Positions 1 to 64,000 of a DNA stretch of 64,000 nucleotides are shown in pieces; position 1 is the first letter of the stretch, and the number at the start of each line of letters is the position of its first letter. The notes under the pieces were generated by a model. It made no database searches. It had not been told where the DNA came from and saw only the letters and a list, made by a program, of their open reading frames with translations. The stretch comes from Inhella proteolytica (GTDB taxonomy: Bacteria; Pseudomonadota; Gammaproteobacteria; Burkholderiales; Burkholderiaceae_C): the NCBI RefSeq assembly GCF_016093275.1, contig NZ_JAEDAK010000008.1, positions 1-64,000 of the forward strand, written 5' to 3'. A program made the translations under genes and the position numbers.

Positions 1-123
1 AAGGCCGTCGTCGGCGCTTGCATGCACAAGCTGGCGATGCTGATTTACGGCGTGCTGCGCTCAGGCCAGCCGTTCAACCCTCAAATCGCGATGCCGGGGC
101 TTGCAATTCAAGACGGTATCTGA
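1..123 (+). mobile_element. IS110-family transposase, 3' end only
   Basis: Frame 1 is open from base 1 to the stop at 121-123 and encodes 40 residues ending in AMPGLAIQDGI. The pattern of a basic KAVVGACMHKL helix, then YGVLRSGQPFNP and a terminal QDGI resembles the C-terminus of IS110/IS116/IS902 transposases, the RNA-guided serine/DEDD recombinases. Only the extreme C-terminus of the Transposase_20 part is present; the catalytic residues and the left end lie before the window. DUF192 homology starts within about 10-20 bases of the stop codon, so the right end of the element must be very short, as is usual in the IS110 (not IS1111) subgroup. The assignment rests on this short tail, so confidence is moderate. 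Confidence 0.7.
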
Positions 124-311
124 CCCCGATATCCCCTTTCCTGGCGGATGACGGCCGCATCGCCTCCCTGGCCGATGTGCAGCCGCTGGACGAAACCAGC
201 CATTGCTCGAAAGAGCCGGTGCGCTTTGCGCTGGAGATGAACCAGGGCTGGTTTGCCAAGCGCGGGCTCAAGCCCGGCATGAAGCTGCAGGGCAAGCCCT
301 TCGGCACTTGA
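124..311 (+). pseudogene. DUF192 family protein, 5'-truncated remnant
   Basis: The frame ending at the stop 309-311 encodes FLADDGRIASLADVQPLD, then a short SHCS-containing stretch and FALEMNQGWFAKRGLKPG. This is the C-terminal half of the DUF192 fold, a small usually secreted beta-barrel protein of about 120-160 residues and unknown biochemical role. The N-terminal half, with signal peptide and the conserved Trp-Met-Lys-Asn region, is missing. The upstream part of this frame runs antisense-like through the transposase tail and has no DUF192 character. The simplest reading is a gene split by insertion of the adjacent IS110 element; the other half should lie beyond the left window edge. It is presumably non-functional unless transcription and a start codon are supplied by the element. 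Confidence 0.65.
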
Positions 312-321
312 AGGGCGGGCG

Positions 322-1239
322 CTAGCCGCCGGGCTGCAGGCGCAGCGGCACCCGTACGGGGCGGTGATCGGAGCCAATGTCGGGCCCGACCTCAGCGCGA
401 CCGCGCCGCCAAGGGCCGTGGGTCCACACCATGTCGATGGGGATGCCCCACCAGCCGCCGAGCATGCCCGGCCACGTCGGCCCCAGGCCACTGGCCTGCT
501 GCCAGCCCTGCGCAGCGAGTTGGTTTGCGCCGCGCGACCAAGGGCTCGCATTGAAGTCGCCCAGCGCCAATGCAGGCCCGCCGGGCTGAAGTGAAGCCAG
601 CATGTCGTCACGCAACGCCGCCCAGCGTGGCGCCAGCGGCGGCATGGGGTGCAGCACCCACAGCTCAATCAGGCCGTCCGGGCTGCGCAGCCGCGCCCGC
701 AGGCGCGGGATGCCGGCCGCGTCCGCCTCCATCCGGACCGATTCGATCGGCCAGCGCGACAGCAAGGCCAAGCCGAAGGGATCCTCGCGCGGGGCCCAAT
801 GGGCATGGGGCCAGCGGGAGTCCTGCCCCCAGGCGGCGGCAAAGCGGGGCGTCACTTCCACCAGGGCCACCACCGCCACCGGGGCGGCCGAATCCACTGC
901 GAGCCAGGCCTTGAGGGCACGCGGGTCGTGGTTGTCGAGGTTGACGTTTGCCGTCACCACCGACCAGGCGGGCGCCGCTTCAAGAGCCGGCGTGCGCGGC
1001 GGCAGTGGCAACCAGGGCAGCCCCAGCACCACCAAGCCCAGCAGGGTGCGCCCATCGGCGTGCACCAGCGCCCAAGGCAGACACAGCAAGCCGAGCAAGA
1101 CCCAGCACCAAGCCCAGTGAGCCGCCAGGTCGGCCAGCCACGCCAGGGTGCCGACGCCCAGCCATCGGCTCAGCCAGGGGCTGGCAAGACCCACAAGACT
1201 CAAGCCCAGCAGGACACGGCACCGGCTGCGCCAGCGCAT
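322..1239 (-). CDS. Endonuclease/exonuclease/phosphatase (EEP) family membrane protein
   Basis: A protein of 305 residues. Residues 1-80 hold three hydrophobic stretches (about 7-24, 30-58, 65-80) that should anchor it in the inner membrane. The rest has the EEP (DNase I-like) metal-dependent hydrolase motifs in order: TANVN (96-100), the metal-binding Glu in VALVEVT (about 128), GDFNASPW (227-234) and the terminal GSDHRPV (289-295). These supply the metal ligands and the general base His of the fold. The substrate (nucleic acid, phospholipid or sugar phosphate) cannot be read from sequence. The ATG at 1239 sits immediately after the sodB terminator T-tract and has no visible ribosome site; an in-frame TTG at 1284 would run through the terminator. 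The gene therefore probably depends on readthrough from sodB. Confidence 0.75.
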   Translation of the reverse strand: MRWRSRCRVLLGLSLVGLASPWLSRWLGVGTLAWLADLAAHWAWCWVLLGLLCLPWALVHADGRTLLGLVVLGLPWLPLPPRTPALEAAPAWSVVTANVNLDNHDPRALKAWLAVDSAAPVAVVALVEVTPRFAAAWGQDSRWPHAHWAPREDPFGLALLSRWPIESVRMEADAAGIPRLRARLRSPDGLIELWVLHPMPPLAPRWAALRDDMLASLQPGGPALALGDFNASPWSRGANQLAAQGWQQASGLGPTWPGMLGGWWGIPIDMVWTHGPWRRGRAEVGPDIGSDHRPVRVPLRLQPGG

Positions 1240-1240
1240 G

Positions 1241-1266
1241 AAAAAAGGGCCCGCGGCGCGGGCCCC
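1241..1266 (-). terminator. Rho-independent terminator of sodB
   Basis: A perfect 8-bp GC stem (1247-1254 with 1258-1265) and 3-base loop are followed on the minus strand by six T residues. It lies 28 bases after the sodB stop codon and ends two bases before the start codon of the next minus-strand gene. Confidence 0.85.
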
Positions 1267-1293
1267 TTCCAAGCGATGAAACAAAACGCGGAA

Positions 1294-1875
1294 TCAGGCG
1301 AAGTTGCCCTGCGCGAATTCCCAGTTCACCAGCTTGTCCAGGAAGGTCTCGACGAACTTCTGGCGCAGGTTGCGGTAGTCGATGTAGTAGGCGTGTTCCC
1401 ACACGTCGACGGTCAGCAGGGCCTTGTCGGCGGTGGTCAGCGGGGTGCCGGCGGCGCCGGTGTTGACGATGTCGACCGAGCCATCGGCCTTCTTCACCAG
1501 CCAGGTCCAGCCCGAACCGAAGTTGCCAACCGCACTCTTCACGAAGGCTTCCTTGAAGGCGGCGTAGCTGCCCCACTTGGCATTGATGGCCGCGGCCAGG
1601 GCGCCGCTGGGCTCACCACCGCCGGCCGGCTTCATGCAGTTCCAGAAGAAGGTGTGGTTCCAGATCTGCGCGGCGTTGTTGTAGATGCCGCCCGAGCTCT
1701 TCTTGACGATCTCTTCGAGCGTCATGTTCTCGAACTCGGTGCCCTTTTGCAGGTTGTTCAGGTTCACCACGTAGGCGTTGTGGTGCTTGCCGTGGTGGAA
1801 CTCCAGCGTCTCGGCGCTGTAGTGGGGGGCCAGGGCGTCCTTGGCGTAGGGCAGCGGGGGCAGTTGGTGTTCCAT
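1294..1875 (-). CDS. sodB: Superoxide dismutase (Fe type)
   Basis: A cytoplasmic dismutase that converts superoxide to oxygen and hydrogen peroxide. The 193-residue protein has the normal family length and all four metal ligands: His27 (in FHHGKHH), His74 (in IWNHTFFW), Asp157 and His161 (in DVWEHAYY). The WNCMKP segment and the Gly-rich GGGEPSG after it are typical of the iron form rather than the manganese form. The start is set at the ATG giving [10 protein letters not shown] because a GGAG lies six bases upstream; the GTG two codons earlier overlaps that site. The gene ends with its own strong terminator and is probably monocistronic. Confidence 0.95.
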
Positions 1876-1912
1876 GTTCACTCCGGCTTGTAGGGGAAAG
1901 AGGGCGGCGATT

Positions 1913-3211
1913 CTAGAAACCCAGCTCGGCCTGCGGGGCCTGTGGGGTCACCTGCTCCACGCGCAGGGCGGCTTCGCCATCCGCGAGGCGGGCGCGCACG
2001 GCCTGGCCGCTGTGCAGCTGGGTGGTCTGGGTGATGGGCTGGCCCTGGCCGTCGTCCAGCCAGGCAAAGCCGCGCTCCAGCACGCGCTGCGGGTTCAGGG
2101 CTTCCAGGCGGGCGGCGGCGCGCTCCAGCCGGTGATGCAGAGCGTCCAGGCGCTGGTGGCCGGCCGAGCGCAGGCGCAGGGCGCGGGCGGGCAAGACTTG
2201 GTGCGCGCCATCCAGCCGGCGCTCCAGCGCCGCACGCAGGCGGCCTTCGGCCTGATCCAGGCGGCGGCGCGGCGCCTCCAGGCGCGGCCGCGCCAGGCGC
2301 AGGGCCGCGCGGTCCAGGCGCTGGCCCAAACTGTCCAGGTGGCGCTGCACACAATCGCCCAGGCGCTGCTGCCAGCGCGCCAGTTCGCGCAACAGCTTCT
2401 CGCGCGCGGGCGCGGCCAGCTCAGCTGCAGCGGTGGGGGTTGGGGCGCGCAGGTCGGCCGCCAGGTCGCACAGGGTCACATCGGTCTCGTGGCCCACGCC
2501 GCAGACGATGGGCAGGTGGCTGGCCGCCACCGCACGCACCAGCTCGGGGTCGTTGAAGGCCCAGAGGTCTTCCATCGAACCACCGCCGCGCACCAGCAGC
2601 AGCAGGTCCACTTCCTGGCGCTGCTGCGCCAGCGCCAGCGCGCGCAGCAGCGCCGCCGGCGCCTCGGCGCCCTGCACCAGGCTGGGGTACACGATCACCT
2701 CCACCTGCGGCGAGCGCCGCGCCAGCGTGGTGCAGACGTCATGCAGCGCCGCCCCGCTGGCCGAGGTGATGACGCCGATGGCCCGCGGAAAGGCCGGCAG
2801 CTCGCGCTTGCGGGAGGGGTCGAACAGACCCTCACGCTCCAGTTGGGCCTTGAGGCGCAGGAACTGCTCGAAGAGCGCGCCGGCGCCGGCGAGTTCGAGG
2901 CTATCGGCAATGAATTGCAGCTCGCCACGCGGCTCGTACAGCGCCAAGCGACCGCGCACGCGCACGCGCTGGCCGTCCTGCGGGGCGAAGCGCAGCTGGC
3001 TGGCCGCACGCCGGAACAGGGCCACGCGCAGCAAGGCGGCCTGGCCCTCAGCGTCCTTCAGGCTGAAGTAGCAGTGGCCGGAGGCCGCACGGGTGAAGCT
3101 GGCGATCTCGCCTTCCACCGTGCAGGCACCGACGCGCTGGTTCAGGGTCTCGGCCAGAAAGGCCAGCAGCGCGGCCACGCTCCAGGCGCGGCTGTCGGGC
3201 GGGGAAAGCAT
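1913..3211 (-). CDS. xseA: Exodeoxyribonuclease VII large subunit
   Basis: The catalytic subunit of exonuclease VII, which degrades single-stranded DNA bidirectionally together with XseB (not in this window). The 432-residue protein has an N-terminal OB-fold ([20 protein letters not shown] region) for DNA binding, the central catalytic domain with [21 protein letters not shown] and the signature [12 protein letters not shown], and a long Arg/Leu-rich coiled-coil C-terminal region. The ATG at 3211 gives the usual MLSPPDS-type N-terminus close to the OB-fold; a longer frame to 3250 adds an atypical Arg/Ala-rich leader. It is divergent from the exbB gene, with only 82 bases between the two starts. 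Confidence 0.93.
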
Positions 3212-3293
3212 GGGTGCGGCGGCGCGGAGCCGGTGGCAAGCCCTTGGCACAATCGGCGCCCATTGCGGGGCGAGGGCCTCGGGCTCTCGGAGG

Positions 3294-3995
3294 ATGATTT
3301 TGCTGGCGATCTTACAAGCGGCGGGTTGGCCGATCTGGCCCCTGGTGGCCTGCTCCTTCGTGGCGGTGGCCCTGATCTTCGAGCGCTTCTACAGCCTGCG
3401 CGCCTCGCGCATCGTGCCCTCCGGGCTGCTGGCTGATCTGCGGCAATTCGACCCGCAGCACATGCCCAGCGCCGATGTGGTGGGCAAGCTGGCCGGCAGC
3501 TCGCTGCTCGGCCAGGTGCTGGCCAGTGGCCTGCGCGCGGTGATGGACGAGCCGCGCATCAGCGACCAGCACCTGCGCGAGCTGTTCGAGCGTGAAGGCC
3601 GCAATGCGGTGCGCCAGCTCGAGCGCTACCTCACCACCCTGGGCTCGATCGCCACCGCCGCGCCGCTGCTGGGCCTGCTGGGCACGGTGATCGGCATGAT
3701 CGAGATCTTCGCCAGCCAGGCCCCCGGCACAGGCAATCCGGCCCAGTTGGCGCATGGCATCTCGATCGCGCTCTACAACACGGCCTTCGGCCTGATCGTC
3801 GCCATCCCGGCCTTGCTCTGCCACCGCCATTTCCGCGCCAAGGTCGAGGACTTCGAACTGGAGCTGGAGAACGCCAGCGAGCGCTTCTATCACCAGCTGA
3901 CGCGCCACACCCATGCGGCCATTCGCGCCGCGCGGCAGCAGCAGGGCAGCGCGGGTGAGCATCCCGAGTTCAAGAACACGGAAGTGGCGGCATGA
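3294..3995 (+). CDS. MotA/TolQ/ExbB proton channel family protein
   Basis: A 233-residue inner-membrane protein with three transmembrane segments (about 8-27, 118-145 and 160-185). It has the conserved TolQ/ExbB block around APLLGLLGTVIGMI and the later segment ALYNTAFGLIVAIPALL. With ExbD it forms a proton-motive-force-driven energy module. It is translationally coupled to the next gene (ATGA overlap) and heads a run through lpxK and kdsB, an arrangement common in Burkholderiales. It is distinct from the TonB-linked ExbB at 10.2-11.1 kb: it has no signal peptide and no tonB beside it. The ATG at 3294 follows a GGAG. Confidence 0.88.
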   Translation: MILLAILQAAGWPIWPLVACSFVAVALIFERFYSLRASRIVPSGLLADLRQFDPQHMPSADVVGKLAGSSLLGQVLASGLRAVMDEPRISDQHLRELFEREGRNAVRQLERYLTTLGSIATAAPLLGLLGTVIGMIEIFASQAPGTGNPAQLAHGISIALYNTAFGLIVAIPALLCHRHFRAKVEDFELELENASERFYHQLTRHTHAAIRAARQQQGSAGEHPEFKNTEVAA

Positions 3996-4411
3996 AGTTC
4001 CGCATCCGCCACCGCGAGGAGCCGGAGATCAACCTGATCCCCTTCATCGATGTGCTGCTGGTGGTGCTGATCTTCCTGATGCTGACCACCACTTTCTCGC
4101 CCCATACCGCGCTGCAGATCCGCCTGCCCCAGGCGGGCCAGGGGCCGGCCAAGGCGGCGCCCTTCGAGATCGTGGTCGCCGTCAGCCCGGACGGGCGTTA
4201 CGCCGTCAACGGCGTCACCCTGGGCGCGGTGGGCGTGGAACCCCTCGTCAGCCACATTCGCAGCGAGGCCCAGGGCCACAAGGATGTGCAGGTGGTGGTG
4301 GCGGCTGACGCCCTGGCGCCGCACCAGTTGGTGATGAATGTGCTGGACGCCGCCAAGCGCGCCGGCGTGCCCAAGCTGGCCTTTGCGGCGCAGCAGGAGC
4401 AGGGCCGCTGA
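3992..4411 (+). CDS. ExbD/TolR family biopolymer transport protein
   Basis: A 139-residue protein with a short cytoplasmic N-terminus, one transmembrane helix (about 16-36) carrying the proton-conducting Asp in PFIDVLLVVLIF, and a periplasmic C-terminal domain ending in DAAKRAGVPKLAFAA. It partners the ExbB-like protein whose stop codon it overlaps. The pair sits directly upstream of the lipid A gene lpxK, with the stop codon of exbD overlapping the probable lpxK start. Confidence 0.9.
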   Translation: MKFRIRHREEPEINLIPFIDVLLVVLIFLMLTTTFSPHTALQIRLPQAGQGPAKAAPFEIVVAVSPDGRYAVNGVTLGAVGVEPLVSHIRSEAQGHKDVQVVVAADALAPHQLVMNVLDAAKRAGVPKLAFAAQQEQGR

Positions 4412-5511
4412 ACACGCAGGCCTGGCTGCAGCGAGTGTGGGCCCGGCGCGGGCCGCTGGCCTGGGCGCTGCGCCCCTTGAGCGCGCTCTACCGCGCGCTG
4501 GCCGCGCGGCAGCGGCAGGCCTATGCGGCCGGCCGCAGGCCCATCGAACGCCCCGCGGTGCCCGTCGTCGTGGTCGGCAACTGGATCGTCGGCGGCGCCG
4601 GTAAGACCCCCACGCTGCTGGCCCTGCTGCAGCGCCTGCAGGCCTGGGGCTGGCGGGCCGGCGTGGTCTCGCGCGGCTACGGCCGGCGCAGCCAGGGCGT
4701 GCGTGTGGCCGGCCCTGGCAGCACGGCGGACGAGCTGGGCGACGAGCCGCTACTCATCCACCGCCGCAGCGGCGTTCCCCTGGCGGTCGGCCAGGACCGC
4801 GGCGAAGCAGCCCGCGCCCTGTTGGCCGCCCACCCCGACATCCAGATCCTGCTCAGCGACGACGGCCTGCAGCACCACCGCCTGGCGCGCGACCTCAGCA
4901 TCCTGGTGTTCGACGGCCGCGGCCTGGGCAATGGCTGGCTGCTGCCGGCCGGCCCGCTGCGCCAGGATCACACGCCTCCTCCGCTGCCGGGCAGCCGCGC
5001 GGCCCAGTTGGTGCTGTACAGCGAGGGCCAGGCCAGCACTGCCCTGCCCGGTTTCGTGGCCCAGCGCCGTCTCGCTGGCGCCCTGCCCCTGGCCGACTGG
5101 TGGGGAGGCCCGCCGCAGCCCCTTGTGCCCCTGACCGAGCTGCGCGGCCGGCGCCTGCTGGCCGCAGCGGGCCTGGCACGCCCCCAGGCCTTCTTCGAGA
5201 TGCTGCGCGCGGCCGGGCTGGACATCGAACCCCTGCCCCTGCCCGATCACTTCGGCTTCGAGCAACTGCCCTGGCAAGGGGACGCCGAGCTGCTGCTGAC
5301 GGAAAAGGACGCCGCCAAGCTGCCGCCCGAACGCCTGGCGAGAGGCCAGCGCGCCTGGGTGCTGCCCCTAGACTTGCAGCCCGAACCCGCTTTTGATGCC
5401 GCGCTGCTGCAGCACCTGCAGCCACTGCTCGGCCCCGCCCCAAATGGACCCACGCCTGATCGAACTGCTGGTCTGCCCCCTGTGCAAGGGCCCGCTGCAA
5501 CTCAGCCATGA
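4408..5511 (+). CDS. lpxK: Tetraacyldisaccharide 4'-kinase
   Basis: Phosphorylates the 4' position of the disaccharide lipid A precursor at the inner membrane, the sixth step of the Raetz pathway. The protein has an N-terminal membrane-associated helix ([16 protein letters not shown]), the LpxK P-loop variant [13 protein letters not shown], the SRGYGRR segment, the [13 protein letters not shown] motif and [18 protein letters not shown]. The start is uncertain. The first conventional codon is a GTG at 4435, but the family-like N-terminus extends nine codons upstream to a CTG at 4408 that overlaps the exbD stop codon (CTGA). I place the start there. The 3' end overlaps the next gene by 68 bases. 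Confidence 0.9.
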
Positions 5512-5638
5512 AGGTGGGCAGACGGAACTCGTCTGCCTGGCCGACCAACTGGCCTACCCCGTGCGCGACGGCATTCCCGTCATGCTGGAAGGCGAGGCGC
5601 GCTCGCTGACCGAAGCGCCGCCGAGCGAGCGCCAGTGA
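5444..5638 (+). CDS. Trm112-family (UPF0434) protein
   Basis: A 64-residue protein starting [16 protein letters not shown] and containing [13 protein letters not shown]. These features define the bacterial Trm112/YcaR family, small zinc-ribbon-like proteins that in other domains activate methyltransferases. Only one Cys pair (CPLC) and a lone Cys in LVCLAD are visible. The start lies inside the end of lpxK (68-base overlap in another frame), and the stop overlaps the kdsB start. It is conserved between lpxK and kdsB in many Proteobacteria; its role there is unknown. Confidence 0.85.
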
Positions 5639-6387
5639 GCTTCCATGTCATCGTGCCGGCGCGCCTGGCCAGCACACGCCTGCCCAACAAGCCGCTGGCC
5701 GACATCGCCGGCCTGCCCATGATCGTGCACGTTGCGCGGCGTGCCGCGCAGAGCGGTGCGGCGCAGGTCGTCGTTGCCACCGATGCCCCCGAGGTGCTGC
5801 AGGCCTGCGCGGCGCACGGCGTACGCGCCCTGCTGACGCGCGCCGACCACCCGAGCGGCTCCGACCGTCTGGCCGAAGCTTGTGAGCTGCTTGGGCTCAC
5901 CGGGGATGCCTGCGTGGTCAATGTGCAGGGCGACGAGCCGCTGATCGAGCCGGCCATGATCCGCGCCTGCGCCGACACCCTGAAGCAGCGCCCCGAGTGC
6001 GCGATGGCAACGGTCGCGCATGCGATCGAAGACGCCGACGAGTTCCGCAACCCCAATGTCGTGAAGCTGGTCTGCGATGCCGCCGGCCGGGCGCTGTACT
6101 TCTCGCGCGCCCCGATCCCCTGGTGGCGCGACGGCCCGGCGCCGGCCACCCCGCACGCCGGCGCGGTGCTACGCCATGTCGGCCTGTACGCCTATCGGGC
6201 CGACTTCCTGCGGCGCTTCCCGATGCTGGAGCCCAGCCCGCTGGAGCGCATCGAATCCCTGGAGCAATTGCGCGTGCTCTGGCATGGCGAACGCATCGCC
6301 GTGCACCTCAGCCCCGAGCGCCCCGGACCGGGCGTGGACACCCCGGAAGACCTCGCCCGCGTACGAAGCCTCATGGTCAGTCCGTAA
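5635..6387 (+). CDS. kdsB: 3-deoxy-manno-octulosonate cytidylyltransferase
   Basis: Activates Kdo as CMP-Kdo for attachment to lipid A. The 250-residue protein has the nucleotidyltransferase start [17 protein letters not shown], the TDAPEV turn, [21 protein letters not shown] and the [12 protein letters not shown] region. It starts with GTG overlapping the Trm112 stop codon (GTGA). lpxK and kdsB in one operon join lipid A phosphorylation and Kdo activation. Confidence 0.95.
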
Positions 6388-6430
6388 GGGGTGCGCAAGA
6401 ACCCCCATGAGATACTGCCGCGCCCTCTGA

Positions 6431-7120
<690 letters not shown>

Positions 7121-7143
7121 CAAGCCCCTCCCGTTTTCCTAAG

Positions 7144-7175
7144 CTGGGTCGCCACAAGCGACCCAGTTTTCATTT
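7144..7175 (+). terminator. Rho-independent terminator after adk
   Basis: A perfect 9-bp stem (7144-7152 with 7158-7166) with a 5-base loop is followed by TTTTCATTT. It lies 23 bases after the adk stop codon. Confidence 0.85.
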
Positions 7176-7198
7176 ATCCCCACAAAGGAGTTCCGCTC

Positions 7199-7957
7199 AT
7201 GGACATCAAAGGAAAAGTCTTCATCGTTACCGGCGCCGCCTCGGGCCTGGGTGAGGGCACCGCGCGCATGCTGGCGCGTGAGGGCGCCAAGGTCGTGCTG
7301 GCCGATCTGCAGGTTGAACGCGGTGAGGCTGTCGCCAGGGAAATCGGCGGCGTGTTCGTCAAGTGCGATGTGAGCTCGGCGGCAGATGCCGAAGCCGTGG
7401 TCAATGCCGCCACCGCCCAAGGCAAGCTGATGGGCCTGGTGAACTGCGCCGGCATCGCACCCGCTGCGCGCACCGTGGGCAAGGAAGGCGGCCACTCGCT
7501 GGATCTGTTCTCCAAGGTCATCAATGTGAACCTGGTGGGCAGCTTCAACATGATCCGTATGGCCGCCGCGGCCATGAGCAAGAACGAGCCCGAGAGCACG
7601 GGCGAGCGCGGCGTGCTGATCAGCACCGCTTCGGTGGCCGCCTACGACGGCCAGATCGGTCAGGCTGCCTACGCCGCCTCCAAGGGCGGCATCGTCGGCA
7701 TGACCCTGCCGATCGCGCGCGACCTGGCACGCAACGGCATCCGCAACATGACCATCGCCCCGGGCATCTTCGGCACCCCGATGCTGTTCGGCATGCCCAA
7801 GGAAGTGCAGGACGCGCTGGCCGCCAACGTGCCCTTCCCTTCGCGCCTGGGCACGCCCGAGGACTACGCCAAGCTGGTGCACGCCATCGCGACGAACGAG
7901 ATGCTGAATGGCGAAGTGATCCGCCTGGACGGCGCGATCCGCCTGGCTCCGAAGTAA
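7199..7957 (+). CDS. Short-chain dehydrogenase, probable 3-hydroxyacyl-CoA dehydrogenase
   Basis: A 252-residue classical SDR. It has the NAD-binding TGAASGLGEG (11-20), an Asp at the end of the second strand (VVLADLQ) that favours NAD over NADP, NCAG (82-85), the catalytic Ser in LISTAS (142-145) and YAASK with Tyr158 and Lys162. The overall pattern (CDVSSAADAEAVV, PGIFGTPML, FPSRLGTPEDYAKLV, GEVIRLDGAIRLAPK) matches the HSD17B10-like 3-hydroxyacyl-CoA or 2-methyl-3-hydroxybutyryl-CoA dehydrogenases of fatty-acid and isoleucine breakdown. AAAGGAG precedes the start. It stands between two terminators, so it is a single-gene unit. The precise substrate is inferred only. Confidence 0.85.
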   Translation: MDIKGKVFIVTGAASGLGEGTARMLAREGAKVVLADLQVERGEAVAREIGGVFVKCDVSSAADAEAVVNAATAQGKLMGLVNCAGIAPAARTVGKEGGHSLDLFSKVINVNLVGSFNMIRMAAAAMSKNEPESTGERGVLISTASVAAYDGQIGQAAYAASKGGIVGMTLPIARDLARNGIRNMTIAPGIFGTPMLFGMPKEVQDALAANVPFPSRLGTPEDYAKLVHAIATNEMLNGEVIRLDGAIRLAPK

Positions 7958-7968
7958 GCCACGCGAAC

Positions 7969-8001
7969 GAAAAAAAGGGCGCCCCGCGGGGCGCCCTTTT
8001 T
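7969..8001. terminator. Bidirectional Rho-independent terminator
   Basis: A 9-bp GC stem (7977-7985 with 7988-7996) is flanked by seven or more A residues on the left and five T residues on the right. It can therefore stop transcription from the SDR gene (+) and from the converging TPR-exbD-exbB-tonB operon (-). Confidence 0.9.
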
Positions 8002-8019
8002 GTTGCGGCAGCGAGCCGT

Positions 8020-9276
8020 TTACTTCTTGGCCGAGCGGCTGTGGATGAGCCACAGGCGGGCGATCTCGCCCACGCCGTCCGAACCCTTGATGCCGCGCCA
8101 GGCGGCCTGGGCCTTGGCGGTGTCGCCACCCATGAAGTGAGCCAGACCCAGATAGAGCTTGGCATCGTCCTCGCGCTTCAGGTTGCCCTTGGCAATGCCT
8201 TCCTCGATCAGAGCGATGCCGCCCTTGACGTCGCCGCGCTGCGCCTGGGCCAGGCCCAGCGGGATCAGCGCATTGCCGTCGCTCTTCACTTCCTTGGCAG
8301 CCGCCACGGCCGCGGCATGCGCCTCCTTGACGGCGGCCACGCGCTTGGTCATGAAGTCCTTCAGACGCTTGTGGCGGTCGGCGTCCTTGCCCTGGCCCAG
8401 CACGCCGGCGGCGTAGCCAGCCTCCACGACCTTCATGCCCTCGTCGGCAAAGCCGGCCTGGGCGGCGGTCTGCGACATGTCCATGTAGTCAGGCTCGCCA
8501 CGCATATTGCCAGTGGCCAGACGCAGGCGGAAGACATCCAGCACCAGGCGGTCGCTGAAGCCCTTCTTCTGCTGGATGCCGGAGATGGCGGCCGCCCACA
8601 CTTCCTTGCTCGGGTAGTAGGTCAGCAGCTTCTCGACGCCCAGACCATAGGCGTTCTGGTCCTTGGCCTTCTCGGCTGCGCTCATCAGCAGGCCGAGCTT
8701 TTCCTTGCTGGGCGCCTGGCCGGCCTTCTCGGCCGCCGAGATTTCCGCCAGCGTGTCCTTGATGACGGCGCCCATGTCGCCCGAGAGGAACTGCGCGCGC
8801 GTCTGGATCGCCTTCATGGCGGCGCTGTTGCCGCCTTCCTTGAAGTAGCGGTTGGCCCAGTTCAGGGCCTGCGCATTGGCGTTGATGCGGCCGTAGGTGC
8901 CGGCGATCGCCTCCAGGTACTGCAGGTTCTCCGAGCCACCGAGCTTGCCGGCGGCCTTCAGGGCCTCGTAGGCACGCACCATGGTGTCGGGCTCGGAAGC
9001 GCCCTGGGCGCCGGCAAAACGCATGCGCTCGATCAGCGCGTTCTCGTCGGCCGAGCGGTTGGCCACGCCTTCAGCGTCGCGCAGCTTGGCCAGGGCTTCC
9101 TTGTACTTGCCGCCCTTGAGCAGGCCCTGCACCGCCGTCAGGTGCTTGCCCAGTTCGGCGCTGACCTTCGCCTGCGCCTGCGCGGCACCGATCAGGCTCA
9201 GACCGCCTTCCCCGCCCGCGCCCAGGCTCAGGCCCAACACCGCCACCATGCAGGCGGCCAAGGTCTTCAGCTTCAT
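8020..9276 (-). CDS. Periplasmic TPR-type protein of the TonB/ExbBD operon
   Basis: A 418-residue protein with a signal peptide (MKLKTLAACMVAVLGLSLGA, cleavage probably after AQA near residue 33). The mature chain is almost entirely helical repeats, for example GKYKEALAKLRDAE, ENLQYLEAIAGTYG, NALIPLGLAQAQRGD and AKLYLGLAHFMGGD, which read as degenerate tetratricopeptide repeats. It is the last gene of the minus-strand tonB-exbB-exbD-exbD run. That position and its predicted periplasmic location suggest a scaffold or regulator of the energising complex, possibly touching TonB or the receptor. No enzymatic motif is visible. The start at 9276 is chosen for the signal peptide; a longer frame to 9345 overlaps the upstream exbD region. 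Confidence 0.8.
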   Translation of the reverse strand: MKLKTLAACMVAVLGLSLGAGGEGGLSLIGAAQAQAKVSAELGKHLTAVQGLLKGGKYKEALAKLRDAEGVANRSADENALIERMRFAGAQGASEPDTMVRAYEALKAAGKLGGSENLQYLEAIAGTYGRINANAQALNWANRYFKEGGNSAAMKAIQTRAQFLSGDMGAVIKDTLAEISAAEKAGQAPSKEKLGLLMSAAEKAKDQNAYGLGVEKLLTYYPSKEVWAAAISGIQQKKGFSDRLVLDVFRLRLATGNMRGEPDYMDMSQTAAQAGFADEGMKVVEAGYAAGVLGQGKDADRHKRLKDFMTKRVAAVKEAHAAAVAAAKEVKSDGNALIPLGLAQAQRGDVKGGIALIEEGIAKGNLKREDDAKLYLGLAHFMGGDTAKAQAAWRGIKGSDGVGEIARLWLIHSRSAKK

Positions 9277-9355
9277 TGTTCTCACTCCAGAAATGAAAAA
9301 CGCCGTCCGGCGCGAAGCACCGGACAGCGCGTGGTCAGGCGCCAACGGGCATTCC

Positions 9356-9784
9356 TTACAGGAACTGCTCGTTGCCCACCATGCCCAGTTTCTTCAGGCC
9401 GATGCGCTGGGCCGTGGCCATCACATGCGCCACATGGCCGTAGTCCACCAGCTTGTGCGGCTTGATGTGGATTTCCGGCTGATCCGCATCTTGCGAGGCG
9501 GTGGTCATGCGCGCATCCAGCACGGCCCTTTCGATCTGCTCGCCGTTCCAGAACAGCGTGCCGTCGAAGTCGATGAAGATCTCGACGACCTTCGGCTCAA
9601 TCGGCGGCGTCGGGTTCTTGCTCGGCACCGGCATGTCGAGGTTCACGGCATGCAGCTGGATGGGGATGGTGATGATCAACATCACCAGCAGCACCAACAT
9701 CACGTCGATCAGCGGCGTGGTGTTGACGTCCATCATCACTTCTGGTTCGTCGCCACCCGAGCTGCTTCCAACATTCATTCCCAT
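9356..9784 (-). CDS. exbD: ExbD-family protein, second copy of the TonB operon
   Basis: A 142-residue protein. It has one transmembrane helix (about 25-45) containing TTPLIDVMLVLLVMLIIT with the proton-pathway Asp, then a periplasmic domain with KVVEIFIDFDGTLFWNGE. Its N-terminus MGMNVGSS and TPLIDVMLVLL closely match the neighbouring ExbD, so the two arose by tandem duplication. The periplasmic domains have diverged, which suggests different partners. Some Xanthomonas TonB operons also carry two exbD genes, only one being needed for iron uptake; whether that holds here is unknown. Confidence 0.9.
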   Translation of the reverse strand: MGMNVGSSSGGDEPEVMMDVNTTPLIDVMLVLLVMLIITIPIQLHAVNLDMPVPSKNPTPPIEPKVVEIFIDFDGTLFWNGEQIERAVLDARMTTASQDADQPEIHIKPHKLVDYGHVAHVMATAQRIGLKKLGMVGNEQFL

Positions 9785-9800
9785 AACTTCACTCCTGGCC

Positions 9801-10229
9801 TCAACCGCCGCGGGCCGGCGGCTCGGTGACGAAGCTCAGCTTCAGGATACCGATTTGCTGGCAGGCAAAGATGACCTTGCCGACCGCCTCGTAGCGCGTC
9901 TTTTCGTCGCCGCGGATGTGCACTTCGGGCTGAGGTTCCATCCTCGCGATGCCGCGCAGACGGTCCTTCAGATCGTCATTGCTCTTGATCAGAGCCGTGT
10001 TCCAGTACACGTCGCCGTCCTTCGTCACGGCCAGCTCGATGTTCTCGGGCTTGGTCTGACGAATGACGTTGGTTTCCTTTGGCAGGGACAAGGTCACCGA
10101 TTGGGTGACCACCGGCACGGTGATCAGGAAGATGATCAGCAGGACCAACATCACGTCCACGAGGGGCGTGGTGTTGATCGCCGAGACCACTTCGTCTTCG
10201 CCGCCGGAGCTTCCGACGTTCATCCCCAT
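9801..10229 (-). CDS. exbD: ExbD-family protein, first copy of the TonB operon
   Basis: A 142-residue membrane protein with MGMNVGSSGGEDE at the N-terminus, TTPLVDVMLVLLIIFLITVP as the single helix with its conserved Asp, and a C-terminal periplasmic domain with IRGDEKTRYEAVGKVIFACQ, the standard ExbD pattern. It lies 25 bases downstream of exbB and 16 bases upstream of the second exbD. Compared with the second copy, its periplasmic domain is closer to canonical ExbD, so it is the likelier partner for TonB energisation. Confidence 0.92.
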   Translation of the reverse strand: MGMNVGSSGGEDEVVSAINTTPLVDVMLVLLIIFLITVPVVTQSVTLSLPKETNVIRQTKPENIELAVTKDGDVYWNTALIKSNDDLKDRLRGIARMEPQPEVHIRGDEKTRYEAVGKVIFACQQIGILKLSFVTEPPARGG

Positions 10230-10254
10230 GATGGGTCTCCGGTTCGGAAGCGGA

Positions 10255-11100
10255 TCAGCGCTTCGAGATCTGACGGCTGCCCATCAGCACGCCGTGCAGA
10301 TCGGCGGCGAAGGCGCGCACTTGACCCATCACGGCCTTGTTGCGGTTGACCAGCCAGTTGTAGCCCAGCACGGCCGGCACGGCCACGCCCAGACCGATGG
10401 CGGTCATGATCAGCGCGGCGCCCACGGGGCCGGCCACCTTGTCGATCGAAGCCTGGCCGGCGACACCGATGGCGGTCAGGGCTTGCAGGATGCCCCACAC
10501 GGTACCGAACAGGCCGATGAAGGGGCTGGTCGAACCGACGGTGGCCAGGAAGCCCAGGCCGCCTTGCAGCTTGGCGTTCACTTCGCTCACGGCGCGGTCC
10601 ACGTTCATCGTGACCCAGGTGTTGCGATCGATGTTCTCGGTCAGCGCACCTTCGTGGTGCTCACTGGCTTCCACAGCGGTCTGAGCGATGAATCGGAAGG
10701 CGCTGCCTTCGTTCAGGGTCTTGACGCCATCGGCGAGCGACGACTTCTTGAAGAAGTTGGCACGAACTTCCTTGGCCTCGGCACCAATCTTGTGGGTGTC
10801 CCACAGCTTGGTGAACATGATGAACCAGGAACCAGCCGACATGATCACCAGCAGGGCCAGCACGGCCTTGTCCACGATGTCACCGTGGGTCACCAGAGCC
10901 ATCAGGCCGTAGGGGTTCTCCCCAGCTTCCTTGGCAGCAGCAGGCGCAGCGGCGGGAGCAGGCGCTTCAGCCGGAGCAGCAGTCGCGGCTTCGGTCGTGG
11001 CGGCCGGCGCCGAGGCGGCGTCTTGGGCGAAAGCGGGGGCGGCAACCAGGCTCGCAGCAACAGCGAGAGCCGCGAACAGGGCAGAGAAACGAGAAAGCAT
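10255..11100 (-). CDS. exbB: ExbB proton-channel protein with periplasmic N-terminal extension
   Basis: A 281-residue protein. Residues 1-25 are a cleavable-type signal peptide ending APAFAQ, followed by an Ala/Pro/Glu-rich stretch to about residue 60. Then come the three ExbB transmembrane segments, with NTWVTMNVDRAVSEVNAKL, the GSTSPFIGLFGTVWGI block and IGLGVAVPAVLGYNWLV. It converts proton flow into work on TonB. The signal peptide with a low-complexity periplasmic tail marks the long ExbB subtype, unlike the short ExbB-like protein at 3.3 kb. Confidence 0.93.
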   Translation of the reverse strand: MLSRFSALFAALAVAASLVAAPAFAQDAASAPAATTEAATAAPAEAPAPAAAPAAAKEAGENPYGLMALVTHGDIVDKAVLALLVIMSAGSWFIMFTKLWDTHKIGAEAKEVRANFFKKSSLADGVKTLNEGSAFRFIAQTAVEASEHHEGALTENIDRNTWVTMNVDRAVSEVNAKLQGGLGFLATVGSTSPFIGLFGTVWGILQALTAIGVAGQASIDKVAGPVGAALIMTAIGLGVAVPAVLGYNWLVNRNKAVMGQVRAFAADLHGVLMGSRQISKR

Positions 11101-11195
11101 GGAGTGAACTCCTACGTACGAAATCTAGATTGCGGCGTTGTGCCTAGAGGGCGGGCGCCCAGCTTGGGCGCCCGAGACTGCAGCGGTCTGGCCGC

Positions 11196-11840
11196 TTATT
11201 CGATCTTGAACACGAATTCCTGTTCAAACACACCGTCCGTCGTGCACTTGTATTCGCGCACGGCGTTTTCGATGGCGGTGATCAACTGGCGTTGGGCGCG
11301 TCGGTCAGGCACGCCGCGCTTGACAGCGACCTCAACGGCGACCACCCGACCGCCCTTGACGGTGCCGAGCACCTTGTACTCCGCCACACCCTCGTAGTTG
11401 ATGCCCGGCATTTCCGGCTTGACGAGCGTGGGGCACAGCATGCCGGCCGACACCTTCCCAGTCGGAACTGGTGCCGCAGGGGGCGCCTGAACCGGCGCGG
11501 GCGGGGGCGCCGGGCGCACATCAACGGCAGGGGCCGGCGTCGTGTTCTGCACCACCGGCGCATTGGGCGGCGGCGGGGCTTGAACTTGAATTTCCGGCAA
11601 CGGCACGAAGGGCGGCGGAGGCGCCTTCAAATCCGGGGGCGGCGGAACAATTTTCTCGGGCTCAGGAGGGGGCGGCTTGACCTCCTCAATGACCTTGGTC
11701 TCGATCGGGCCCTTGACAGCCTCGACCACCTTGCGCGCCAAGCCCGATGCCAGCGCCCAGATCATCAGCACGTGCAGCAAGATCACGATGCCGAAGCTGG
11801 TCATGCGCGAACCGGCCTGGTTCTCCTGCGCAAAATTCAT
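11196..11840 (-). CDS. tonB: Energy transducer TonB
   Basis: A 214-residue protein with a short cytoplasmic start, one membrane anchor (about 14-34, GIVILLHVLMIWALASGLA), then a long Pro-rich periplasmic spacer (EVKPPPPEPEKIVPPPP and repeats of APPPP). The C-terminal TonB fold of about 80 residues includes GVAEYKVLGTVKGG and the Arg-rich RRAQRQLITAIENAV. It transmits energy from ExbB/ExbD to outer-membrane receptors. The start at 11840 has GAAGGAG just upstream. It heads the tonB-exbB-exbD-exbD-TPR operon and probably serves the receptor at 16.8-19.3 kb, though no direct evidence for that pairing is in the sequence. Confidence 0.93.
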   Translation of the reverse strand: MNFAQENQAGSRMTSFGIVILLHVLMIWALASGLARKVVEAVKGPIETKVIEEVKPPPPEPEKIVPPPPDLKAPPPPFVPLPEIQVQAPPPPNAPVVQNTTPAPAVDVRPAPPPAPVQAPPAAPVPTGKVSAGMLCPTLVKPEMPGINYEGVAEYKVLGTVKGGRVVAVEVAVKRGVPDRRAQRQLITAIENAVREYKCTTDGVFEQEFVFKIE

Positions 11841-12423
11841 GCGCGCTCCTTCAAACCTGCAAACAGACGCCCGCAGACGCCAAAAGCCAGGCTCGGGTCC
11901 GGCTGCCGCCAGCACCCTCACCTACCGACTCAGCGCCTTTTCAAGCGCAAAGACTGCGACGAACGCAGCAAAGCCGCTGAACAACGTCGCAAAGCCGGGC
12001 ATCATAGGTGACAACCCAATACAGTCTTTAAGGGTTAGCCAGAACCCATACCAAATGCACGTGCGCCACCCAGCGCCGCACCAGAAGCTTCGCAACCTAC
12101 GGAGGACAGAGCAAACAGAGCGGCGCAATGTCGCCAGGAGCGAAGTTGCAACGCCGCAGGAGCCCCTGGGTTCGAATACCAGCGTAAGACCAACCCGCAT
12201 CGGTTTGCGGTGACAAGTGCCCGACGAATCAGACGGCCAGCCGTCTGCAGCCTAACCCCCTACAGCAATGCCCACCCTGCTGCGCTGACTCGGCTGTGAC
12301 CGGTACCCGTGACACGTCATGACCAACCAGCCGATCTCCACAACCGGTTGAACCACGGAGCAATGCTGGAGACACGGCTCCATATACTGGTCGGCTTTGC
12401 CAGTACATGATATGGAGACGCAA
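11841..12423. other. Divergent intergenic region between tonB and the S9 peptidase
   Basis: About 580 bases without a convincing gene, less GC-rich than its surroundings. It must hold the tonB promoter (minus) and the peptidase promoter (plus). For tonB, TATGAT at 12006-12001 (minus) is a fair -10 box, but the hexamers 17-19 bases upstream fit poorly. For the peptidase, TATACT at 12383-12388 lies 36 bases before the start codon, again with a weak -35. Short open frames here (for example 11922-12200 minus) have no ribosome site or recognisable family. No strong terminator or riboswitch fold was seen. Confidence 0.4.
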
Positions 12424-14445
12424 ATGTCTGTTGTGTCGCGCGCACTCTGCGGAGTCGCATTTGGCCTCGTGGCGCTGCTAGGTGGGCACCATGCGATGGC
12501 GGCAAGCAAGCCGGCCGAAATTCCCGTAGAGGACTTCTTCAGGGTGCCTGCCATCTTGCGGCCCGCACTTTCCCCGGACGGGAAGCGCATCGCCATGCTG
12601 GTACCGACCACCGAGGGTCGCAAAGGCTTGGCCATCGCTCGCGTCGAGACGCCGAAGAAGTTCGTCGGGATCGCCCAGTTCAGTGATGCAGATGTTGGGT
12701 CTGTCCAGTGGGTCAACAACGAGCGCCTGGTCTTCTCTGCCGCGCAGATGGACGCCGCAGTCGCGGACCGCCTGGACGGCGGCCTCTATGCGATCAATGC
12801 GGATGGCACGGAGTACAAGTGGCTGATTGAGCGAGGCTACGCGACCCATACGGTAGGCGCCACTTCAGGTACCAAGCCACTGCCCAACCGGTTCCGGCTG
12901 CATTCACTAACCCGTGACGGCAGCGATGACGTTCTCGTCCAGCAGTTCTACGAGTTCTCAGGCGACCAGAATGTGGATCCGACCTCTCGCCTGGTAAGAC
13001 TGAATACCAAGGACATGACCTACAAGGTCTTGCCGGCGGGCGACGTGCCGCCCTCGACCATCGAGTGGCTGGCAGACACCAAGGGGATGCCGGCCATTGC
13101 CATCAGCACCAGCCGAAAGTCCGAAATGGCAGTGAATTGGCGCAGCTGGAAGGGCGGATGGGAAGAACTGGCGCGCTTCGACATCTTTGATCGCAGCGAG
13201 AACCGCATTGACCCGGTGGCTGTCGACTATGACGGCACGCTGCTGGTACTGGCCTACTCGGGCAATGCTGAACAGACCAAGGCGCTGTATCGCTACAACC
13301 CCACCACGCGCCAGCGCGCTGCACAGCCGCTGGTCACCATCGCGGGCTTCGACTTTGATGGCGCGCCCATCTTCGATCGCGCAAGCAAGAAGCTGCTTGG
13401 CTTCCAGTTCCTGGCCGAGACCGCCGGCCAAGTCTGGCTTGACGCTGATATGAAGGCTCTGCAAGCCGCCGTCGACAAGTTGCTACCGAACACCAACAAC
13501 TTGATCCAGTGCACGGTAGCCTGCACCAGTGCGGAACATCACATCGTGACCGCCGCCTCGGATCGCCAGCCCCCGACCTATTTTCTGTATGAGCGTGCCA
13601 GCAACAAGTTGACTTTCCTGGGCGCCACCTACCCTTGGCTGGACTCGCGCTTGTTGGCCACACAGGAATACCTGCGCATCAAGGCTCGTGACGGCATGGA
13701 ATTGCCGCTCTACTACACGAAGCCCCAAGGCAAGGGCCCCTTCCCCACCGTGGCGCTTGTCCATGGCGGTCCGTTCGTACGCGGGCACCAATGGGGCTTC
13801 TCTCCGGAAGCGCAATTCCTGGCCTCACGCGGATACCTGGTCCTGGAAGTCGACTTCCGCGGCAGCGAGGGCTACGGCGACCGGCACCAACGTGCCGGCT
13901 GGAAGCAATGGGGCCTGGCAATGCAGGACGACGTGACTGACGCCGTACGCTGGGCGATTGGCCAAGGCTTGGCAGATGCCAAGCGCATTGCGATCGCGGG
14001 CGCCAGCTACGGCGGCTACGCCACCATGATGGGATTGGTGAAGGAGCCCGAACTCTTCAAGGCTGGCATCAACTGGGTTGGCGTGACCGACATTGAGCTG
14101 ATGTACGAAGTTGGCTGGAGCGACTTCATGGGCGGCAAGTGGATGCGCTACGGCATGCCGAAGATGGTGGGCGATCCGACGGCGGATGCAGCGCAGTTGG
14201 CCAGTACCTCGCCATTGAAGCGCGCCGCCGAGATCAAGCAGCCGGTCTTGATGGCATACGGGGAGATGGACTCCCGCGTACCGCTGCCTCACGGCAAAAA
14301 GATGCTGGATGCGCTGAAGAAGGCCGGCAACCAGGACGTTGAACTTATCGTCTACGAGGGCGAAGGCCACGGCTTCGGTCTCGCCAAGAACCGCTTCGAC
14401 TTCTATCGGCGCATGGAAACCTTCCTCGCCAAACATCTAAACTAA
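12424..14445 (+). CDS. Secreted S9-family (prolyl oligopeptidase-like) peptidase
   Basis: A 673-residue serine peptidase. It has a signal peptide (residues 1-27, cleavage after AMAA), an N-terminal beta-propeller (about 35-400) starting FFRVPAILRPALSPDGKRIAML, and a C-terminal alpha/beta-hydrolase domain. The catalytic triad is complete: Ser528 in GASYGGYA, Asp616 in GEMDSRVP and His649 in GEGHGFG. S9 enzymes of this type (acylaminoacyl- or dipeptidyl-peptidase-like) cleave short peptides, since the propeller excludes folded proteins. It lies beside the TonB operon and followed by the Asp/Asn hydroxylase and receptor, which suggests processing of peptides imported by that receptor. The ATG at 12424 has GGAG eight bases upstream; ATG and TTG codons up to nine codons earlier are less well placed. 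Confidence 0.9.
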   Translation: MSVVSRALCGVAFGLVALLGGHHAMAASKPAEIPVEDFFRVPAILRPALSPDGKRIAMLVPTTEGRKGLAIARVETPKKFVGIAQFSDADVGSVQWVNNERLVFSAAQMDAAVADRLDGGLYAINADGTEYKWLIERGYATHTVGATSGTKPLPNRFRLHSLTRDGSDDVLVQQFYEFSGDQNVDPTSRLVRLNTKDMTYKVLPAGDVPPSTIEWLADTKGMPAIAISTSRKSEMAVNWRSWKGGWEELARFDIFDRSENRIDPVAVDYDGTLLVLAYSGNAEQTKALYRYNPTTRQRAAQPLVTIAGFDFDGAPIFDRASKKLLGFQFLAETAGQVWLDADMKALQAAVDKLLPNTNNLIQCTVACTSAEHHIVTAASDRQPPTYFLYERASNKLTFLGATYPWLDSRLLATQEYLRIKARDGMELPLYYTKPQGKGPFPTVALVHGGPFVRGHQWGFSPEAQFLASRGYLVLEVDFRGSEGYGDRHQRAGWKQWGLAMQDDVTDAVRWAIGQGLADAKRIAIAGASYGGYATMMGLVKEPELFKAGINWVGVTDIELMYEVGWSDFMGGKWMRYGMPKMVGDPTADAAQLASTSPLKRAAEIKQPVLMAYGEMDSRVPLPHGKKMLDALKKAGNQDVELIVYEGEGHGFGLAKNRFDFYRRMETFLAKHLN

Positions 14446-14477
14446 AACGCTGTTGACGACCACTGGTCGCAGATTCG

Positions 14478-14511
14478 GCGCCAACCCGCACCCGCGCGTT
14501 GGCGCTTTTTT
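14478..14511 (+). terminator. Rho-independent terminator after the S9 peptidase
   Basis: A perfect 8-bp stem (14478-14485 with 14498-14505), 12-base GC-rich loop and six T residues (14506-14511). It separates the peptidase from the coiled-coil gene 30 bases further on. Confidence 0.85.
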
Positions 14512-14540
14512 CATTCCCCCTCACAGCCCCACGCCGCCCC

Positions 14541-15212
14541 ATGAAGAACCCTATCGCATCCAGCCTTCTTCTCGCTTCGCTCCTGGTCACCCTGCCCAGC
14601 CACGCCGAGAACAAGAAGGCCGCACCTGCACCCGCACCCAAGGCCGAAAAGAAGATGACGCGCGAGGAACTGCGCGCCTGCATGACGCTGCAAGCCGATG
14701 CGAACGCGCTGCACGCGGACCTTGAAGCACGCAAGGCGACGCTCAAGACGGAGAAGGACCAAATTGCCCAGGAAGCAGAGGCCCTCAAGCCCAGCAAAGC
14801 GGCCCTGGACGAGCATGTGACCCGCCTGAAGGATTGGCAGGCCAGGATGAAAGAGATGCAGACTCAAATTGAGAGTTGGAACACCCGCCGCGCTGAACTA
14901 GAAGAACAGAAGCCGCGCAATCTCGATCGGCGTCGCCTCGAGATGAGCGACGAGCAAAAGGCCCTGAATAAGAAACAAGCTGCACTGGTGTCAGAGCGCG
15001 ATGCATTGGTGAAGGCTTACGAAGATGCCGTGGCCGCTTACAACGAGCGCGCCCAAAAGCAGCAGGCAATGGCAGTCGAGTGGAACAAGCGAAACGACGC
15101 GGCCGCCAATGACGCCGATCGGCTGTTCGAGATGCGCCAGGACTATGCAGCGGACTGTGCCAAGCGCAAGTACAACGAAGAAGACGAGATCGCAATCAAG
15201 CGAGGCAAGTGA
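14541..15212 (+). CDS. Secreted coiled-coil protein of unknown function
   Basis: A 223-residue protein with a signal peptide (MKNPIASSLLLASLLVTLPSHA, cut before ENK), a short Ala/Pro/Lys linker, then about 170 residues of heptad-rich helix (repeated Glu/Lys/Gln/Ala with Leu, such as LHADLEARKATLKTEKDQIA). Two Cys are present, in ELRACMTLQ and YAADCAKRK, one at each end of the helical region; they could form a disulfide joining the ends of a hairpin. No family was recognised. Its stop codon overlaps the hydroxylase start (TGATG), so the two are translationally coupled and may act together, although one is predicted to be periplasmic and the other cytoplasmic. Confidence 0.75.
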   Translation: MKNPIASSLLLASLLVTLPSHAENKKAAPAPAPKAEKKMTREELRACMTLQADANALHADLEARKATLKTEKDQIAQEAEALKPSKAALDEHVTRLKDWQARMKEMQTQIESWNTRRAELEEQKPRNLDRRRLEMSDEQKALNKKQAALVSERDALVKAYEDAVAAYNERAQKQQAMAVEWNKRNDAAANDADRLFEMRQDYAADCAKRKYNEEDEIAIKRGK

Positions 15213-16525
15213 TGACGGCTCCCACTGCCACGCGCGACTGGGGCGACAAGCTGATGGCCGCCCAAGTCGCACTACGACGCGGAGAGTTCAGCCGGGCCCT
15301 GCCTCTGCTTGAAAGCATCGCGGCACTAGATCCGCTGGCCTTCGAACCCCGCTACCTGCTGGCTGTTGCATTGCAGCAGGCAGGCCAGGTTGAGCGCGCC
15401 TTGATCTGGCTGCGAGAAGCAATCGCCCTTGAGCCCGCGCATGCGGAACTCAACTTGCGTCTGGCCGAATCACTTGCCCAGCGCTCGAAGTTCGACGAAG
15501 CGGCGCTGGTGCTGCAAGCGTTCTTGAAGCGAGCACCTGATCATGCGGTGGCATGGCTCACGCTCGCGCAAATTTTGGACGCAGCCGGGCAGGAGGATGC
15601 AGCAACGCGCGCTGGCTGGCAGGCCATCCGCACCGCCCAAGCCAAGGGCCAGTGGGTCAGCGCCGAAACCACGCCACCGAGTTGGCACAACCTTGTGCGC
15701 AGTTGGTTGGCGCGGGTCGATGGCGTACGTCGGCAATGGCTGATGGATGTCTTGGACTCGCAGGTACAGACCTATGGCCGCGCCGAGATGCAGCGCTTCT
15801 CCGACTGCATCCACCACTACCTGGGCGAAGCTCCGCACCTGGGGCCCAGTGATCCGCACCAACGTCCAAAGTTCTTGTACTTCCCACACCTGCCGGCAGG
15901 TCCCTATCACGATCCTGCATTGCAGCCGTGGAGCGGGCAGTTGGTCGAGGCATGGAAGGACCTGCGCGATGAAGCGCTACGCCTACGCGAGGAAGATGAG
16001 GCATCCTTTGAGGACTTCCTCGGGCTGTCCGCAGACTCGGACAAGTCCGCCTATATTGGCGGCACGGGAGAGCAACCGGCCTGGGACGCCTTCTTTTTCT
16101 ATCGCCACGGTCAGCGCTTTGACGCCAATCACCAGCGCGCCCCAAGGACCAGTGCACTCCTTGATTCCATCGAGCTTTGCCGTGTACCCGGACAGGCACC
16201 AGAAATTTGCTTCTCAGTCCTCACGCCAGGCTCGCACATCCTGCCGCACTACGGAACCACGAACACGCGCTTGGTCTACCACCTGCCATTGATCGTTCCC
16301 GCAGATTGCGCGCTAAACATCATTGGGCATGGTGAGCATGCTTGGCAGGAGGGGCAGCCCATGATGTTCGACGACACATTCAGGCACGAAGCCTGGAACC
16401 GCTCGGGCCAGACGCGCATCGTGCTGCTAATGGACTGCTGGAACCCCCACCTGACAGTGCCCGAGCGCAGCGCAGTCCTCGCTTTGGTCGGGCGCATCTC
16501 GGCACTTGAGGAGCCGCCGCTCTAG
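15212..16525 (+). CDS. TPR-containing aspartyl/asparaginyl beta-hydroxylase family protein
   Basis: A 437-residue protein. Residues 10-150 form TPR-like helical repeats (GEFSRALPLLESIAALDP, GQVERALIWLREAIALEP, SKFDEAALVLQAFLKRAP, GQEDAATRAGWQAIR). The C-terminal 200 residues carry the Asp/Asn beta-hydroxylase fold with SHILPHYGTTNTRLVYHLPL and MMFDDTFRHEAWNRS. In this 2-oxoglutarate/iron family two His residues (in PHYG and RHEAWN) bind the metal and an Arg binds 2-oxoglutarate. Its target may be an Asp or Asn side chain of a peptide or protein; the TPR part probably recruits it. No signal peptide is visible. Position between a coiled-coil secreted protein and a TonB-dependent receptor links it to the uptake locus. 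Confidence 0.88.
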   Translation: MTAPTATRDWGDKLMAAQVALRRGEFSRALPLLESIAALDPLAFEPRYLLAVALQQAGQVERALIWLREAIALEPAHAELNLRLAESLAQRSKFDEAALVLQAFLKRAPDHAVAWLTLAQILDAAGQEDAATRAGWQAIRTAQAKGQWVSAETTPPSWHNLVRSWLARVDGVRRQWLMDVLDSQVQTYGRAEMQRFSDCIHHYLGEAPHLGPSDPHQRPKFLYFPHLPAGPYHDPALQPWSGQLVEAWKDLRDEALRLREEDEASFEDFLGLSADSDKSAYIGGTGEQPAWDAFFFYRHGQRFDANHQRAPRTSALLDSIELCRVPGQAPEICFSVLTPGSHILPHYGTTNTRLVYHLPLIVPADCALNIIGHGEHAWQEGQPMMFDDTFRHEAWNRSGQTRIVLLMDCWNPHLTVPERSAVLALVGRISALEEPPL

Positions 16526-16724
16526 GACGAACGAAGAAGTTCGAAGCGGAAGGCAGACGGAACAAGGGCGCAGCAACAAGTTCGCGCGCGGCTCGTTGGC
16601 TGAGGACGAACTCGGCGCCCTAGCTTGATCGTGAGCAACAGCGCGGATCGATCAGAGTCGCAGCATTTGCGATCCAGGGCGCGCGACCTACCCTGATCGT
16701 TCGCATGCCGGTAACGCTGGCGAC

Positions 16725-16782
16725 AAAAAAAGGGGGCCGAAGCCCCCTCTTTCAGACAGGCAGGGACTGAAGTCCCTGCCTG
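16725..16782 (-). terminator. Terminator and second hairpin downstream of the TonB receptor
   Basis: Two adjacent perfect inverted repeats. On the minus strand the first (16782-16757) is a 12-bp arm pair with almost no loop. The second is a 7-bp GC stem (16748-16742 with 16737-16731) with a CGAA-type loop, followed by a run of T residues. The second is a standard terminator for the receptor gene; the first may protect the mRNA 3' end or form a fallback hairpin. Confidence 0.8.
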
Positions 16783-16802
16783 GATTCGCCTCGGTTCCCC
16801 GA

Positions 16803-19349
16803 TCAGAACTTCATTTCAATACGACCGTAGTACTGACGGCCATAGGCGTCGTACAGGTAGTAATTGAACGGCTTCTGGTCATAAGGCGAACCCACCAGCG
16901 CCGGGAACTTCTCGGTCAGGTTGTTGACACCCAGGATCAGCTTGGCACCCTTGAGCGGGGTATCCCAGGCGAACTGCACGTCGTGGGTGGTGTAGGTGGG
17001 AGCGTAGTCGCCATCACGCTCACCGTTCTTGCCGATCACGTTGAGGTTGTACTGAACGGCAAAACCGCCCAGCTTCCACGAGTTGGCCAAGACGGCGCGG
17101 TGCTTTGGCGAACCGAAGGTGCCGTTGTAGTCAACGCCATCCTGCTCAGCCTTGGTCACGCGCGAGTAGGTCAGCTCGTGCGAGAAATTGCCAATACCAG
17201 CCCACTTGTGCGAGAACAGAACGCTGGCGTCAAAGCCGCCGTAGTTCAGAACACCCTCGTTGGCAGAGCCGCTGACGATCTGCAGAATCGCACCCGTGCT
17301 CGGATCGCGACGGATCGACAGGCCGGCCGGGATGGGCAGCTTGCTGTCGCCGTTATCACGATCGACGATCTGCTGGGCAGACACGAAATTGATCACGTCA
17401 TGGATCTTCGTGTGCCACACGTCCAGCTTGGTGCTCAGGTTGGGCATGACATCCCACACGGCACCAATCGACCACTGCTTCGACTTTTCCGACTTCAGGG
17501 CCGGGTTCGAGATGCGCAGGCCATTGATCTGGAACTCTTCGGTCTGGCACTCGGCCGCCGAGAAACCACCATCGGCCAAGCAGTGACGCGGGTCGACAAC
17601 GGTGTCAGCGCTGAAGGCAGGCTTCTGGTTCAGCTCAGGCAGCGTGGGGGCGCGGAAGCCCTCGCCAGCCGAGGCGCGCAGGGTCAGGGAGCGCATCGGC
17701 TGGTAGCGAACCGAAATCTTCGGCGAGAAGTCATTGCCGTAGTCGGAGTACTTTTCGTAGCGGCCAGCCACCGAAGCCTCCAGACCCTTCATGATCGGGA
17801 ACAGAACTTCGACGGTGCCGGCGCTGACGGTGCGATGACCTTCAGCCGAGCTACCCGAGCTGCCCAGGACCTCACCGGCTTCGCTCAGCGAGTCGTAGAT
17901 GTCGGCGTACTGCTGCACGCTGCGGTCCAGGCCGACGTACATACGAGCCGAGCCGTTGCCCATCTGGAACAGGTCAAACGAGGCGTTGGCAAAGTAGTCG
18001 GTCTGTGCCCACAGGCCATCACGGCCCGTGGTGGTCGTGATCGACTTCAGCACTTGGTCCGAGTTCAGGAAGGGATTGTCGACCTGGTAGACGCCATTGT
18101 TGATGGCGGCCGTTGCCAGACCCTTCACGATGAAGCCACGACCAATTTCCTGGTACTTGGAAACGGTGCGGCGAACACCCATGTCGACATCAACGCTGCC
18201 GACAGTGCCTTGGAAGCCGGCGGTGTAATCCGTCAGGGTCGCATCGGTGCTGGTATCACGGTTACCTGCAGCAGCAAAGCGGTGGGCCAGGAACACCGGC
18301 TGCGTGAACTTGTAGCGGTTGGCCAGCACGCTGCCCGGGGTCACCAGGATCGTGTCCGGCACCGGCGCATAGCGGCCGAAGCTGGTGTTGTTGGTGCTGG
18401 AAACGTTCAGGTACGCATTCCAGTCGGAATTGATGCGGAACTCACCGCGCGCAAAAATCGACTTGGCACCGGTGGCGGCTTCGTCAGCAGCCACCAGGTT
18501 GAAGTCGTAACGGCAACGGCCCGTCGCATCGACGTAGAAGCCCTTGTCCGGGAAATCGCAGCTGCCGGCCTTGCCGCGCGAACCACCGCCCGAGATGTTG
18601 GGCAGGTATTCGCCACCACCGATGTCGATCGCCTGGTAGAAGTGGTTCGAGTAGGACGAAGCACCCTTCGGAGCACCCCAGGGGTAGTCACGCACCCAGA
18701 TGATGTCGCGGCTGGTGCGCGAGGCACCCATGACGACCCGGCCCTTCTCGCCAGTGATGCCCAAAATGGCCGAAGCTTCTTCGCGGTTACCACCCTTGAT
18801 CGAAGGGTTGGTCTTGCCGGCCATCAAATGAACGCCTTCGAAGTCCTTGCGCAGAACAACGTTCACCACGCCACCGATGGCGTCCGAGCCGTAGATGGCG
18901 GAAGCGCCGTCGGTCAGGATTTCGATGCGCTCAACTGCAGCCATCGGAATCGAGTTCATGTCGGCAGAGTCGCCGACGTTCGGAGCCTTCGCGACGCGAC
19001 GGCCATCAACCAGAACCAGGGTGCGGTTGCTGCCCAGGCCGCGCAGGTTCACGCCAGAGAACGACTGGGCGGAGCTACCCGACTGAGGGCGGAACTGACC
19101 CGTCGAAGCGAAGGTCGAGTTGCGGATGAATTCAGCGACGGTGGTCGAACCGGAGGCTTCCAATTCGGCACGGGTGATCACGGTGACAGGCAGCGCGCCT
19201 TCGGCGTCAGCGCGCTTGATGCGCGAGCCGGTCACTTCAATGCGCTCGAGCTTTTGTGCTTCTTGGGCAAAGGCGGGCATCGAGGTGGCCAAAACGCCAC
19301 CGCCAACGGCCAGCAGCACGCTGGCGCACACCTTGGTCTTCTTGAACAT
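16803..19349 (-). CDS. TonB-dependent outer-membrane receptor
   Basis: An 848-residue receptor with a signal peptide (residues 1-28, ending SMPAFAQ). The plug domain shows a TonB-box-like region near LERIEVTGSRIKRADAEG, then LPVTVITRAELEAS, GVNLRGLGSNRTLVLVDGRR and VERIEILTDGASAIYGSDAI. A 22-strand barrel follows, with the aromatic C-terminus YGRIEMKF. The GSRIKR start and the ASAIYGSDAIGGVVN box are typical of the large receptor group used for peptides, saccharides and other complex nutrients, rather than classic siderophore receptors. AGGAGA precedes the start. With tonB/exbBD, the S9 peptidase and the hydroxylase nearby, the substrate is plausibly a peptide; that is inference. Confidence 0.9.
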   Translation of the reverse strand: MFKKTKVCASVLLAVGGGVLATSMPAFAQEAQKLERIEVTGSRIKRADAEGALPVTVITRAELEASGSTTVAEFIRNSTFASTGQFRPQSGSSAQSFSGVNLRGLGSNRTLVLVDGRRVAKAPNVGDSADMNSIPMAAVERIEILTDGASAIYGSDAIGGVVNVVLRKDFEGVHLMAGKTNPSIKGGNREEASAILGITGEKGRVVMGASRTSRDIIWVRDYPWGAPKGASSYSNHFYQAIDIGGGEYLPNISGGGSRGKAGSCDFPDKGFYVDATGRCRYDFNLVAADEAATGAKSIFARGEFRINSDWNAYLNVSSTNNTSFGRYAPVPDTILVTPGSVLANRYKFTQPVFLAHRFAAAGNRDTSTDATLTDYTAGFQGTVGSVDVDMGVRRTVSKYQEIGRGFIVKGLATAAINNGVYQVDNPFLNSDQVLKSITTTTGRDGLWAQTDYFANASFDLFQMGNGSARMYVGLDRSVQQYADIYDSLSEAGEVLGSSGSSAEGHRTVSAGTVEVLFPIMKGLEASVAGRYEKYSDYGNDFSPKISVRYQPMRSLTLRASAGEGFRAPTLPELNQKPAFSADTVVDPRHCLADGGFSAAECQTEEFQINGLRISNPALKSEKSKQWSIGAVWDVMPNLSTKLDVWHTKIHDVINFVSAQQIVDRDNGDSKLPIPAGLSIRRDPSTGAILQIVSGSANEGVLNYGGFDASVLFSHKWAGIGNFSHELTYSRVTKAEQDGVDYNGTFGSPKHRAVLANSWKLGGFAVQYNLNVIGKNGERDGDYAPTYTTHDVQFAWDTPLKGAKLILGVNNLTEKFPALVGSPYDQKPFNYYLYDAYGRQYYGRIEMKF

Positions 19350-19774
19350 GGAATCTCCTAGGGGAAAGGAAGCAAAACCCTCAAGGCCCGATTCAAAAAA
19401 AATCGTGCCGCCTCTATTGAGGGCATCGAGCGATTCTCAGGCCAGGGGTCACAGTGTTCGCCCGGGGCTTCCCCAAGCCGCACCGCTTCGCCGGGCCACT
19501 CGCATACACGGCGACTCTCACAATGGCAGCAAAAGCCGACAAAAACATGAACTTACAAACACATGACCCCCATCAATCAAACTTTTACCTGCAGCCAATA
19601 CCGCCCCGCCGAAAGCGGCCCCGTCTCCCCGCACGCCCGCATTTGTTGCCAACTCACAACAGCATCAGAAATGCAAGCCAGCCCGCCTAGTGAATGCCCT
19701 TGGACCTACAGGGGATACGAAGGCAGCCTGCGCGGCGGAGAATTGCGCGATGCGTCCATGTTCGAGAAGTTTGA
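19350..19774. other. Intergenic region between the TonB receptor and a methyltransferase
   Basis: About 425 bases between divergent starts. It holds a run of eight A residues at 19396-19403 (a T-tract in the receptor leader on the minus strand) and AT-richer patches around 19520-19600. Short open frames occur on the plus strand, but none has a ribosome site or recognisable product. I could not assign a clear promoter, terminator or RNA element, though a regulated promoter for the receptor is expected here. Confidence 0.3.
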
Positions 19775-20719
19775 ATGAGTGGTGAACGCCCCCAAGTTTG
19801 GTCCCGTTATTGGGCGACCGGTGCGCTGCACTCTTGTCACGGCAGCTTTGACCAGCAGTACGGCGGGGCGTTTGTGTCCTTCTGGGGTCACGTCGCAGCC
19901 GAACTGCCGCTCGGAGCGCGAGTTCTGGACCTGTGCACTGGCAGCGGAGCCCTGCCACGCCTGTTCGCTTCGTTGCGCCGCGAAGATGGCGCATGGCGCT
20001 GCGATGGAGTCGACTTGGCCGAACTTCCCCCTCCGGATCGCCTCGGACTCGCCGACAGTCGAATCCATTTGCATTCAAGTACGTCCGTCGAGGCCCTGCC
20101 TTTCGACTCGGCCTGCTTCGATCTTGTCGTCAGCCAGTACGGACTGGAGTATTGCGACCTCGCTCTCGCCCTCTCCGAGTCGCTGCGCGTATTGCGTCGG
20201 CACGGTCGCCTGGCCTTGGTGCTACACCACGCCGAGTCTCTGCCAGTGCGATTGGCGCGAGCCGAGGGCAGTCACATCCAAGACCTACTCGCCGCGGATG
20301 GACTGCTGGATTTGGCTGCCGGCATGCAAACCTTGCTGATGCGTGCGCGCACACCACAAGGCCGCATGGAACTCGACCGCGATCCTGCCGCATTGGCGCT
20401 ACGTAATCGGTTCAATGCTGCCCAGGAGCAGATCGAACGTGAGATCGCCACCAGCCACTGCCCTGATGTGCTGCATGAGGCGAGGCAGGCCATCATGCAG
20501 GCATTTCAAGAGGGTCCGGCCGGAAGCGCACGGCTCCAGGCCTATCGCCAGCAACTGCAGGACGCTCAGCTTCGTCTTTCCGAACTTGTGACGCATGCGG
20601 TCGACGAAGCCAAACTGTCGGAACTTGAGGCCCAGCTGCACGCAAGTGGGCGCAACACCCAGCGCGCCCTCCTTCACGAGCGCGGCCAATTGATGGCATG
20701 GTCGCTGCTGGCAGGCTGA
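19775..20719 (+). CDS. Class I SAM-dependent methyltransferase, substrate unknown
   Basis: A 314-residue protein. Motif I is VLDLCTGSGALPRLFA (about residues 49-64), the SAM-ribose acidic strand is CDGVDLAELPPPDR, and motif IV is FDLVVSQYGLEYCDL, the order of a small-molecule class I methyltransferase. Residues from about 170 form a helical extension with strong coiled-coil character (ALRNRFNAAQEQIEREIA; LQDAQLRLSELVTH; AKLSELEAQLHA) that ordinary members lack. The gene stands alone between the receptor and the LD-carboxypeptidase group and converges with the latter. The extension could bind a partner or a lipid-like substrate; neither is shown by sequence. Confidence 0.75.
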   Translation: MSGERPQVWSRYWATGALHSCHGSFDQQYGGAFVSFWGHVAAELPLGARVLDLCTGSGALPRLFASLRREDGAWRCDGVDLAELPPPDRLGLADSRIHLHSSTSVEALPFDSACFDLVVSQYGLEYCDLALALSESLRVLRRHGRLALVLHHAESLPVRLARAEGSHIQDLLAADGLLDLAAGMQTLLMRARTPQGRMELDRDPAALALRNRFNAAQEQIEREIATSHCPDVLHEARQAIMQAFQEGPAGSARLQAYRQQLQDAQLRLSELVTHAVDEAKLSELEAQLHASGRNTQRALLHERGQLMAWSLLAG

Positions 20720-20817
20720 CACTTCATCCGCCACCCGCCTGTCAGATGGCCCTGTGCTGGCAGCCGTAAGGGCAGCTCGACCTTGAACTGTTCACCCGCC
20801 CAAGCCAGTCGCGTGGT

Positions 20818-22571
<1,754 letters not shown>

Positions 22572-22653
22572 TCAAGCAGCAGCGGCCCACCGGGGCCGCT
22601 GGTCGCCCGACGACCGGGCCTGCGCCGATTGTGCCGCCCTCCCCTGGCCCCGG

Positions 22654-23391
22654 TTAAGGCTCGGCCCCGATCAAGGGCGCCAGGCGATCGGCCTGGGTGG
22701 CGCGCCGAATGGCGGCCCGCAGGGCTTCGATGCCGCCGCGCGGGTTGGGGGCCAGCAGGCAGTAGGTCTTGACCTCATCGATGACCGCCACCACCCGCAG
22801 GCGCTGCGCCGCTGGTAGTGCGCGGTTGTGAGCGCGCAGCACCAGCTCATTGACCACCGCCACGGGCGAGCGCCCGCGCTCGAGCTTGCGCAACTGGGCA
22901 GCCTGGTTGGGCGCGTCGTCCCGGCGCAGGCGACCGGCGTCGAAGTCGGCTTGCAGGGGCGGATAGAGATAGCCGTGCACGGTGCCGACCACCAGGCGCC
23001 GGGCACGCAGGAACCCGGGCCAGTCCAGGCTCGTGCCGGGTGCAGCCACCAGCACATCGCGCATCGTGAGCAAGGGGGCACTCCAGCGGCGCAAGTCTGG
23101 CACCGGCTGGCCCCACCAGGCCGGGTTCATCGGGCACTGCAGATCGACAGCCCCGCTTTCCAAGGCCTGCGCCACGCGCAGCGCCGGCAGGCTGTGGAGT
23201 TCGGCCGGGCGGCCGGCCTCGCGCGCAATGGCTTCGACCAGATCGATCAGCAGCCCACGCAGGCGGCCGTCGGCCCCCTCGGTGACGAAGGGCGGCCCCC
23301 AGGTCTGACCAATCGCGAATCTCAAGGCTGGCGCGTCTGCCCACGCGGGTGTGGCCGCGCCCAACAGGGCCAGCGCCTCCCTGCGCCGCAT
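22654..23391 (-). CDS. Periplasmic solute-binding-like protein (SBP_bac_3 type)
   Basis: A 245-residue protein with a signal peptide (MRRREALALLGAATPAWA). The next segments, LRFAIGQTWGPPFV, GRLRGLLIDLVEAIAREAG, ALRVAQALESGAVDLQCPM and WSAPLLTMRDVLVAAPG, form the first lobe of a family 3 extracellular binding protein. LVVGTVHGYLYPPL begins the second lobe. No ABC transporter permease or ATPase lies nearby, so it may be an orphan receptor or sensor-like binding protein. Only 31 bases separate its start from that of the divergent nadA. Confidence 0.78.
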   Translation of the reverse strand: MRRREALALLGAATPAWADAPALRFAIGQTWGPPFVTEGADGRLRGLLIDLVEAIAREAGRPAELHSLPALRVAQALESGAVDLQCPMNPAWWGQPVPDLRRWSAPLLTMRDVLVAAPGTSLDWPGFLRARRLVVGTVHGYLYPPLQADFDAGRLRRDDAPNQAAQLRKLERGRSPVAVVNELVLRAHNRALPAAQRLRVVAVIDEVKTYCLLAPNPRGGIEALRAAIRRATQADRLAPLIGAEP

Positions 23392-23422
23392 GGGCGGAGT
23401 CTAGGGGGATAGCATCCTGCCC

Positions 23423-24520
23423 ATGGAATCCCTTGCCTTCGACTACACCCGCCAGGACGCCGCCGGCACGAGTTGCACGGCGCAGGCCTGGGCCCAGGTC
23501 CCCGACCCCGTCAGCCCCGCCCAAGCGCAGGCCCTGAAAGCGCAGGCCGCCGAGCTGCTGCGCGCGCGCGGCGCCGTGCTGGTGGCGCACTACTACGTCG
23601 ATGGTCATCTGCAGGATCTGGCTCTGGAAACCGGTGGCTGCGTGGCCGATTCGCTGGAGATGGCGCGCTTCGGCCGCGACCACGCCGCCCAGACCCTGGC
23701 GGTGGCCGGCGTGCGCTTCATGGGCGAGACCGCCAAGATCCTGTCGCCCGAGAAGACCGTGCTGATGCCCACGCTGGAAGCCACCTGCTCGCTTGACCTG
23801 GGCTGCCCGGCGGACGATTTCGCCGCCTTCTGCGACGCCCACCCGGACCGCAAGGTGGTCGTCTACGCCAACACCAGCGCCGCCGTGAAGGCGCGCGCCG
23901 ACTGGATGGTGACCAGCAGCTGTGCGCTGGAAATCGTCGGCCATCTGAAGGCGCAGGGGCACAAGATCCTCTGGGCGCCCGATCGGCATCTGGGCCGCTA
24001 CATCCAGGAGCAGACCGGTGCCGACATGCTGATGTGGCAGGGCGACTGCATCGTCCACAACGAGTTCAAGGGCATCGAGCTGCAGCTCCTGAAGGAGCAG
24101 TACCCGCAGGCCCTGGTGCTGGTGCACCCGGAAAGCCCGCGCGCGGTGGTGGAGCTGGCCGATGTGGTGGGTTCGACCTCGGCGCTCATCAAGGCCGTGG
24201 TGGAGGGCCAGGCGCAGGACTACATCGTCGCCACCGACAACGGCATCCTGCACCGCATGCGCCAGCTCGCGCCGGGCAAGAACCTCATCGAGGCCCCCAC
24301 CGCCGGCAACGGTGCCACCTGCAAGAGCTGCGCGCACTGCCCCTGGATGGCCATGAACGGCCTGCGCAATCTCATCAGCTGCCTGGAGTCCGGCAGCCCC
24401 AGCATCACGGTGGACGAGCCTGTGCGCCAGCGCGCCCAGGCCTGCATCACCCGCATGCTGGACTTCACCGCCCAGCTCAAGACCCGCGCGGCGCTGCAAT
24501 CGGGGATGGGCGCGGCCTGA
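23423..24520 (+). CDS. nadA: Quinolinate synthase A
   Basis: Condenses iminoaspartate with dihydroxyacetone phosphate to quinolinate, the second step of de novo NAD synthesis, using an oxygen-sensitive [4Fe-4S] cluster. The 365-residue protein has [31 protein letters not shown], the cluster Cys in [34 protein letters not shown] and the terminal [13 protein letters not shown] with the last cluster Cys. It is single-copy here, with no nadB or nadC beside it. The start gives an N-terminal extension of about 30 residues before the conserved core. Confidence 0.95.
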
Positions 24521-24570
24521 TCCCCAGCCGGCAGGCGAGCGGCTATAACCCCAACAAACTCGGAGGATCC

Positions 24571-24867
24571 ATGGCCAACCCGGACTTCACCCAGCTCTAC
24601 AACCACCACGAGCGCGAGGTCTTCGCTGCCGTGATGGACGCCGCGCCGGACTATCCGGACATCGCCATCTCCAACGACCTGCTGTGCGACGTGGCCTGTG
24701 TGGCCCTGAATCGCCTGCCGCCGCGCTACATCCGCCACGCGGTGGACTTCAGCTTCTACCTGACCGAACACGAGCGCCTGGAGATGGACCAGGGCATCGT
24801 CGATGCCGTGGCCTATGCCTTCAATTTCGTCGGCGCCCGCATGGCCATGCGGGCCAAGCAGGGCTGA
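24571..24867 (+). CDS. ComFB family protein
   Basis: A 98-residue protein preceded by a clear CGGAGG. It carries YNHHEREVFAAVMDAAPDYP, LLCDVACVALNRLPPRYIRH and a VDFSFYLTEHERLEM segment, the signature of late-competence ComFB. In Bacillus this gene sits in the comF locus, and family members in other bacteria have been reported to bind cyclic dinucleotides; no function is fixed in betaproteobacteria. The single conserved Cys pair (CDVAC) may hold a metal. It follows nadA by 50 bases and converges with the MFS gene, with three bases between the stops. Confidence 0.85.
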   Translation: MANPDFTQLYNHHEREVFAAVMDAAPDYPDIAISNDLLCDVACVALNRLPPRYIRHAVDFSFYLTEHERLEMDQGIVDAVAYAFNFVGARMAMRAKQG

Positions 24868-24870
24868 AGT

Positions 24871-26100
24871 TCAGACGCGGCGGCTGGCCCAGGTGACCGC
24901 CTGGGCCGCCAGCAGGGCCAGGCCCAGCGCCAGCGCCGCCACCCAGAACACCGCCCGCGGGCTGCCGGCATCTAGCAGGGCGCCGGCCACTGGCGCCGCC
25001 ACGGCAAAGCCGATGTCCAGGCCCGAATACACCGTGCCGTAGACGCGGCCCGTGGCGCCGGCCGGTGCCGCCTGCTTGACCAGCAGATCGCGTGAAGGGC
25101 CAGCCAGGCCGGTGCCGATGCCGGCCAGCGCCACCAGGGCCACCGCAGCCCAGGCCGACAAGCCCGGCAGCGTGGCCAGCAGCAGAAGCGCCATGGCCAC
25201 CAGCAGCGCCAGCGCGATGTTGCGCTCCAGCCGGCGTGCCCGCACCACCCAGAAGCCGCCCAGCAGCATGCCCAGGGCCCCGCACAGCATGTAGGCCGTC
25301 ACCACCAGGTTCAGGGATTCGGCACTGCGGCCATGCAGCAGGGCCAGGGCGGCCGGCGCAAAGCTCTGCAGCGAGGCCAGCGCCGCCGTGGTGAAGAGGA
25401 AGAAGGAGAAGCACAGCCAGATCGAAGGCAGGCGCAGGAAGGCGAGCGGGTGGGCCTCGGGCGCACCTGCCGCACCGGCTGCCTTGCGTGCGTGACCCTG
25501 GGTCTGCAGATGCTCGCGCTGCAGCACCAGCAGGCTCAGCACCAGCAGGGCCACCAGGGCGCTGGCCAGGTAGACGTAGCGCCAGCTCGCCCCCGTCCCC
25601 AGCACGGCCAGGGCCAGCACCGGCATCAGCGCCCAGCCCAGATTGCCGCTGATGCCATGCACCGAGTAGGCGTGGCCGATGCGCTCATGGCTGACCCGCT
25701 GGTTCAGGATGCTGAAGTCGGCCGGGTGCATCGGCGCATTGCCCAGGCCGGCCAGCGCCGCGGCCAGCATCAGGCCGACATAGCCCTGCGCCAAGCCCGC
25801 CGCCAGAGACGCCAGCGCGAACAGGCTCATCGCCACCATCAGTGCCGGGCGCGCGCCATGGCGGTCCACCACAAAGCCCGACAACGCCTGCCCCACCCCC
25901 GAGACCGCATAGAACACCGACACCAGCAGGCCCAGCTCGGCCCAGCTCAGGCCGAATTCGCGCGCGAACACCGGAAACAGCGGCGGCAGCAGCAGGTGGA
26001 AGAAGTGGCTGGTGCCATGGGCCAGACCGACGACACCGATAGTCGTCCAGTCGGCTCGGCTGCGGTTCGGCGCGTCGGCCGGCAGGGCTAGGGTTTGCAT
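24871..26100 (-). CDS. Major facilitator superfamily transporter
   Basis: A 409-residue protein with twelve predicted transmembrane segments in two six-helix halves. Between helices 2 and 3 is the MFS loop VVDRHGARPALMV, the motif A equivalent. The first helix region VVGLAHGTSHFFHLLLPPLF resembles the fosmidomycin-resistance/YfcJ-like branch of exporters. The central cytoplasmic loop includes LQTQGHARKAAGAAG. The substrate is not readable from sequence. It is divergent from an AraC-type regulator with 71 bases between the starts, the usual layout for a locally regulated efflux pump. The longer frame to 26208 would run into the regulator, so the ATG at 26100 is preferred. Confidence 0.88.
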   Translation of the reverse strand: MQTLALPADAPNRSRADWTTIGVVGLAHGTSHFFHLLLPPLFPVFAREFGLSWAELGLLVSVFYAVSGVGQALSGFVVDRHGARPALMVAMSLFALASLAAGLAQGYVGLMLAAALAGLGNAPMHPADFSILNQRVSHERIGHAYSVHGISGNLGWALMPVLALAVLGTGASWRYVYLASALVALLVLSLLVLQREHLQTQGHARKAAGAAGAPEAHPLAFLRLPSIWLCFSFFLFTTAALASLQSFAPAALALLHGRSAESLNLVVTAYMLCGALGMLLGGFWVVRARRLERNIALALLVAMALLLLATLPGLSAWAAVALVALAGIGTGLAGPSRDLLVKQAAPAGATGRVYGTVYSGLDIGFAVAAPVAGALLDAGSPRAVFWVAALALGLALLAAQAVTWASRRV

Positions 26101-26171
26101 GGGGGTGATGCTGACAGCCCGGGCAGCGTCTTTTGGATGGCAGATCGCCGAAAACTTTCGAGAATCAGCCA

Positions 26172-26999
26172 ATGAGCCAGAAGAAGCCCCGCCGGCGGGT
26201 GCTGCCACCCCACGACCCGCAGCGCTACGCCCCTTCCCCCGCCCACCCGGTGCGCGCCAAGGCCCGGTTGATGGCGCACGACATGGACATCCAGCCCCAC
26301 CAGCATGACTGGGGCCAGCTGGTGCTCTCGATGGCGGGGGCGGTGCGGGTCGAGGCCGAGCAAGCGGGCCAGACCCATGCCTTCATCGTGCCGCCGGCGC
26401 GCGCGGTCTGGATCCCCGCCGGCGTGGTGCATGCGGTGCGCGCCATCGAGCAGGCCGAGCTGCGCACGGCCTACCTGCATGCCGGCTGCGGCCTGGCGGC
26501 CACGCGCGGCTTCGAGCGCTGCCGCGTGCTGGAGGTCAGCCCGCTGCTGCGCGAGCTGCAGCGTGAGCTCACCCCCTTGAGCGAACCCGATGCGCCCGGC
26601 GACCCGCGCGAGCCCCTGCTGGTGGCGCTGCTGGTGGCGGAGCTGCAGCGTGCCGCCCCCGTGGCCCTGGGCCTGGCCCTGCCGCAGGACAAGCGCCTGC
26701 GCCGCGTCTGCGAGGCGCTGCTGGAGCACCCCCAGCAGGACCAGGAGCTGCGCCACTGGGCCGGCGAGGTGGGCGCCAGTGAACGCACACTGGCGCGCCT
26801 CTTTCGCCAGGAGCTGGGCACCAGTTACCGGCATTGGCGCCAGCAGCTGCTGCTGGCCCAGGCGCTGAGCCTGGCGGCGCGCAAGCGGCCGCTGGCCTCG
26901 ATCGCCGCCGAGCTGGGCTATGCCAACCCGAGCGCCTTCAGCGCCATGGTCAAGCGCACCGTGGGCATGAGCCCGCGCGAGTTCTTTGCCCTGGCCTAG
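26172..26999 (+). CDS. AraC-family transcriptional regulator with cupin sensor
   Basis: A 275-residue protein. The N-terminal cupin (about 30-115) shows HDMDIQPHQHDWGQLVLSMAG, cupin motif 1, and PPARAVWIPAGVVHAV, motif 2. The C-terminal part (about 175-275) is the double helix-turn-helix with WAGEVGASERTLARLF and AAELGYANPSAFSAMVKRTVGMSPREF. This architecture is common for regulators of a divergent exporter, so it probably controls the MFS gene across the 71-base gap. Its stop codon overlaps that of the convergent rnfH-like gene in the four-base sequence CTAG (26996-26999). Confidence 0.9.
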   Translation: MSQKKPRRRVLPPHDPQRYAPSPAHPVRAKARLMAHDMDIQPHQHDWGQLVLSMAGAVRVEAEQAGQTHAFIVPPARAVWIPAGVVHAVRAIEQAELRTAYLHAGCGLAATRGFERCRVLEVSPLLRELQRELTPLSEPDAPGDPREPLLVALLVAELQRAAPVALGLALPQDKRLRRVCEALLEHPQQDQELRHWAGEVGASERTLARLFRQELGTSYRHWRQQLLLAQALSLAARKRPLASIAAELGYANPSAFSAMVKRTVGMSPREFFALA

Positions 27000-27313
27000 C
27001 GGGGCGCGGGCCGGTGGCGCGAAACGATGCGCCGCCCGCCCCCCTGCACCTGGTGGCGGCGCCGCCGCGCCTCCATCGGGTCCACCGTCAGCGGGCGGTA
27101 GACCTCCACCCGGTCGCCATCGCTGAGGCGCTCGCCGCACTCGGCCTTGTGGCCCCAGATGCCGATGGCCTGCTGGGGCACGCCGGCGGGCAGCCGTGCC
27201 AGCGCGTCGGCCACGGTGGCGCCGGCCGGCAGGCTCAGGCGCAGGACCTCCACCTGGCCCGGCGCCGGGCTCCAGGCCAGATCGACCTGCAGCATCGGCT
27301 CAGCGTCGGCCAT
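26996..27313 (-). CDS. RnfH-family protein (UPF0125, RatB)
   Basis: A 105-residue beta-grasp (ubiquitin-like) protein with VDLAWSPAPGQVEVLRLSLP, GATVADALARL, IGIWGHKAECGERLSDGDRVEVYRPL and DPMEARRRRHQ, the defining pattern of the family. It overlaps the upstream ratA gene by 14 bases and so is translationally coupled to it, the usual ratA-ratB pair next to smpB. The biochemical function is unknown; the name RnfH comes from its place near rnf genes in some bacteria. Confidence 0.87.
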   Translation of the reverse strand: MADAEPMLQVDLAWSPAPGQVEVLRLSLPAGATVADALARLPAGVPQQAIGIWGHKAECGERLSDGDRVEVYRPLTVDPMEARRRRHQVQGGGRRIVSRHRPAPR

Positions 27314-27761
27314 AGACGGCCTCGGCGCGCTCGACGAAGCGATCCACGAAGGTCGCGGCCACTTTGTCGAACACCGGGCTGAGCACGGCCTCGAGCGCAC
27401 CGCTCGAAAAGGCGTAGCGCAGCTCGAAGTCGATCTTGCAGGCATTCACCTCGCCCGGCGCGGCACCCGGGCGCGCCAAGGGCTTGAACAGCCAGTCGCC
27501 GTCCAGGTGCGTGAAGGGGCCATCGACCAGTTCGACGCGCACGCGCCGGTCGCCTTCATGGGTGTTGCGGGTGGTGAAGCTGCTGCGCACGCCGGCAAAG
27601 GCAAGGTCCAGTCGCGCGGTCAGGCCGTCTTCATGGCGGGCCAGCACCTGGGCCTTGTCGCACCAGGGCAGGAATTCGGGGTAGCGCTCCACGCCGGTGA
27701 CGAGATCCACCATCTCGCGCGGGCTGTACCAAAGCAGAACGGACTTCTTGACGGGCTTCAT
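27300..27761 (-). CDS. COQ10/START-domain protein (RatA)
   Basis: A 153-residue protein of the polyketide-cyclase/START fold. Its sequence SVLLWYSPREMVDLVTGVERYPEFLPWC is the start of the family, followed by ARLDLAFAGVRSSFTTRNTH and the terminal FDKVAATFVDRFVERAEAVYG. The homologous COQ10 binds ubiquinone. E. coli RatA was described as a ribosome-association toxin, but its conserved pairing with ratB/rnfH and divergence from smpB make a respiratory-lipid or ribosome-related role just as likely; the sequence does not decide. It is divergent from smpB with 62 bases between starts. Confidence 0.87.
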   Translation of the reverse strand: MKPVKKSVLLWYSPREMVDLVTGVERYPEFLPWCDKAQVLARHEDGLTARLDLAFAGVRSSFTTRNTHEGDRRVRVELVDGPFTHLDGDWLFKPLARPGAAPGEVNACKIDFELRYAFSSGALEAVLSPVFDKVAATFVDRFVERAEAVYGRR

Positions 27762-27823
27762 AGAATGCCGGCCATTCTAGGAACGCCCTGTCGGACTGCA
27801 GGGCGTTCGTTTTTGAGAACGCC

Positions 27824-28285
27824 ATGAGCATCGTCGACAACCGCCGCGCCCGATTTGAATACCACCTTGAGGAAGAGTACGAGGCGGGCATGGTGCTGGA
27901 GGGCTGGGAGGTCAAGGCCATCCGTTCCGGCCAGGTGCAGCTGACGGGCGCCTATGTGGTGGTGAAGGACGGCGAGCTGTTCCTGGTCGGCTGCCAGATC
28001 AACCCCCTGCGCACCGCAAGCACCCATGTGCGCCCCGAGGCGCAGCGCACCAAGAAGCTGCTGCTGGCCAAGCAGGAGATCCGACGCCTGATCGGCAAGA
28101 CCGAGCAGAAGGGCTACACCCTCGTGCCCCTGGACCTGCACTACAAGGGCGGGCGGGTGAAATGCCAGTTCGCGCTGGGCAAGGGCAAGGCCCTGCACGA
28201 CAAGCGCGAGACCGAGAAGAAGCGCGAGTGGGAAAAGGAAAAGGGCCGGCTGATGCGACACAAGATCTCATCGGCCAAGGAGTAA
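27824..28285 (+). CDS. smpB: SsrA-binding protein
   Basis: Delivers tmRNA to stalled ribosomes for trans-translation. The 153-residue protein has [20 protein letters not shown], the OB-fold core [28 protein letters not shown] and the basic C-terminal tail [20 protein letters not shown] that inserts into the ribosome. The start follows GAGAACGCC. It runs toward the DUF4123 gene with only 18 bases between stops and no recognisable terminator there. Confidence 0.96.
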
Positions 28286-28303
28286 GCCCCCAGCCCCAAC
28301 CCG

Positions 28304-28837
28304 TCAGCCCTCCAGGCCCGCGCTGCCGCAGCGCAGCTGGGTCACAAGGCCATCCGCGCCCTGCAGGCTGATGCTGCGCACCGGGCCGAAAAAGGCCTGC
28401 AGTTGGTCGGGTTGCAGCACGCGCAGCGTGTCGGGCAGGGTGCGCGGGTCGTAGTAGCGCCAGTAAAGCGGCCTGCCACCGGGGCCGTAGATCACATTGA
28501 ACTTGCGCAGATGGCGGCGCAGTTCGGCAAAGCCGAGCGGGGCCTGGCCCGGCGGGGTGGGCGCCAGCTCCAGCACCATCGCCAGGCCGCTGGCAAACCA
28601 CTGCTGCAGCAGCTTTTCGCTCGCCGCATCCACCGACTTGAGCTGCCCGAGGTAGCCGGAGACGTCGGCCAGCTCCTCCGCCAGCTCGCCGGTGAACAGG
28701 CTCTCCAGTTGGCTGAAGAGCGCGGGCGGCAGTTCGCTGGCGCCGCCGGCCAGGCCGGCGCAATCGATCAGCACGAAGGGCGGGGGCGCTTGCGTAGTCT
28801 GCAGGGCAGACCACCACTGGCTGAAGGGGATGCTCAT
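28304..28837 (-). CDS. DUF4123 T6SS effector adaptor (Tap-like)
   Basis: A 177-residue protein with the DUF4123 pattern: PPFVLIDCAGLAG near the start, a central GLAMVLELAPT, then FAELRRHLRKFNVIYGPGGRPLYWRYYDPRTLPDTL split over a Phe/Tyr/Arg-rich stretch, and FFGPVRSI. Adaptors of this family (Tap/TEC) load a cognate effector onto VgrG. It lies two bases after vgrG and is the last gene of the T6SS run. Unusually, nothing follows on its strand: smpB converges 18 bases away, so the expected effector-immunity pair is missing here. Confidence 0.85.
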   Translation of the reverse strand: MSIPFSQWWSALQTTQAPPPFVLIDCAGLAGGASELPPALFSQLESLFTGELAEELADVSGYLGQLKSVDAASEKLLQQWFASGLAMVLELAPTPPGQAPLGFAELRRHLRKFNVIYGPGGRPLYWRYYDPRTLPDTLRVLQPDQLQAFFGPVRSISLQGADGLVTQLRCGSAGLEG

Positions 28838-28839
28838 GA

Positions 28840-30879
28840 TCAGGCGTTGCAGATTTCGCAGAAGGGCGTGGACGACGCGCGCGCGGCGGCCAACGCGGCG
28901 GCGGACTGGCTGATCGGTTTGTCGGTGCCGCCTTTGGAGTCCTTGGCCTCCTCGGCGTTCTTGGGCGTGTCCGGGCTCGCCCCGCTGCCAGAGCCGGCCG
29001 AGCCGCCCGAGTTGACAAACACCATCGGCCCACTGATGTGCACGCCGGCCGGGCTGACGTTGACGAAGCTGCCGCCGCACTTGAGCGAGATCTGCGCACT
29101 CGCTTCCAGCACGATGGTGGTGCCGGCCTTGAGGTGGATCTCGGTGCCGGCCTTGGCGGCCATCTTGGTGCCGCAATCGGCCTGCCAATCGGTGCCCACC
29201 TTGAGGTGCACACCCGCGGCCACCTTGGTGATCTGGTCGCCGCCGATGTCGGTGTGCACGTCCTTGACGAGCTTCTCGAAGACGTCCTTTTCGACCTTCA
29301 GATGGCTTTCATCGCCGATCCATTCGGTGCGCTTCTTGTTCGTGAAGAAGTTCAGGTCCTTCTCGGCGCGCAGATAGATCTCTTCGCTGCCCTTCTTGTC
29401 CTCGAAGCGCAGCTCGTTGAAGTTCGAGGCGCCGCCGCCGCTGCTGGAGCGGCTCTTCAGGCCCCAGCGCGTCTTTTCATCGGGCAGCTTGTAGGGCGGC
29501 ACGTTCTCGCCGTTGTAGACGCTGCCGATCACCAGCGGGCGGTCGGGGTCGCCTTCCAGGAACTGCACCACCACTTCCTGCCCCAGGCGCGGAATGGCGA
29601 TGGCGCCGTAGCCGTTGCCGGCCCAGGGCTGCATCACCCGGATCCAGCAGCTGGCGTCCTGGTCGGCCTTGCCATAGCGGTCCCAGCGGAACTGCACCTT
29701 GATGCGGCCATGCTTGTCGACATGGATTTCCTCGCCGCTGGGGCCCACCACGGTCGCCGTCTGCGGGCCGGAGATCAGCGGCTTGGGCGTGAGCTGGGCG
29801 GGGCGGAAGGGCGTCTTGAGGGCAATGCCTTCGAGCTCGCAGCGGAACTCGAAACCCTGGTCACCGGCGGAGCTGTCGGCACTGCTGTGCGCCAAATAGC
29901 GGGTGGCCACGATCAGGTGCTTGTCGTTGTAGGCGGCGACCGGATGCTTGGCGAGCTTGAAGCTGCGCCCCGGGCTGAAGCCGCGCACCGGGCCGAAGCC
30001 GCGGAAGACCTGGTAGCGGGCGTGCAAGGCCTCCAGGCGCAGCTTGGCCACGGCCTTGGCTTCGGTCGCCGTGGTGGCGCCGGCCGGGTCGTCGAACATG
30101 GCAAAGCTGCTCAAGGGGTGCGAGAGCGCCTTGTCGGCTTGCCCTTCCACCAGGGTGCGAGGCTTGATGTAGTCGTAATCGCGCACCACGAAGCGGCCGC
30201 TCTGCACCTCGTGCACGCCTTCCCAGCGCAGCATCAATTCCTTGTCGTCGCGGCTGTCGGAATCGAAGTGGACTTCCTCGTAGCCGGTCGCCGGGGTATG
30301 GGCACTGGGGTTGTCGGCCAGCACCAGCTCATGCTTGCCGTTGCTGTGCTCGAAGAAGTAGTAGATGCCCTCTTCCTCCATCAGCCGGCTGACGAAGTTG
30401 AAGTCGGTCTCGCGGTACTGCACGCAGTACTCGCGCTGGCGATAGCTGCCATTGCAGTCCTTGCGGAAGCTGCACAGTGCTCCATGGGCACGGAAGACGG
30501 TTTCGATGATGTCCAGCGCGCTCTTGTTCTGGAAGATGCGGCTGTTGGACTGGCGCTGCAGGAACCACAGCCAGGGGCTGAGCGTGGCCTCGTAGATGTA
30601 GCTCTTGGTGCTGGTGGCACCGTCCACGGTGTCGCGATATTCGCTCGCGCCCGTCCAGCGAGTGAAGTAGCCATTGAAGTAGCGCGACTGCTCACCCTTG
30701 CCGATCAGGCGCATGGTGGCGTTCTGGCCCAGCATGTCGGTGGGCGCGATGTCGGGGCGCTTGCTCTTGAGGCGCAGGCGGAACTCACTCAGGCGCGACA
30801 GGCCTTCGGTTCCATCCAGTTCAAGCAGCAGCAGGGCATGCGGGCCCAGCGTGGTGTCGATGGCGAGTGGCAGCGGCAT
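28840..30879 (-). CDS. vgrG: T6SS spike protein VgrG (TssI)
   Basis: A 679-residue protein forming the trimeric needle tip. The gp27-like N-terminal region runs from LPLAIDTTLGPHALLLLELDG through ESRFxxx-type beta domains (NFVSRLMEEEGIYYFFEH). The gp5-like OB-fold and beta-helix contain VVGPSGEEIHVDKHGRIKV, RWDRYGKADQDASCWIRV and GNGYGAIAIPRLGQEVVVQF. A DUF2345-like tail (SLKCGGSFVNVSPAGVHIS) is followed by a low-complexity Ser/Gly/Asp segment and an Ala-rich end with PFCEIC. No known enzymatic C-terminal domain is present, so it is a carrier VgrG. The C-terminal extension may dock the DUF4123 adaptor or a tip protein. Confidence 0.95.
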   Translation of the reverse strand: MPLPLAIDTTLGPHALLLLELDGTEGLSRLSEFRLRLKSKRPDIAPTDMLGQNATMRLIGKGEQSRYFNGYFTRWTGASEYRDTVDGATSTKSYIYEATLSPWLWFLQRQSNSRIFQNKSALDIIETVFRAHGALCSFRKDCNGSYRQREYCVQYRETDFNFVSRLMEEEGIYYFFEHSNGKHELVLADNPSAHTPATGYEEVHFDSDSRDDKELMLRWEGVHEVQSGRFVVRDYDYIKPRTLVEGQADKALSHPLSSFAMFDDPAGATTATEAKAVAKLRLEALHARYQVFRGFGPVRGFSPGRSFKLAKHPVAAYNDKHLIVATRYLAHSSADSSAGDQGFEFRCELEGIALKTPFRPAQLTPKPLISGPQTATVVGPSGEEIHVDKHGRIKVQFRWDRYGKADQDASCWIRVMQPWAGNGYGAIAIPRLGQEVVVQFLEGDPDRPLVIGSVYNGENVPPYKLPDEKTRWGLKSRSSSGGGASNFNELRFEDKKGSEEIYLRAEKDLNFFTNKKRTEWIGDESHLKVEKDVFEKLVKDVHTDIGGDQITKVAAGVHLKVGTDWQADCGTKMAAKAGTEIHLKAGTTIVLEASAQISLKCGGSFVNVSPAGVHISGPMVFVNSGGSAGSGSGASPDTPKNAEEAKDSKGGTDKPISQSAAALAAARASSTPFCEICNA

Positions 30880-30916
30880 GGCGTTCTCCGGAAGGCGGTT
30901 CGATTCTCAGGGCCCA

Positions 30917-32269
30917 TCAAGGACCGTGGGGGGCGTGGAGCCCCTGCGGCCGGGCATCAAAGCTGGGGCGCATGGGTTGGCAGTAGTCGTCTGCGTCGCG
31001 CCCGGGCGCGCGCCGGCCCAGCCATTGCGTCCAACCCAGGCCCTGGCCGCCCTGCGCGCCGGGGGGCGCCAGGCGTGCGGCCGGTGCATCGCTGGCGCGC
31101 AGTACCAGCTGCAGCTCCCAGTCCCACTCGGGACCGACGTACAGGGCCACCAGGTCGCGCAGCTCCTGGTGGGCGGGGGCGCTGGGCAGGAAGCGTTCGT
31201 AGTCGGCCAGGCTAAGCGGGCCCAGCACCAGGCGGAAGCGCGAGCTGCAATCCCAGACCTGCGCCCCCGCCACCGCGTCTTGCCCCAGCCTGGCAAAGCG
31301 CTGGCCCAGGCGGCTGCGCTCCTCCTTCGGGATGGGCAGCCAGCGCGCACGGAACTCCTGCACCCGCACGCGCAGGCCGAAGTAGTGCCCGAGCATGCCG
31401 GCCAGGCTGGCCGGGCTGCGCACCCGGCGCGAGAGCGTGGCGGCAAAGGCCTGCTTGAAGGCCGGGGGAATCAGGTCGCGCGCCGCCAGCGGGCCATGGG
31501 CAAGCCCGGCCAGCGCCGCCAGCCGATCGGCCAGCGGGTGGCCGGCATGCGGACGCTGCGACGCCCCCGGCTCGGGTGCGGCCAGTTCGGCATCCACCCC
31601 CAGCACGGCCTGGGCATCGGCCCAGGCGCGGTAGAGCAGGCCGAGCTGGCGCCGCTGCAGCACATTGAGGAAGGCGACAAAGCTCTGGCGGTCTTCCTGG
31701 CGCTGGCTGCCCGACTGCAGGTCGCGCGCGTGCTGCGTCCAGGCGTAGGGCATGGCGCCGTTCGGGCCCAGCAGGCCCAGCGCATGCTGGGCGACGCGGG
31801 CACGTGCGCGCTTGGCATCCGGCCCCTGCAGGCTCACCACTTCCTTGGGCGCGAAACCCAGCAGCAGGGCCTGGTCGATGCGCACGGCCTCGCGATCCGG
31901 GTTGCTGGAGTAGCCCAGGCGCTCGTGGCCGGGTTGGGCGGCCTGCAGCAGGCGCAGGGCGGCGAACAGGCTGGGCTGCACGTCCTCGGCCCCGAGCGCG
32001 GCCAGGGCCTGGTCTGTCGTCCAGGCCTGCGCGGGCAAATCCTGCAGGCCGCGGCGCAGGCGCTGGTCAAGCTGCAGCGCCGCCAGCACCGCGGCCGCAT
32101 CGGCGCGCGCCAGCACGGTGCGCAGCACGCGCCAGCGCGAACGCCAGTCGGAGGGCAGCCCTTCGAGCGTGCGCCCCTGGCCCGCCAGGACCGAACGCAG
32201 CAGGCCTCGCAGCCGCTGCGACTCGGCCCCGCTCAGGCGTCGGGCCGGCGTCCGAGTCGCGCGCGCCAT
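30917..32269 (-). CDS. tssG: T6SS baseplate subunit TssG
   Basis: About 450 residues of the TssG/ImpH family, which with TssF, TssE and TssK builds the baseplate wedge. The chain has LRLLQAAQPGHERLGYSSNP, VRIDQALLLGFAPKEV and a mid-section of FLNVLQRRQLGLLYRAWADA. The last third shows RLGQDAVAGAQVWDCSSRFRL and FLPSAPAHQELRDLVALYVG. The ATG at 32269 has a purine-rich site (GAGCGAGG) about seven bases upstream; another ATG at 32287 is worse spaced. Either way the start lies inside the tssF 3' end, so the two are coupled. Confidence 0.93.
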   Translation of the reverse strand: MARATRTPARRLSGAESQRLRGLLRSVLAGQGRTLEGLPSDWRSRWRVLRTVLARADAAAVLAALQLDQRLRRGLQDLPAQAWTTDQALAALGAEDVQPSLFAALRLLQAAQPGHERLGYSSNPDREAVRIDQALLLGFAPKEVVSLQGPDAKRARARVAQHALGLLGPNGAMPYAWTQHARDLQSGSQRQEDRQSFVAFLNVLQRRQLGLLYRAWADAQAVLGVDAELAAPEPGASQRPHAGHPLADRLAALAGLAHGPLAARDLIPPAFKQAFAATLSRRVRSPASLAGMLGHYFGLRVRVQEFRARWLPIPKEERSRLGQRFARLGQDAVAGAQVWDCSSRFRLVLGPLSLADYERFLPSAPAHQELRDLVALYVGPEWDWELQLVLRASDAPAARLAPPGAQGGQGLGWTQWLGRRAPGRDADDYCQPMRPSFDARPQGLHAPHGP

Positions 32270-34140
32270 CGCAGGGCCTCGCTCCATTCCTTCATTTCGA
32301 GACGCGTCTCGACGAAGGAGTTGATGGCCACATGGCTGGCCAGGAAGTGCTCGATGACGGCCGCGAGCAGGAAGGGCGAGCCGCCGTCAAAGCCGCGCTC
32401 GCTCATCTCCAGCGTGAGCTGCAAGCCGCGCGCAAAGCCAAGCGGCCCGCCCCCAGGCACGCGCCGCGTGACGGCCTGCGTGCGCACCGCCAACAGCCCC
32501 TCGGCCTGGCGGTGCAGGAAATGGGCACGCTGGGGCGCGTAGAGCGTCAGCACGGCGCGCAGGGCATCCGCTCCGCGCACGCTGCCGCCGTCGATCAGCG
32601 ACAGGTAGTTGACGAACAGATGGCTGAGCGCGGTCCAGGGCTCGAAGCCGTCGACGGCGTAATCAAGCGCTTCGGAGGGCGGCACCACCGCCACGATGCG
32701 CTGCACCGGCAGGCTGTCCACCGCCTCGTAGTGCGCCGCCGCCGGCTGGTTGCGCAGGTAGCGCGGCGTTTCGCGGTCCATCACCAGGGCGCGGAACGAG
32801 AGGTACTGCAGGCCGCGCCCCTGCGGGCCGGCGCCGCGCTCGGCCAGCGCGATGTAGAGCTCGGTGCCGACGGCCGGCGCGCGCGCGCCTTCCATCTCGC
32901 CCTGCAGGCTGTCGCCCTGCAGCCAGGCGCGCTGCGCCTCGATCTCGCGCTGCGTGAGCTTGCGGCGCTCGCGCCGCTGCGTGTAGAAGCTGGAGGTGGC
33001 CAGACGACCGCTGCTGGCCACCTCGAAGATGGGCGCGAAGCGGCGCTCGAAGCCCTCGCCCCCGCCCACCACGTCGAGCAGCTGCACCACCTCGAGGCGC
33101 CGGGCCTGATGGGCGTCGGCGACGACGCGGTACTCCGTCTTGCCCGGGCTGATGTCGCAGCGGTCCAGGCCGCGCTCGCGCAGGTTCACCGCCGGGGTGC
33201 AGAACAGCGCCAGGGAGTTGGCACGCACCGCACCCTCGAGCTTGGCGTAGTTGGCGCCCACATGCAGATGGATGAAGAGCTTGCGGCCGCTCATCTTGGC
33301 CAGCAGCGGGCGCAGGCCCTGCAGCTCGAAGAAACGGAATTTCTCGGGCAGGGCCGCGAACTCGCGCAGCACCCGGAAGCCCGCATGACCACGCACCGGC
33401 ATGCGCAGCAGAGCCTCGTCCTCGTCAAAGCCGATGTGGCGCACCGTGCTGCCGGGCAGCCAATGGGCATCGCGCCGGCCCGCGGCATCGCTGGACAGCC
33501 CCACCGCGATGCAGCGACCGGCAATCAGCTCCATCAGCTGGCTGGCATGAGGTTCGCCGATGGCGACGAACACGGGCAGTCGGTCCAGATCGAGTTGGGC
33601 CAGATCGCCCTCCCCGGCCAGCTCCAGCTCCAGCCGCAGACTGGCCTCGGCACGGCCCCAGCCCGGATCGCCTTGGCGCTCGGGCCGGGCGCCCAGGTAT
33701 TGCACGTCGACCAGCTGCAGCGGGAACAGCTGCACCGCGCGGCAGGTCTCGAACTCGCAGCGCAGATCGGGCAGGCCGCGCACGCCGCCCACGACGACGG
33801 CGCCGCGCGGCACGGCCGGGCCGCCCATGAGCTTGTCGTCGGCCAGCTGCGGCTGCAGCTGCAGCACACAGGCCGGCGGCGTGGGGGCCAGCCAGCCGGG
33901 GAAAAGCACGTCCAGCAACTGCTGGGTGAAGACCGGGTATTGGCTGTCGAGCTTGAGCCGCGTGCGCGCGGCCAGGAAGGCCACGCCTTCGAGCAGGCGT
34001 TCGACGTAGGGGTCCTCGACCCGCCCCTTGTCGAGCGCCAGCATGGCGGCGGCGCTCGGGTACTCGGCCGCGAACTCGCGGGCCTCGCCGCGCAGGTGCT
34101 CGAGTTCCTCGTTGTAGAGCTCGATCAGGCGTGGGTTCAT
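32233..34140 (-). CDS. tssF: T6SS baseplate subunit TssF
   Basis: A 635-residue protein beginning MNPRLIELYNEELEHLRG, the typical TssF/ImpG start, followed by REFAAEYPSAAAMLAL, KVEDPYVERLLEG-like residues and LKLDSQYPVFTQQLLDVLFP. Later are FCTPAVNLRERGLDRCDIS and VVDRETP-type barrel sequence with LRNQPAAAHYEAVDSLPV. It forms the wedge with TssG, whose start it overlaps. It lies 28 bases after tssE. Confidence 0.95.
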   Translation of the reverse strand: MNPRLIELYNEELEHLRGEAREFAAEYPSAAAMLALDKGRVEDPYVERLLEGVAFLAARTRLKLDSQYPVFTQQLLDVLFPGWLAPTPPACVLQLQPQLADDKLMGGPAVPRGAVVVGGVRGLPDLRCEFETCRAVQLFPLQLVDVQYLGARPERQGDPGWGRAEASLRLELELAGEGDLAQLDLDRLPVFVAIGEPHASQLMELIAGRCIAVGLSSDAAGRRDAHWLPGSTVRHIGFDEDEALLRMPVRGHAGFRVLREFAALPEKFRFFELQGLRPLLAKMSGRKLFIHLHVGANYAKLEGAVRANSLALFCTPAVNLRERGLDRCDISPGKTEYRVVADAHQARRLEVVQLLDVVGGGEGFERRFAPIFEVASSGRLATSSFYTQRRERRKLTQREIEAQRAWLQGDSLQGEMEGARAPAVGTELYIALAERGAGPQGRGLQYLSFRALVMDRETPRYLRNQPAAAHYEAVDSLPVQRIVAVVPPSEALDYAVDGFEPWTALSHLFVNYLSLIDGGSVRGADALRAVLTLYAPQRAHFLHRQAEGLLAVRTQAVTRRVPGGGPLGFARGLQLTLEMSERGFDGGSPFLLAAVIEHFLASHVAINSFVETRLEMKEWSEALRWRARLGRRPDA

Positions 34141-34168
34141 GGAAGCGGAGCGATGCGGAGTCGGCGCG

Positions 34169-34633
34169 TCATGCGATCACCTTGGCCTGACCGGTTTCCA
34201 GATCGAGTTCGGTGCGCACTTCGAATTCCTGCAAGGGATTGGCGCGCAGATAGCCCTGCACCGAGAACTTCAGGGTGTTGAAATGCGGCACCCCCGGCTC
34301 GACCAGCGGCAGCACCTCGAGATGGTCGGGGTGGATGCGCGGCTCGAAGAACATGATGCGGCGACGGATTTCCTCGGCCACGCGGCGCGGTGCCATCGTG
34401 GACTGGGTGCGGCCCGAGTACACGGGCACGCCGAAGCCGATCACGGACTGCTGCACGGCCTCGGGTAGCTCGATGCCATCGAGCTGCTGCGGTGCCTCGG
34501 TATTGAGCAGCCACTCCAGGTTGCGGATGACGTCGCGTCGCACGTCCTCCCAGCTGCTCTTGACCGCGCGCTGCCCCCGGCCGTCCAGGGCATTGCCCCA
34601 ACGTTCCAGCAGGCAGGGGAGGAAGAAACTCAT
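34169..34633 (-). CDS. tssE: T6SS baseplate subunit TssE (gp25-like)
   Basis: A 154-residue protein related to phage T4 gp25, the baseplate component that starts sheath assembly. It has LLERWGNAL, VRRDVIRNLEWLLNT, the gp25 segment VQQSVIGFGVPVYSG and IRRRIMFFEPRI with LEVLPL. The family EPR motif is present as FEPRI. It lies ten bases after tagJ and 28 before tssF. Confidence 0.93.
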   Translation of the reverse strand: MSFFLPCLLERWGNALDGRGQRAVKSSWEDVRRDVIRNLEWLLNTEAPQQLDGIELPEAVQQSVIGFGVPVYSGRTQSTMAPRRVAEEIRRRIMFFEPRIHPDHLEVLPLVEPGVPHFNTLKFSVQGYLRANPLQEFEVRTELDLETGQAKVIA

Positions 34634-34643
34634 GGGCGTGGGC

Positions 34644-35408
34644 TCACGAGGTGAACAGCAGTTCGCGGACGTCCAACAGGCCGCATTCGCCGCCGTCGGT
34701 CATCAGGGTCTTCTGGCCGCGGCCGAGGTAGCTGTCGCCATCCAGGGCCTGCCAGTCGGTGCGCTCGCCCAGCATCTGGGCGTCATTCTGCGGGAAGGGG
34801 TAGCGCGCCGGCAGGAAGACTTCGACGCTGCCTTCGTCGCCCAGCTCCAGCAGGGCATGCAGCCAGAGGCGGTCGCGGATCTCGGTGGGTGGGCGCGATT
34901 CGATGCGCCGCACCAAGCTCCAGGGCAGCCACAGGTACTTGCCCTGCACCATCACCTCCAGGCACGGGCCGAGCCGGGCGTCGCCATCGCACAGCCATTC
35001 GAAGGGCTGGCCATTGAGCGTGCCCTGGCGTGCCGGGCTGTCCTGCTGCGCCCGGGCGAGCAAGGCCGCCGCGGCCGGCCATTGCGCGGCCTGCGAGCCA
35101 TCGCCCAGCGTCTGCAGGCCGGCGGCCAGGCTGGCGAACCAGGCGGGCGGCTCACCCAGGCAGGTCGGCGTCTGGCGCCCGGCAAACACCTCCTGGCGCT
35201 GCGCTTCGGCCTGCAGCAGCAGGTGGCAGGCCGCTACTTCCATCGTCCAGCTGCTGTCGATCGCCAGCAAGGCATCGAGCTGGGTGCGCGCGCGGTCGAA
35301 CTCGCCGCGGGCGGCAAAGATCTGCCACAAGGCGCTGCGCGCCTTGATGTCACCCGGGCTGGCTTGCACCCGGCGTTTGGCGTCTTCGAACAATGCATCA
35401 AGTGCCAT
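34644..35408 (-). CDS. tagJ: T6SS accessory protein TagJ (ImpE)
   Basis: A 254-residue protein of the ImpE/TagJ family. The first half is TPR-like (SPGDIKARSALWQIFAARGE, FDRARTQLDALLAID, TMEVAACHLLLQAEAQR). The second half contains GDARLGPCLEVMVQGKYLWL, the conserved ImpE block, and ends TDGGECGLLDVRELLF. In Pseudomonas TagJ binds the sheath subunit TssB and tunes recruitment of ClpV. Its presence between hcp and tssE groups this locus with the tagJ-containing T6SS subtypes. It is separated from hcp by a strong hairpin (35426-35452). Confidence 0.92.
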   Translation of the reverse strand: MALDALFEDAKRRVQASPGDIKARSALWQIFAARGEFDRARTQLDALLAIDSSWTMEVAACHLLLQAEAQRQEVFAGRQTPTCLGEPPAWFASLAAGLQTLGDGSQAAQWPAAAALLARAQQDSPARQGTLNGQPFEWLCDGDARLGPCLEVMVQGKYLWLPWSLVRRIESRPPTEIRDRLWLHALLELGDEGSVEVFLPARYPFPQNDAQMLGERTDWQALDGDSYLGRGQKTLMTDGGECGLLDVRELLFTS

Positions 35409-35425
35409 GGAGACCCCCAGAACAA

Positions 35426-35452
35426 ACCGGGGTCTGCATGGCAGACCCCGGT
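35426..35452 (-). terminator. Hairpin between hcp and tagJ, probable attenuator
   Basis: A perfect 12-bp GC-rich stem (35426-35437 with 35441-35452) with a 3-base loop lies 20 bases downstream of the hcp stop on the minus strand. It is followed by TTTGTTCTG rather than a full T-tract, so it is at best a partial terminator. It probably stabilises the hcp transcript or reduces downstream transcription, giving Hcp an excess over the baseplate genes. Confidence 0.7.
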
Positions 35453-35471
35453 GAACCGAACAAGTTGAGGC

Positions 35472-35957
35472 TTAGGCCTTCTTGTTCTTCTGCACGTCGA
35501 AGCCGGCGATGACCGGGCCGCCCTTCTTGGCGCCCTTGTTGTCCTGCTCCTGGTACTCGACCTTGTACTCGCGGAAGGCGATGCACACGGTCTCGATCGG
35601 GGTGTCGTTGGCAGCACCGCCGACCTGCACGCTGGAGATCAGCAGATCGTTCATGGTGATCTTCAGGAACGGCACGACGGCATCTCCACCGGCCTTGCAG
35701 AAGGTCATGACCGCATCCTTGATGTGCTTGCCGGTGCAGCAGGCTTCCATCAGCTTGGGCGAGGCCTTGTCCATCATGTGCATGAAGGTCATGTCATTGA
35801 GGTTGACCTTGCCGGCCGAACCGCCGGTGCTGGAACCGAAGTTCGTGGGCATGGACATGCCCCAGCTCCAGGACTCGACCTGGATCTGCTTTTCGAAACC
35901 GGTGACCTCGGACATGCCTTCGATGCCGTCGATCTTGATGTGGATATTGACTGCCAT
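35472..35957 (-). CDS. hcp: T6SS tube protein Hcp (TssD)
   Basis: A 161-residue protein that stacks as hexamers to form the inner tube. It starts AVNIHIKIDGIEGMSEVTGF, with SWGMSMPTNF, GKVNLNDMTFMHMMDKASP, and ends with VEYQEQDNKGAKKGGPVIAG. This is the long-loop Hcp form typical of the tagJ-type clusters. A good ribosome site (AAGGAG) precedes the ATG. It lies 28 bases after tssC and is followed by a strong hairpin. No effector extension is present. Confidence 0.96.
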   Translation of the reverse strand: MAVNIHIKIDGIEGMSEVTGFEKQIQVESWSWGMSMPTNFGSSTGGSAGKVNLNDMTFMHMMDKASPKLMEACCTGKHIKDAVMTFCKAGGDAVVPFLKITMNDLLISSVQVGGAANDTPIETVCIAFREYKVEYQEQDNKGAKKGGPVIAGFDVQKNKKA

Positions 35958-35985
35958 GGTTTGCTCCTTGTGGGATGGTTAGCGC

Positions 35986-37479
35986 TCAGGCTTGGCGCTG
36001 GGACGGGAGTTCCGACACCAGACGCAGACCCACATTGAGGCCTTCGAGCTGGTAGTGCGGACGCAGGAAGAACTGCGCGTTGTAGTAGCCGGGGTTGGAC
36101 TTGTTTTCCGTCACCGTGACCTCGGCGCCCGAGAGAGGGCGCGAAGCCAGCAGTTCCTGCGAGGCGTCCGGGTCCTCGTAGACGTAATTCAGGATCCAAT
36201 CCTGAAGGTAGCGCTGCATTGCCGACGCGCTGGTGAAGCCGCCGACCTTGTCGCGCACCATGCACTTCAGGTAATGCGCAAAGCGGCAGGTGGCGAAGAT
36301 GTAGGGCAGGCGCGCACCCAGGCGGGCGTTGGCGGTGACGGCCGGGTCGTCGAACACTGGCGGCTTGTGCAGCGAATCGCCGGCCATGAACACGGCCTTG
36401 TCCGAGTTCTTGCGGTGCACCAGGGCCATCAGGCCATTCTTGGCCAGCTCGCCCTCGCGGCGGTCGGTGATGGCGATCTCGGTCGGGCACTTGGTGTCGA
36501 CGCCGCCGTCATCGGTCGCGAAGGTGTGGGTGGGCAGATTGGCCACTTCGCCACCACTCTCGACGCCACGGATCGCCGTGGTCCAGCCATACAGCTTGTG
36601 GGCGCGCGTGATGTTGGTGGCCATCGCGTAGCAGCTGTTGGCCCAGGTGTAGTTCTCGTGCGCCCCGCCCTCGGCATGTTCCTCGTAGGCCATGCCCTCG
36701 GCCGGGTTGGTGCGCTCGCCGTAGGGCAGGCGCGCCAGGAAGCGCGGCATGCACAGGCCGACATAGCGGCTGTCGTCGCTCTGACGGAACGAGCGCCAGG
36801 CGGCGTACTCGGGCATCTCGAAGATCTTGGTCAGATCGCGCGGGTTGCTCAGTTCCTGCCAGCTTTGCATCTGGAACAGGGCCGGGCTGGGCGAGCTGAT
36901 GAAGGGCGCGTGCGCAGCCGCGGCGATCTTGGCCATGCCCTGCAGGATCTCGACGTCGGGCGGGCTCTGGTCGAACTGGTAGTCGCCCACCAGGCAGCCA
37001 TAAGGCGTGCCACCCAGGGTGCCGTACTCGCTCTCGTAGATCTGCTTGAAGAGCGGCGACTGATCCCAGGCCACGCCCTTGAATTTGCGGAACATCCCGC
37101 CAAGATCCTTCTTGGAGATGTTCATCACGCGGATCTTGAGCTTCTCGTCGGTCTCGGTGTTGTTGACCATGTAGCTCAGACCGCGCCAAGCCCCTTCCAT
37201 CTGCTGGAACTCGGGGTGATGCATGATCTTGTCGAGCTGCTTGCCGACCTTCGAATCGATGGCCGCGATGATGGCGTCGATCGACTGGATCACGTCGCCT
37301 TGCAGCAGCTTGGTGTCCGAGAGGGCCTGCTGGGCCAGGGTCTGCACCGCCGCTTCGATCTGCGACTGGGCTTCGTTGGTGGGCGGCCGGAATTCCTTCT
37401 TCAGCAGGGATTGCAGGTCGTTGCCTTCCTGCACTTGCACCTGGGCCAAACCACTGCTTGCTGCGTGTTCAGTTGCCAT
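35986..37479 (-). CDS. tssC: T6SS contractile sheath large subunit TssC (VipB)
   Basis: A 497-residue sheath protein. Family landmarks are LLQGDVIQSIDAIIAAIDSK, HPEFQQMEGAWRGLSYMV, LGGTPYGCLVGDYQF, CMPRFLARLPYG, TFATDDGGVDTKCPTEI and the C-terminal SNPGYYNAQFFLRPHYQLEG. The C-terminal strand completes the handshake with TssB and the neighbouring ring. Length and order after tssB are normal. Confidence 0.97.
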   Translation of the reverse strand: MATEHAASSGLAQVQVQEGNDLQSLLKKEFRPPTNEAQSQIEAAVQTLAQQALSDTKLLQGDVIQSIDAIIAAIDSKVGKQLDKIMHHPEFQQMEGAWRGLSYMVNNTETDEKLKIRVMNISKKDLGGMFRKFKGVAWDQSPLFKQIYESEYGTLGGTPYGCLVGDYQFDQSPPDVEILQGMAKIAAAAHAPFISSPSPALFQMQSWQELSNPRDLTKIFEMPEYAAWRSFRQSDDSRYVGLCMPRFLARLPYGERTNPAEGMAYEEHAEGGAHENYTWANSCYAMATNITRAHKLYGWTTAIRGVESGGEVANLPTHTFATDDGGVDTKCPTEIAITDRREGELAKNGLMALVHRKNSDKAVFMAGDSLHKPPVFDDPAVTANARLGARLPYIFATCRFAHYLKCMVRDKVGGFTSASAMQRYLQDWILNYVYEDPDASQELLASRPLSGAEVTVTENKSNPGYYNAQFFLRPHYQLEGLNVGLRLVSELPSQRQA

Positions 37480-37512
37480 GGGGTTCCTCTTCGTGAATGC
37501 GGTGGAGCGAGA

Positions 37513-38022
37513 TCACTCGGCCTTGTCTTCGGGCTTGGGCGCGTCGGCAATCGCCTTGAGCAAGTTCGGGTCCTCGATGATCTTGTTCAGCAGTTCCTCG
37601 GCCTGGCTCTTGCCGTCCATATAGGTCTTGAGCGCGGCGAGCTGGTTGCGCGCTTCCACCAGCTTCTTGAGCGAGTCGACCTTCGAGGCGACCTTGATGG
37701 GCGAGAAGTCGTCCATGCTCTCGAATTCGATCGAGACGGGGATCTGGCCTTCGCCGGTCAGCGCGTTGTCGACCTGGAAGCTCACCTTGGGCTTGATGGC
37801 CGCCATGCGCTTGTCGAAGTTGTCGATGTCGATTTCCATGAACTTGCGATCGGCGACGGCCTTCTTGGCCTCCTCGCTGTCGCTCTTGCCGGCCAGGTCC
37901 GACATGACGCCGACGATGAAGGGCAGCTCCACCATCTTCTTGGCGCCGTACTGCTCAAGCTCGTACTGGATCTGCACCCGCGGTGCGCGGTTGCGTCCGA
38001 TGAATTTCTGACCTTCGCTCAT
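37513..38022 (-). CDS. tssB: T6SS contractile sheath small subunit TssB (VipA)
   Basis: A 169-residue protein with SEGQKFIGRNRAPRVQIQYE at the start, LPFIVGVMSDLAGKS, KFMEIDIDNFDKRMA, FESMDDFSPIKVA and a C-terminal helical KLVEARNQLAALKTYMDGK, the interface with TssC. It lies directly upstream of tssC in the usual order and 30 bases after tssA. Confidence 0.97.
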   Translation of the reverse strand: MSEGQKFIGRNRAPRVQIQYELEQYGAKKMVELPFIVGVMSDLAGKSDSEEAKKAVADRKFMEIDIDNFDKRMAAIKPKVSFQVDNALTGEGQIPVSIEFESMDDFSPIKVASKVDSLKKLVEARNQLAALKTYMDGKSQAEELLNKIIEDPNLLKAIADAPKPEDKAE

Positions 38023-38052
38023 GCTGGGCTCCTTGGGGTAAAGGGGTGGGGC

Positions 38053-39273
38053 TTATTCGTAAGCTTCCGGCAGCTTGTGACCGGTGATGCGTTCGATCTC
38101 GCTGATCGAGTCCGGCGCCATGTCCTTGACGATATCGAAAAAGCTGGCGGCGCCAAGTAGTCGTTCTGCTCTCCGCAGGAATAGGGGGGCTGGGTGTCCC
38201 GGTTCGCTGCGTTCGAGGTAGTCGGCAATTTCCAAGATCAGCCGGCGCGCATCTTCGCGCGTGGCCAGGCGGCCGCCAACGGTATGCGCCGGGGCACTGC
38301 TGCTGGCCGCCATGCCGGCGGGCAAGCCGGCAGCGGCGTTCACCGCCGACATCGCGGCGCCCGCGCCCAGCTGCTGCTCTTCCATAGAGAGACGGCGCAG
38401 GGCGCGACGCAGCAGGGCCAGCACGCGCTCACCGGCGGGCATCTGGCTGCCGAAGCGTTCGCTCAGCTGCACCAGGGCTTGCACCGCCGTCTCGATGGGC
38501 TCGCGCACGCTGCGAAACAGCGCGGCCAGGGCCGCGTCGTCGATCTGGCTGGGGTCGATCTGCTGCGTCTGCGCGCCGTGGATGCGCACGATGGCCTGCA
38601 GGTGCGCGGGACCACTGAGCCCCCCACCTGAGGGGTCGGGTTCGATGGCATCGTCGAGCACTTCAGCATCACGAAAGCTCATCGTGCCGGCACCGGAGCT
38701 CACGACCGGGCTCTCGCGCAGCAGGTGCAACAAGCTGTCACCATTGCAAAGCTCGCCGATCAGCATGGCGCGGGCGCTGTAGTCCTCCGGGTCGTAGTCG
38801 TCGGCACGGGGAAAGAGTTCGGTGGGCCATTGATCGAGCAGGCGCTCGCACAGCTGCAGGCTCTGCACCAGCCCGGGCACGCCGCGCAGCTGCAGCGCTG
38901 CCAGCGCGAGCTGCTGCACGACGGCCAGATCTTTGCCGGTGTTCTTCAGCAGATCCAGGCAGCGTTCCTCGACCTCCTCCGCCACACCCGCGGCGGTGGC
39001 GTTCTTGCCGGTGACCTCGCGCACGCGCGCCACCAGCTGCTTGTTGCGTTCCTCGCCCGCGGCGAGCGTGTCGCGCGCGAAGCGTTGGTCGCTTTCGGCG
39101 TTCTCGCCCGTGTAGGGCATGCGCTCGCGTCGCTTGAGCTCTTCCAGCTCGGCCCGCTGGCCCAGGTATTCGCAGAGGCTGGTGACCTCCTGGAACTTGA
39201 GCGTATAGGCGCACTCCTCGCCGGCCGGCTCCGCGTCGGAGATCGGGGTCAGCAGTTCATCGATATTCAGCAC
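38053..39273 (-). CDS. tssA: T6SS cap/baseplate protein TssA
   Basis: A 406-residue protein. The ImpA_N domain is clear: LLTPISDAEPAGEECAYTLK at the start, then WPTELFPRADDYDPEDYSAR. The C-terminal part is helical and shows RLILEIADYLERSEPGHPAP and LFLRRAERLLGAASFFDIV, the short-type TssA C-terminus that ends in an MAPDS-containing segment. TssA coordinates sheath polymerisation from the baseplate. It overlaps the tagF stop by seven bases. Confidence 0.92.
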   Translation of the reverse strand: MLNIDELLTPISDAEPAGEECAYTLKFQEVTSLCEYLGQRAELEELKRRERMPYTGENAESDQRFARDTLAAGEERNKQLVARVREVTGKNATAAGVAEEVEERCLDLLKNTGKDLAVVQQLALAALQLRGVPGLVQSLQLCERLLDQWPTELFPRADDYDPEDYSARAMLIGELCNGDSLLHLLRESPVVSSGAGTMSFRDAEVLDDAIEPDPSGGGLSGPAHLQAIVRIHGAQTQQIDPSQIDDAALAALFRSVREPIETAVQALVQLSERFGSQMPAGERVLALLRRALRRLSMEEQQLGAGAAMSAVNAAAGLPAGMAASSSAPAHTVGGRLATREDARRLILEIADYLERSEPGHPAPLFLRRAERLLGAASFFDIVKDMAPDSISEIERITGHKLPEAYE

Positions 39274-40067
39274 GTTGGGGAATCCTCGGCAGGGGCCTGT
39301 GCCGGGGCGGCAGGAGGCCGGGTCTCATCGTCATCGGGCGGGCCGAACCAGACCCAGCCACCGGCCGTCCAGCGGCCATCGAACAGGGCTGCGAAATCCG
39401 CCCCCCGCAGCGGGCTGGCGCGGCTCGCAAAGAACACGTCGAAACCGTCGGCCTGGGTGATCAACGCACCCGCGGCCTGAAAGCTTGGTGGCAGGTGCGA
39501 ACAGGTGGCGCGCTGCGCCCCCTGCATGCGTACCTCCGGCCCTTGGAAGGCCAAGCGCTGCATGGACTCCGGCAGACCGGGCAAGGTGATGTCCTCGGCC
39601 GTGCGGAAGGGTTGCGCAGCCTGCAGCCAGTCGTTCCATTCGGCGGCGGGCGGCAGCTCGGTCAGGCGCGCCTGCAGGGCATCCGGGCCCAGCAGCTCCT
39701 GCTGCGCCTCGATGCCGATGCGGCACAGCGCCACCGCCATCGCCAGGCTGGGCCAGAGCAGGCCGGTGAAGGGGTCGCCCGCCTCCTGCTCCAGGCCGAT
39801 GCACAGGGGGAAGAAGCGCCCGACGCGGTCGCTGCTCGGCACCAGGGCGCCCAGAAAGCCGCTCGGGCACAGGGCGCCGGGTTTGAGGTGCAGCAGCACC
39901 GGCACGGCGTGGCGCTCCAGGCTTTCGCGCGTGGCACCGGCCTGCTGCGCGGCCTGCAAGGCCGCCTGCAGCCAATCGTCCAGCGCCTGGCAGAGCGGCC
40001 GCGAAAAACCGCGGCTGACGAAATCCCCCACCGCAGGGACCTTGCCGTGGAAGCCGAGCTGGGCCAT
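39267..40067 (-). CDS. tagF: T6SS-associated protein TagF (ImpM)
   Basis: A 266-residue protein of the TagF family. Its start GFHGKVPAVGDFVSRGF is the family signature, followed by LDDWLQAALQA, LVPSSDRVGRFFPLCIGL and a C-terminal FAALFDGRWTAGGWVWF. In Pseudomonas TagF is a post-translational repressor of the H1-T6SS acting together with the FHA protein and the Thr phosphorylation pathway. Here the FHA protein (tagH) and kinase are encoded divergently, so the whole regulatory set except a phosphatase is present. Confidence 0.92.
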   Translation of the reverse strand: MAQLGFHGKVPAVGDFVSRGFSRPLCQALDDWLQAALQAAQQAGATRESLERHAVPVLLHLKPGALCPSGFLGALVPSSDRVGRFFPLCIGLEQEAGDPFTGLLWPSLAMAVALCRIGIEAQQELLGPDALQARLTELPPAAEWNDWLQAAQPFRTAEDITLPGLPESMQRLAFQGPEVRMQGAQRATCSHLPPSFQAAGALITQADGFDVFFASRASPLRGADFAALFDGRWTAGGWVWFGPPDDDETRPPAAPAQAPAEDSPTC

Positions 40068-40073
40068 GGAGGC

Positions 40074-43000
40074 TTACTCCTGCGGGCAGCCGAAGCTGTC
40101 CAGCTCGCGCAGACGGAAGGGGTTGAAGGCCGCACTGCCCACGCGCAGCTCGATGGTGGCCTTCTGCCCATTGCCGGCGGTGTAACCCAGGCGCAGGCGG
40201 TCGCCGGCGCTGGCGGCATCGAGCTGGCCCTTGTCGACCAGGCGGAACAGCGCCCAGGCGCCTTCCACCTGCACCACCGGTGCGCCGCCGATCGTCAGCT
40301 TGGCGCCCGGGCGCGCGGGCCAATTCAGGCGTGCACTGCCACCGGCCTTGAGCTTGTGGCTGGCACCGTCGTAGTCCAGCTGCAGCTCACCATCGCTACT
40401 GGCCACGCTGAGGTCCACCACCACCTGCGCATTGGCGCCGCCACCCAGGAAGGCGGTGCGAATGGCATCGGCGTTCTGGAACTGGCGCAGGGTGGCGGCG
40501 GAGACGGGCGGTGAACCCTCGCCGGTGGCCTTGAGGCGCCAGACCGCCCCGGACTTGTCGACAAAACTCGCCAGCGTGCTGGTGAAGAAGGCGTCCAACT
40601 CGCCACCGTCCTTGAAGACGTTGACGAAGTCCTGCACGCCCACATCGTTCGGGCTGTTGCGGTTGAAGGGGTACTTGCCGGGGATGGCGCGCTTGCACAT
40701 GGCCGCCGCACCGCCCACACCCGCCTTGATCTCCTGCTTGATGCCGCCGCCGGCTTCACCCTCGGCCACCGCCACCAGGCCCTTGATGACACCCGAGACC
40801 GGCATCGCGAAGCGATCGGCCTGCGCCTTGGCATTCAGCAAGCGAGCGGGCATTTCCTTCACGCCCTGGCCGCTGCTGAGCTTTTGCTGCAGCGCCACCA
40901 GCTCGGCCGCCACGTCGTTGATCAGCGCGATCGCCGCGTCGATCTCGCCGGTCTTGCCGTCGCCCAGCAAGCGACGCAGGTCGGCAAAGCGGTCTTCGAG
41001 CTGCTGTTCGAGCTGACGCGCCACATCCTTGGGCAGCACCGTGCCCACCACCTGCCCGGCCTGCGCGCCGAACAGACCCGAGGTGGCGGAGGTGGCCTTC
41101 TCGGCCAGCTTGCGCTTGGCTTCGTCTTCGGCCGCCTTGCCGGCCACATCGCCGGTGCCGGTCGGGTTGGCCAGGCGGGTCTGCTCCACCGCGGCCTGGA
41201 TCAGGCGCTTGAGCGCGGAGTCGGACGTCGAGAGCACCTGCGAGGCATTGAGTGCGCCACGCAGCCCGTCGAGCCGGCGCAGGCGGATGTCGGCGAGCAC
41301 GCCGCGCCAGGTCTGCTCGTAGTCGGCAAAGTAGCGGCGCTGCACCTCGGCGGCCACCTGCGCGGGGTCGCGCGAGCCCACGCCGGAGGCCTGCGAACCC
41401 ATCACCCAGGCTTCCTCCTCGCCCATCAGCTTGGCCACCTCGGCGATGCGCGGCTTGACGCTGCGGCGATAGCCCTCGGCGGTGAAGACAGCCGGGATCG
41501 GCTCCGTCAGCGCCGCGCCCGAAGCGCGTTCCAGCACGCCCACGCCGCTGGCGCCCAGCACCTCGGACAGGCGCAGCCCTTCACCCGCACCGGACAGGCG
41601 CAGCATGGCGTAGGCACGGTCCACCAGCGAGGAGCCCGCCACTCGCGTGCGGGCATTGGTGACCAGTTGGGCATTGCGCGTGTGCACCGCATCGGCCTGC
41701 AGCTCGCCCGCGGCGGCCAGCGCCTGCAGGTGCGGCAGCGCGCGCGCCACCAGCGCAGGGTCGAAGGCACCGCGCCAGAGATCGCCCACCGCCCCGACGA
41801 ACCATTCCTTGTTCATGCGCTTGGCGTCGAACAGCATCAGGTAGGTCTTGAGCGCGGCATAGACGGCGTCGGGCGTGGCCTGTGGCGCTGCCATCACGGT
41901 TTCCAGCTGCAGCGCGATGCGCGGGATCAGGCCGCGTTGCAGGGCCGCGCGATAGCGTTCCTGCACCTGCTCGTCCACGGCGCGACCTTGGTAGAGGCCC
42001 CAGCGCATGCCGCCGCGCGGCTGGTCGACGGGATCGTGCACGGCGGGCGGCACGGTGCGCAGATCGTCGAGCGCCTGCACCAGGCTGGCCAGGTCGCCTG
42101 CCGCGGGCGCGCCCACGGCCGTGAGGCTCTGGCGCGCGGTGTTCGCGGCGGCCGCTGCCTGCTGCAGGCCGGCGCGGTTGTTGAAGAAGCTCACCGTCCA
42201 CGCGGTGATCAGGCCCAGGCCCAGCAGCAGGCTCAGGCCGATGACCGCCCAGCTCAGGCGCTTGAGCTGCTGCTCACGGCGCTCGCTGTGCCCAGCCAGG
42301 CCGGCCTCGCCGAACACCACTTCGGTGAGCAGGCGCTGCAGAAAGTAGCTCTTGGCCGCACCGCCGGTGCCGGCGGCGCGCAGCAGGGTGCCGCCTTGCA
42401 GATCGAGCGCCTGCGCCAGGCCCTGGATGACCCGATCGACCGGCGTGCCGAACTGAGTGCCGCTGCTGAAGTAGACGCCGCGCAGCAGCGCCGGCTGCGC
42501 CAGCTTGGATTCGCCAAAGGCGGTTTCGAGGAAGCTGCTGACCAGCGGGCCCACGGCCGCGAACTGCTGCGGAAAGGCGTAGAGCGCGGCGCGGCGGTCG
42601 GCGTCACGCTCTTCCTGCAGGCGCGGCAGCAGCTGCTGGTTGATGCGCTCCACCAGGCCGGGGAAGGCGGCGTCGAAACCCGCCTTGGCCGGCGTGGTGG
42701 CGCGCGTCTTCAAGTCCAGCTCGAAGGTATGGCCCCAGACCTGGCTGCGGCCCTCGGCGTCGAGGTTGGCGAAGAACTCGCTGAAGCCCGAAATCAAGTC
42801 GGACTTGGTCACCATCAGGTAGACCGGGAACTGCAGACCCAGCTCGCGTTGCAGTTCTTCGATGCGCACCCGCACCGTCTGCGCATAGGTGTTGCGCTCG
42901 GCCGCCGTGCCCTGCAGCAGGTCGGCCATCGAGAGCGTGACGATGACGCCGTTGATGGGCTGGCGCGGCCGGTACTTCTTCAGCAGGGTCAGGAAGGACT

Positions 43001-43598
43001 TCCAGGCCGATTCATCCACCTGGGCCTGGCTGTCCTGCGTGGTGTAGCGGCCCGCGGTGTCGATCAGCACCGCTTCATCGGTGAACCACCAGTCGCAATT
43101 GCGTGTGCCGCCAATGCCACCCAACGCCGCCGCCGCCGCGCCGGGCGCAGCGAGCGGGAAGCGCAGGCCGGAATTCACCAGCGCGGTGGTCTTGCCCGAG
43201 CCCGGCGCGCCGATGAACATGTACCAGGGCAGCTGGTAGAGCAGCTTGCCGCCGCTCTTGCCACCGAGCTTAGTGCCCTTCAGCGTCTTGAGCGCCTCGG
43301 CAAAGCGCTGCTGCAGCGCAGCCTGCTCCTCGCGCGAGGCGGAGTTGTCGCCAGCGCCAGCGGCCATCTCGTCCATCAGCTTGCGGTTGCGGCGCGCGGC
43401 CAGCCAACGCAGCAGGAACTCCAGACCGAGCCAGAGCGCCACGACGAGGATGATCAGCAGCAGGCGCACCGACCAGGGCGCGAGCGGCCGCGATTCGTCC
43501 GAACCCAGCAAGGGCGCCAGGAACCAGATCAACAGGGAGAGAACAAAGACGACAAAGCCGCCGATGAACCAGCGCTTGTGGGCACGGATGAAGTTCAT
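40074..43598 (-). CDS. tssM: T6SS membrane complex subunit TssM (IcmF)
   Basis: A 1174-residue inner-membrane protein. Two transmembrane helices lie at about 11-30 and 43-63, then the cytoplasmic NTPase domain with an intact Walker A (FIGAPGSGKTTALVNSG, about 129-145) and WWFTDEAVLIDTAGRY. A third membrane segment is near 445-470 (AVIGLSLLLGLGLITAW). The remaining 700 residues are periplasmic, ending with the beta-rich C-terminal domain that normally binds TssJ (GASHKLKAGGSARLNWPARP region). The Walker A is complete, unlike some TssM proteins. The start overlaps the tssL stop by four bases (ATGA). Confidence 0.96.
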   Translation of the reverse strand: MNFIRAHKRWFIGGFVVFVLSLLIWFLAPLLGSDESRPLAPWSVRLLLIILVVALWLGLEFLLRWLAARRNRKLMDEMAAGAGDNSASREEQAALQQRFAEALKTLKGTKLGGKSGGKLLYQLPWYMFIGAPGSGKTTALVNSGLRFPLAAPGAAAAALGGIGGTRNCDWWFTDEAVLIDTAGRYTTQDSQAQVDESAWKSFLTLLKKYRPRQPINGVIVTLSMADLLQGTAAERNTYAQTVRVRIEELQRELGLQFPVYLMVTKSDLISGFSEFFANLDAEGRSQVWGHTFELDLKTRATTPAKAGFDAAFPGLVERINQQLLPRLQEERDADRRAALYAFPQQFAAVGPLVSSFLETAFGESKLAQPALLRGVYFSSGTQFGTPVDRVIQGLAQALDLQGGTLLRAAGTGGAAKSYFLQRLLTEVVFGEAGLAGHSERREQQLKRLSWAVIGLSLLLGLGLITAWTVSFFNNRAGLQQAAAAANTARQSLTAVGAPAAGDLASLVQALDDLRTVPPAVHDPVDQPRGGMRWGLYQGRAVDEQVQERYRAALQRGLIPRIALQLETVMAAPQATPDAVYAALKTYLMLFDAKRMNKEWFVGAVGDLWRGAFDPALVARALPHLQALAAAGELQADAVHTRNAQLVTNARTRVAGSSLVDRAYAMLRLSGAGEGLRLSEVLGASGVGVLERASGAALTEPIPAVFTAEGYRRSVKPRIAEVAKLMGEEEAWVMGSQASGVGSRDPAQVAAEVQRRYFADYEQTWRGVLADIRLRRLDGLRGALNASQVLSTSDSALKRLIQAAVEQTRLANPTGTGDVAGKAAEDEAKRKLAEKATSATSGLFGAQAGQVVGTVLPKDVARQLEQQLEDRFADLRRLLGDGKTGEIDAAIALINDVAAELVALQQKLSSGQGVKEMPARLLNAKAQADRFAMPVSGVIKGLVAVAEGEAGGGIKQEIKAGVGGAAAMCKRAIPGKYPFNRNSPNDVGVQDFVNVFKDGGELDAFFTSTLASFVDKSGAVWRLKATGEGSPPVSAATLRQFQNADAIRTAFLGGGANAQVVVDLSVASSDGELQLDYDGASHKLKAGGSARLNWPARPGAKLTIGGAPVVQVEGAWALFRLVDKGQLDAASAGDRLRLGYTAGNGQKATIELRVGSAAFNPFRLRELDSFGCPQE

Positions 43599-44857
43599 AC
43601 CGCCCCCCCGGCGTTGGCCACACGCAAGGTGATCTCGACCCGGCGGTTCTGCGCCCTGCCCTCGGCCGTGTTGTTCGGCGCCACGGGCTCGCTTTCGCCG
43701 CGGCCCTCGTAGCTGAGCCGGCCGCCGTCCTTCAGACGGGTCTTCATGGCCTCCGCCACGGCTCGGGCACGCGCCTTGGAGAGCTCGAAGTTCGAGGGGA
43801 ACTGCAGGGTTCGGGTGGGCACGTTGTCGGTATGTCCAGTGACGACGATGCGGCCCTCGACCTGATCCATGGCCCAGGCCACGCGGTCCATCAGGGCCAT
43901 GGCGGTGCCGGTGGGCACGGCACTGCCGGAGTCAAAGGCCAGTTCGCTGACCAGGATGACGCGCGACTCCAGCGCGTTCTCCTCGACCTTGAGCTGGCGT
44001 GCCTGGATCTCGGCGGCCAGCAGCTGCACCAGGCGCGGCCGCGGCGGCGGCGCCAGCGCCAGCTGGCTGGGCGGGCTGGGCTTGAGGCTGAGCTGGCTCA
44101 AGGCCAGTTCCTCGCGGTAGCCGGCCAGCTTGAAGGCATAGGCGGTGTAGAACAGCAGGCACAGCAGGGCCATCACCGCCACCGTCAGCCACATCAGGGT
44201 GAAGCCCTTGAACTGGCGCGCCGCCACGGCCACGCCCTGCCAGCGCGGCGAGAGCGCGCGCTCGACCTCGGGCTGGCCCTGGCGAATCAGGTTGTAGAGG
44301 CGCTCGCGGATGTCCGCCACCGCCTGCCGGCCATTGCCTTCCTGCAGCAGGTAGCGGCCCATGAAGCCGAGCGACAGGCACACATAGAAGAGCTGCAGCA
44401 GCCAGGCGAACTTGGTGGGGTTCTCGACCAGCTTGTCGAGGATCTGGAAGAACTTCTCGCCGCCCCAGTTCTCGCGGAAGTTGTGGATCAGCAGCGATTG
44501 ACGCGCCCAGTTGGCATTGCCGCTCCAGGAGGTGCGCTGCACCGATTCGTCCACCATCGTGCACAGCGCGTAGCGGGCCAGGTGACGTTGGTCTTCCGGC
44601 ACCTGGGCGCGCTCGGCGTTGGCGTCGAACTCGCGCACCATGTCCAGCAGCCGGGCGCGCAGGGCATCCACGTTGGCGGGTGCGCCGCCGCCGCGCAGCG
44701 AGGCGATCACCAGCAGCAGCGGGTTGGCCGCCGCCACCAAGGGGTTGATGGCCGCCAGGGCACCGATCTGGCGGGCGTCCAGCGTGGAGCTGGCGCGGCT
44801 CGCCGCGGAGGCCATCGCCGGGCGGTGGATCAGGGTGCGTTCGTTGTCTGCGCTCAT
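43595..44857 (-). CDS. tssL: T6SS membrane complex subunit TssL with OmpA-like domain
   Basis: A 420-residue protein. The DotU cytoplasmic domain covers about 1-220 (NPLLLVIASLRGG, YALCTMVDESVQRTSW, FFQILDKLVENP, LLQLFYVCLSLGFMGRY). One transmembrane helix follows (about 225-245, LTVAVMALLCLLFYTAYAF). The C-terminal periplasmic OmpA_C-like domain has ILVSELAFDSGSAVPTG, VTGHTDNVPTRT, NFELSKARARAVAEAM and the family end NRRVEITLR. This evolved TssL can bind peptidoglycan itself. It is coupled by ATGA overlaps to both tssK and tssM. Confidence 0.95.
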   Translation of the reverse strand: MSADNERTLIHRPAMASAASRASSTLDARQIGALAAINPLVAAANPLLLVIASLRGGGAPANVDALRARLLDMVREFDANAERAQVPEDQRHLARYALCTMVDESVQRTSWSGNANWARQSLLIHNFRENWGGEKFFQILDKLVENPTKFAWLLQLFYVCLSLGFMGRYLLQEGNGRQAVADIRERLYNLIRQGQPEVERALSPRWQGVAVAARQFKGFTLMWLTVAVMALLCLLFYTAYAFKLAGYREELALSQLSLKPSPPSQLALAPPPRPRLVQLLAAEIQARQLKVEENALESRVILVSELAFDSGSAVPTGTAMALMDRVAWAMDQVEGRIVVTGHTDNVPTRTLQFPSNFELSKARARAVAEAMKTRLKDGGRLSYEGRGESEPVAPNNTAEGRAQNRRVEITLRVANAGGAV

Positions 44858-46188
44858 GCTTTGATGAACCAGAGTTCGAGTTCAAGGCCGGGCGGGTCCC
44901 CGGCCACGAACAGGGCCAGTTGGCGGGCCACCTCCACGTCCTTCCAGAGCTCACTGGCGCTGTCGAGGCGGAAGTAGCTGAAGTTGGCGTGGTAGCGGAT
45001 TTCTTGCGGGGCGCCGGGCAGGTTGGCGATGCGAATGCCCAGGCTCTGCGCCTGCGTCAAGGCCACCAGGCGCTCGGGGGCGCAGATGCGGATCTGGCCG
45101 GGCATCAACTCGCGGATGCGGCGCTCGTCCAGATTGGCCGCCACGGCCAGCACAAAGTGGCCGCCGCGCACCATCCGGGCGTCCGGGATCTCGGCGCTGA
45201 ACAGGCCCTGGCCGCGGTCGGTCAGCGGGATCTGGATCGCCGTCTGCTCGGGCACGGTGATCATCGCCAGCCGGATTTCCTCGATCACCGGCCACAGCAC
45301 CTTGTTGAGGTTGTCGTGCCGGTAGGCCGGGAAACTGGGCGGCCGGCGCGACTTGGCATCGAAGGTGCGGCATTCGCCAGCGAACTTCAGCAGTTCCTGG
45401 TGCAGCCAGTAGGGATGCAGCGGGCTGCCCGAACACCATTGCGCCAGCAGGGGCTGGTAGCGGTTGCACAGCTGCAGCAGCAGCAGATCGGCCACGCCCT
45501 TGCTGCCGGCCTGGCCCAGGCGACCTTCGAGCATGTCGCCACGCTGTTTGACGACGCCCTGCAGTTCCACCATCCAGTCGCGGATGCGCTCGAAGCTGAG
45601 CGCATCGAGCAGCGGCGGGATGAAGGTCGGATCCAGCTCCAACTCGCCATTGGCCTTGCGCTCCACCAGGCGCGCCACCGGCAGCGAGCTCATCGCGCCG
45701 TCCAGGTCGGCTTCGAAGCACAGGCCCAGCACCAGCTGGCCCAGCTGGGCCTCGGCCTCGCCCTCGGAGCCGACGACGTTGTCGGTCAGCATGGCGTCGA
45801 TGGCCTGGTAGCGGGTGCGGCGTGCCCGCGCGGTGTCGGCATCCAGCGCCACGGCCTTGGCGTCGGGGCGCTGCAGCATGGCGTAGAGGTGGATGACGCT
45901 GTCGCGCGCGTTCACCGGCACGTCCAGCGGCGCCAGGGGCGCCGCCGTGGAGGGCAGCTCGAAAGGCGTGCCGTCGGGCAACAGGCCCAGCGCGCTCTTG
46001 AGCCCGAACTTGCCGCTGCGCAAGAGCGCGGTGTCCAGGCTCAGCTGGCTGAAGCCCCAGCCATAGGGCTGCAACTGCCCCACGCGGGTGCCGAGCACCC
46101 ACTCCAGGTAGCGCTCCTGGTGCTGGAAATGCTGCGGGCGGAGGAACAACCCTTCGGACCAGACGATCCGTGCGCCATCAAAGCTCAT
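44854..46188 (-). CDS. tssK: T6SS baseplate subunit TssK
   Basis: A 444-residue protein that connects baseplate wedges to the membrane complex. The start is IVWSEGLFLRPQHFQHQERYLE, with GWGFSQLSLDTALL soon after. The shoulder domain resembles that of phage receptor-binding proteins, and the C-terminal part has FVLAVAANLDERRIRELMPG and IRYHANFSYFRLDSASELW. The length fits the family. It lies 11 bases after tssH and overlaps tssL. Confidence 0.96.
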   Translation of the reverse strand: MSFDGARIVWSEGLFLRPQHFQHQERYLEWVLGTRVGQLQPYGWGFSQLSLDTALLRSGKFGLKSALGLLPDGTPFELPSTAAPLAPLDVPVNARDSVIHLYAMLQRPDAKAVALDADTARARRTRYQAIDAMLTDNVVGSEGEAEAQLGQLVLGLCFEADLDGAMSSLPVARLVERKANGELELDPTFIPPLLDALSFERIRDWMVELQGVVKQRGDMLEGRLGQAGSKGVADLLLLQLCNRYQPLLAQWCSGSPLHPYWLHQELLKFAGECRTFDAKSRRPPSFPAYRHDNLNKVLWPVIEEIRLAMITVPEQTAIQIPLTDRGQGLFSAEIPDARMVRGGHFVLAVAANLDERRIRELMPGQIRICAPERLVALTQAQSLGIRIANLPGAPQEIRYHANFSYFRLDSASELWKDVEVARQLALFVAGDPPGLELELWFIKA

Positions 46189-46199
46189 GAGCGGGGAGA

Positions 46200-48860
46200 T
46201 CAGGAGATCGCGTAAGTGAAGTCGGTGCCATCCACGCCCACCTCAATGCGCTGGATGCCCTGGCCTTCCAGCATGCGGTTGAGGATGGCCTCGCTGACGC
46301 GCGGCAGGATGGTGTTGGTGAGGATGGCGTCGATCATGCGGCCGCCGCTCTCCACCTCGGTACAGCGCGAGGCCACGAGCTTGACCACATCGTCCGAGTA
46401 GACGAATTCGGCATCGTGGTTGGCCCGCACGCGCTTGACGATGCGGCCGAGCTGCAGCTTGATGATGGCGCCCAGCATCTCGTCCGACAGCGGGAAGTAG
46501 GGAATGGTGACGATGCGCCCCAGCAGCGCCGCCGGGAAGACCTTGAGCAGGGGCTCACGCAGGCTCTTGGCCATGGCCTCGGGGTCGGGCATCAGCTCGG
46601 GGTCGGCGCACATCTGCGCGATCTGCTCGCTGCCCACATTGGAGGTCAGCAGGATCAGGGTGTTCTTGAAGTCGATGTAGCGGCCCTCGCCGTCCTCCAT
46701 CCAGCCCTTGTCGAAGACCTGGAAGAAGGTCTCGTGCACGTCCGGGTGGGCCTTCTCGACTTCATCGAGCAGCACCACCGAGTAAGGCTTGCGCCGCACC
46801 GCCTCGGTCAGCACGCCGCCTTCACCGTAGCCGACGTAGCCCGGAGGCGCGCCCTTCAGCGACGAGACCGTGTGGGCCTCCTGGTACTCGCTCATGTTGA
46901 TGGTGATGACGTTGTGCTCACCGCCATACAGGGTGTCGGCCAGGGCCAGCGCGGTCTCGGTCTTGCCGACGCCGCTGGGGCCGCAGAGCATGAAGACGCC
47001 GATCGGCTTGTTCGGGTTGTCCAGCTTGGCGCGCGAGGTCTGGATGCGCTTGGCGATCATCTCCAAGCCATGCTTCTGGCCGATGACGCGCTCGTTCAGC
47101 GTGTCGGCCAGGCGCAGCACGTTCTTGACCTCGTCGCCGACCATCTTGCCCAGCGGGATGCCGGTCCAGTCCTGCACCACCGAGGCCACGGCCAGATCGT
47201 CCACCACAGGCAGCACCAGGGCCGAGTCGGTCTGCAGGCCGCGCAGCTCACCCTGCACCTGCATCAGTTCGGCGCGCAGCGCGTCGGCTTCGGCTTCGGC
47301 AGCATCGGAGCCCTTGGCGGCCTGGGCGCGCAGCTCGACGATGCGCTGCACCAAGGCCTTCTCCTGCTCCCAACGGGCCTGCAGGCCCTTGAGCTCGTCC
47401 TCATTCGCTTGCAGCTGGGCACGCACTTCGGCCAAGCGCTTGCTGTGGTCTTCACCGTACTGGGTCTCGCGCTGCAGGATCTCCAGCTCGGTGTTGAGCA
47501 CTTCGATGCGGCGCTGGCAGTCTTCCACCGGCGCCGGCGTGGCGTGCTGGCTCACGGCCACGCGGGCGCAGGCGGTGTCGAGCAGGCTCACGGCCTTGTC
47601 GGGCAGCTGGCGCGCCGGGATGTAGCGGTGGCTGAGCCGGACGGCGGCATCGACGGCGGCAGCCTGGATGTCGACCTTGTGGTGCTTTTCCAGCACCGGC
47701 ACCACACCGCGCAGCATCTGGATGCCGCGCGCCTCGTCGGGTTCGTCGACCTGCACGACCTGGAAGCGCCGCGTCAGCGCCGGATCCTTCTCGAAATACT
47801 TCTTGTACTCCGCCCAGGTGGTGGCTGCGATGGTGCGCAGCTTGCCGCGCGCCAGCGCGGGTTTCAGCAGGTTGGCCGCGTCACCCGTGCCGGCCGCGCC
47901 GCCTGCGCCGATCAGGGTGTGGGCCTCGTCGATGAAGAGCAGGGTCGGCTGGGCCGAGCTCTGCACCTCTTCGATGACGGTGCGCAGGCGGTTCTCGAAC
48001 TCGCCCTTCATGCTGGCGCCGGCCTGCAGCGCGCCCAGGTCCAGCGAGCAGATGCGCACCGTACGCAGCGAGGGCGGCACATCGCCCTTGACGACGCGCA
48101 GCGCAAAGCCTTCGACGACCGAGGTTTTGCCCACGCCGGCCTCGCCGGTGAGGATGGGGTTGTTCTGGCGCCGCCGCATCAGGATGTCGACGATCTGGCG
48201 GATCTCCTCGTCGCGCCCAAGCACCGGGTCGATCTCGCCGGCGCGCGCCTTGGCGGTCAGGTCCTGTGCGTACTTGGCCAGCGCGCTGCCCTTGGCGCCC
48301 TCACCCGCCACGGCGCCTGCTTCCTCGCCGGGTGCCACGTCCAGGGCGGTGGCCGACTCCATCTGCTCGGCCGAACCTTCGGTCAGCTGATCGAAGTCTT
48401 CGGTCAGCTTTTCAAACTTGATGCGTTCGAACTGGCGCGAGATCGCCAGCAGGGCGTTCTTCGAGGTGGCGCCGCGCAGCATGCCGATCAGCAGATGGCC
48501 GCTGCGGATCACGTCGGTGCCGTACATCACCGAGCAATAGGTCCAGGCCTGTTCGACCGCACCATCAATGTGCGTGGACAGATCGGACAGCGAGCTGTGC
48601 CCGCGCGGCAGCTTGTCCAGCGCCTTGATGAAGTCGGCCTGCAGCAGGGATTCATCGAGGCCGAAGCCCTTGATGATCAGGTTGAGGTCGCTCTTCTCGA
48701 CCTGGCGCAGCTGGTGCAGCCAGTGCACCAGTTCCACATGGGGGTTCCCGCGCAGCTTGCAGAAGGTGGCGGCGGCATCGAGTGCCTTGTAGGTCGTGGG
48801 GCCCAGTTTGGCAAAGAGTCGGATGCGGCTGATGTCGGTCACTCGGTCCTCCAGTTCCAT
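46200..48860 (-). CDS. clpV: T6SS sheath-recycling ATPase TssH (ClpV)
   Basis: An 886-residue AAA+ disaggregase that dismantles contracted sheaths. The N-domain (about 1-160) has ISRIRLFAKLGPTTYKALDAA and two Clp_N-type repeats. The first AAA+ domain carries Walker A GEAGVGKTS (239-247) and LLFIDEAHTLIGAGG. A coiled-coil middle region of about 420-520 follows, and the second AAA+ domain has Walker A GPSGVGKTETAL (near 628) with VVLLDEVEKAHPDV. It is the first gene of the minus-strand T6SS run, divergent from tagH with 188 bases between the starts. Confidence 0.97.
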   Translation of the reverse strand: MELEDRVTDISRIRLFAKLGPTTYKALDAAATFCKLRGNPHVELVHWLHQLRQVEKSDLNLIIKGFGLDESLLQADFIKALDKLPRGHSSLSDLSTHIDGAVEQAWTYCSVMYGTDVIRSGHLLIGMLRGATSKNALLAISRQFERIKFEKLTEDFDQLTEGSAEQMESATALDVAPGEEAGAVAGEGAKGSALAKYAQDLTAKARAGEIDPVLGRDEEIRQIVDILMRRRQNNPILTGEAGVGKTSVVEGFALRVVKGDVPPSLRTVRICSLDLGALQAGASMKGEFENRLRTVIEEVQSSAQPTLLFIDEAHTLIGAGGAAGTGDAANLLKPALARGKLRTIAATTWAEYKKYFEKDPALTRRFQVVQVDEPDEARGIQMLRGVVPVLEKHHKVDIQAAAVDAAVRLSHRYIPARQLPDKAVSLLDTACARVAVSQHATPAPVEDCQRRIEVLNTELEILQRETQYGEDHSKRLAEVRAQLQANEDELKGLQARWEQEKALVQRIVELRAQAAKGSDAAEAEADALRAELMQVQGELRGLQTDSALVLPVVDDLAVASVVQDWTGIPLGKMVGDEVKNVLRLADTLNERVIGQKHGLEMIAKRIQTSRAKLDNPNKPIGVFMLCGPSGVGKTETALALADTLYGGEHNVITINMSEYQEAHTVSSLKGAPPGYVGYGEGGVLTEAVRRKPYSVVLLDEVEKAHPDVHETFFQVFDKGWMEDGEGRYIDFKNTLILLTSNVGSEQIAQMCADPELMPDPEAMAKSLREPLLKVFPAALLGRIVTIPYFPLSDEMLGAIIKLQLGRIVKRVRANHDAEFVYSDDVVKLVASRCTEVESGGRMIDAILTNTILPRVSEAILNRMLEGQGIQRIEVGVDGTDFTYAIS

Positions 48861-49048
48861 CGGCTTTGTTGGCGGCGCGACTTTCTACCACCCTGAGGGC
48901 ATGACGGACCAGCGCCGCACCGCAGGAATACCCGGCCTAGGGGGGCCCGGGTGTCGCCCTCGAAGCGGCCGGATCGATCCGCTACAGTGACCCGGCTCCA
49001 AGCCGGGCCTTGCCGGCCTTCAGCAGCACCACCTCCATCAGGTTCGGG
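48861..49048. promoter_or_regulatory. Divergent T6SS promoter region
   Basis: The 188 bases between tssH (-) and tagH (+) must drive both T6SS arms. On the plus strand TACAGT at 48983-48988 has a 17-base spacer to TCGAAG at 48960-48965, a weak sigma-70-type pair. A 7-bp inverted repeat (48991-48997 with 49001-49007) follows in the tagH leader, and a 10-bp palindrome lies at 48971-48980. No sigma-54 consensus was found by eye. Confidence 0.35.
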
Positions 49049-50656
49049 ATGACTCTTCAGCTTCGCATCGAAGGACCTTCGGGCAGCCGCGTGCTGCCCC
49101 TGAACCAGGGCAAGACCCTGATCGCCGGCCGCGACGCCGGCGTGGACATCGTGCTGGCAGACCCGGATCGGCTGCTGTCGCGCCAGCATCTCAGCCTGCA
49201 TTGCGGCGAAGACAGCGTCGAGATCACCGTGGTGTCGGCCAGCGGCACCGTACAAACCCCGGTGGGCACGCTGGGCCCGGGCCAGAAGGCCTTGCTGCGC
49301 GCGGGTGATCAGCTTGGCGTGGGCGACTGGCGCCTGCTGCTGGAGGCGGCCGAAGAGGCCGCCGCCGCGCCTGCTGCGACGGCCGCGTCCGACCCCCTGC
49401 TGGCCCTGCTGGGCGGCGGCGGCGCAGGCAATGCGCGCCTGGATCCCCTTTGGCAACCCGCAGCGCCCGCCCCCGTCCAGCCGGCCAGCCAGGGCTTCTG
49501 GGTAGGCGGCGGCGCCCCGGCGGCGCCGGCCGGTTTCTCTGCTGGCCCGGCCGCGCCGCTGGACCATGGGGGCGTGGCCGATCTCGGCATCCGCCCGGCG
49601 GGCGCCCAGGGCGACGGCGCTTCGGCCATCAGCGATTTCCTCGGTCCCGCGCCGGCGGCGCGTGCGCCGGCGGACCTCGGTGCCCTGCTGGTGTCGGCGC
49701 CCTCGCCCGAGCCTTGGGCCGGCCTGCCACCCGTGCTGGCGCCGACCCCCGCGCCCGCCCCCGCACCGCGTGGCGAAGACTTGTGGGACAGCCTGCGCAA
49801 GGCCTTGGTGCCGATGCCGGCCACCACCCCCGAGCCGGCGCCTGCCCCGCTGGCCGAACCGGGCACTTCGCCAGGCTTCTACGCGGTACCCCCACCCGCC
49901 GAGCCCTTGGGAGTCGCCCCTGCCGTGGACATCGGCGCCTTGCTGGGCGGCCTGGGGCCTGCCCCGGCGCCCGCCACAGGGCTGGACTTCGACTTCGGCG
50001 GCCCGGCTGCGCCGCCGCCGGTGTCGAGCGCCCCAGCGATTGACGCGCCCCCCGTGGCCCCGGCCGGCACGGCCGCCGAAGCGCTCGCGAAGGGACTGGG
50101 CATCGCCCTGCCCGCCGACATGGCCGCCGCCGACTGGGAGCGCCTGGGTTCCGCGCTGCGCCAGCTGGTGCAGGGATTTGCCCAACTGATGTCGGCCCGC
50201 GCCGCGCTCAAGCGCGAGCTGCGTGCGCACAACAAGACCGAAATGCCGATGCGCGACGTCAACCCGTTCAAGTCCGAACTGGGCCTGAACGACGTGCTGC
50301 AGCAACTGCTCTTCAATGCCAGCCGCGGCGGCAAGTTCATGCCGGTGGAGCGCGCCGTGCGCGAAGCCGCCGAAGACCTGCTGACGCATGACCTGTCCAT
50401 CATTGCCGCCAGCCGCGCCTGCGTGCAGGGCACGGTGCAGGAGTTCGACCCCCAGCTCTTCGTGCAGCGCTTCGGCAAGAAGGGTCTGCTGGACCTGATG
50501 GCCGATGCCCAGCTGTGGCGCCAGTACCAGGCCTATTACGCCCAGCAGAGCGCCCAGATGGCGGACTGGCTCGAACGCCTGTTCGAAGAGCATTTCGTGA
50601 CCGCCTATTGCAATGAGGCCGAGCGCCTCAGCCAACAACATGTGCCCTTGCCGTGA
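49049..50656 (+). CDS. tagH: T6SS-associated FHA-domain protein TagH
   Basis: A 535-residue protein. The N-terminal FHA domain (about 5-95) shows LPLNQGKTLIAGRDAGVDIV, LLSRQHLSLHCGEDSVEIT and a following beta strand; it reads phosphothreonine. A disordered Ala/Pro/Gly-rich linker (about 110-340) follows. The C-terminal conserved block of about 190 residues includes FKSELGLNDVLQQLLFN, FMPVERAVREAAEDLLTHDL and VQEFDPQLFVQRFGKKGLL. It overlaps the kinase gene by four bases, fitting kinase-dependent recruitment. The start at 49049 is preferred over one 13 codons upstream because the FHA fold begins at once. Confidence 0.93.
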   Translation: MTLQLRIEGPSGSRVLPLNQGKTLIAGRDAGVDIVLADPDRLLSRQHLSLHCGEDSVEITVVSASGTVQTPVGTLGPGQKALLRAGDQLGVGDWRLLLEAAEEAAAAPAATAASDPLLALLGGGGAGNARLDPLWQPAAPAPVQPASQGFWVGGGAPAAPAGFSAGPAAPLDHGGVADLGIRPAGAQGDGASAISDFLGPAPAARAPADLGALLVSAPSPEPWAGLPPVLAPTPAPAPAPRGEDLWDSLRKALVPMPATTPEPAPAPLAEPGTSPGFYAVPPPAEPLGVAPAVDIGALLGGLGPAPAPATGLDFDFGGPAAPPPVSSAPAIDAPPVAPAGTAAEALAKGLGIALPADMAAADWERLGSALRQLVQGFAQLMSARAALKRELRAHNKTEMPMRDVNPFKSELGLNDVLQQLLFNASRGGKFMPVERAVREAAEDLLTHDLSIIAASRACVQGTVQEFDPQLFVQRFGKKGLLDLMADAQLWRQYQAYYAQQSAQMADWLERLFEEHFVTAYCNEAERLSQQHVPLP

Positions 50657-52695
50657 GTGACGACGACCGCACCGTGTACCAGCCCCACCAGACCCCGGAC
50701 GGCGATACCGCGCCGGCGGTGGCACGCGTGGCGGCACCGCCCCCGCCGGAGCCCGAGACCAGCCAGGCCCTGCCGGTCGGCTTCCGCCTGCACGAGTTCG
50801 AGATCCAGTCCAAGCTGGGTGAAGGCGGCTTCGGCATCGTCTACAAGGCCTGGGACCACTCTCTCGGCGCCCAGCGCGCCATCAAGGAGTACATGCCCGG
50901 CGCCGTGGCCCAGCGCGAGGGCATCACCGTCTCGCCGCGCTCGCAGCGCATGCGCGAAATCTTCGACAGCGGTCTCAAGCGCTTCATGGAAGAGGCGCAG
51001 ACCCTGGCCAAGTTCGACCACCCGGCACTGGTGCGCGTGCTGCGGCGCTGGGAGGACAACGGCACCGCCTACATGGCCATGCCCTTCTATGAGGGCACGA
51101 CCCTGCGCGAGCGGGTGCGCCAGATGCCGGAAAAGCCCACCGAGCAATGGCTGATGGGCCTGCTGGCCCCGTTGACCGAGGCCATGCAGGTGGTGCACCA
51201 GAACCGCTGGCTGCACCGCGACATCGCGCCCGACAACATCATGCTGCTGAAGGACAGCGGCCGCCCCCTGCTGCTGGATTTCGGCGCGGCACGCCAGGTC
51301 ATCGGCGACGTGACGCAGGAGTTGACCGCCATCCTCAAGCCCGGCTTTGCGCCGGTCGAGCAGTACGGCGAAACGCCGGGGCTGGAGCAAGGCCCGTGGA
51401 CCGATGTGTATGCGCTCGCGGCCTCGATGCACTGGGCCATCATGGGGCGCACGCCGCCCCCGTCGGTGAGCCGCGTGCTGGTGGACAACTACGTGCCGCT
51501 GGTCAAGGCCGCTGAGGGCCGCTATTCCCCGCGCTTCCTGGCCGCACTGGACAAGGCCCTGCGCGTGGACTCGCGCAAGCGCACGCAGAGCATGGCGGAG
51601 TTCCGCGCCGACCTGGGGCTGGAGGCACCGGCCTACGCCCCGACGCTGGAAATGCCGATCGCCAACCCCGAGCGCCTTCCCAGCGGCAGCGGCACGGCCT
51701 TCGAACCGACGGCGATCGTCGGGGCACCCGCCCCAGCGCCCAGCGCCTACGCCGCCGCGGACGTCACCCAGGTGATGAGCCGGCCCGGCGCCCAGCCCAT
51801 CATGCAGACCGTGGATGGCGGCTTCGCCCCGGCGGCCGATGGCTTGGCCGCGACGGTGCAACTCGGCAGCGAGCTGCTGCCAGGCCATGCCCCCGCGCCA
51901 GCAGGCTTCAGCGCCGCCAGCACGCCGGTGCGCCCGCCATCAAGTGCACCCGTCCCCAGCCTCTCGGCCGGCACAGCTCCGCGTTCGCGCATGCCCGTGC
52001 TGGTTGGCGGCGGCTTGGCCACCGTGGCGGTGTTGGGCGGCCTGGGGTACTGGCTGACGAAGCCGGCGCCCGTGCCGGCACCCGCGCCCGCCACCGTCAC
52101 CCAGGCGCCCGCCGCGCAGGCCCCGGTTGCAGCGCCCGCGCCGACGCCGGCACCGCCCCCCGCCGTCGCGCCCACCCGGTTTGAATGGGAGGCCCAGCTG
52201 GCGGAGCTGCTGAACAAGCAGGACTCAGGCTACGAGCTCACGGTGAGCGGGCTCAAGACCGAATACAGCATCAAGCGCCAGGAGCTCATCAGCTTCCGCA
52301 TGCAGTCCAACCGCGACGGCTACCTGAACGTGCTGTTGCGCGACGCCAATGGCGAACTGGTGCAGGCCTTCTCCAATCTGCCGCCGCTGCGCGTGCGCGC
52401 CGGCCAGCCGATGCAGATTCCGCCCCCGGGCAAGGACGCAATCGCGGTGGCCGAGCCCCTGGGCCAGGACGAGATCCTGCTGGTGATTTCGGCCACGCCA
52501 CGGGGCTATCAGGATCTGGCCGGGCCGCGCAGCGGCAGCTTCCTGAGCCTGCAGACCGGGGAGCCCGCCCACCAGGCACTGCGCAACTGGAAACTGCCGG
52601 TGCCCATCTTGGCCGGGCGCCCGCTGGGCCCCTGCGATGGCGCCGAGTGCACCCAGTACGGCGCCAAGATGCTGACCGTCCAGGTCATGCCCTGA
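50653..52695 (+). CDS. Membrane Ser/Thr protein kinase of the T6SS (PpkA-like)
   Basis: A 680-residue protein. The kinase domain (about 48-320) has GEGGFGIVYKA as the glycine loop, the ATP-binding Lys78 in RAIKEY, catalytic HRDIAPDN (Asp190, Asn195) and LDFGAAR (Asp209). The usual Lys of HRDxKPxN is Ala here, as in several bacterial kinases. A Pro/Ala-rich linker, one transmembrane helix (about 447-468) and another linker follow. The periplasmic C-terminal domain (about 515-680) resembles DUF4384 (GYLNVLLRDANGELVQAF, ISATPRGYQDLAG). It starts with GTG overlapping tagH and should phosphorylate the TagH pathway. Signals sensed by the periplasmic part are unknown. Confidence 0.92.
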   Translation: MSDDDRTVYQPHQTPDGDTAPAVARVAAPPPPEPETSQALPVGFRLHEFEIQSKLGEGGFGIVYKAWDHSLGAQRAIKEYMPGAVAQREGITVSPRSQRMREIFDSGLKRFMEEAQTLAKFDHPALVRVLRRWEDNGTAYMAMPFYEGTTLRERVRQMPEKPTEQWLMGLLAPLTEAMQVVHQNRWLHRDIAPDNIMLLKDSGRPLLLDFGAARQVIGDVTQELTAILKPGFAPVEQYGETPGLEQGPWTDVYALAASMHWAIMGRTPPPSVSRVLVDNYVPLVKAAEGRYSPRFLAALDKALRVDSRKRTQSMAEFRADLGLEAPAYAPTLEMPIANPERLPSGSGTAFEPTAIVGAPAPAPSAYAAADVTQVMSRPGAQPIMQTVDGGFAPAADGLAATVQLGSELLPGHAPAPAGFSAASTPVRPPSSAPVPSLSAGTAPRSRMPVLVGGGLATVAVLGGLGYWLTKPAPVPAPAPATVTQAPAAQAPVAAPAPTPAPPPAVAPTRFEWEAQLAELLNKQDSGYELTVSGLKTEYSIKRQELISFRMQSNRDGYLNVLLRDANGELVQAFSNLPPLRVRAGQPMQIPPPGKDAIAVAEPLGQDEILLVISATPRGYQDLAGPRSGSFLSLQTGEPAHQALRNWKLPVPILAGRPLGPCDGAECTQYGAKMLTVQVMP

Positions 52696-52714
52696 GCGGC
52701 CGGCGAGCGCGGGT

Positions 52715-53104
52715 TCAGGGGATCAGTTCGGTCACCTGGCCCGGCACCATGACGCTGATCTGGCCACCCCAGGTGCACATCAGCTTGCAGTCGTTGTTCA
52801 GCGCCGGCATGTTGGCCAGCAGCACCGTGGCGGAGCCCGGCGTCCACGGGGCCGGGGTAACCGGCACGCAGGGCATGGGCGTCAGCACCCCCTGAGCAGC
52901 GGCCGTGGCCGAGGCCACCGTCGGGTTGGCCAGGCTGCGGCAGGCGCCGAAGGGCATGATGTTGACCATGGGCTTGTTGTCCATGATGTTGGCGGCGGGC
53001 TGATTGCTGGATAGCACCCGATTGACCGGCAGGACCACCAGCGCGCTGGGCGCCATCCCCTGGCTGCACATCAGCTGCGCGCCGTTCACCACTTGCATCG
53101 CCAT
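52715..53104 (-). CDS. PAAR-like DUF4280 protein, probable T6SS tip
   Basis: A 129-residue protein with GAQLMCSQGMAPSALVVLP, ANIMDNKPMVNIMPFGACRS, PMPCVPVTPAPWTPG and CKLMCTWGGQISVMVPGQ. This Cys/Pro-rich pattern is DUF4280, related to PAAR proteins that sharpen the VgrG spike. Three copies of a short motif (NIM, NIMPFG, MLLAN-like) indicate the beta-structured repeat expected of a tip. It is transcribed against its neighbours, ending 19 bases from the kinase stop, so it is not in their operon. No effector extension is attached. Confidence 0.8.
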   Translation of the reverse strand: MAMQVVNGAQLMCSQGMAPSALVVLPVNRVLSSNQPAANIMDNKPMVNIMPFGACRSLANPTVASATAAAQGVLTPMPCVPVTPAPWTPGSATVLLANMPALNNDCKLMCTWGGQISVMVPGQVTELIP

Positions 53105-53219
53105 ACGCACTCCCGAAACCGCCCCCGCGGACACGGGGCGAGTATGTCCGACTCTGGTTCGGGCCCACCGCCTGCGGTATGGTCCACCACCGATTCAAAC
53201 GCCCTTCGGGAGCCATGCC

Positions 53220-53795
53220 ATGAGGATCTGCAAAACCGCCGCCGCCTGTGCCCTGCTGCTTGTGCTGGGGGGGCAAAGCGCCTTCGCGCAAGACGCCGCC
53301 AAGGAGAAGGTGCTCAAGCCCAAGGAAGTGACGACCGAAGGGCTGATCGACGCCCTGGCCTTGCCCGAGGCCAATGCCAGCGGCGCCACGCGGGGTTTCC
53401 GCCCCGTGGCGCCGGGTGAAAAGCCCAAGCCCTATGGCCCCGGCAAGGCCAATCTGCTCGTCACCTTCGTGACCGGTTCGACGCAGCTGAGTGCTGAGGC
53501 CGAAGCCCTGCTCGACAAGATGGCCGCAGCCATGCAGAGCGACACCCTGGCCGGTGTGGCCTTCCGGGTGCAAGGCCATGCGGACGCACGCGGCGACGAG
53601 GCGCGCAACAAGGAGCTGTCGCAAGGCCGCGCCGAGGCCGTCGTGAAGTACCTGGTGACCAAGCACGGCATCCTGGATGCTCGCCTGGCGGCCGAGGGCA
53701 AGGGCTCCGCCGAGCCGATGAACAAGCAGCGTGTGGATGCGCCGGAGAACCGCCGCGTCACCTTCGTCAGCACGCGCGACCTGCCCAAGCCCTGA
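53220..53795 (+). CDS. OmpA-family periplasmic protein
   Basis: A 191-residue protein with a signal peptide (MRICKTAAACALLLVLGGQS, cleaved after AFA) and a C-terminal OmpA_C domain from about 75: VTFVTGSTQLSAEAEALLDK, VQGHADARGDEARNKELSQG, RAEAVVKYLV and RLAAEGKGSAEP with NRRVTFV at the end. The signal peptide is not a lipobox type, so it is a soluble periplasmic peptidoglycan binder rather than a lipoprotein. Its place after the T6SS kinase suggests it anchors the secretion complex to the wall, a task shared by the OmpA domain of TssL. Confidence 0.85.
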   Translation: MRICKTAAACALLLVLGGQSAFAQDAAKEKVLKPKEVTTEGLIDALALPEANASGATRGFRPVAPGEKPKPYGPGKANLLVTFVTGSTQLSAEAEALLDKMAAAMQSDTLAGVAFRVQGHADARGDEARNKELSQGRAEAVVKYLVTKHGILDARLAAEGKGSAEPMNKQRVDAPENRRVTFVSTRDLPKP

Positions 53796-53807
53796 GCGCC
53801 TGCGCAC

Positions 53808-54917
53808 ATGCGGCGCACTTTGGGCGTGACGGTGGGCGTCGCCGCCGGGGTCGGGGCGTTGGCGCTGGGTGGCTACTGGCTGCTTAGCCTGCCGCTGAGC
53901 TCCCAGGCTGCGGACCCGGCCGCCAGCGCCTCACCGCAGTCCTCGGCTGAGCCGGCGTCGGCGACATCGCCCGCGCCGACACAAGCGGTAGCCGAGGCGG
54001 CTCAGCCGGCGGTGCGGCAAGACGCGCCGCCGCTGAGTGCTCCGGCGCTACCGGCTTCCAGCCCGCTCGCCGTACCGGTTCAAGCCCCGCCCCCGGCCGC
54101 CGCCCCGGTGGCGCCGCCGGCCCCCTCCTCCGCACCGGCCGCCAACCCGGACAACTGGCCGCTGCGCAGCACCGCCGCCCTGCTGGCGGAACGCAGCCAA
54201 GGCGACTGGCGCGTGGTGCGCTGGCAGGAAAACCCCGCGGTCGCGGTGCTGCAATTTCCCGACCTCGCCCAGCAAGGTGCTGCGTTGAACCGCCTGGCCG
54301 CCCTGGTGGAAAAGGGTGGCGCCCCGCGGGACCGCCTGCTCGGCAGCGCCGAGCTGCTGCAGCTCATTCAGGCCGGCGGGGACAACCCCCAGACCTTCTT
54401 CGGCGGCCACAACTACCGCCTCAGCCAGCTGCTGCGCTTTCATGGGCTCGCCAATCGCCAGGGCATCGGCCTGAGCCCGGAGGAGCAGCGCCTGCGCCAG
54501 CTCTTCGAGGCCCAGGGCTGGTGGGGGGAGCAGGCCGCCGACAAGGTGCTGATCACCTTCACCGACCTGCAGGCCGATGACCCCGGCACACCGCAAGATG
54601 AAGGCGTGGACGCGGTGCGGCGCGAATCGGTGCTGCGCCACGAGCTCAGCCATGCGCGCTACTTCACCGACCCGCGCTACCGCGCCCGCTGCGGCGAGAT
54701 GTGGCGGCAATGGCTCAATGCGGCCGAGCGCCAGCGCATCCGCAAGGTCCTGGCCGAGCAGGGCTACGACGCCCAGAACGAAGACCTGCTGATCAACGAG
54801 GCCCAGGCCCTGCTCTTCCACACCGCCGACACACGGGCCTTCGGTGCCGCGTCCTTCGGGCTGACCGAAGCCCGACTGACTGCACTACGCAAGCGCTTCC
54901 ACGCGAGCGCCAACTAG
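53808..54917 (+). CDS. Membrane-anchored protein with zincin-like HExxH motif
   Basis: A 369-residue protein of no recognised family. Residues 1-30 hold one transmembrane helix (VTVGVAAGVGALALGGYWLL), residues 31-115 an Ala/Pro/Ser-rich periplasmic linker, and the rest a folded domain with GGHNYRLSQLLRFHGLANRQG and VLRHELSHARYFTDPRY. The latter contains HELSH, with His278, Glu279 and His282. A Glu (331, in LLINEAQALLFHT) 49 residues later is placed like the third ligand of gluzincins. This suggests a periplasmic zinc metallopeptidase, possibly a wall-remodelling or T6SS-linked enzyme; that function is inferred. It lies 12 bases after the OmpA-family gene and is probably co-transcribed with it. 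Confidence 0.7.
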   Translation: MRRTLGVTVGVAAGVGALALGGYWLLSLPLSSQAADPAASASPQSSAEPASATSPAPTQAVAEAAQPAVRQDAPPLSAPALPASSPLAVPVQAPPPAAAPVAPPAPSSAPAANPDNWPLRSTAALLAERSQGDWRVVRWQENPAVAVLQFPDLAQQGAALNRLAALVEKGGAPRDRLLGSAELLQLIQAGGDNPQTFFGGHNYRLSQLLRFHGLANRQGIGLSPEEQRLRQLFEAQGWWGEQAADKVLITFTDLQADDPGTPQDEGVDAVRRESVLRHELSHARYFTDPRYRARCGEMWRQWLNAAERQRIRKVLAEQGYDAQNEDLLINEAQALLFHTADTRAFGAASFGLTEARLTALRKRFHASAN

Positions 54918-54937
54918 GGCCCGGTAGGGCCCTTTAT
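54916..54937 (+). terminator. Hairpin after the zincin-like gene
   Basis: A 7-bp inverted repeat (54916-54922 with 54927-54933) overlaps the stop codon region and is followed by only TTTAT. It could serve as a weak terminator for the OmpA/zincin pair, facing the tpsA 3' end 60 bases on. Confidence 0.5.
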
Positions 54938-54998
54938 GGCACCCATGCGGCGGTAGCCGTCTGGCCACCGCCGCACAGGCCGCACCGCAGCGGGGCCC

Positions 54999-57900
54999 TC
55001 AGCGCTGGTCGAGCTTGCGCTGCTCGAACAGGTAGTCCACCGGCTTGGGCACATTCACCGGGCCGCTGAAGCCGTACTGCGGCGACTGCGGGAACTTGCG
55101 CGCCACCATGAAGCGCACCGTCTCGAACACATTGGCCCCCGGCTTCCAGCTCGGCACCTCGCCCAGGGTCTGGAACAGGTGGAAGGCGAAGGGCGAATGA
55201 CCGTTCTCGCCCGAATCGGCCACCGGCGCATTGCCACCGGAGGACATCACCACCACCGTGCGTTCGCCCAACACCTCGTTCGGGTTCAGTGCCCCGGGGG
55301 CGGGCACGGCACGCAGGCGCTGGCCAGTCACCAAGCTGCCGGAGTAGCAGCTGTCGGACAGCAAGGCCACCTGGCGCGCTGACATGGCCCGCATCAGGCG
55401 CCCGATGTCGTTGTTCGACAGCCAGGTCTCCGGGCGCCGGGCGTCGCTGTCAGCCAGCTGCCAATAGCCCTGCTTGCCCCCCTCGGGCGCATTGATTTCG
55501 TCGCCATGGCCGGCGTAGTACACGAGCACCGAATCCTGCGGGCGCAGTTCCAGCGCCAGACGGTTCAGCGCGGCCACCACCTGGGTCTTGGTGGCATTGC
55601 GCAGCAGCACGGTCTCGTAGCCCAGTCGGCTTTCGACCAGGCTGGCCATGGCTTCGGCGTCACCCACCGCGCCCTCCAGCTGCGGGATGTTGCGGTCCTG
55701 ATAGTCGTTGACACCGATGACCAGCGCGATCTTGCGTTCGATCTGCGGCAAGGCGGCCGTCTTCACGGCGCGGCGCTGGCTGAAGGCGGGCGGCGGCGGC
55801 GCTGCCACGGCCTGGGCCACCGCCGGCGCAGCGGTGGAAGGTGCGGGCGCAGGTGCCGCGCCGGGCGCGGGGCTGGCCGGCGGCTTGATCGCTGACGGCG
55901 CCCCGGAAGCCTCGGCCTGCAGCTCCAGGCGCAGGGCCTCGGTGACGAGGCAATTGCCCGCCTCGGCCTCCTTGCGATTGGTGCAGGTCTGCAGATCGGC
56001 CAAGCCCGGATTGCTTTCCAGGCGGGTCAGCGCTTCCTCAAACAACTTGCGCTTGATGCGGTTGCGCTCGTCCAGCAGTTGCTGGATGGCGTCCATCGAC
56101 ATGCCGCCGAGGTCCACAGCTCCGAATCGCGCGCCCGCGGCGGCGATGCCGGCGCCTGCGGCCAGACCGCCGCCCATGCCCGCGCCACCACCGCTCCCGG
56201 AATTGCCGCCGGAGCCCCCGCTGCTGCCGCCCGAAGTGCCGCTTGGGCTTCCGCCGGAGGTACCACCCGAAGTGCCACCCACGCTACCGCCCGAGCCAGC
56301 GCCCGCGGCGCCGCCGGCCGGTGCACCCGCTCCGCCACCGCCACCCGCCGGCGGCAGGGGCGAACTCAGGTCCAGCACACCCAGCGGCGGCGGCGGGCCG
56401 CCCGCCGGGCCGGTGCCGCCGAGCGGCGGTACACCCGGCGGCGTGCCCGGGTCGGATCCGCCCGCGCCACCGCTGCCGCCACCGCCCACTGGCGTGACCG
56501 CCGGCGTCTGGGCCAGGATTTCCGGCGTCAGCGCATACACCACCAGGGCCGAGGCGTTGCCTGCGGCCTGCGCGAAGCTGTAGTTGGCGGCACTCAGACC
56601 GCTGCCGACGATAGCGAAACTGCCCTCCACCAAGGCCGGGGTGTTGGCGCCCCCCACCGCCGGCGCAGTGAACTGCAGGCTGCCGGTGGTGGCCGTGGCC
56701 AGGCTTTCCCCGGCCACAAAACCCGTCACGCTGCCGCTGAGTTGCCCCACCAACTGCCCGACCAGGCGCTGCGCGGGCGTGGCCACATAGGTCAGCGTGG
56801 CAGGGGTGACGACGCCGGTCAGCGCCGGCAGCGCCAGGGTGTAGTTGCCTGCATCGGCACCCCCGAGCGTCAACCCCGAGAGTTGCACCGGCTTGGCCTG
56901 CCCCACACCCGCCGCATTGCTGCCGCCAAACTGCGCCTGCAGCGTGCCCGCCAGGGCGACCTGGTCCCCCGCCACCGGGCTGATGCTGGGCGTGCCGCTC
57001 AGCGGGGCGCTGGCACTGCCGTCATAGACCTTGCTGCCGACCTGGACGCCCGCCAGGTTCAGCACCCGCGGCGTGATGTCCGCGCTCAGACTGCCGCTCA
57101 GCGTGAAGCTGTAGTTGGCGGCATCGGCGCCACCGAAGCTGAGCCCTGAGACCGTCACCGGCTTGGCCGTACCCACCTGCTTGTTGTTGAAGCGCGCATC
57201 GAGGGCGCTGGCCAGGCTGACCTGATCACCCGCCAGGATGGACAGCACCGGCGTGCCTCCCAGCGTGGCGAGATCGCTGCCGTCGTACACCTTGCTTTGC
57301 GCCTGCAGGCCGCTCACCGTGGCCGGCCGCGGCGTGATGTCGGCTTTCAGCACGCCCGCCGCCACCGGCATGTAGTTGCCGGCATCCGCCCCCGTCAGCG
57401 CCAGGCCCTGCAGGGTGACGGTCTTGCCGATGCCGACGTGCTTGTCGACGAAGCTGGCCGTGAGGCTGGGCGCAACGCCCACGTCATCGCCCGCCAGGGC
57501 CTGGAAGGTCGGCGTGCCAGTCAATTGAGCAGTGACCGTGCCGTCATAGACCTTGCTGCCAGCCACCAAGCCGGCGATGTTCAGCGGGGCTGGCGTGATC
57601 GATGCCGTCAGCGCCGACTCCGGCTTGAGCACGTAATTGCCCGCATCGGCGCCGCTCAGATTCAGGCCCGTCAGCACCACCGGCTTGTTCGTGCCGACAT
57701 GACGGGTGTCGAAGCTGGCGCTGGGGCTGCCGCTGACGACGACGCTGTCGCCCGCCAGGGGCGCCGCGACGGCCGTGCCACTCAGCTGCGCGAGCGTGGT
57801 GCCGTCGTACACCTTGTTCAGTGCCGTGAGTCCGCTCAGCACCAGGGTCGCGGGGGTGATGTCACCGCTCAGCATCAGGCTGCCGGCAAAGCTGTAGTTG

Positions 57901-60900
57901 CCCGCGTCAGGTCCGCTCAGGCTCAGGCCGCTGACCTTCACGGGCTTGCCGGTGCCCACCTGCTTGGTGTCGTAGCTCGCCAGCGGCGTCCCGCTCAGGG
58001 TCACGGAATCGCCACCCAGCGCGGTGGGCACGGCCGTGCCGCCCAGCGTGGCCGTGGTGTTGCCGTCGTAGACCTTGGGCTCGACGATCAGCCCGCCGAC
58101 GGCCAACGGAGCGGGCGTGATATTGGCGCTCAGGCTGCCGCTGAAGTTCAGGACGTAGTTGCCACCGTCCGGCCCGCCGAAGCTCAGGCCGGACAGAGAG
58201 ACCGGCTTGGCCGTGCCCACATGGCGGTCGCTGAATTCGCCCGTCGGATTGGTCAGGCTGACGCTGTCACCCGGCAGCACGGTGAACGAGGCGCTACCGA
58301 CCAGACCGGCGACAGTGGTGCCGTCGTACACCTTGTCTTGCGCGCTGAGGCCCGAGACCAGCACCGCCAGAGGGGTGATGCTGGCCGTCAGGCCGCTCGC
58401 GCCGACGCTGTAGCCATAGATGGGACGACCGGACCCGTCCACCGCCGTGAAGGCATCGGACGAGGTCAAGTCCAGCGGTTTGTCCGTGCCGACGTGCTTG
58501 TCGCGGAACACGGCCGTGACGCCCGGCTTGAGCGTCAGGGTGTCGCCCGCAAGCCCCGAGGCCCCCAGGCCGGAGACCGAGGCGGCCGTGGTGCCGTCGT
58601 AGACCTTGTCCAGCGCCGTGCCGGTGATGGCGGCGTAGACCGGGCTGCTGAAATGGAAACCGTTGCCCTTGCCGGCGATGAAGGTGGTGTCATACCCCGT
58701 CGTGCCGTAGGCCTTGTAGTTGGGATTGAGTGCACCCGGATTGAACTGGTTCTGCCCCGGCGTAAACGTGGCGCTGTCCAGCGGGTGCTGGCCCACCAGA
58801 GTCCATTGGCTGATGTTGCCGCCGAACAGTCCGGAACCCGACTGGTTGTCGATGCGCGACGCGCCCACCGTGCCGTCCTGACCGATCAGCACCGCCGGCA
58901 CCGCGCTGCTGTAGGCGGTGATGAGGCTGGAGCTCTGGAACACCTGGGAATCGGCCTGCAGGCGCATCAGGCCGCCGCCGATCAGCCAGCTGTTGCTCAG
59001 ATTGAGGCTGGGGCCCTTGATGGAGAAGTCGCGCGGATTGGGCGCGAGGTCATCCTGATTGATCTGCGAGCCACTGATCTGGATCGCACCCTGCAGGGCC
59101 TCGATCGAGAGCAGGCCCGTCATGCTGGCATCGAGTGCCTGGTAGGGCGTACTGGCGGCCGCGCCGGTGATCTGCACGGCGGGCGCGCTGCTGGAGTCGG
59201 TGCTGCCCGAGACGCGCAGGCTGCCCACCTGATTGCTGATCAGCACCGTGCCACCGCTGGAGGCATCGATGAGCACCCCGATTGCACCGCTGCCCCGGCC
59301 GGTGCCCTGCACATCCAAGGTGCCGCTGGCCAGGTAGCCATCGTGGTTCACCTGCACCTGCGAACCATTGCGGATGTGCACCCCATGTGTCGAACCCTCG
59401 CCGCGCAGCACCGCGCTCTCTTCCGACAGGATGGACGTGCCGCCTTCCACCAGAATGCCCTTGCCCGTACTGGCTTTGCCATCGATGGTGAGGCGGCGCT
59501 GCGTCAGATCGCTGCTCGTGATCTCGACGCCGGACATGCCCGCGGTGTTGGTGGCACGCAGGCTCAAGTCACCTCCCAGGTTGAAGTCCACGCCGTTCAG
59601 GTGAATGCCCGGCTGGCTCGCGCTACCGGGCGCAGGGGCGCCGGAATAGCCCCCCAGGGTGACATTGCCACTCGTGCTGATGTTCAAACCAGAGGCCAGC
59701 ACGCTACCGGTACCGGAGCGTCCGGCCTGCACGTCGAGCGAGAGATTGGTTCCAAGCGCGCTGATGGTGCTGCCAGAAAAGCTGACATCGCCATCGGCGA
59801 TCAGCGTGAGCGTGAGCGTGCCGACGACGCTGAGCAGCGAGAGATTGCCCGACCAGCTGATGTTGCCGGCCTCGCTGCCCGCGCCACTGGTGGTCACGGT
59901 GACGTTCTGGCCGCCCGCCAAGGCGGACTCCAGCGTGGAAATGGCCACGAAGGAACCGCTGGCCGTGGGCGCCACCAGCACCGGTGCCGTACCGGTCACG
60001 CTGACATTGGTGTCCGAACCGACACCGATGCTGACGTTGTAGGGATCGATCAGCCAAGTGCCCGCCGCGCCGCGCGCGGCATCCACCCGCATCGACGCCG
60101 GCCGTGCATCGAGCCAACCACCCGAGGTCTCCACCAGACCTCCGGCGCCGCCTTGCACACCACCGCGTGCGGAGAAGTGTCCGTAGGCACGCGTCGCCTC
60201 GTCGCTCCACAGCACCACGGTGCCGCCCTGCCCCTGCTGCAGCGCATCGGCGCGCGCCGTGGCCTCGCTGCCGAAGAAAACCGCGCGGGCATTGGGCACC
60301 CGGACGTCCTTGCCCTGCAGGCCGCCGCCGACCAGGATCTCGCCGCCACCGGCCGCGCCCGAGGCATCGACCAGCGCCTGGCCGTCGACCACCACCTCGC
60401 GCCCCAGCAGCTGGATCTGCCCGCCTGCGCCCTGGGTGCCACGTGCGCTCACCTCGCCCAACTGGGTGAGGCGGCCACTGACTGCCTGCAGCAGCACCTC
60501 GCCGCCGCGGGCACCGTCGGCATGCACCTGGCCCTGCTGGCGCACGGCGGCCGCATGCACATCAATGCGGCCGTCTTCGGCCTGGAGAACGCCGCTGTTC
60601 AACACCTCGCCGGCTTCGGCCAGCAGGCGCACGCGCACATGGGGCGCGGCGGTGTCCACCAGCTCGATCTGCCGGCCCGCCGCCAGCACGGCCTGGCCCT
60701 GCGGTGCGGAGATTTGCCCTTCGTTGCGGACATCGGCGGCCAGCAGCACCACTTGGCCGCCCTGGGCGCCGTGCAGCTCGCCCTGGTTGACGATGTGGCC
60801 ACCGGGCAGGCTTGCATCCTGCTCGAAGCGCAGGCGGCCGCTCAGCCAGTCCTGGTCGGACAGGTTCAAAGTGGACGCGACCAGGCTGGCCACATCCACC

Positions 60901-61286
60901 CGCGCCTGGGCGCCGAACAGAATGCCATTGGGGTTCAGCAGCCAGACTTGGCCGTTGCTGGTCAGGCTGCCCAGGATCTGCGAGGGATCCTGCCCGACGA
61001 CGCGGTTGAGCACCTTGCTGGCCGCATTGGCCTGCTGGAAGTGCACGCCGTAGCCGGTGCCGATGCCGAACTGGTTCCAGTTCAGGATCGCATTCGGCGA
61101 ATTGGTCACCGTCATCTGCTGGCCCTGGGTGCTGACCTGGGCTTGGCCGCGCACCACCTGCAGCCCGCTGGGCAGCACCTGGCTGACAGCGGCCAGGGGC
61201 AGGCTGAGCAGGGCGCTGGCGGCCAGGGCCTGGACGAGCGGGCGCAGCAGGAAGGCGCGCGACTTGGAAGTGTTCGAAGTCTTCAT
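54999..61286 (-). CDS. Two-partner secretion exoprotein with C-terminal caspase domain (TpsA)
   Basis: A 2095-residue exported protein. A signal peptide (about 1-35) precedes the haemagglutinin-type TPS domain (about 36-180) with NSPNAILNWNQFGIGTGY, ASKVLNRVVGQDPSQILG and WLLNPNGILFG, which is recognised by TpsB. A beta-helix region follows to about 880, then about 680 residues with seven KVYDG repeats (MBG/YDG type, near 885-1560). Next are a Gly/Pro/Ser-rich hinge (about 1600-1720) and a helical segment with ERNRIKRKLFEEAL. The end (about 1852-2095) is a caspase/peptidase C14 domain: IALVIGVNDYQDR, His1927 in YYAGHGDE and Cys1980 in LLSDSCYSGS. The His-Cys pair is intact. An in-frame start at 61343 is rejected for lacking the signal peptide at its N-terminus. 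Confidence 0.92.
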   Translation of the reverse strand: MKTSNTSKSRAFLLRPLVQALAASALLSLPLAAVSQVLPSGLQVVRGQAQVSTQGQQMTVTNSPNAILNWNQFGIGTGYGVHFQQANAASKVLNRVVGQDPSQILGSLTSNGQVWLLNPNGILFGAQARVDVASLVASTLNLSDQDWLSGRLRFEQDASLPGGHIVNQGELHGAQGGQVVLLAADVRNEGQISAPQGQAVLAAGRQIELVDTAAPHVRVRLLAEAGEVLNSGVLQAEDGRIDVHAAAVRQQGQVHADGARGGEVLLQAVSGRLTQLGEVSARGTQGAGGQIQLLGREVVVDGQALVDASGAAGGGEILVGGGLQGKDVRVPNARAVFFGSEATARADALQQGQGGTVVLWSDEATRAYGHFSARGGVQGGAGGLVETSGGWLDARPASMRVDAARGAAGTWLIDPYNVSIGVGSDTNVSVTGTAPVLVAPTASGSFVAISTLESALAGGQNVTVTTSGAGSEAGNISWSGNLSLLSVVGTLTLTLIADGDVSFSGSTISALGTNLSLDVQAGRSGTGSVLASGLNISTSGNVTLGGYSGAPAPGSASQPGIHLNGVDFNLGGDLSLRATNTAGMSGVEITSSDLTQRRLTIDGKASTGKGILVEGGTSILSEESAVLRGEGSTHGVHIRNGSQVQVNHDGYLASGTLDVQGTGRGSGAIGVLIDASSGGTVLISNQVGSLRVSGSTDSSSAPAVQITGAAASTPYQALDASMTGLLSIEALQGAIQISGSQINQDDLAPNPRDFSIKGPSLNLSNSWLIGGGLMRLQADSQVFQSSSLITAYSSAVPAVLIGQDGTVGASRIDNQSGSGLFGGNISQWTLVGQHPLDSATFTPGQNQFNPGALNPNYKAYGTTGYDTTFIAGKGNGFHFSSPVYAAITGTALDKVYDGTTAASVSGLGASGLAGDTLTLKPGVTAVFRDKHVGTDKPLDLTSSDAFTAVDGSGRPIYGYSVGASGLTASITPLAVLVSGLSAQDKVYDGTTVAGLVGSASFTVLPGDSVSLTNPTGEFSDRHVGTAKPVSLSGLSFGGPDGGNYVLNFSGSLSANITPAPLAVGGLIVEPKVYDGNTTATLGGTAVPTALGGDSVTLSGTPLASYDTKQVGTGKPVKVSGLSLSGPDAGNYSFAGSLMLSGDITPATLVLSGLTALNKVYDGTTLAQLSGTAVAAPLAGDSVVVSGSPSASFDTRHVGTNKPVVLTGLNLSGADAGNYVLKPESALTASITPAPLNIAGLVAGSKVYDGTVTAQLTGTPTFQALAGDDVGVAPSLTASFVDKHVGIGKTVTLQGLALTGADAGNYMPVAAGVLKADITPRPATVSGLQAQSKVYDGSDLATLGGTPVLSILAGDQVSLASALDARFNNKQVGTAKPVTVSGLSFGGADAANYSFTLSGSLSADITPRVLNLAGVQVGSKVYDGSASAPLSGTPSISPVAGDQVALAGTLQAQFGGSNAAGVGQAKPVQLSGLTLGGADAGNYTLALPALTGVVTPATLTYVATPAQRLVGQLVGQLSGSVTGFVAGESLATATTGSLQFTAPAVGGANTPALVEGSFAIVGSGLSAANYSFAQAAGNASALVVYALTPEILAQTPAVTPVGGGGSGGAGGSDPGTPPGVPPLGGTGPAGGPPPPLGVLDLSSPLPPAGGGGGAGAPAGGAAGAGSGGSVGGTSGGTSGGSPSGTSGGSSGGSGGNSGSGGGAGMGGGLAAGAGIAAAGARFGAVDLGGMSMDAIQQLLDERNRIKRKLFEEALTRLESNPGLADLQTCTNRKEAEAGNCLVTEALRLELQAEASGAPSAIKPPASPAPGAAPAPAPSTAAPAVAQAVAAPPPPAFSQRRAVKTAALPQIERKIALVIGVNDYQDRNIPQLEGAVGDAEAMASLVESRLGYETVLLRNATKTQVVAALNRLALELRPQDSVLVYYAGHGDEINAPEGGKQGYWQLADSDARRPETWLSNNDIGRLMRAMSARQVALLSDSCYSGSLVTGQRLRAVPAPGALNPNEVLGERTVVVMSSGGNAPVADSGENGHSPFAFHLFQTLGEVPSWKPGANVFETVRFMVARKFPQSPQYGFSGPVNVPKPVDYLFEQRKLDQR
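56560..58625 (-). repeat. Tandem KVYDG (MBG/YDG) protein repeats within tpsA
   Basis: Seven coding repeats of about 86-91 residues (258-273 bases), each opening with KVYDG and containing a GDSVxL-like strand, a DxxHVGTxKPVxxxGL turn and a GxDAxNYxL segment. The KVYDG codons lie near 58600, 58325, 58065, 57805, 57540, 57285 and 57025. The nucleotide identity between copies is moderate and the repeats are diverged, so they are old. They probably form an extended stalk of stacked immunoglobulin-like modules. Confidence 0.85.
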
Positions 61287-61302
61287 CGTAATCTCCCCGG
61301 GC

Positions 61303-62913
61303 TCAGTCGAGCCCGTAGCTGGCAGACAGGTGCAGGCGCACATCGCCGCTTTCAGTCAGGGTGCCGGCGCGGCCGGCGCGGGCCAGGTCCACATGCAGGC
61401 GCCAGGGGCCTTCGCTGTAGCGCAGGCCCAGGCCGACGGCATGCAGGTCGCAGCTCGCCTGGCCCTGTCGGCATTCACCGCCGGTCTCGTTCCAGACCTT
61501 GCCCCAGTCGGCGAACAGCAGGCCGCGCAGTTGGGCGTCGGGCCGGCTGGCCAGGGCCCAGGGCGCCGGGCTCCATTCCACGCTGGCCAGCAGGCCGCGG
61601 TCGCCGGTGATCTCGCGTTCGCGGTAGCCGCGCACGGCATTCGCGCCCGCCAGGCCAAACTGCTCGCCCGGCACCAGGGCGTCACGCGTCCACTGCAGGC
61701 TCATTCGGGCCGTCAGCGAAGCCTGCTTGCCGCCGCCCTGCTGCAGGTGGCCGCCCAGGCGCAGCGCGGTGTAGCGGTAGCGCGCACCTTCACGCACGGC
61801 CTCGAAGTTCGCGGCCTTGGCGTAGCGCCCGCCCAGACCGAGGTTGTGCGAGAGCCCGACATTGGCGCCGAACATCACGCTGCGGCCGCCCTGGATGCTG
61901 TAGTCGAGCGTGAGCGGCTGCACAGTGACCGATTCCCCCGGCGCCCCGCAGGCGCCCTCGGGCAGGCCTTCGATGGTGCAGCGGTTGCGGTACTCGCGCT
62001 GATCGATGCCGGCGCGCAGGCGTTGGTCCCACTCGCCCTGGCGAAGCAGCAGCTGGGTCAGCTGGGCGCCCAGCACATTGCCGCGGCCGTTGAACTGCAG
62101 CGCGCCAGCGGCGGTGGGCGTGCTGCCGCCGTCCACGTTCGAGCGCACCGCATACAGATCGATGCGGCGCGCCGACTCGGGCAGCGGTGCCATGTAGTTG
62201 AGCGAGAGGATGGATACCCGGCTGGGTTCCTCCACCGAGGTCTGCCAGTTCACGCTGGCCTGATGACCCCGCCCGCCCACGTCGGCGTGGCGCAGGCCGG
62301 CGCTGATGCGGGTGCGGCCGGTCTGCTTGGTGCCGGTGTTGTCGAGCGCGAACTGCGGGCGCAGCACCGGGCCTTCGGTGACGATGACACGCGCGTCCAC
62401 GGCACCGATCTTCTGACCCGGCTCCAGCGTGACCGCGAGCTTGCGCGCCGGGTTCTGGTTCGCCAGCTCGACCTGGCGGTTGATCTCGGCGATGCGCGGC
62501 GTCTTGTCCTCCTGCAGGGAAGGCACGGCGCGGCGCACGGACTCGGCGCTGAACTGCTGCGTGCCGATGACGCTGATCAAGGCCAGCTTGCCCTCGAGCA
62601 CGCGCACCTCGGCGACACCATCCGGCCCCGGCTGGAACACGCTGACCAGCACCGCGCCGTAGCCCGCCTCGCGGTACAGCGCCTGCAGGGCCAGCGCGGC
62701 GGTGCGCAGCTCCTGGTTGCTGCGGGGGCCCAGATAGCGCGCCAGCACGGTCTGAAGGCGCGTGTTGTCGACCAAGCTGTTGCCGCTGATCTTGAAGGAT
62801 TGGATGGCGCTGCCTGGCGCCGGGGCCGCGGTCTGCGCAGCCACCCCGACGCTGGCCGCCAGCAGGGCACCGGCCAGCCAGCGGGAGGAGGGAGTCAAGC
62901 TCTTCTTGCCCAT
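61303..62913 (-). CDS. Two-partner secretion outer-membrane transporter (TpsB)
   Basis: A 536-residue Omp85-superfamily transporter of the ShlB/FhaC/HecB type. A signal peptide (residues 1-26, ending GVAAQ) precedes two POTRA domains (about 37-190: IQSFKISGNSLVDNTRLQ; LEGKLALISVIGTQQFSAES). The 16-strand barrel contains GRTRISAGLRHADVGGRG, the loop-6 VRGY motif (near 425) and LRGLLFADWGKVW, and ends with an aromatic/Leu-rich strand. It exports TpsA, whose gene starts 16 bases after its stop. A CRP-like palindrome (63034-63049) lies about 130 bases upstream. Confidence 0.95.
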   Translation of the reverse strand: MGKKSLTPSSRWLAGALLAASVGVAAQTAAPAPGSAIQSFKISGNSLVDNTRLQTVLARYLGPRSNQELRTAALALQALYREAGYGAVLVSVFQPGPDGVAEVRVLEGKLALISVIGTQQFSAESVRRAVPSLQEDKTPRIAEINRQVELANQNPARKLAVTLEPGQKIGAVDARVIVTEGPVLRPQFALDNTGTKQTGRTRISAGLRHADVGGRGHQASVNWQTSVEEPSRVSILSLNYMAPLPESARRIDLYAVRSNVDGGSTPTAAGALQFNGRGNVLGAQLTQLLLRQGEWDQRLRAGIDQREYRNRCTIEGLPEGACGAPGESVTVQPLTLDYSIQGGRSVMFGANVGLSHNLGLGGRYAKAANFEAVREGARYRYTALRLGGHLQQGGGKQASLTARMSLQWTRDALVPGEQFGLAGANAVRGYREREITGDRGLLASVEWSPAPWALASRPDAQLRGLLFADWGKVWNETGGECRQGQASCDLHAVGLGLRYSEGPWRLHVDLARAGRAGTLTESGDVRLHLSASYGLD

Positions 62914-63033
62914 GGTGTCTCGCTCTGAGTCGGGGCCGGATCCGCCGCGCGCTTCCTCTGCACGCGACGCTGGCGGGCCTCCCACGCCAGGCTCCGGGGG
63001 AGCTTAGCTTCCGGGGCCGGCGGCGAGTATGGC

Positions 63034-63049
63034 CGTGAGCAATTTCACA
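63034..63049 (-). promoter_or_regulatory. CRP-like palindrome upstream of tpsBA
   Basis: On the minus strand this reads TGTGA, six bases, then TCACG; it matches the CRP consensus TGTGA-N6-TCACA in nine of ten positions. It lies 121-136 bases upstream of the tpsB start. A possible -10 (CATACT, minus, 63031-63026) is close by, so a repressive or an activating role cannot be decided. Found by eye only. Confidence 0.4.
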
Positions 63050-63091
63050 CAAGGGCAAGCCCGGGGCCTTGCCCCGCAGCTCGGGGGGCGA

Positions 63092-64000
63092 TCAGAGCCC
63101 TTCGAAGGCCTGTGCCAGGTCGGCGATCAAGACTTCGGGCTCTTCGAGCCCAATGGCCAGGCGCAGCACCGTCTCTTCGCTGCGGTTCACGCTGCGCAGA
63201 TGCGTGAGGTCGTAGGGCACGGCCAGACTGACCGGCCCGCCCCAGCTCCAGGCCAGGCGGAACACGCGCAGCGCGTCCACCGCCGCCTCGATGCGTGCGC
63301 CCGGCGTGCCGGGCTGGAAACGCAAGGTCAGCAGGCCGGCGGCCGCACGGCACAGCTGCTTCCAGTGCACATGGCCCGGCGAGCCCGGCAACGCCGGGTG
63401 CAGCACCTGCGCCACTGCCGGGTGCTGCTGCGCCCAGGCCGCCACCTGGCGGGCGGCGGCGTCCTGGGCGGCGTAGCGCAGCGGCAGGCTGGCCAGGCCG
63501 CGGAGCACCAGCTCCACATCGTTGCCCCCCACGCCCAGGCCGCTGCGGCCATGCGTGGCGGCCAGGCGCTCGAACAAGGCGCGGTCGCGCGTGGCCACGG
63601 AGCCCATCAGCACATCCCCACCGCCGCTCGGGTACTTGGTGAGCGCATGGATGGTCAGGTCCACCCCGAGCGCAAAGGCGTCAAAGGCCAGCCCGGCGCC
63701 CCAGGTGTTGTCCAACGCGACCAGGGCCTGCGGCGCGCCCGCGCGCACCGCGGCGATCAGACCGAGCAGGTCAGGGAACTCCAGCGTGATCGAGCCCGGC
63801 GCCTCCAGCCACACCAGGCGTGTGGCCGGCGTCAGCTTGGCCGCCAGGTCAGCCGGGTCCAGCGGGTCGTACACCGCGTGGGCGATGCCCCAGGCGGCCA
63901 GCTCGTGGCGCGCGCTGTTGCGGCTGGGGCCGTAGACGTTGTCCGGGATCAGCAGCTGGTCGCCGCTCTTCAGCAGGCTGTGGTTGACAAGGTTCAGCGC
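63092..64000 (-). CDS. metC: Cystathionine beta-lyase family PLP enzyme, 5' end outside window
   Basis: The last 302 residues of a Cys/Met metabolism PLP-dependent enzyme; the frame is open to the right edge of the window. It has DQLLIPDNVYGPSRN, then RLVWLEAPGSITLEFPDL and DNTWGAGL with the PLP-binding Asp. The Schiff-base Lys is in THALTKYPSGGGDVLMGS-like sequence (ALTKYPSGG), and the C-terminal RFQPGTPGARIEAAVDALRVF and SWGGPVSLAVPYDLT follow. The SWGG and VPYD pattern favours cystathionine beta-lyase over gamma-synthase. It ends 178 bases upstream of tpsB on the same strand. Confidence 0.85.
   Translation of the reverse strand, partial: ALNLVNHSLLKSGDQLLIPDNVYGPSRNSARHELAAWGIAHAVYDPLDPADLAAKLTPATRLVWLEAPGSITLEFPDLLGLIAAVRAGAPQALVALDNTWGAGLAFDAFALGVDLTIHALTKYPSGGGDVLMGSVATRDRALFERLAATHGRSGLGVGGNDVELVLRGLASLPLRYAAQDAAARQVAAWAQQHPAVAQVLHPALPGSPGHVHWKQLCRAAAGLLTLRFQPGTPGARIEAAVDALRVFRLAWSWGGPVSLAVPYDLTHLRSVNRSEETVLRLAIGLEEPEVLIADLAQAFEGL

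Follow-up and report, generated by a model that had tools for sequence, protein, structure and literature searches.

Why a two-partner secretion (TPS) exoprotein should end in a caspase, and on which side of the outer membrane such a caspase would work, is the question raised by this locus. In bacteria, caspase homologues have mostly been treated as proteases that serve death or signalling within the cell. The first-pass annotation called caspase-like domains normally intracellular, which is too strong, since both exported and extracellular ones are discussed in PMC3482391 and PMC3501461, the latter also raising extracellular roles for the bacterial homologues.

Organization of the TpsA-caspase gene

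In the window, by which we mean the whole 64,000-nucleotide stretch of Inhella proteolytica DNA analyzed, the open reading frame 54999-61343 of the minus strand encodes 2114 aa; starting from the ATG at 61286 it yields a protein of 2095 aa with no internal stop. The gene, its domains and its neighbor tpsB are located as follows.

54999..61286 (-): TpsA-caspase exoprotein, 2095 aa (open reading frame, translation and Pfam)
60549..61181 (-): TPS secretion domain, residues 36-246 (PF05860, 1.8e-32; TIGR01901)
56826..58607 (-): seven YDG repeats, the stalk, approximately residues 894-1487 (PF18657 in seven stretches, 5.8e-128; motifs)
56556..56795 (-): MBG_2 domain, residues 1498-1577 (Pfam, 3.9e-7)
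56100..56519 (-): Gly/Pro/Ser-rich hinge, residues 1590-1729 (from the sequence)
55902..56099 (-): pre-caspase Cys-pair module, residues 1730-1795, with Cys1768 and Cys1779 (conserved Cys pair)
55743..55901 (-): Pro/Ala linker between the Cys-pair module and the caspase, containing the basic patch
55761-55775 (-): basic patch RRAVK, residues 1838-1842, candidate self-cleavage site (Lys/Arg peak before the caspase)
55002..55742 (-): caspase domain, residues 1849-2095, with His1927, Cys1980, Asp1876 and Asp1978 (PF00656 and predicted fold)
61303..62913 (-): TpsB outer-membrane transporter of the ShlB/FhaC type with POTRA_2, 536 aa (PF03865, PF08479; start codon by eye)

The arrangement described earlier, with a TPS domain, seven YDG repeats, a Gly/Pro hinge and a C-terminal caspase, was borne out by Pfam and by the sequence, the seven VYDG motifs spanning residues 895-1420. 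Having an N-terminal TPS domain and its tpsB (ShlB/POTRA_2 by Pfam) directly upstream, the exoprotein is of TpsA type and is predicted to be exported through TpsB. The whole chain contains three cysteines only, at 1768, 1779 and 1980; the module just before the caspase that holds the first two was missed in the earlier description.

The C-terminal domain is a caspase homologue

Peptidase_C14 matched residues 1851-2071 with 75.1 bits (8.7e-21) against a curated Pfam cut-off of 21.4, and this profile check assigned no other fold. The AlphaFold model of the C-terminus (pLDDT 90.9, pTM 0.89) has a caspase fold, for which Foldseek gave a probability of 1.00 to 4f6p, MALT1 and 3bij with moderate TM-scores; judged by this model, the domain groups with metacaspases and MALT1. 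The catalytic dyad proposed by the first-pass annotation, His1927 in YYAGHG and Cys1980 in DSCYSG, is present and, together with two Asp residues, invariant in 58 of 58 aligned sequences (set A2, the window protein plus 57 of the 66 C-termini compared). Both Asp align with Asp positions of the yeast metacaspase Mca1 and may form the acidic S1 pocket of metacaspases; cleavage after Arg or Lys is the predicted specificity.

A family inherited together with its transporter

The survey of co-occurrence suggested in the first-pass annotation revealed that the fusion recurs. A TPS domain is combined with this caspase in 54 complete, non-redundant proteins, in reading frames of 1269-3573 residues, and the family is found mainly in Betaproteobacteria. 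The family search kept the best 80 of 345 places; the non-redundant counts omit seven same-genome copies (L040, L041, L042, L043, L156, L159 and L160), and the split reading frames L046 and L104 are not counted as complete. In the genome of the window itself, two of the three TPS-domain proteins end in this caspase, the second one being a reading frame of 1616 aa on contig C12. No description of TPS-caspase proteins was found in the open-licence literature searched, although they may be listed in the figures or supplements of PMC3501461.

A tpsB gene lies in the locus of 49 of the 56 TPS-caspase ORFs, and over these 49 the pairwise identities of the caspase correlated with those of TpsB (r 0.83) and of the TPS domain (r 0.77), values as high being reached in 0 of 2000 permutations. 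The C-terminus and the TPS domain are equally conserved (median identity 0.50 for each). Divergence runs in parallel in the TPS domain, TpsB and the caspase, which would not be expected of a swapped toxin cassette.

A conserved Cys pair and a basic patch precede the caspase

The conserved, mostly helical module with Cys1768 and Cys1779 follows the Gly/Pro hinge and precedes the caspase; its Cys pair is invariant in alignments A1, A2 and A3. At least two Cys occur in the 160 residues ahead of the caspase in 54/54 complete non-redundant ORFs, the last two always 7-11 apart, with a single Cys inside the caspase; all 54 therefore have the Cys pair in the C-terminal part that is expected of a disulfide-anchored TpsA. 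Twenty-nine of the 54 have no further Cys from the TPS domain onwards, and 24 carry others earlier in the chain; L215, one more TPS-caspase that stands outside this set, is without the pair. The earlier Cys residues and L215 speak against an anchoring role of the pair, as does the expectation that Cys pairs so close together can cross TpsB (PMC8151025).

HMW1, HxuA and probably CdrA keep such a Cys pair in the periplasm as a surface anchor, so that here, too, the caspase may remain in the periplasm and not reach the surface. The free-standing relatives L045 and L163, which carry the module and, by eye, a signal peptide, would be periplasmic by default. With the periplasm-facing neighbors of some branches (see below), these features appear to fit a periplasmic caspase better than the earlier proposal that the cell displays or releases the protease, which now looks doubtful.

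Among 100 relatives, the module was found at 10 places, all within reading frames holding this caspase and one of the 10 free-standing; it may thus serve the caspase as a prodomain rather than anchor a TPS protein, and its use as a general TPS anchor is unsupported. In the 100 relatives and the PDB sequences searched, neither homology to a TPS anchor nor use in caspase-free TPS proteins was seen; the best PDB sequence match to the module profile had an E of 0.31, which is no relative. Two candidate module-only small proteins (L087 and L083) were discarded, since their small ORFs match the caspase and not the module once both are modelled apart. We regard the Cys-pair module as a candidate periplasmic anchor or caspase prodomain.

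Between module and caspase, the frequency of Lys/Arg in 87 segments peaks at positions -13, -12, -11 and -9 (0.34, 0.52, 0.51 and 0.43), the remaining 36 pre-caspase positions ranging from 0.00 to 0.25; at least two Lys/Arg fall within -18..-7 in 67/87 segments versus 23/87 within -40..-29. Some members, e.g. L099, L107, L108 and L123, do not have the patch. This patch is a candidate self-cleavage site and makes the earlier idea of a processing site near the caspase plausible. Being C-terminal to the Cys pair, it is a place where a cut would free the caspase, not the stalk from its anchor.

A possible adhesin with a built-in release protease

We tentatively favor an adhesin with its own release protease, as if LapG were fused onto CdrA, a reading that is possible rather than probable. 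Export of the TPS-secreted, adhesin-like stalk would halt when the Cys-pair module of the C-terminal part lodges in or at the TpsB transporter, which would leave the caspase domain in the periplasm, kept beside its own stalk. On a signal, the presumed Arg/Lys-cutting caspase would cut the chain, the basic patch being one candidate site, and free the protease, the stalk, or both. What the analysis establishes is the architecture, the predicted fold, the conserved dyad and Cys pair and the co-inheritance with TpsB; adhesin function, a disulfide, periplasmic location, Arg/Lys specificity, self-cleavage and release are inferred. Precedents are documented in PMC5422565, PMC8151025 and PMC11898600, namely the C-terminal anchor of HMW1/HxuA and the CdrA/LapG release. 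LapG-type genes occur in 5 of the 17 genomes tested, including that of the window, so replacement of LapG by the caspase is unsupported as a rule.

Neighboring genes and alternative readings

Three partner candidates and a type VI secretion cluster lie on the other side of the gene.

53808..54917 (+): 369-aa member of an unnamed family, a putative zinc metalloprotease of the envelope, with HELSH, a conserved NExQA and, by eye, a membrane stretch or signal at the N-terminus; partner candidate (motif)
53205..53795 (+): protein with an OmpA domain and, by eye, a signal peptide; partner candidate (PF00691; start codon by eye)
50653..52695 (+): Ser/Thr kinase carrying DUF4384 at its C-terminus and, by eye, a membrane stretch; partner candidate (PF00069, PF14326)
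28840..48860 (-): type VI secretion cluster (VgrG, TssF, TssE, TssC, TssB, TagF, TssM, TssL, TssK, ClpV-like AAA); genomic neighbor (Tss names from Pfam names)

The 369-aa protein had no match in Pfam, PADLOC or NCBIfam and keeps HExxH in 14/14 sequences compared, itself included; no PDB fold was found at E 0.001 or better, the weak rows including PPEP-1/Zmp1 metallopeptidases (E 1.8-4), so that its metallopeptidase nature is predicted from the motif. In some branches, among them that of the window, the exoprotein is linked to an OmpA-like protein, to this unnamed HExxH protein and to a Ser/Thr kinase, and in some cases to a type VI cluster. A known anti-phage defence was considered and set aside, as PADLOC recognized no system: its matches were a generic model for caspases (1.3e-14), kinase models and, on the OmpA domain, ZorB models.

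These neighbors could instead point to an outside-in sensor, in which contact or damage is perceived by the surface stalk and relayed, through cleavage by the periplasmic caspase together with the OmpA-like and HExxH proteins, to the DUF4384 membrane kinase regulating type VI or another response. Of the 24 relative loci in the clade of the window, 19 have an OmpA gene, 11 a gene for the HExxH protein, 6 one for the kinase and 4 a type VI gene; FHA, PP2C, OmpA, kinase, TagF and TssM genes follow tpsA in several loci, and TssK lies about 9, 13.5 and 11.5 kb from the caspase gene in G000, G050 and G051. A type VI gene is present at 17/89 family loci versus 0/19 and 0/7 other caspase loci, but the stretches that served as controls come from other lineages and are shorter (medians of 12.0 and 16.0 kb vs 17.2 kb), and three of the 17 (L064, L067 and L072) have VgrG or FHA matches alone. 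Moreover, type VI presence differs weakly between module genomes and the others (5/9 vs 19/91; Fisher p 0.034, relatedness ignored), no TssK match was found in Inhella gelatinilytica despite its OmpA, HExxH and kinase genes, and the clade of the second Inhella protein is without any of these neighbors in 15/17 loci. We consider such a sensor unlikely, and its fuller version still more doubtful, that is, a two-protease device in which the stalk, the periplasmic caspase, a peptidoglycan binder of OmpA type and HExxH envelope metalloproteases of a new family report contact or envelope damage to the membrane Ser/Thr kinase and in some lineages gate type VI.

In line with the first-pass annotation, the whole protein might also leave the cell, displaying or shedding an active extracellular Arg/Lys protease for digestion or matrix turnover. 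TPS systems do secrete proteases, an example being P. aeruginosa LepA (PMC5422565); translocation through TpsB need not be stopped by closely spaced Cys pairs (PMC8151025), and PMC4933709 speculates on metacaspases of Betaproteobacteria degrading extracellular protein. Against this stand the Cys-pair module ahead of the caspase, the signal-peptide-only free-standing relatives (by eye) and, in some branches, the periplasm-facing neighbors, and we find it rather unlikely. Attack on other cells by a contact-dependent toxin of the CdiA type, with the caspase as effector, is improbable: the C-terminal position would suit it, and PMC3482391 takes some C-terminal caspases as possible toxins, albeit by export routes other than type V, yet VENN is absent before the C-terminal domain in all 56 ORFs, the C-terminus is not variable but co-inherited with TpsB, and the commonest following gene found is that of an OmpA protein (19 loci; a convergent gene in the window), not a small immunity gene. 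We rejected it as the main reading on these grounds.

Significance and comparison with known systems

A conserved family in which a caspase is joined to a surface exoprotein and preceded by an anchor-like Cys pair would mean that caspases of bacteria have a directly testable role in the envelope. If the release-protease reading is true, the adhesin carries its own release enzyme, whereas CdrA and LapA depend on a separate one. Because some branches are linked to Ser/Thr kinases, OmpA proteins, the unnamed HExxH family and type VI clusters, the question of contact sensing becomes testable, and a two-protease sensor, if real, would be the bacterial equivalent of signalling by caspases, located at the envelope.

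The closest parallel is CdrA/CdrB with LapG of Pseudomonas aeruginosa, a TPS adhesin whose C-terminal cysteines are thought to anchor it in CdrB and whose release is controlled by a periplasmic cysteine protease (PMC5422565, PMC11898600 and PMC4694147); here, however, the protease is fused to the exoprotein and has a caspase fold, while LapG is separate, transglutaminase-like and c-di-GMP-controlled. HMW1 and HxuA of Haemophilus influenzae are TpsA proteins whose C-terminal disulfide anchor is retained, or expected to be retained, in the periplasm (PMC5422565), comparable to our candidate Cys pair, but their anchor is near the protein end and is not followed by a protease domain of about 250 residues. 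CdiA and FhaB share the TPS domain, the long repeat stalk and a C-terminal domain, and differ in VENN, immunity-like gene and swapped C-terminus, none of which was seen here. Polymorphic-toxin caspases likewise sit at or near the end of large exported proteins, where self-processing or a toxin role was proposed (PMC3482391); in its Table 1 type V is given HINT and the Tox-Caspase row other export routes, and no toxin domain follows the caspase here. With metacaspases, orthocaspases and the MALT1 paracaspase our domain shares the fold, the His-Cys dyad, the DSC motif and a second Asp aligned with the yeast metacaspase, but it is fused to a TPS exoprotein and predicted to lie outside the cytoplasm.

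Architecture and predicted fold of TpsA-caspase

TpsA-caspase is the exoprotein of a two-partner secretion (TPS) system, and the gene of its outer-membrane transporter, TpsB, lies directly upstream of tpsA. Two products of the window are central here:

54999-61286, minus strand: TpsA-caspase, 2095 aa; TPS domain, seven YDG repeats, MBG_2, Gly/Pro hinge, C-terminal Peptidase_C14
53808-54917: HExxH protein, 369 aa; in the window copy, by eye, a membrane stretch or signal at the N-terminus; HExxH and downstream NExQA motif

The layout proposed in the first-pass annotation (TPS domain, seven YDG repeats, hinge, and Peptidase_C14 with His1927 and Cys1980) was borne out, but a conserved Cys-pair module before the caspase (residues 1730-1795, with Cys1768 and Cys1779) had been missed. 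Sequence matches of the N-terminal part were to EtpA, to the 'Adhesin' entry 2odl, which we take to be HMW1, and to the heme/hemopexin-binding protein HxuA, and those of the C-terminus were to GSU0716 and yeast-type metacaspase-1.

The structure prediction suggested in the same annotation likewise placed the C-terminus with metacaspases and MALT1. The AlphaFold model, made from an alignment of 58 C-termini, had a mean pLDDT of 90.9 and a pTM of 0.89; the module is mostly helical (block means 90-97). Yeast and Candida metacaspase, MALT1 and GSU0716 were among the top Foldseek rows, with a probability of 1.00 in all 50 matches listed; TM-scores were moderate (0.41-0.48 by query, 0.43-0.71 by target; rmsd 3-14 A), which we infer to be due to the extra module and linker.

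The His, the Cys and two Asp aligning with yeast metacaspase are invariant (58/58), these two Asp being the mark of cleavage after Arg or Lys in metacaspase work. Ahead of the caspase, Lys/Arg frequency peaks at positions -13, -12, -11 and -9 (0.34-0.52 vs 0.00-0.25 at other positions); at least two occur in -18 to -7 in 67 of 87 segments, and in -40 to -29 in 23. The peak fits self-cleavage, without showing it, and the basic patch (RRAVK, residues 1838-1842 in the window protein) is absent from some members. A cut at this patch would free the caspase, while release of the stalk would need a cut ahead of the Cys pair.

A family centred on Betaproteobacteria

The window's own genome (4,975,236 bases) carries the caspase on two of its three TPS proteins, the second being 49% identical to the window protein over the C-terminus. 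Nine reading frames of this genome have caspase-domain matches (contigs C11, C12, C13, C22, C24, C40 and C43), one of them a polysaccharide-deacetylase-like/caspase/TPR-like protein by eye. Among 60 relatives, own genome included, 8 places matched at E 4e-61 or better, the next match being at 1.9e-19; 29 of 399 genomes of the order have a match of 1e-20 or better, other caspases being included in this set.

Relatives are encoded at 345 places in genome contigs. The best 80 of these, which were used here, are labelled for the most part as Betaproteobacteria (Rubrivivax, Roseateles, Massilia, Pseudoduganella, Nitrosomonas, Rhodocyclus and others) and in two cases as Deltaproteobacteria/Desulfobulbaceae; we infer that L108, a locus labelled Chitinophaga, is from a mislabelled bin. 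The proposed survey of TPS and C14 co-occurrence gave a family, mostly betaproteobacterial, of 56 non-redundant TPS-caspase ORFs, 54 of them complete (1269-3573 residues, stop to stop), with a TpsB gene in the locus of 49. In L040/L046 (Inhella gelatinilytica) and L104 the TPS and caspase parts lie on two overlapping reading frames, and tpsA looks frameshifted or misassembled there. In L042/L080 (7079-12376 of L042) the frame starts right at the edge of the contig, and its first stretch resembles an exonuclease by eye; this contig of a draft genome is probably chimeric.

A swapped toxin was rejected as the main reading of the caspase, as pairwise identities correlate over 49 loci (caspase-TpsB r 0.83, caspase-TPS domain r 0.77; reached by 0 of 2000 permutations) and no VENN motif was found in the 56 ORFs; median identity is 0.50 for caspase and TPS domain alike. 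In type V polymorphic toxins the processing protease is HINT, caspases being given other routes, according to PMC3482391.

The Cys-pair module

Neither module cysteine varies in the alignments of 8, 58 and 22 sequences. Each of the 54 complete proteins carries two or more Cys in the 160-residue stretch ahead of the caspase, the final two being 7-11 positions apart, and a single Cys inside the caspase; 29 have no further Cys from the TPS domain onwards and 24 have Cys earlier in the chain. For HMW1 and HxuA, the C-terminal disulfide domain is considered to remain periplasmic, locking TpsA in its TpsB (PMC5422565 and PMC8151025), and a cysteine hook has been proposed for CdrA (PMC11898600). By analogy with these proteins, the caspase, lying after the Cys pair, would stay in the periplasm.

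Several points speak against this analogy. All 10 module places in 100 relatives are in frames with this caspase; the module is also seen on free-standing caspases that have a signal peptide by eye (L045 with a frame of 392 aa, L163 with one of 468 aa); TpsB is expected to let close Cys pairs through (PMC8151025); and L215, a TPS-caspase of a different class within the phylum, lacks the pair. The module may therefore instead be a caspase prodomain, a live alternative. L215 (6450-13118) comprises a TPS domain, GLUG repeats and the C-terminal caspase, and its adjoining TpsB-like matches are weak. Giant proteins of other Proteobacteria (L202-L214, L216, L217, L221) have a C-terminal caspase preceded by a similar helix that lacks the Cys pair; in the three scanned, an N-terminal DUF4347 is combined with repeats of Ig-like or cadherin type.

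Neighbouring genes

In the window, tpsA and a type VI cluster flank the genes of the HExxH protein, of a protein with an OmpA domain and of a Ser/Thr kinase that carries DUF4384; a 632-aa ORF between kinase and ClpV-like gene (48839-50737, minus strand) had no Pfam or NCBIfam match. The 89 family loci include 40 with OmpA, 17 with the kinase, 13 with the HExxH protein and 17 with type VI genes (three of these, L064, L067 and L072, called on VgrG or FHA matches alone), counts that are lower bounds since many loci are incomplete. The same method gave 0/19 for each at other caspase loci, and one OmpA but 0/7 for the rest at a second set of seven; this control is imperfect, its median stretches being shorter (12.0 and 16.0 kb vs 17.2 kb) and from other lineages. 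In a quick tree (SH-aLRT 99, 95 and 95), OmpA and type VI counts were 19/24 and 4/24 in the window clade, 15/21 and 10/21 in the Nitrosomonas/Massilia clade, and 0/17 and 2/17 in the clade of the second Inhella protein; the link therefore belongs to some branches.

The HExxH protein forms an unnamed family (window copy plus 13 relatives), with no Pfam, PADLOC or NCBIfam match; its model is confident (pLDDT 90.8) and had no significant match among PDB folds. It occurs in 5 of the 399 genomes, and each of these is one of the 29 that have caspase matches (hypergeometric 1.4e-6, relatedness of genomes ignored). In the four genomes examined besides the window's, it has an OmpA gene no more than about 5 kb away; in two of these, G341 and G118, the module-type or nearest family caspase is elsewhere, away from the HExxH gene.

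Comparison with known release systems

We tentatively favor, at somewhat less than even confidence, a TPS adhesin-like stalk whose caspase would act in the periplasm as a built-in release protease, as if CdrA and LapG were fused (compare PMC11898600 and PMC4694147). The architecture itself is shown, and the periplasmic location, protease activity and release are predictions. The caspase does not simply replace LapG, since 5 of the 17 genomes tested, that of the window among them, have LapG-type genes (PF06035). Each component is already known by itself: TPS proteins, caspases, Cys anchors and adhesins released by a protease. No description of their fusion in one family was found in the literature searched. 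The family resembles HMW1, HxuA and CdrA in its C-terminal Cys feature, and differs in that a caspase comes after the Cys pair.
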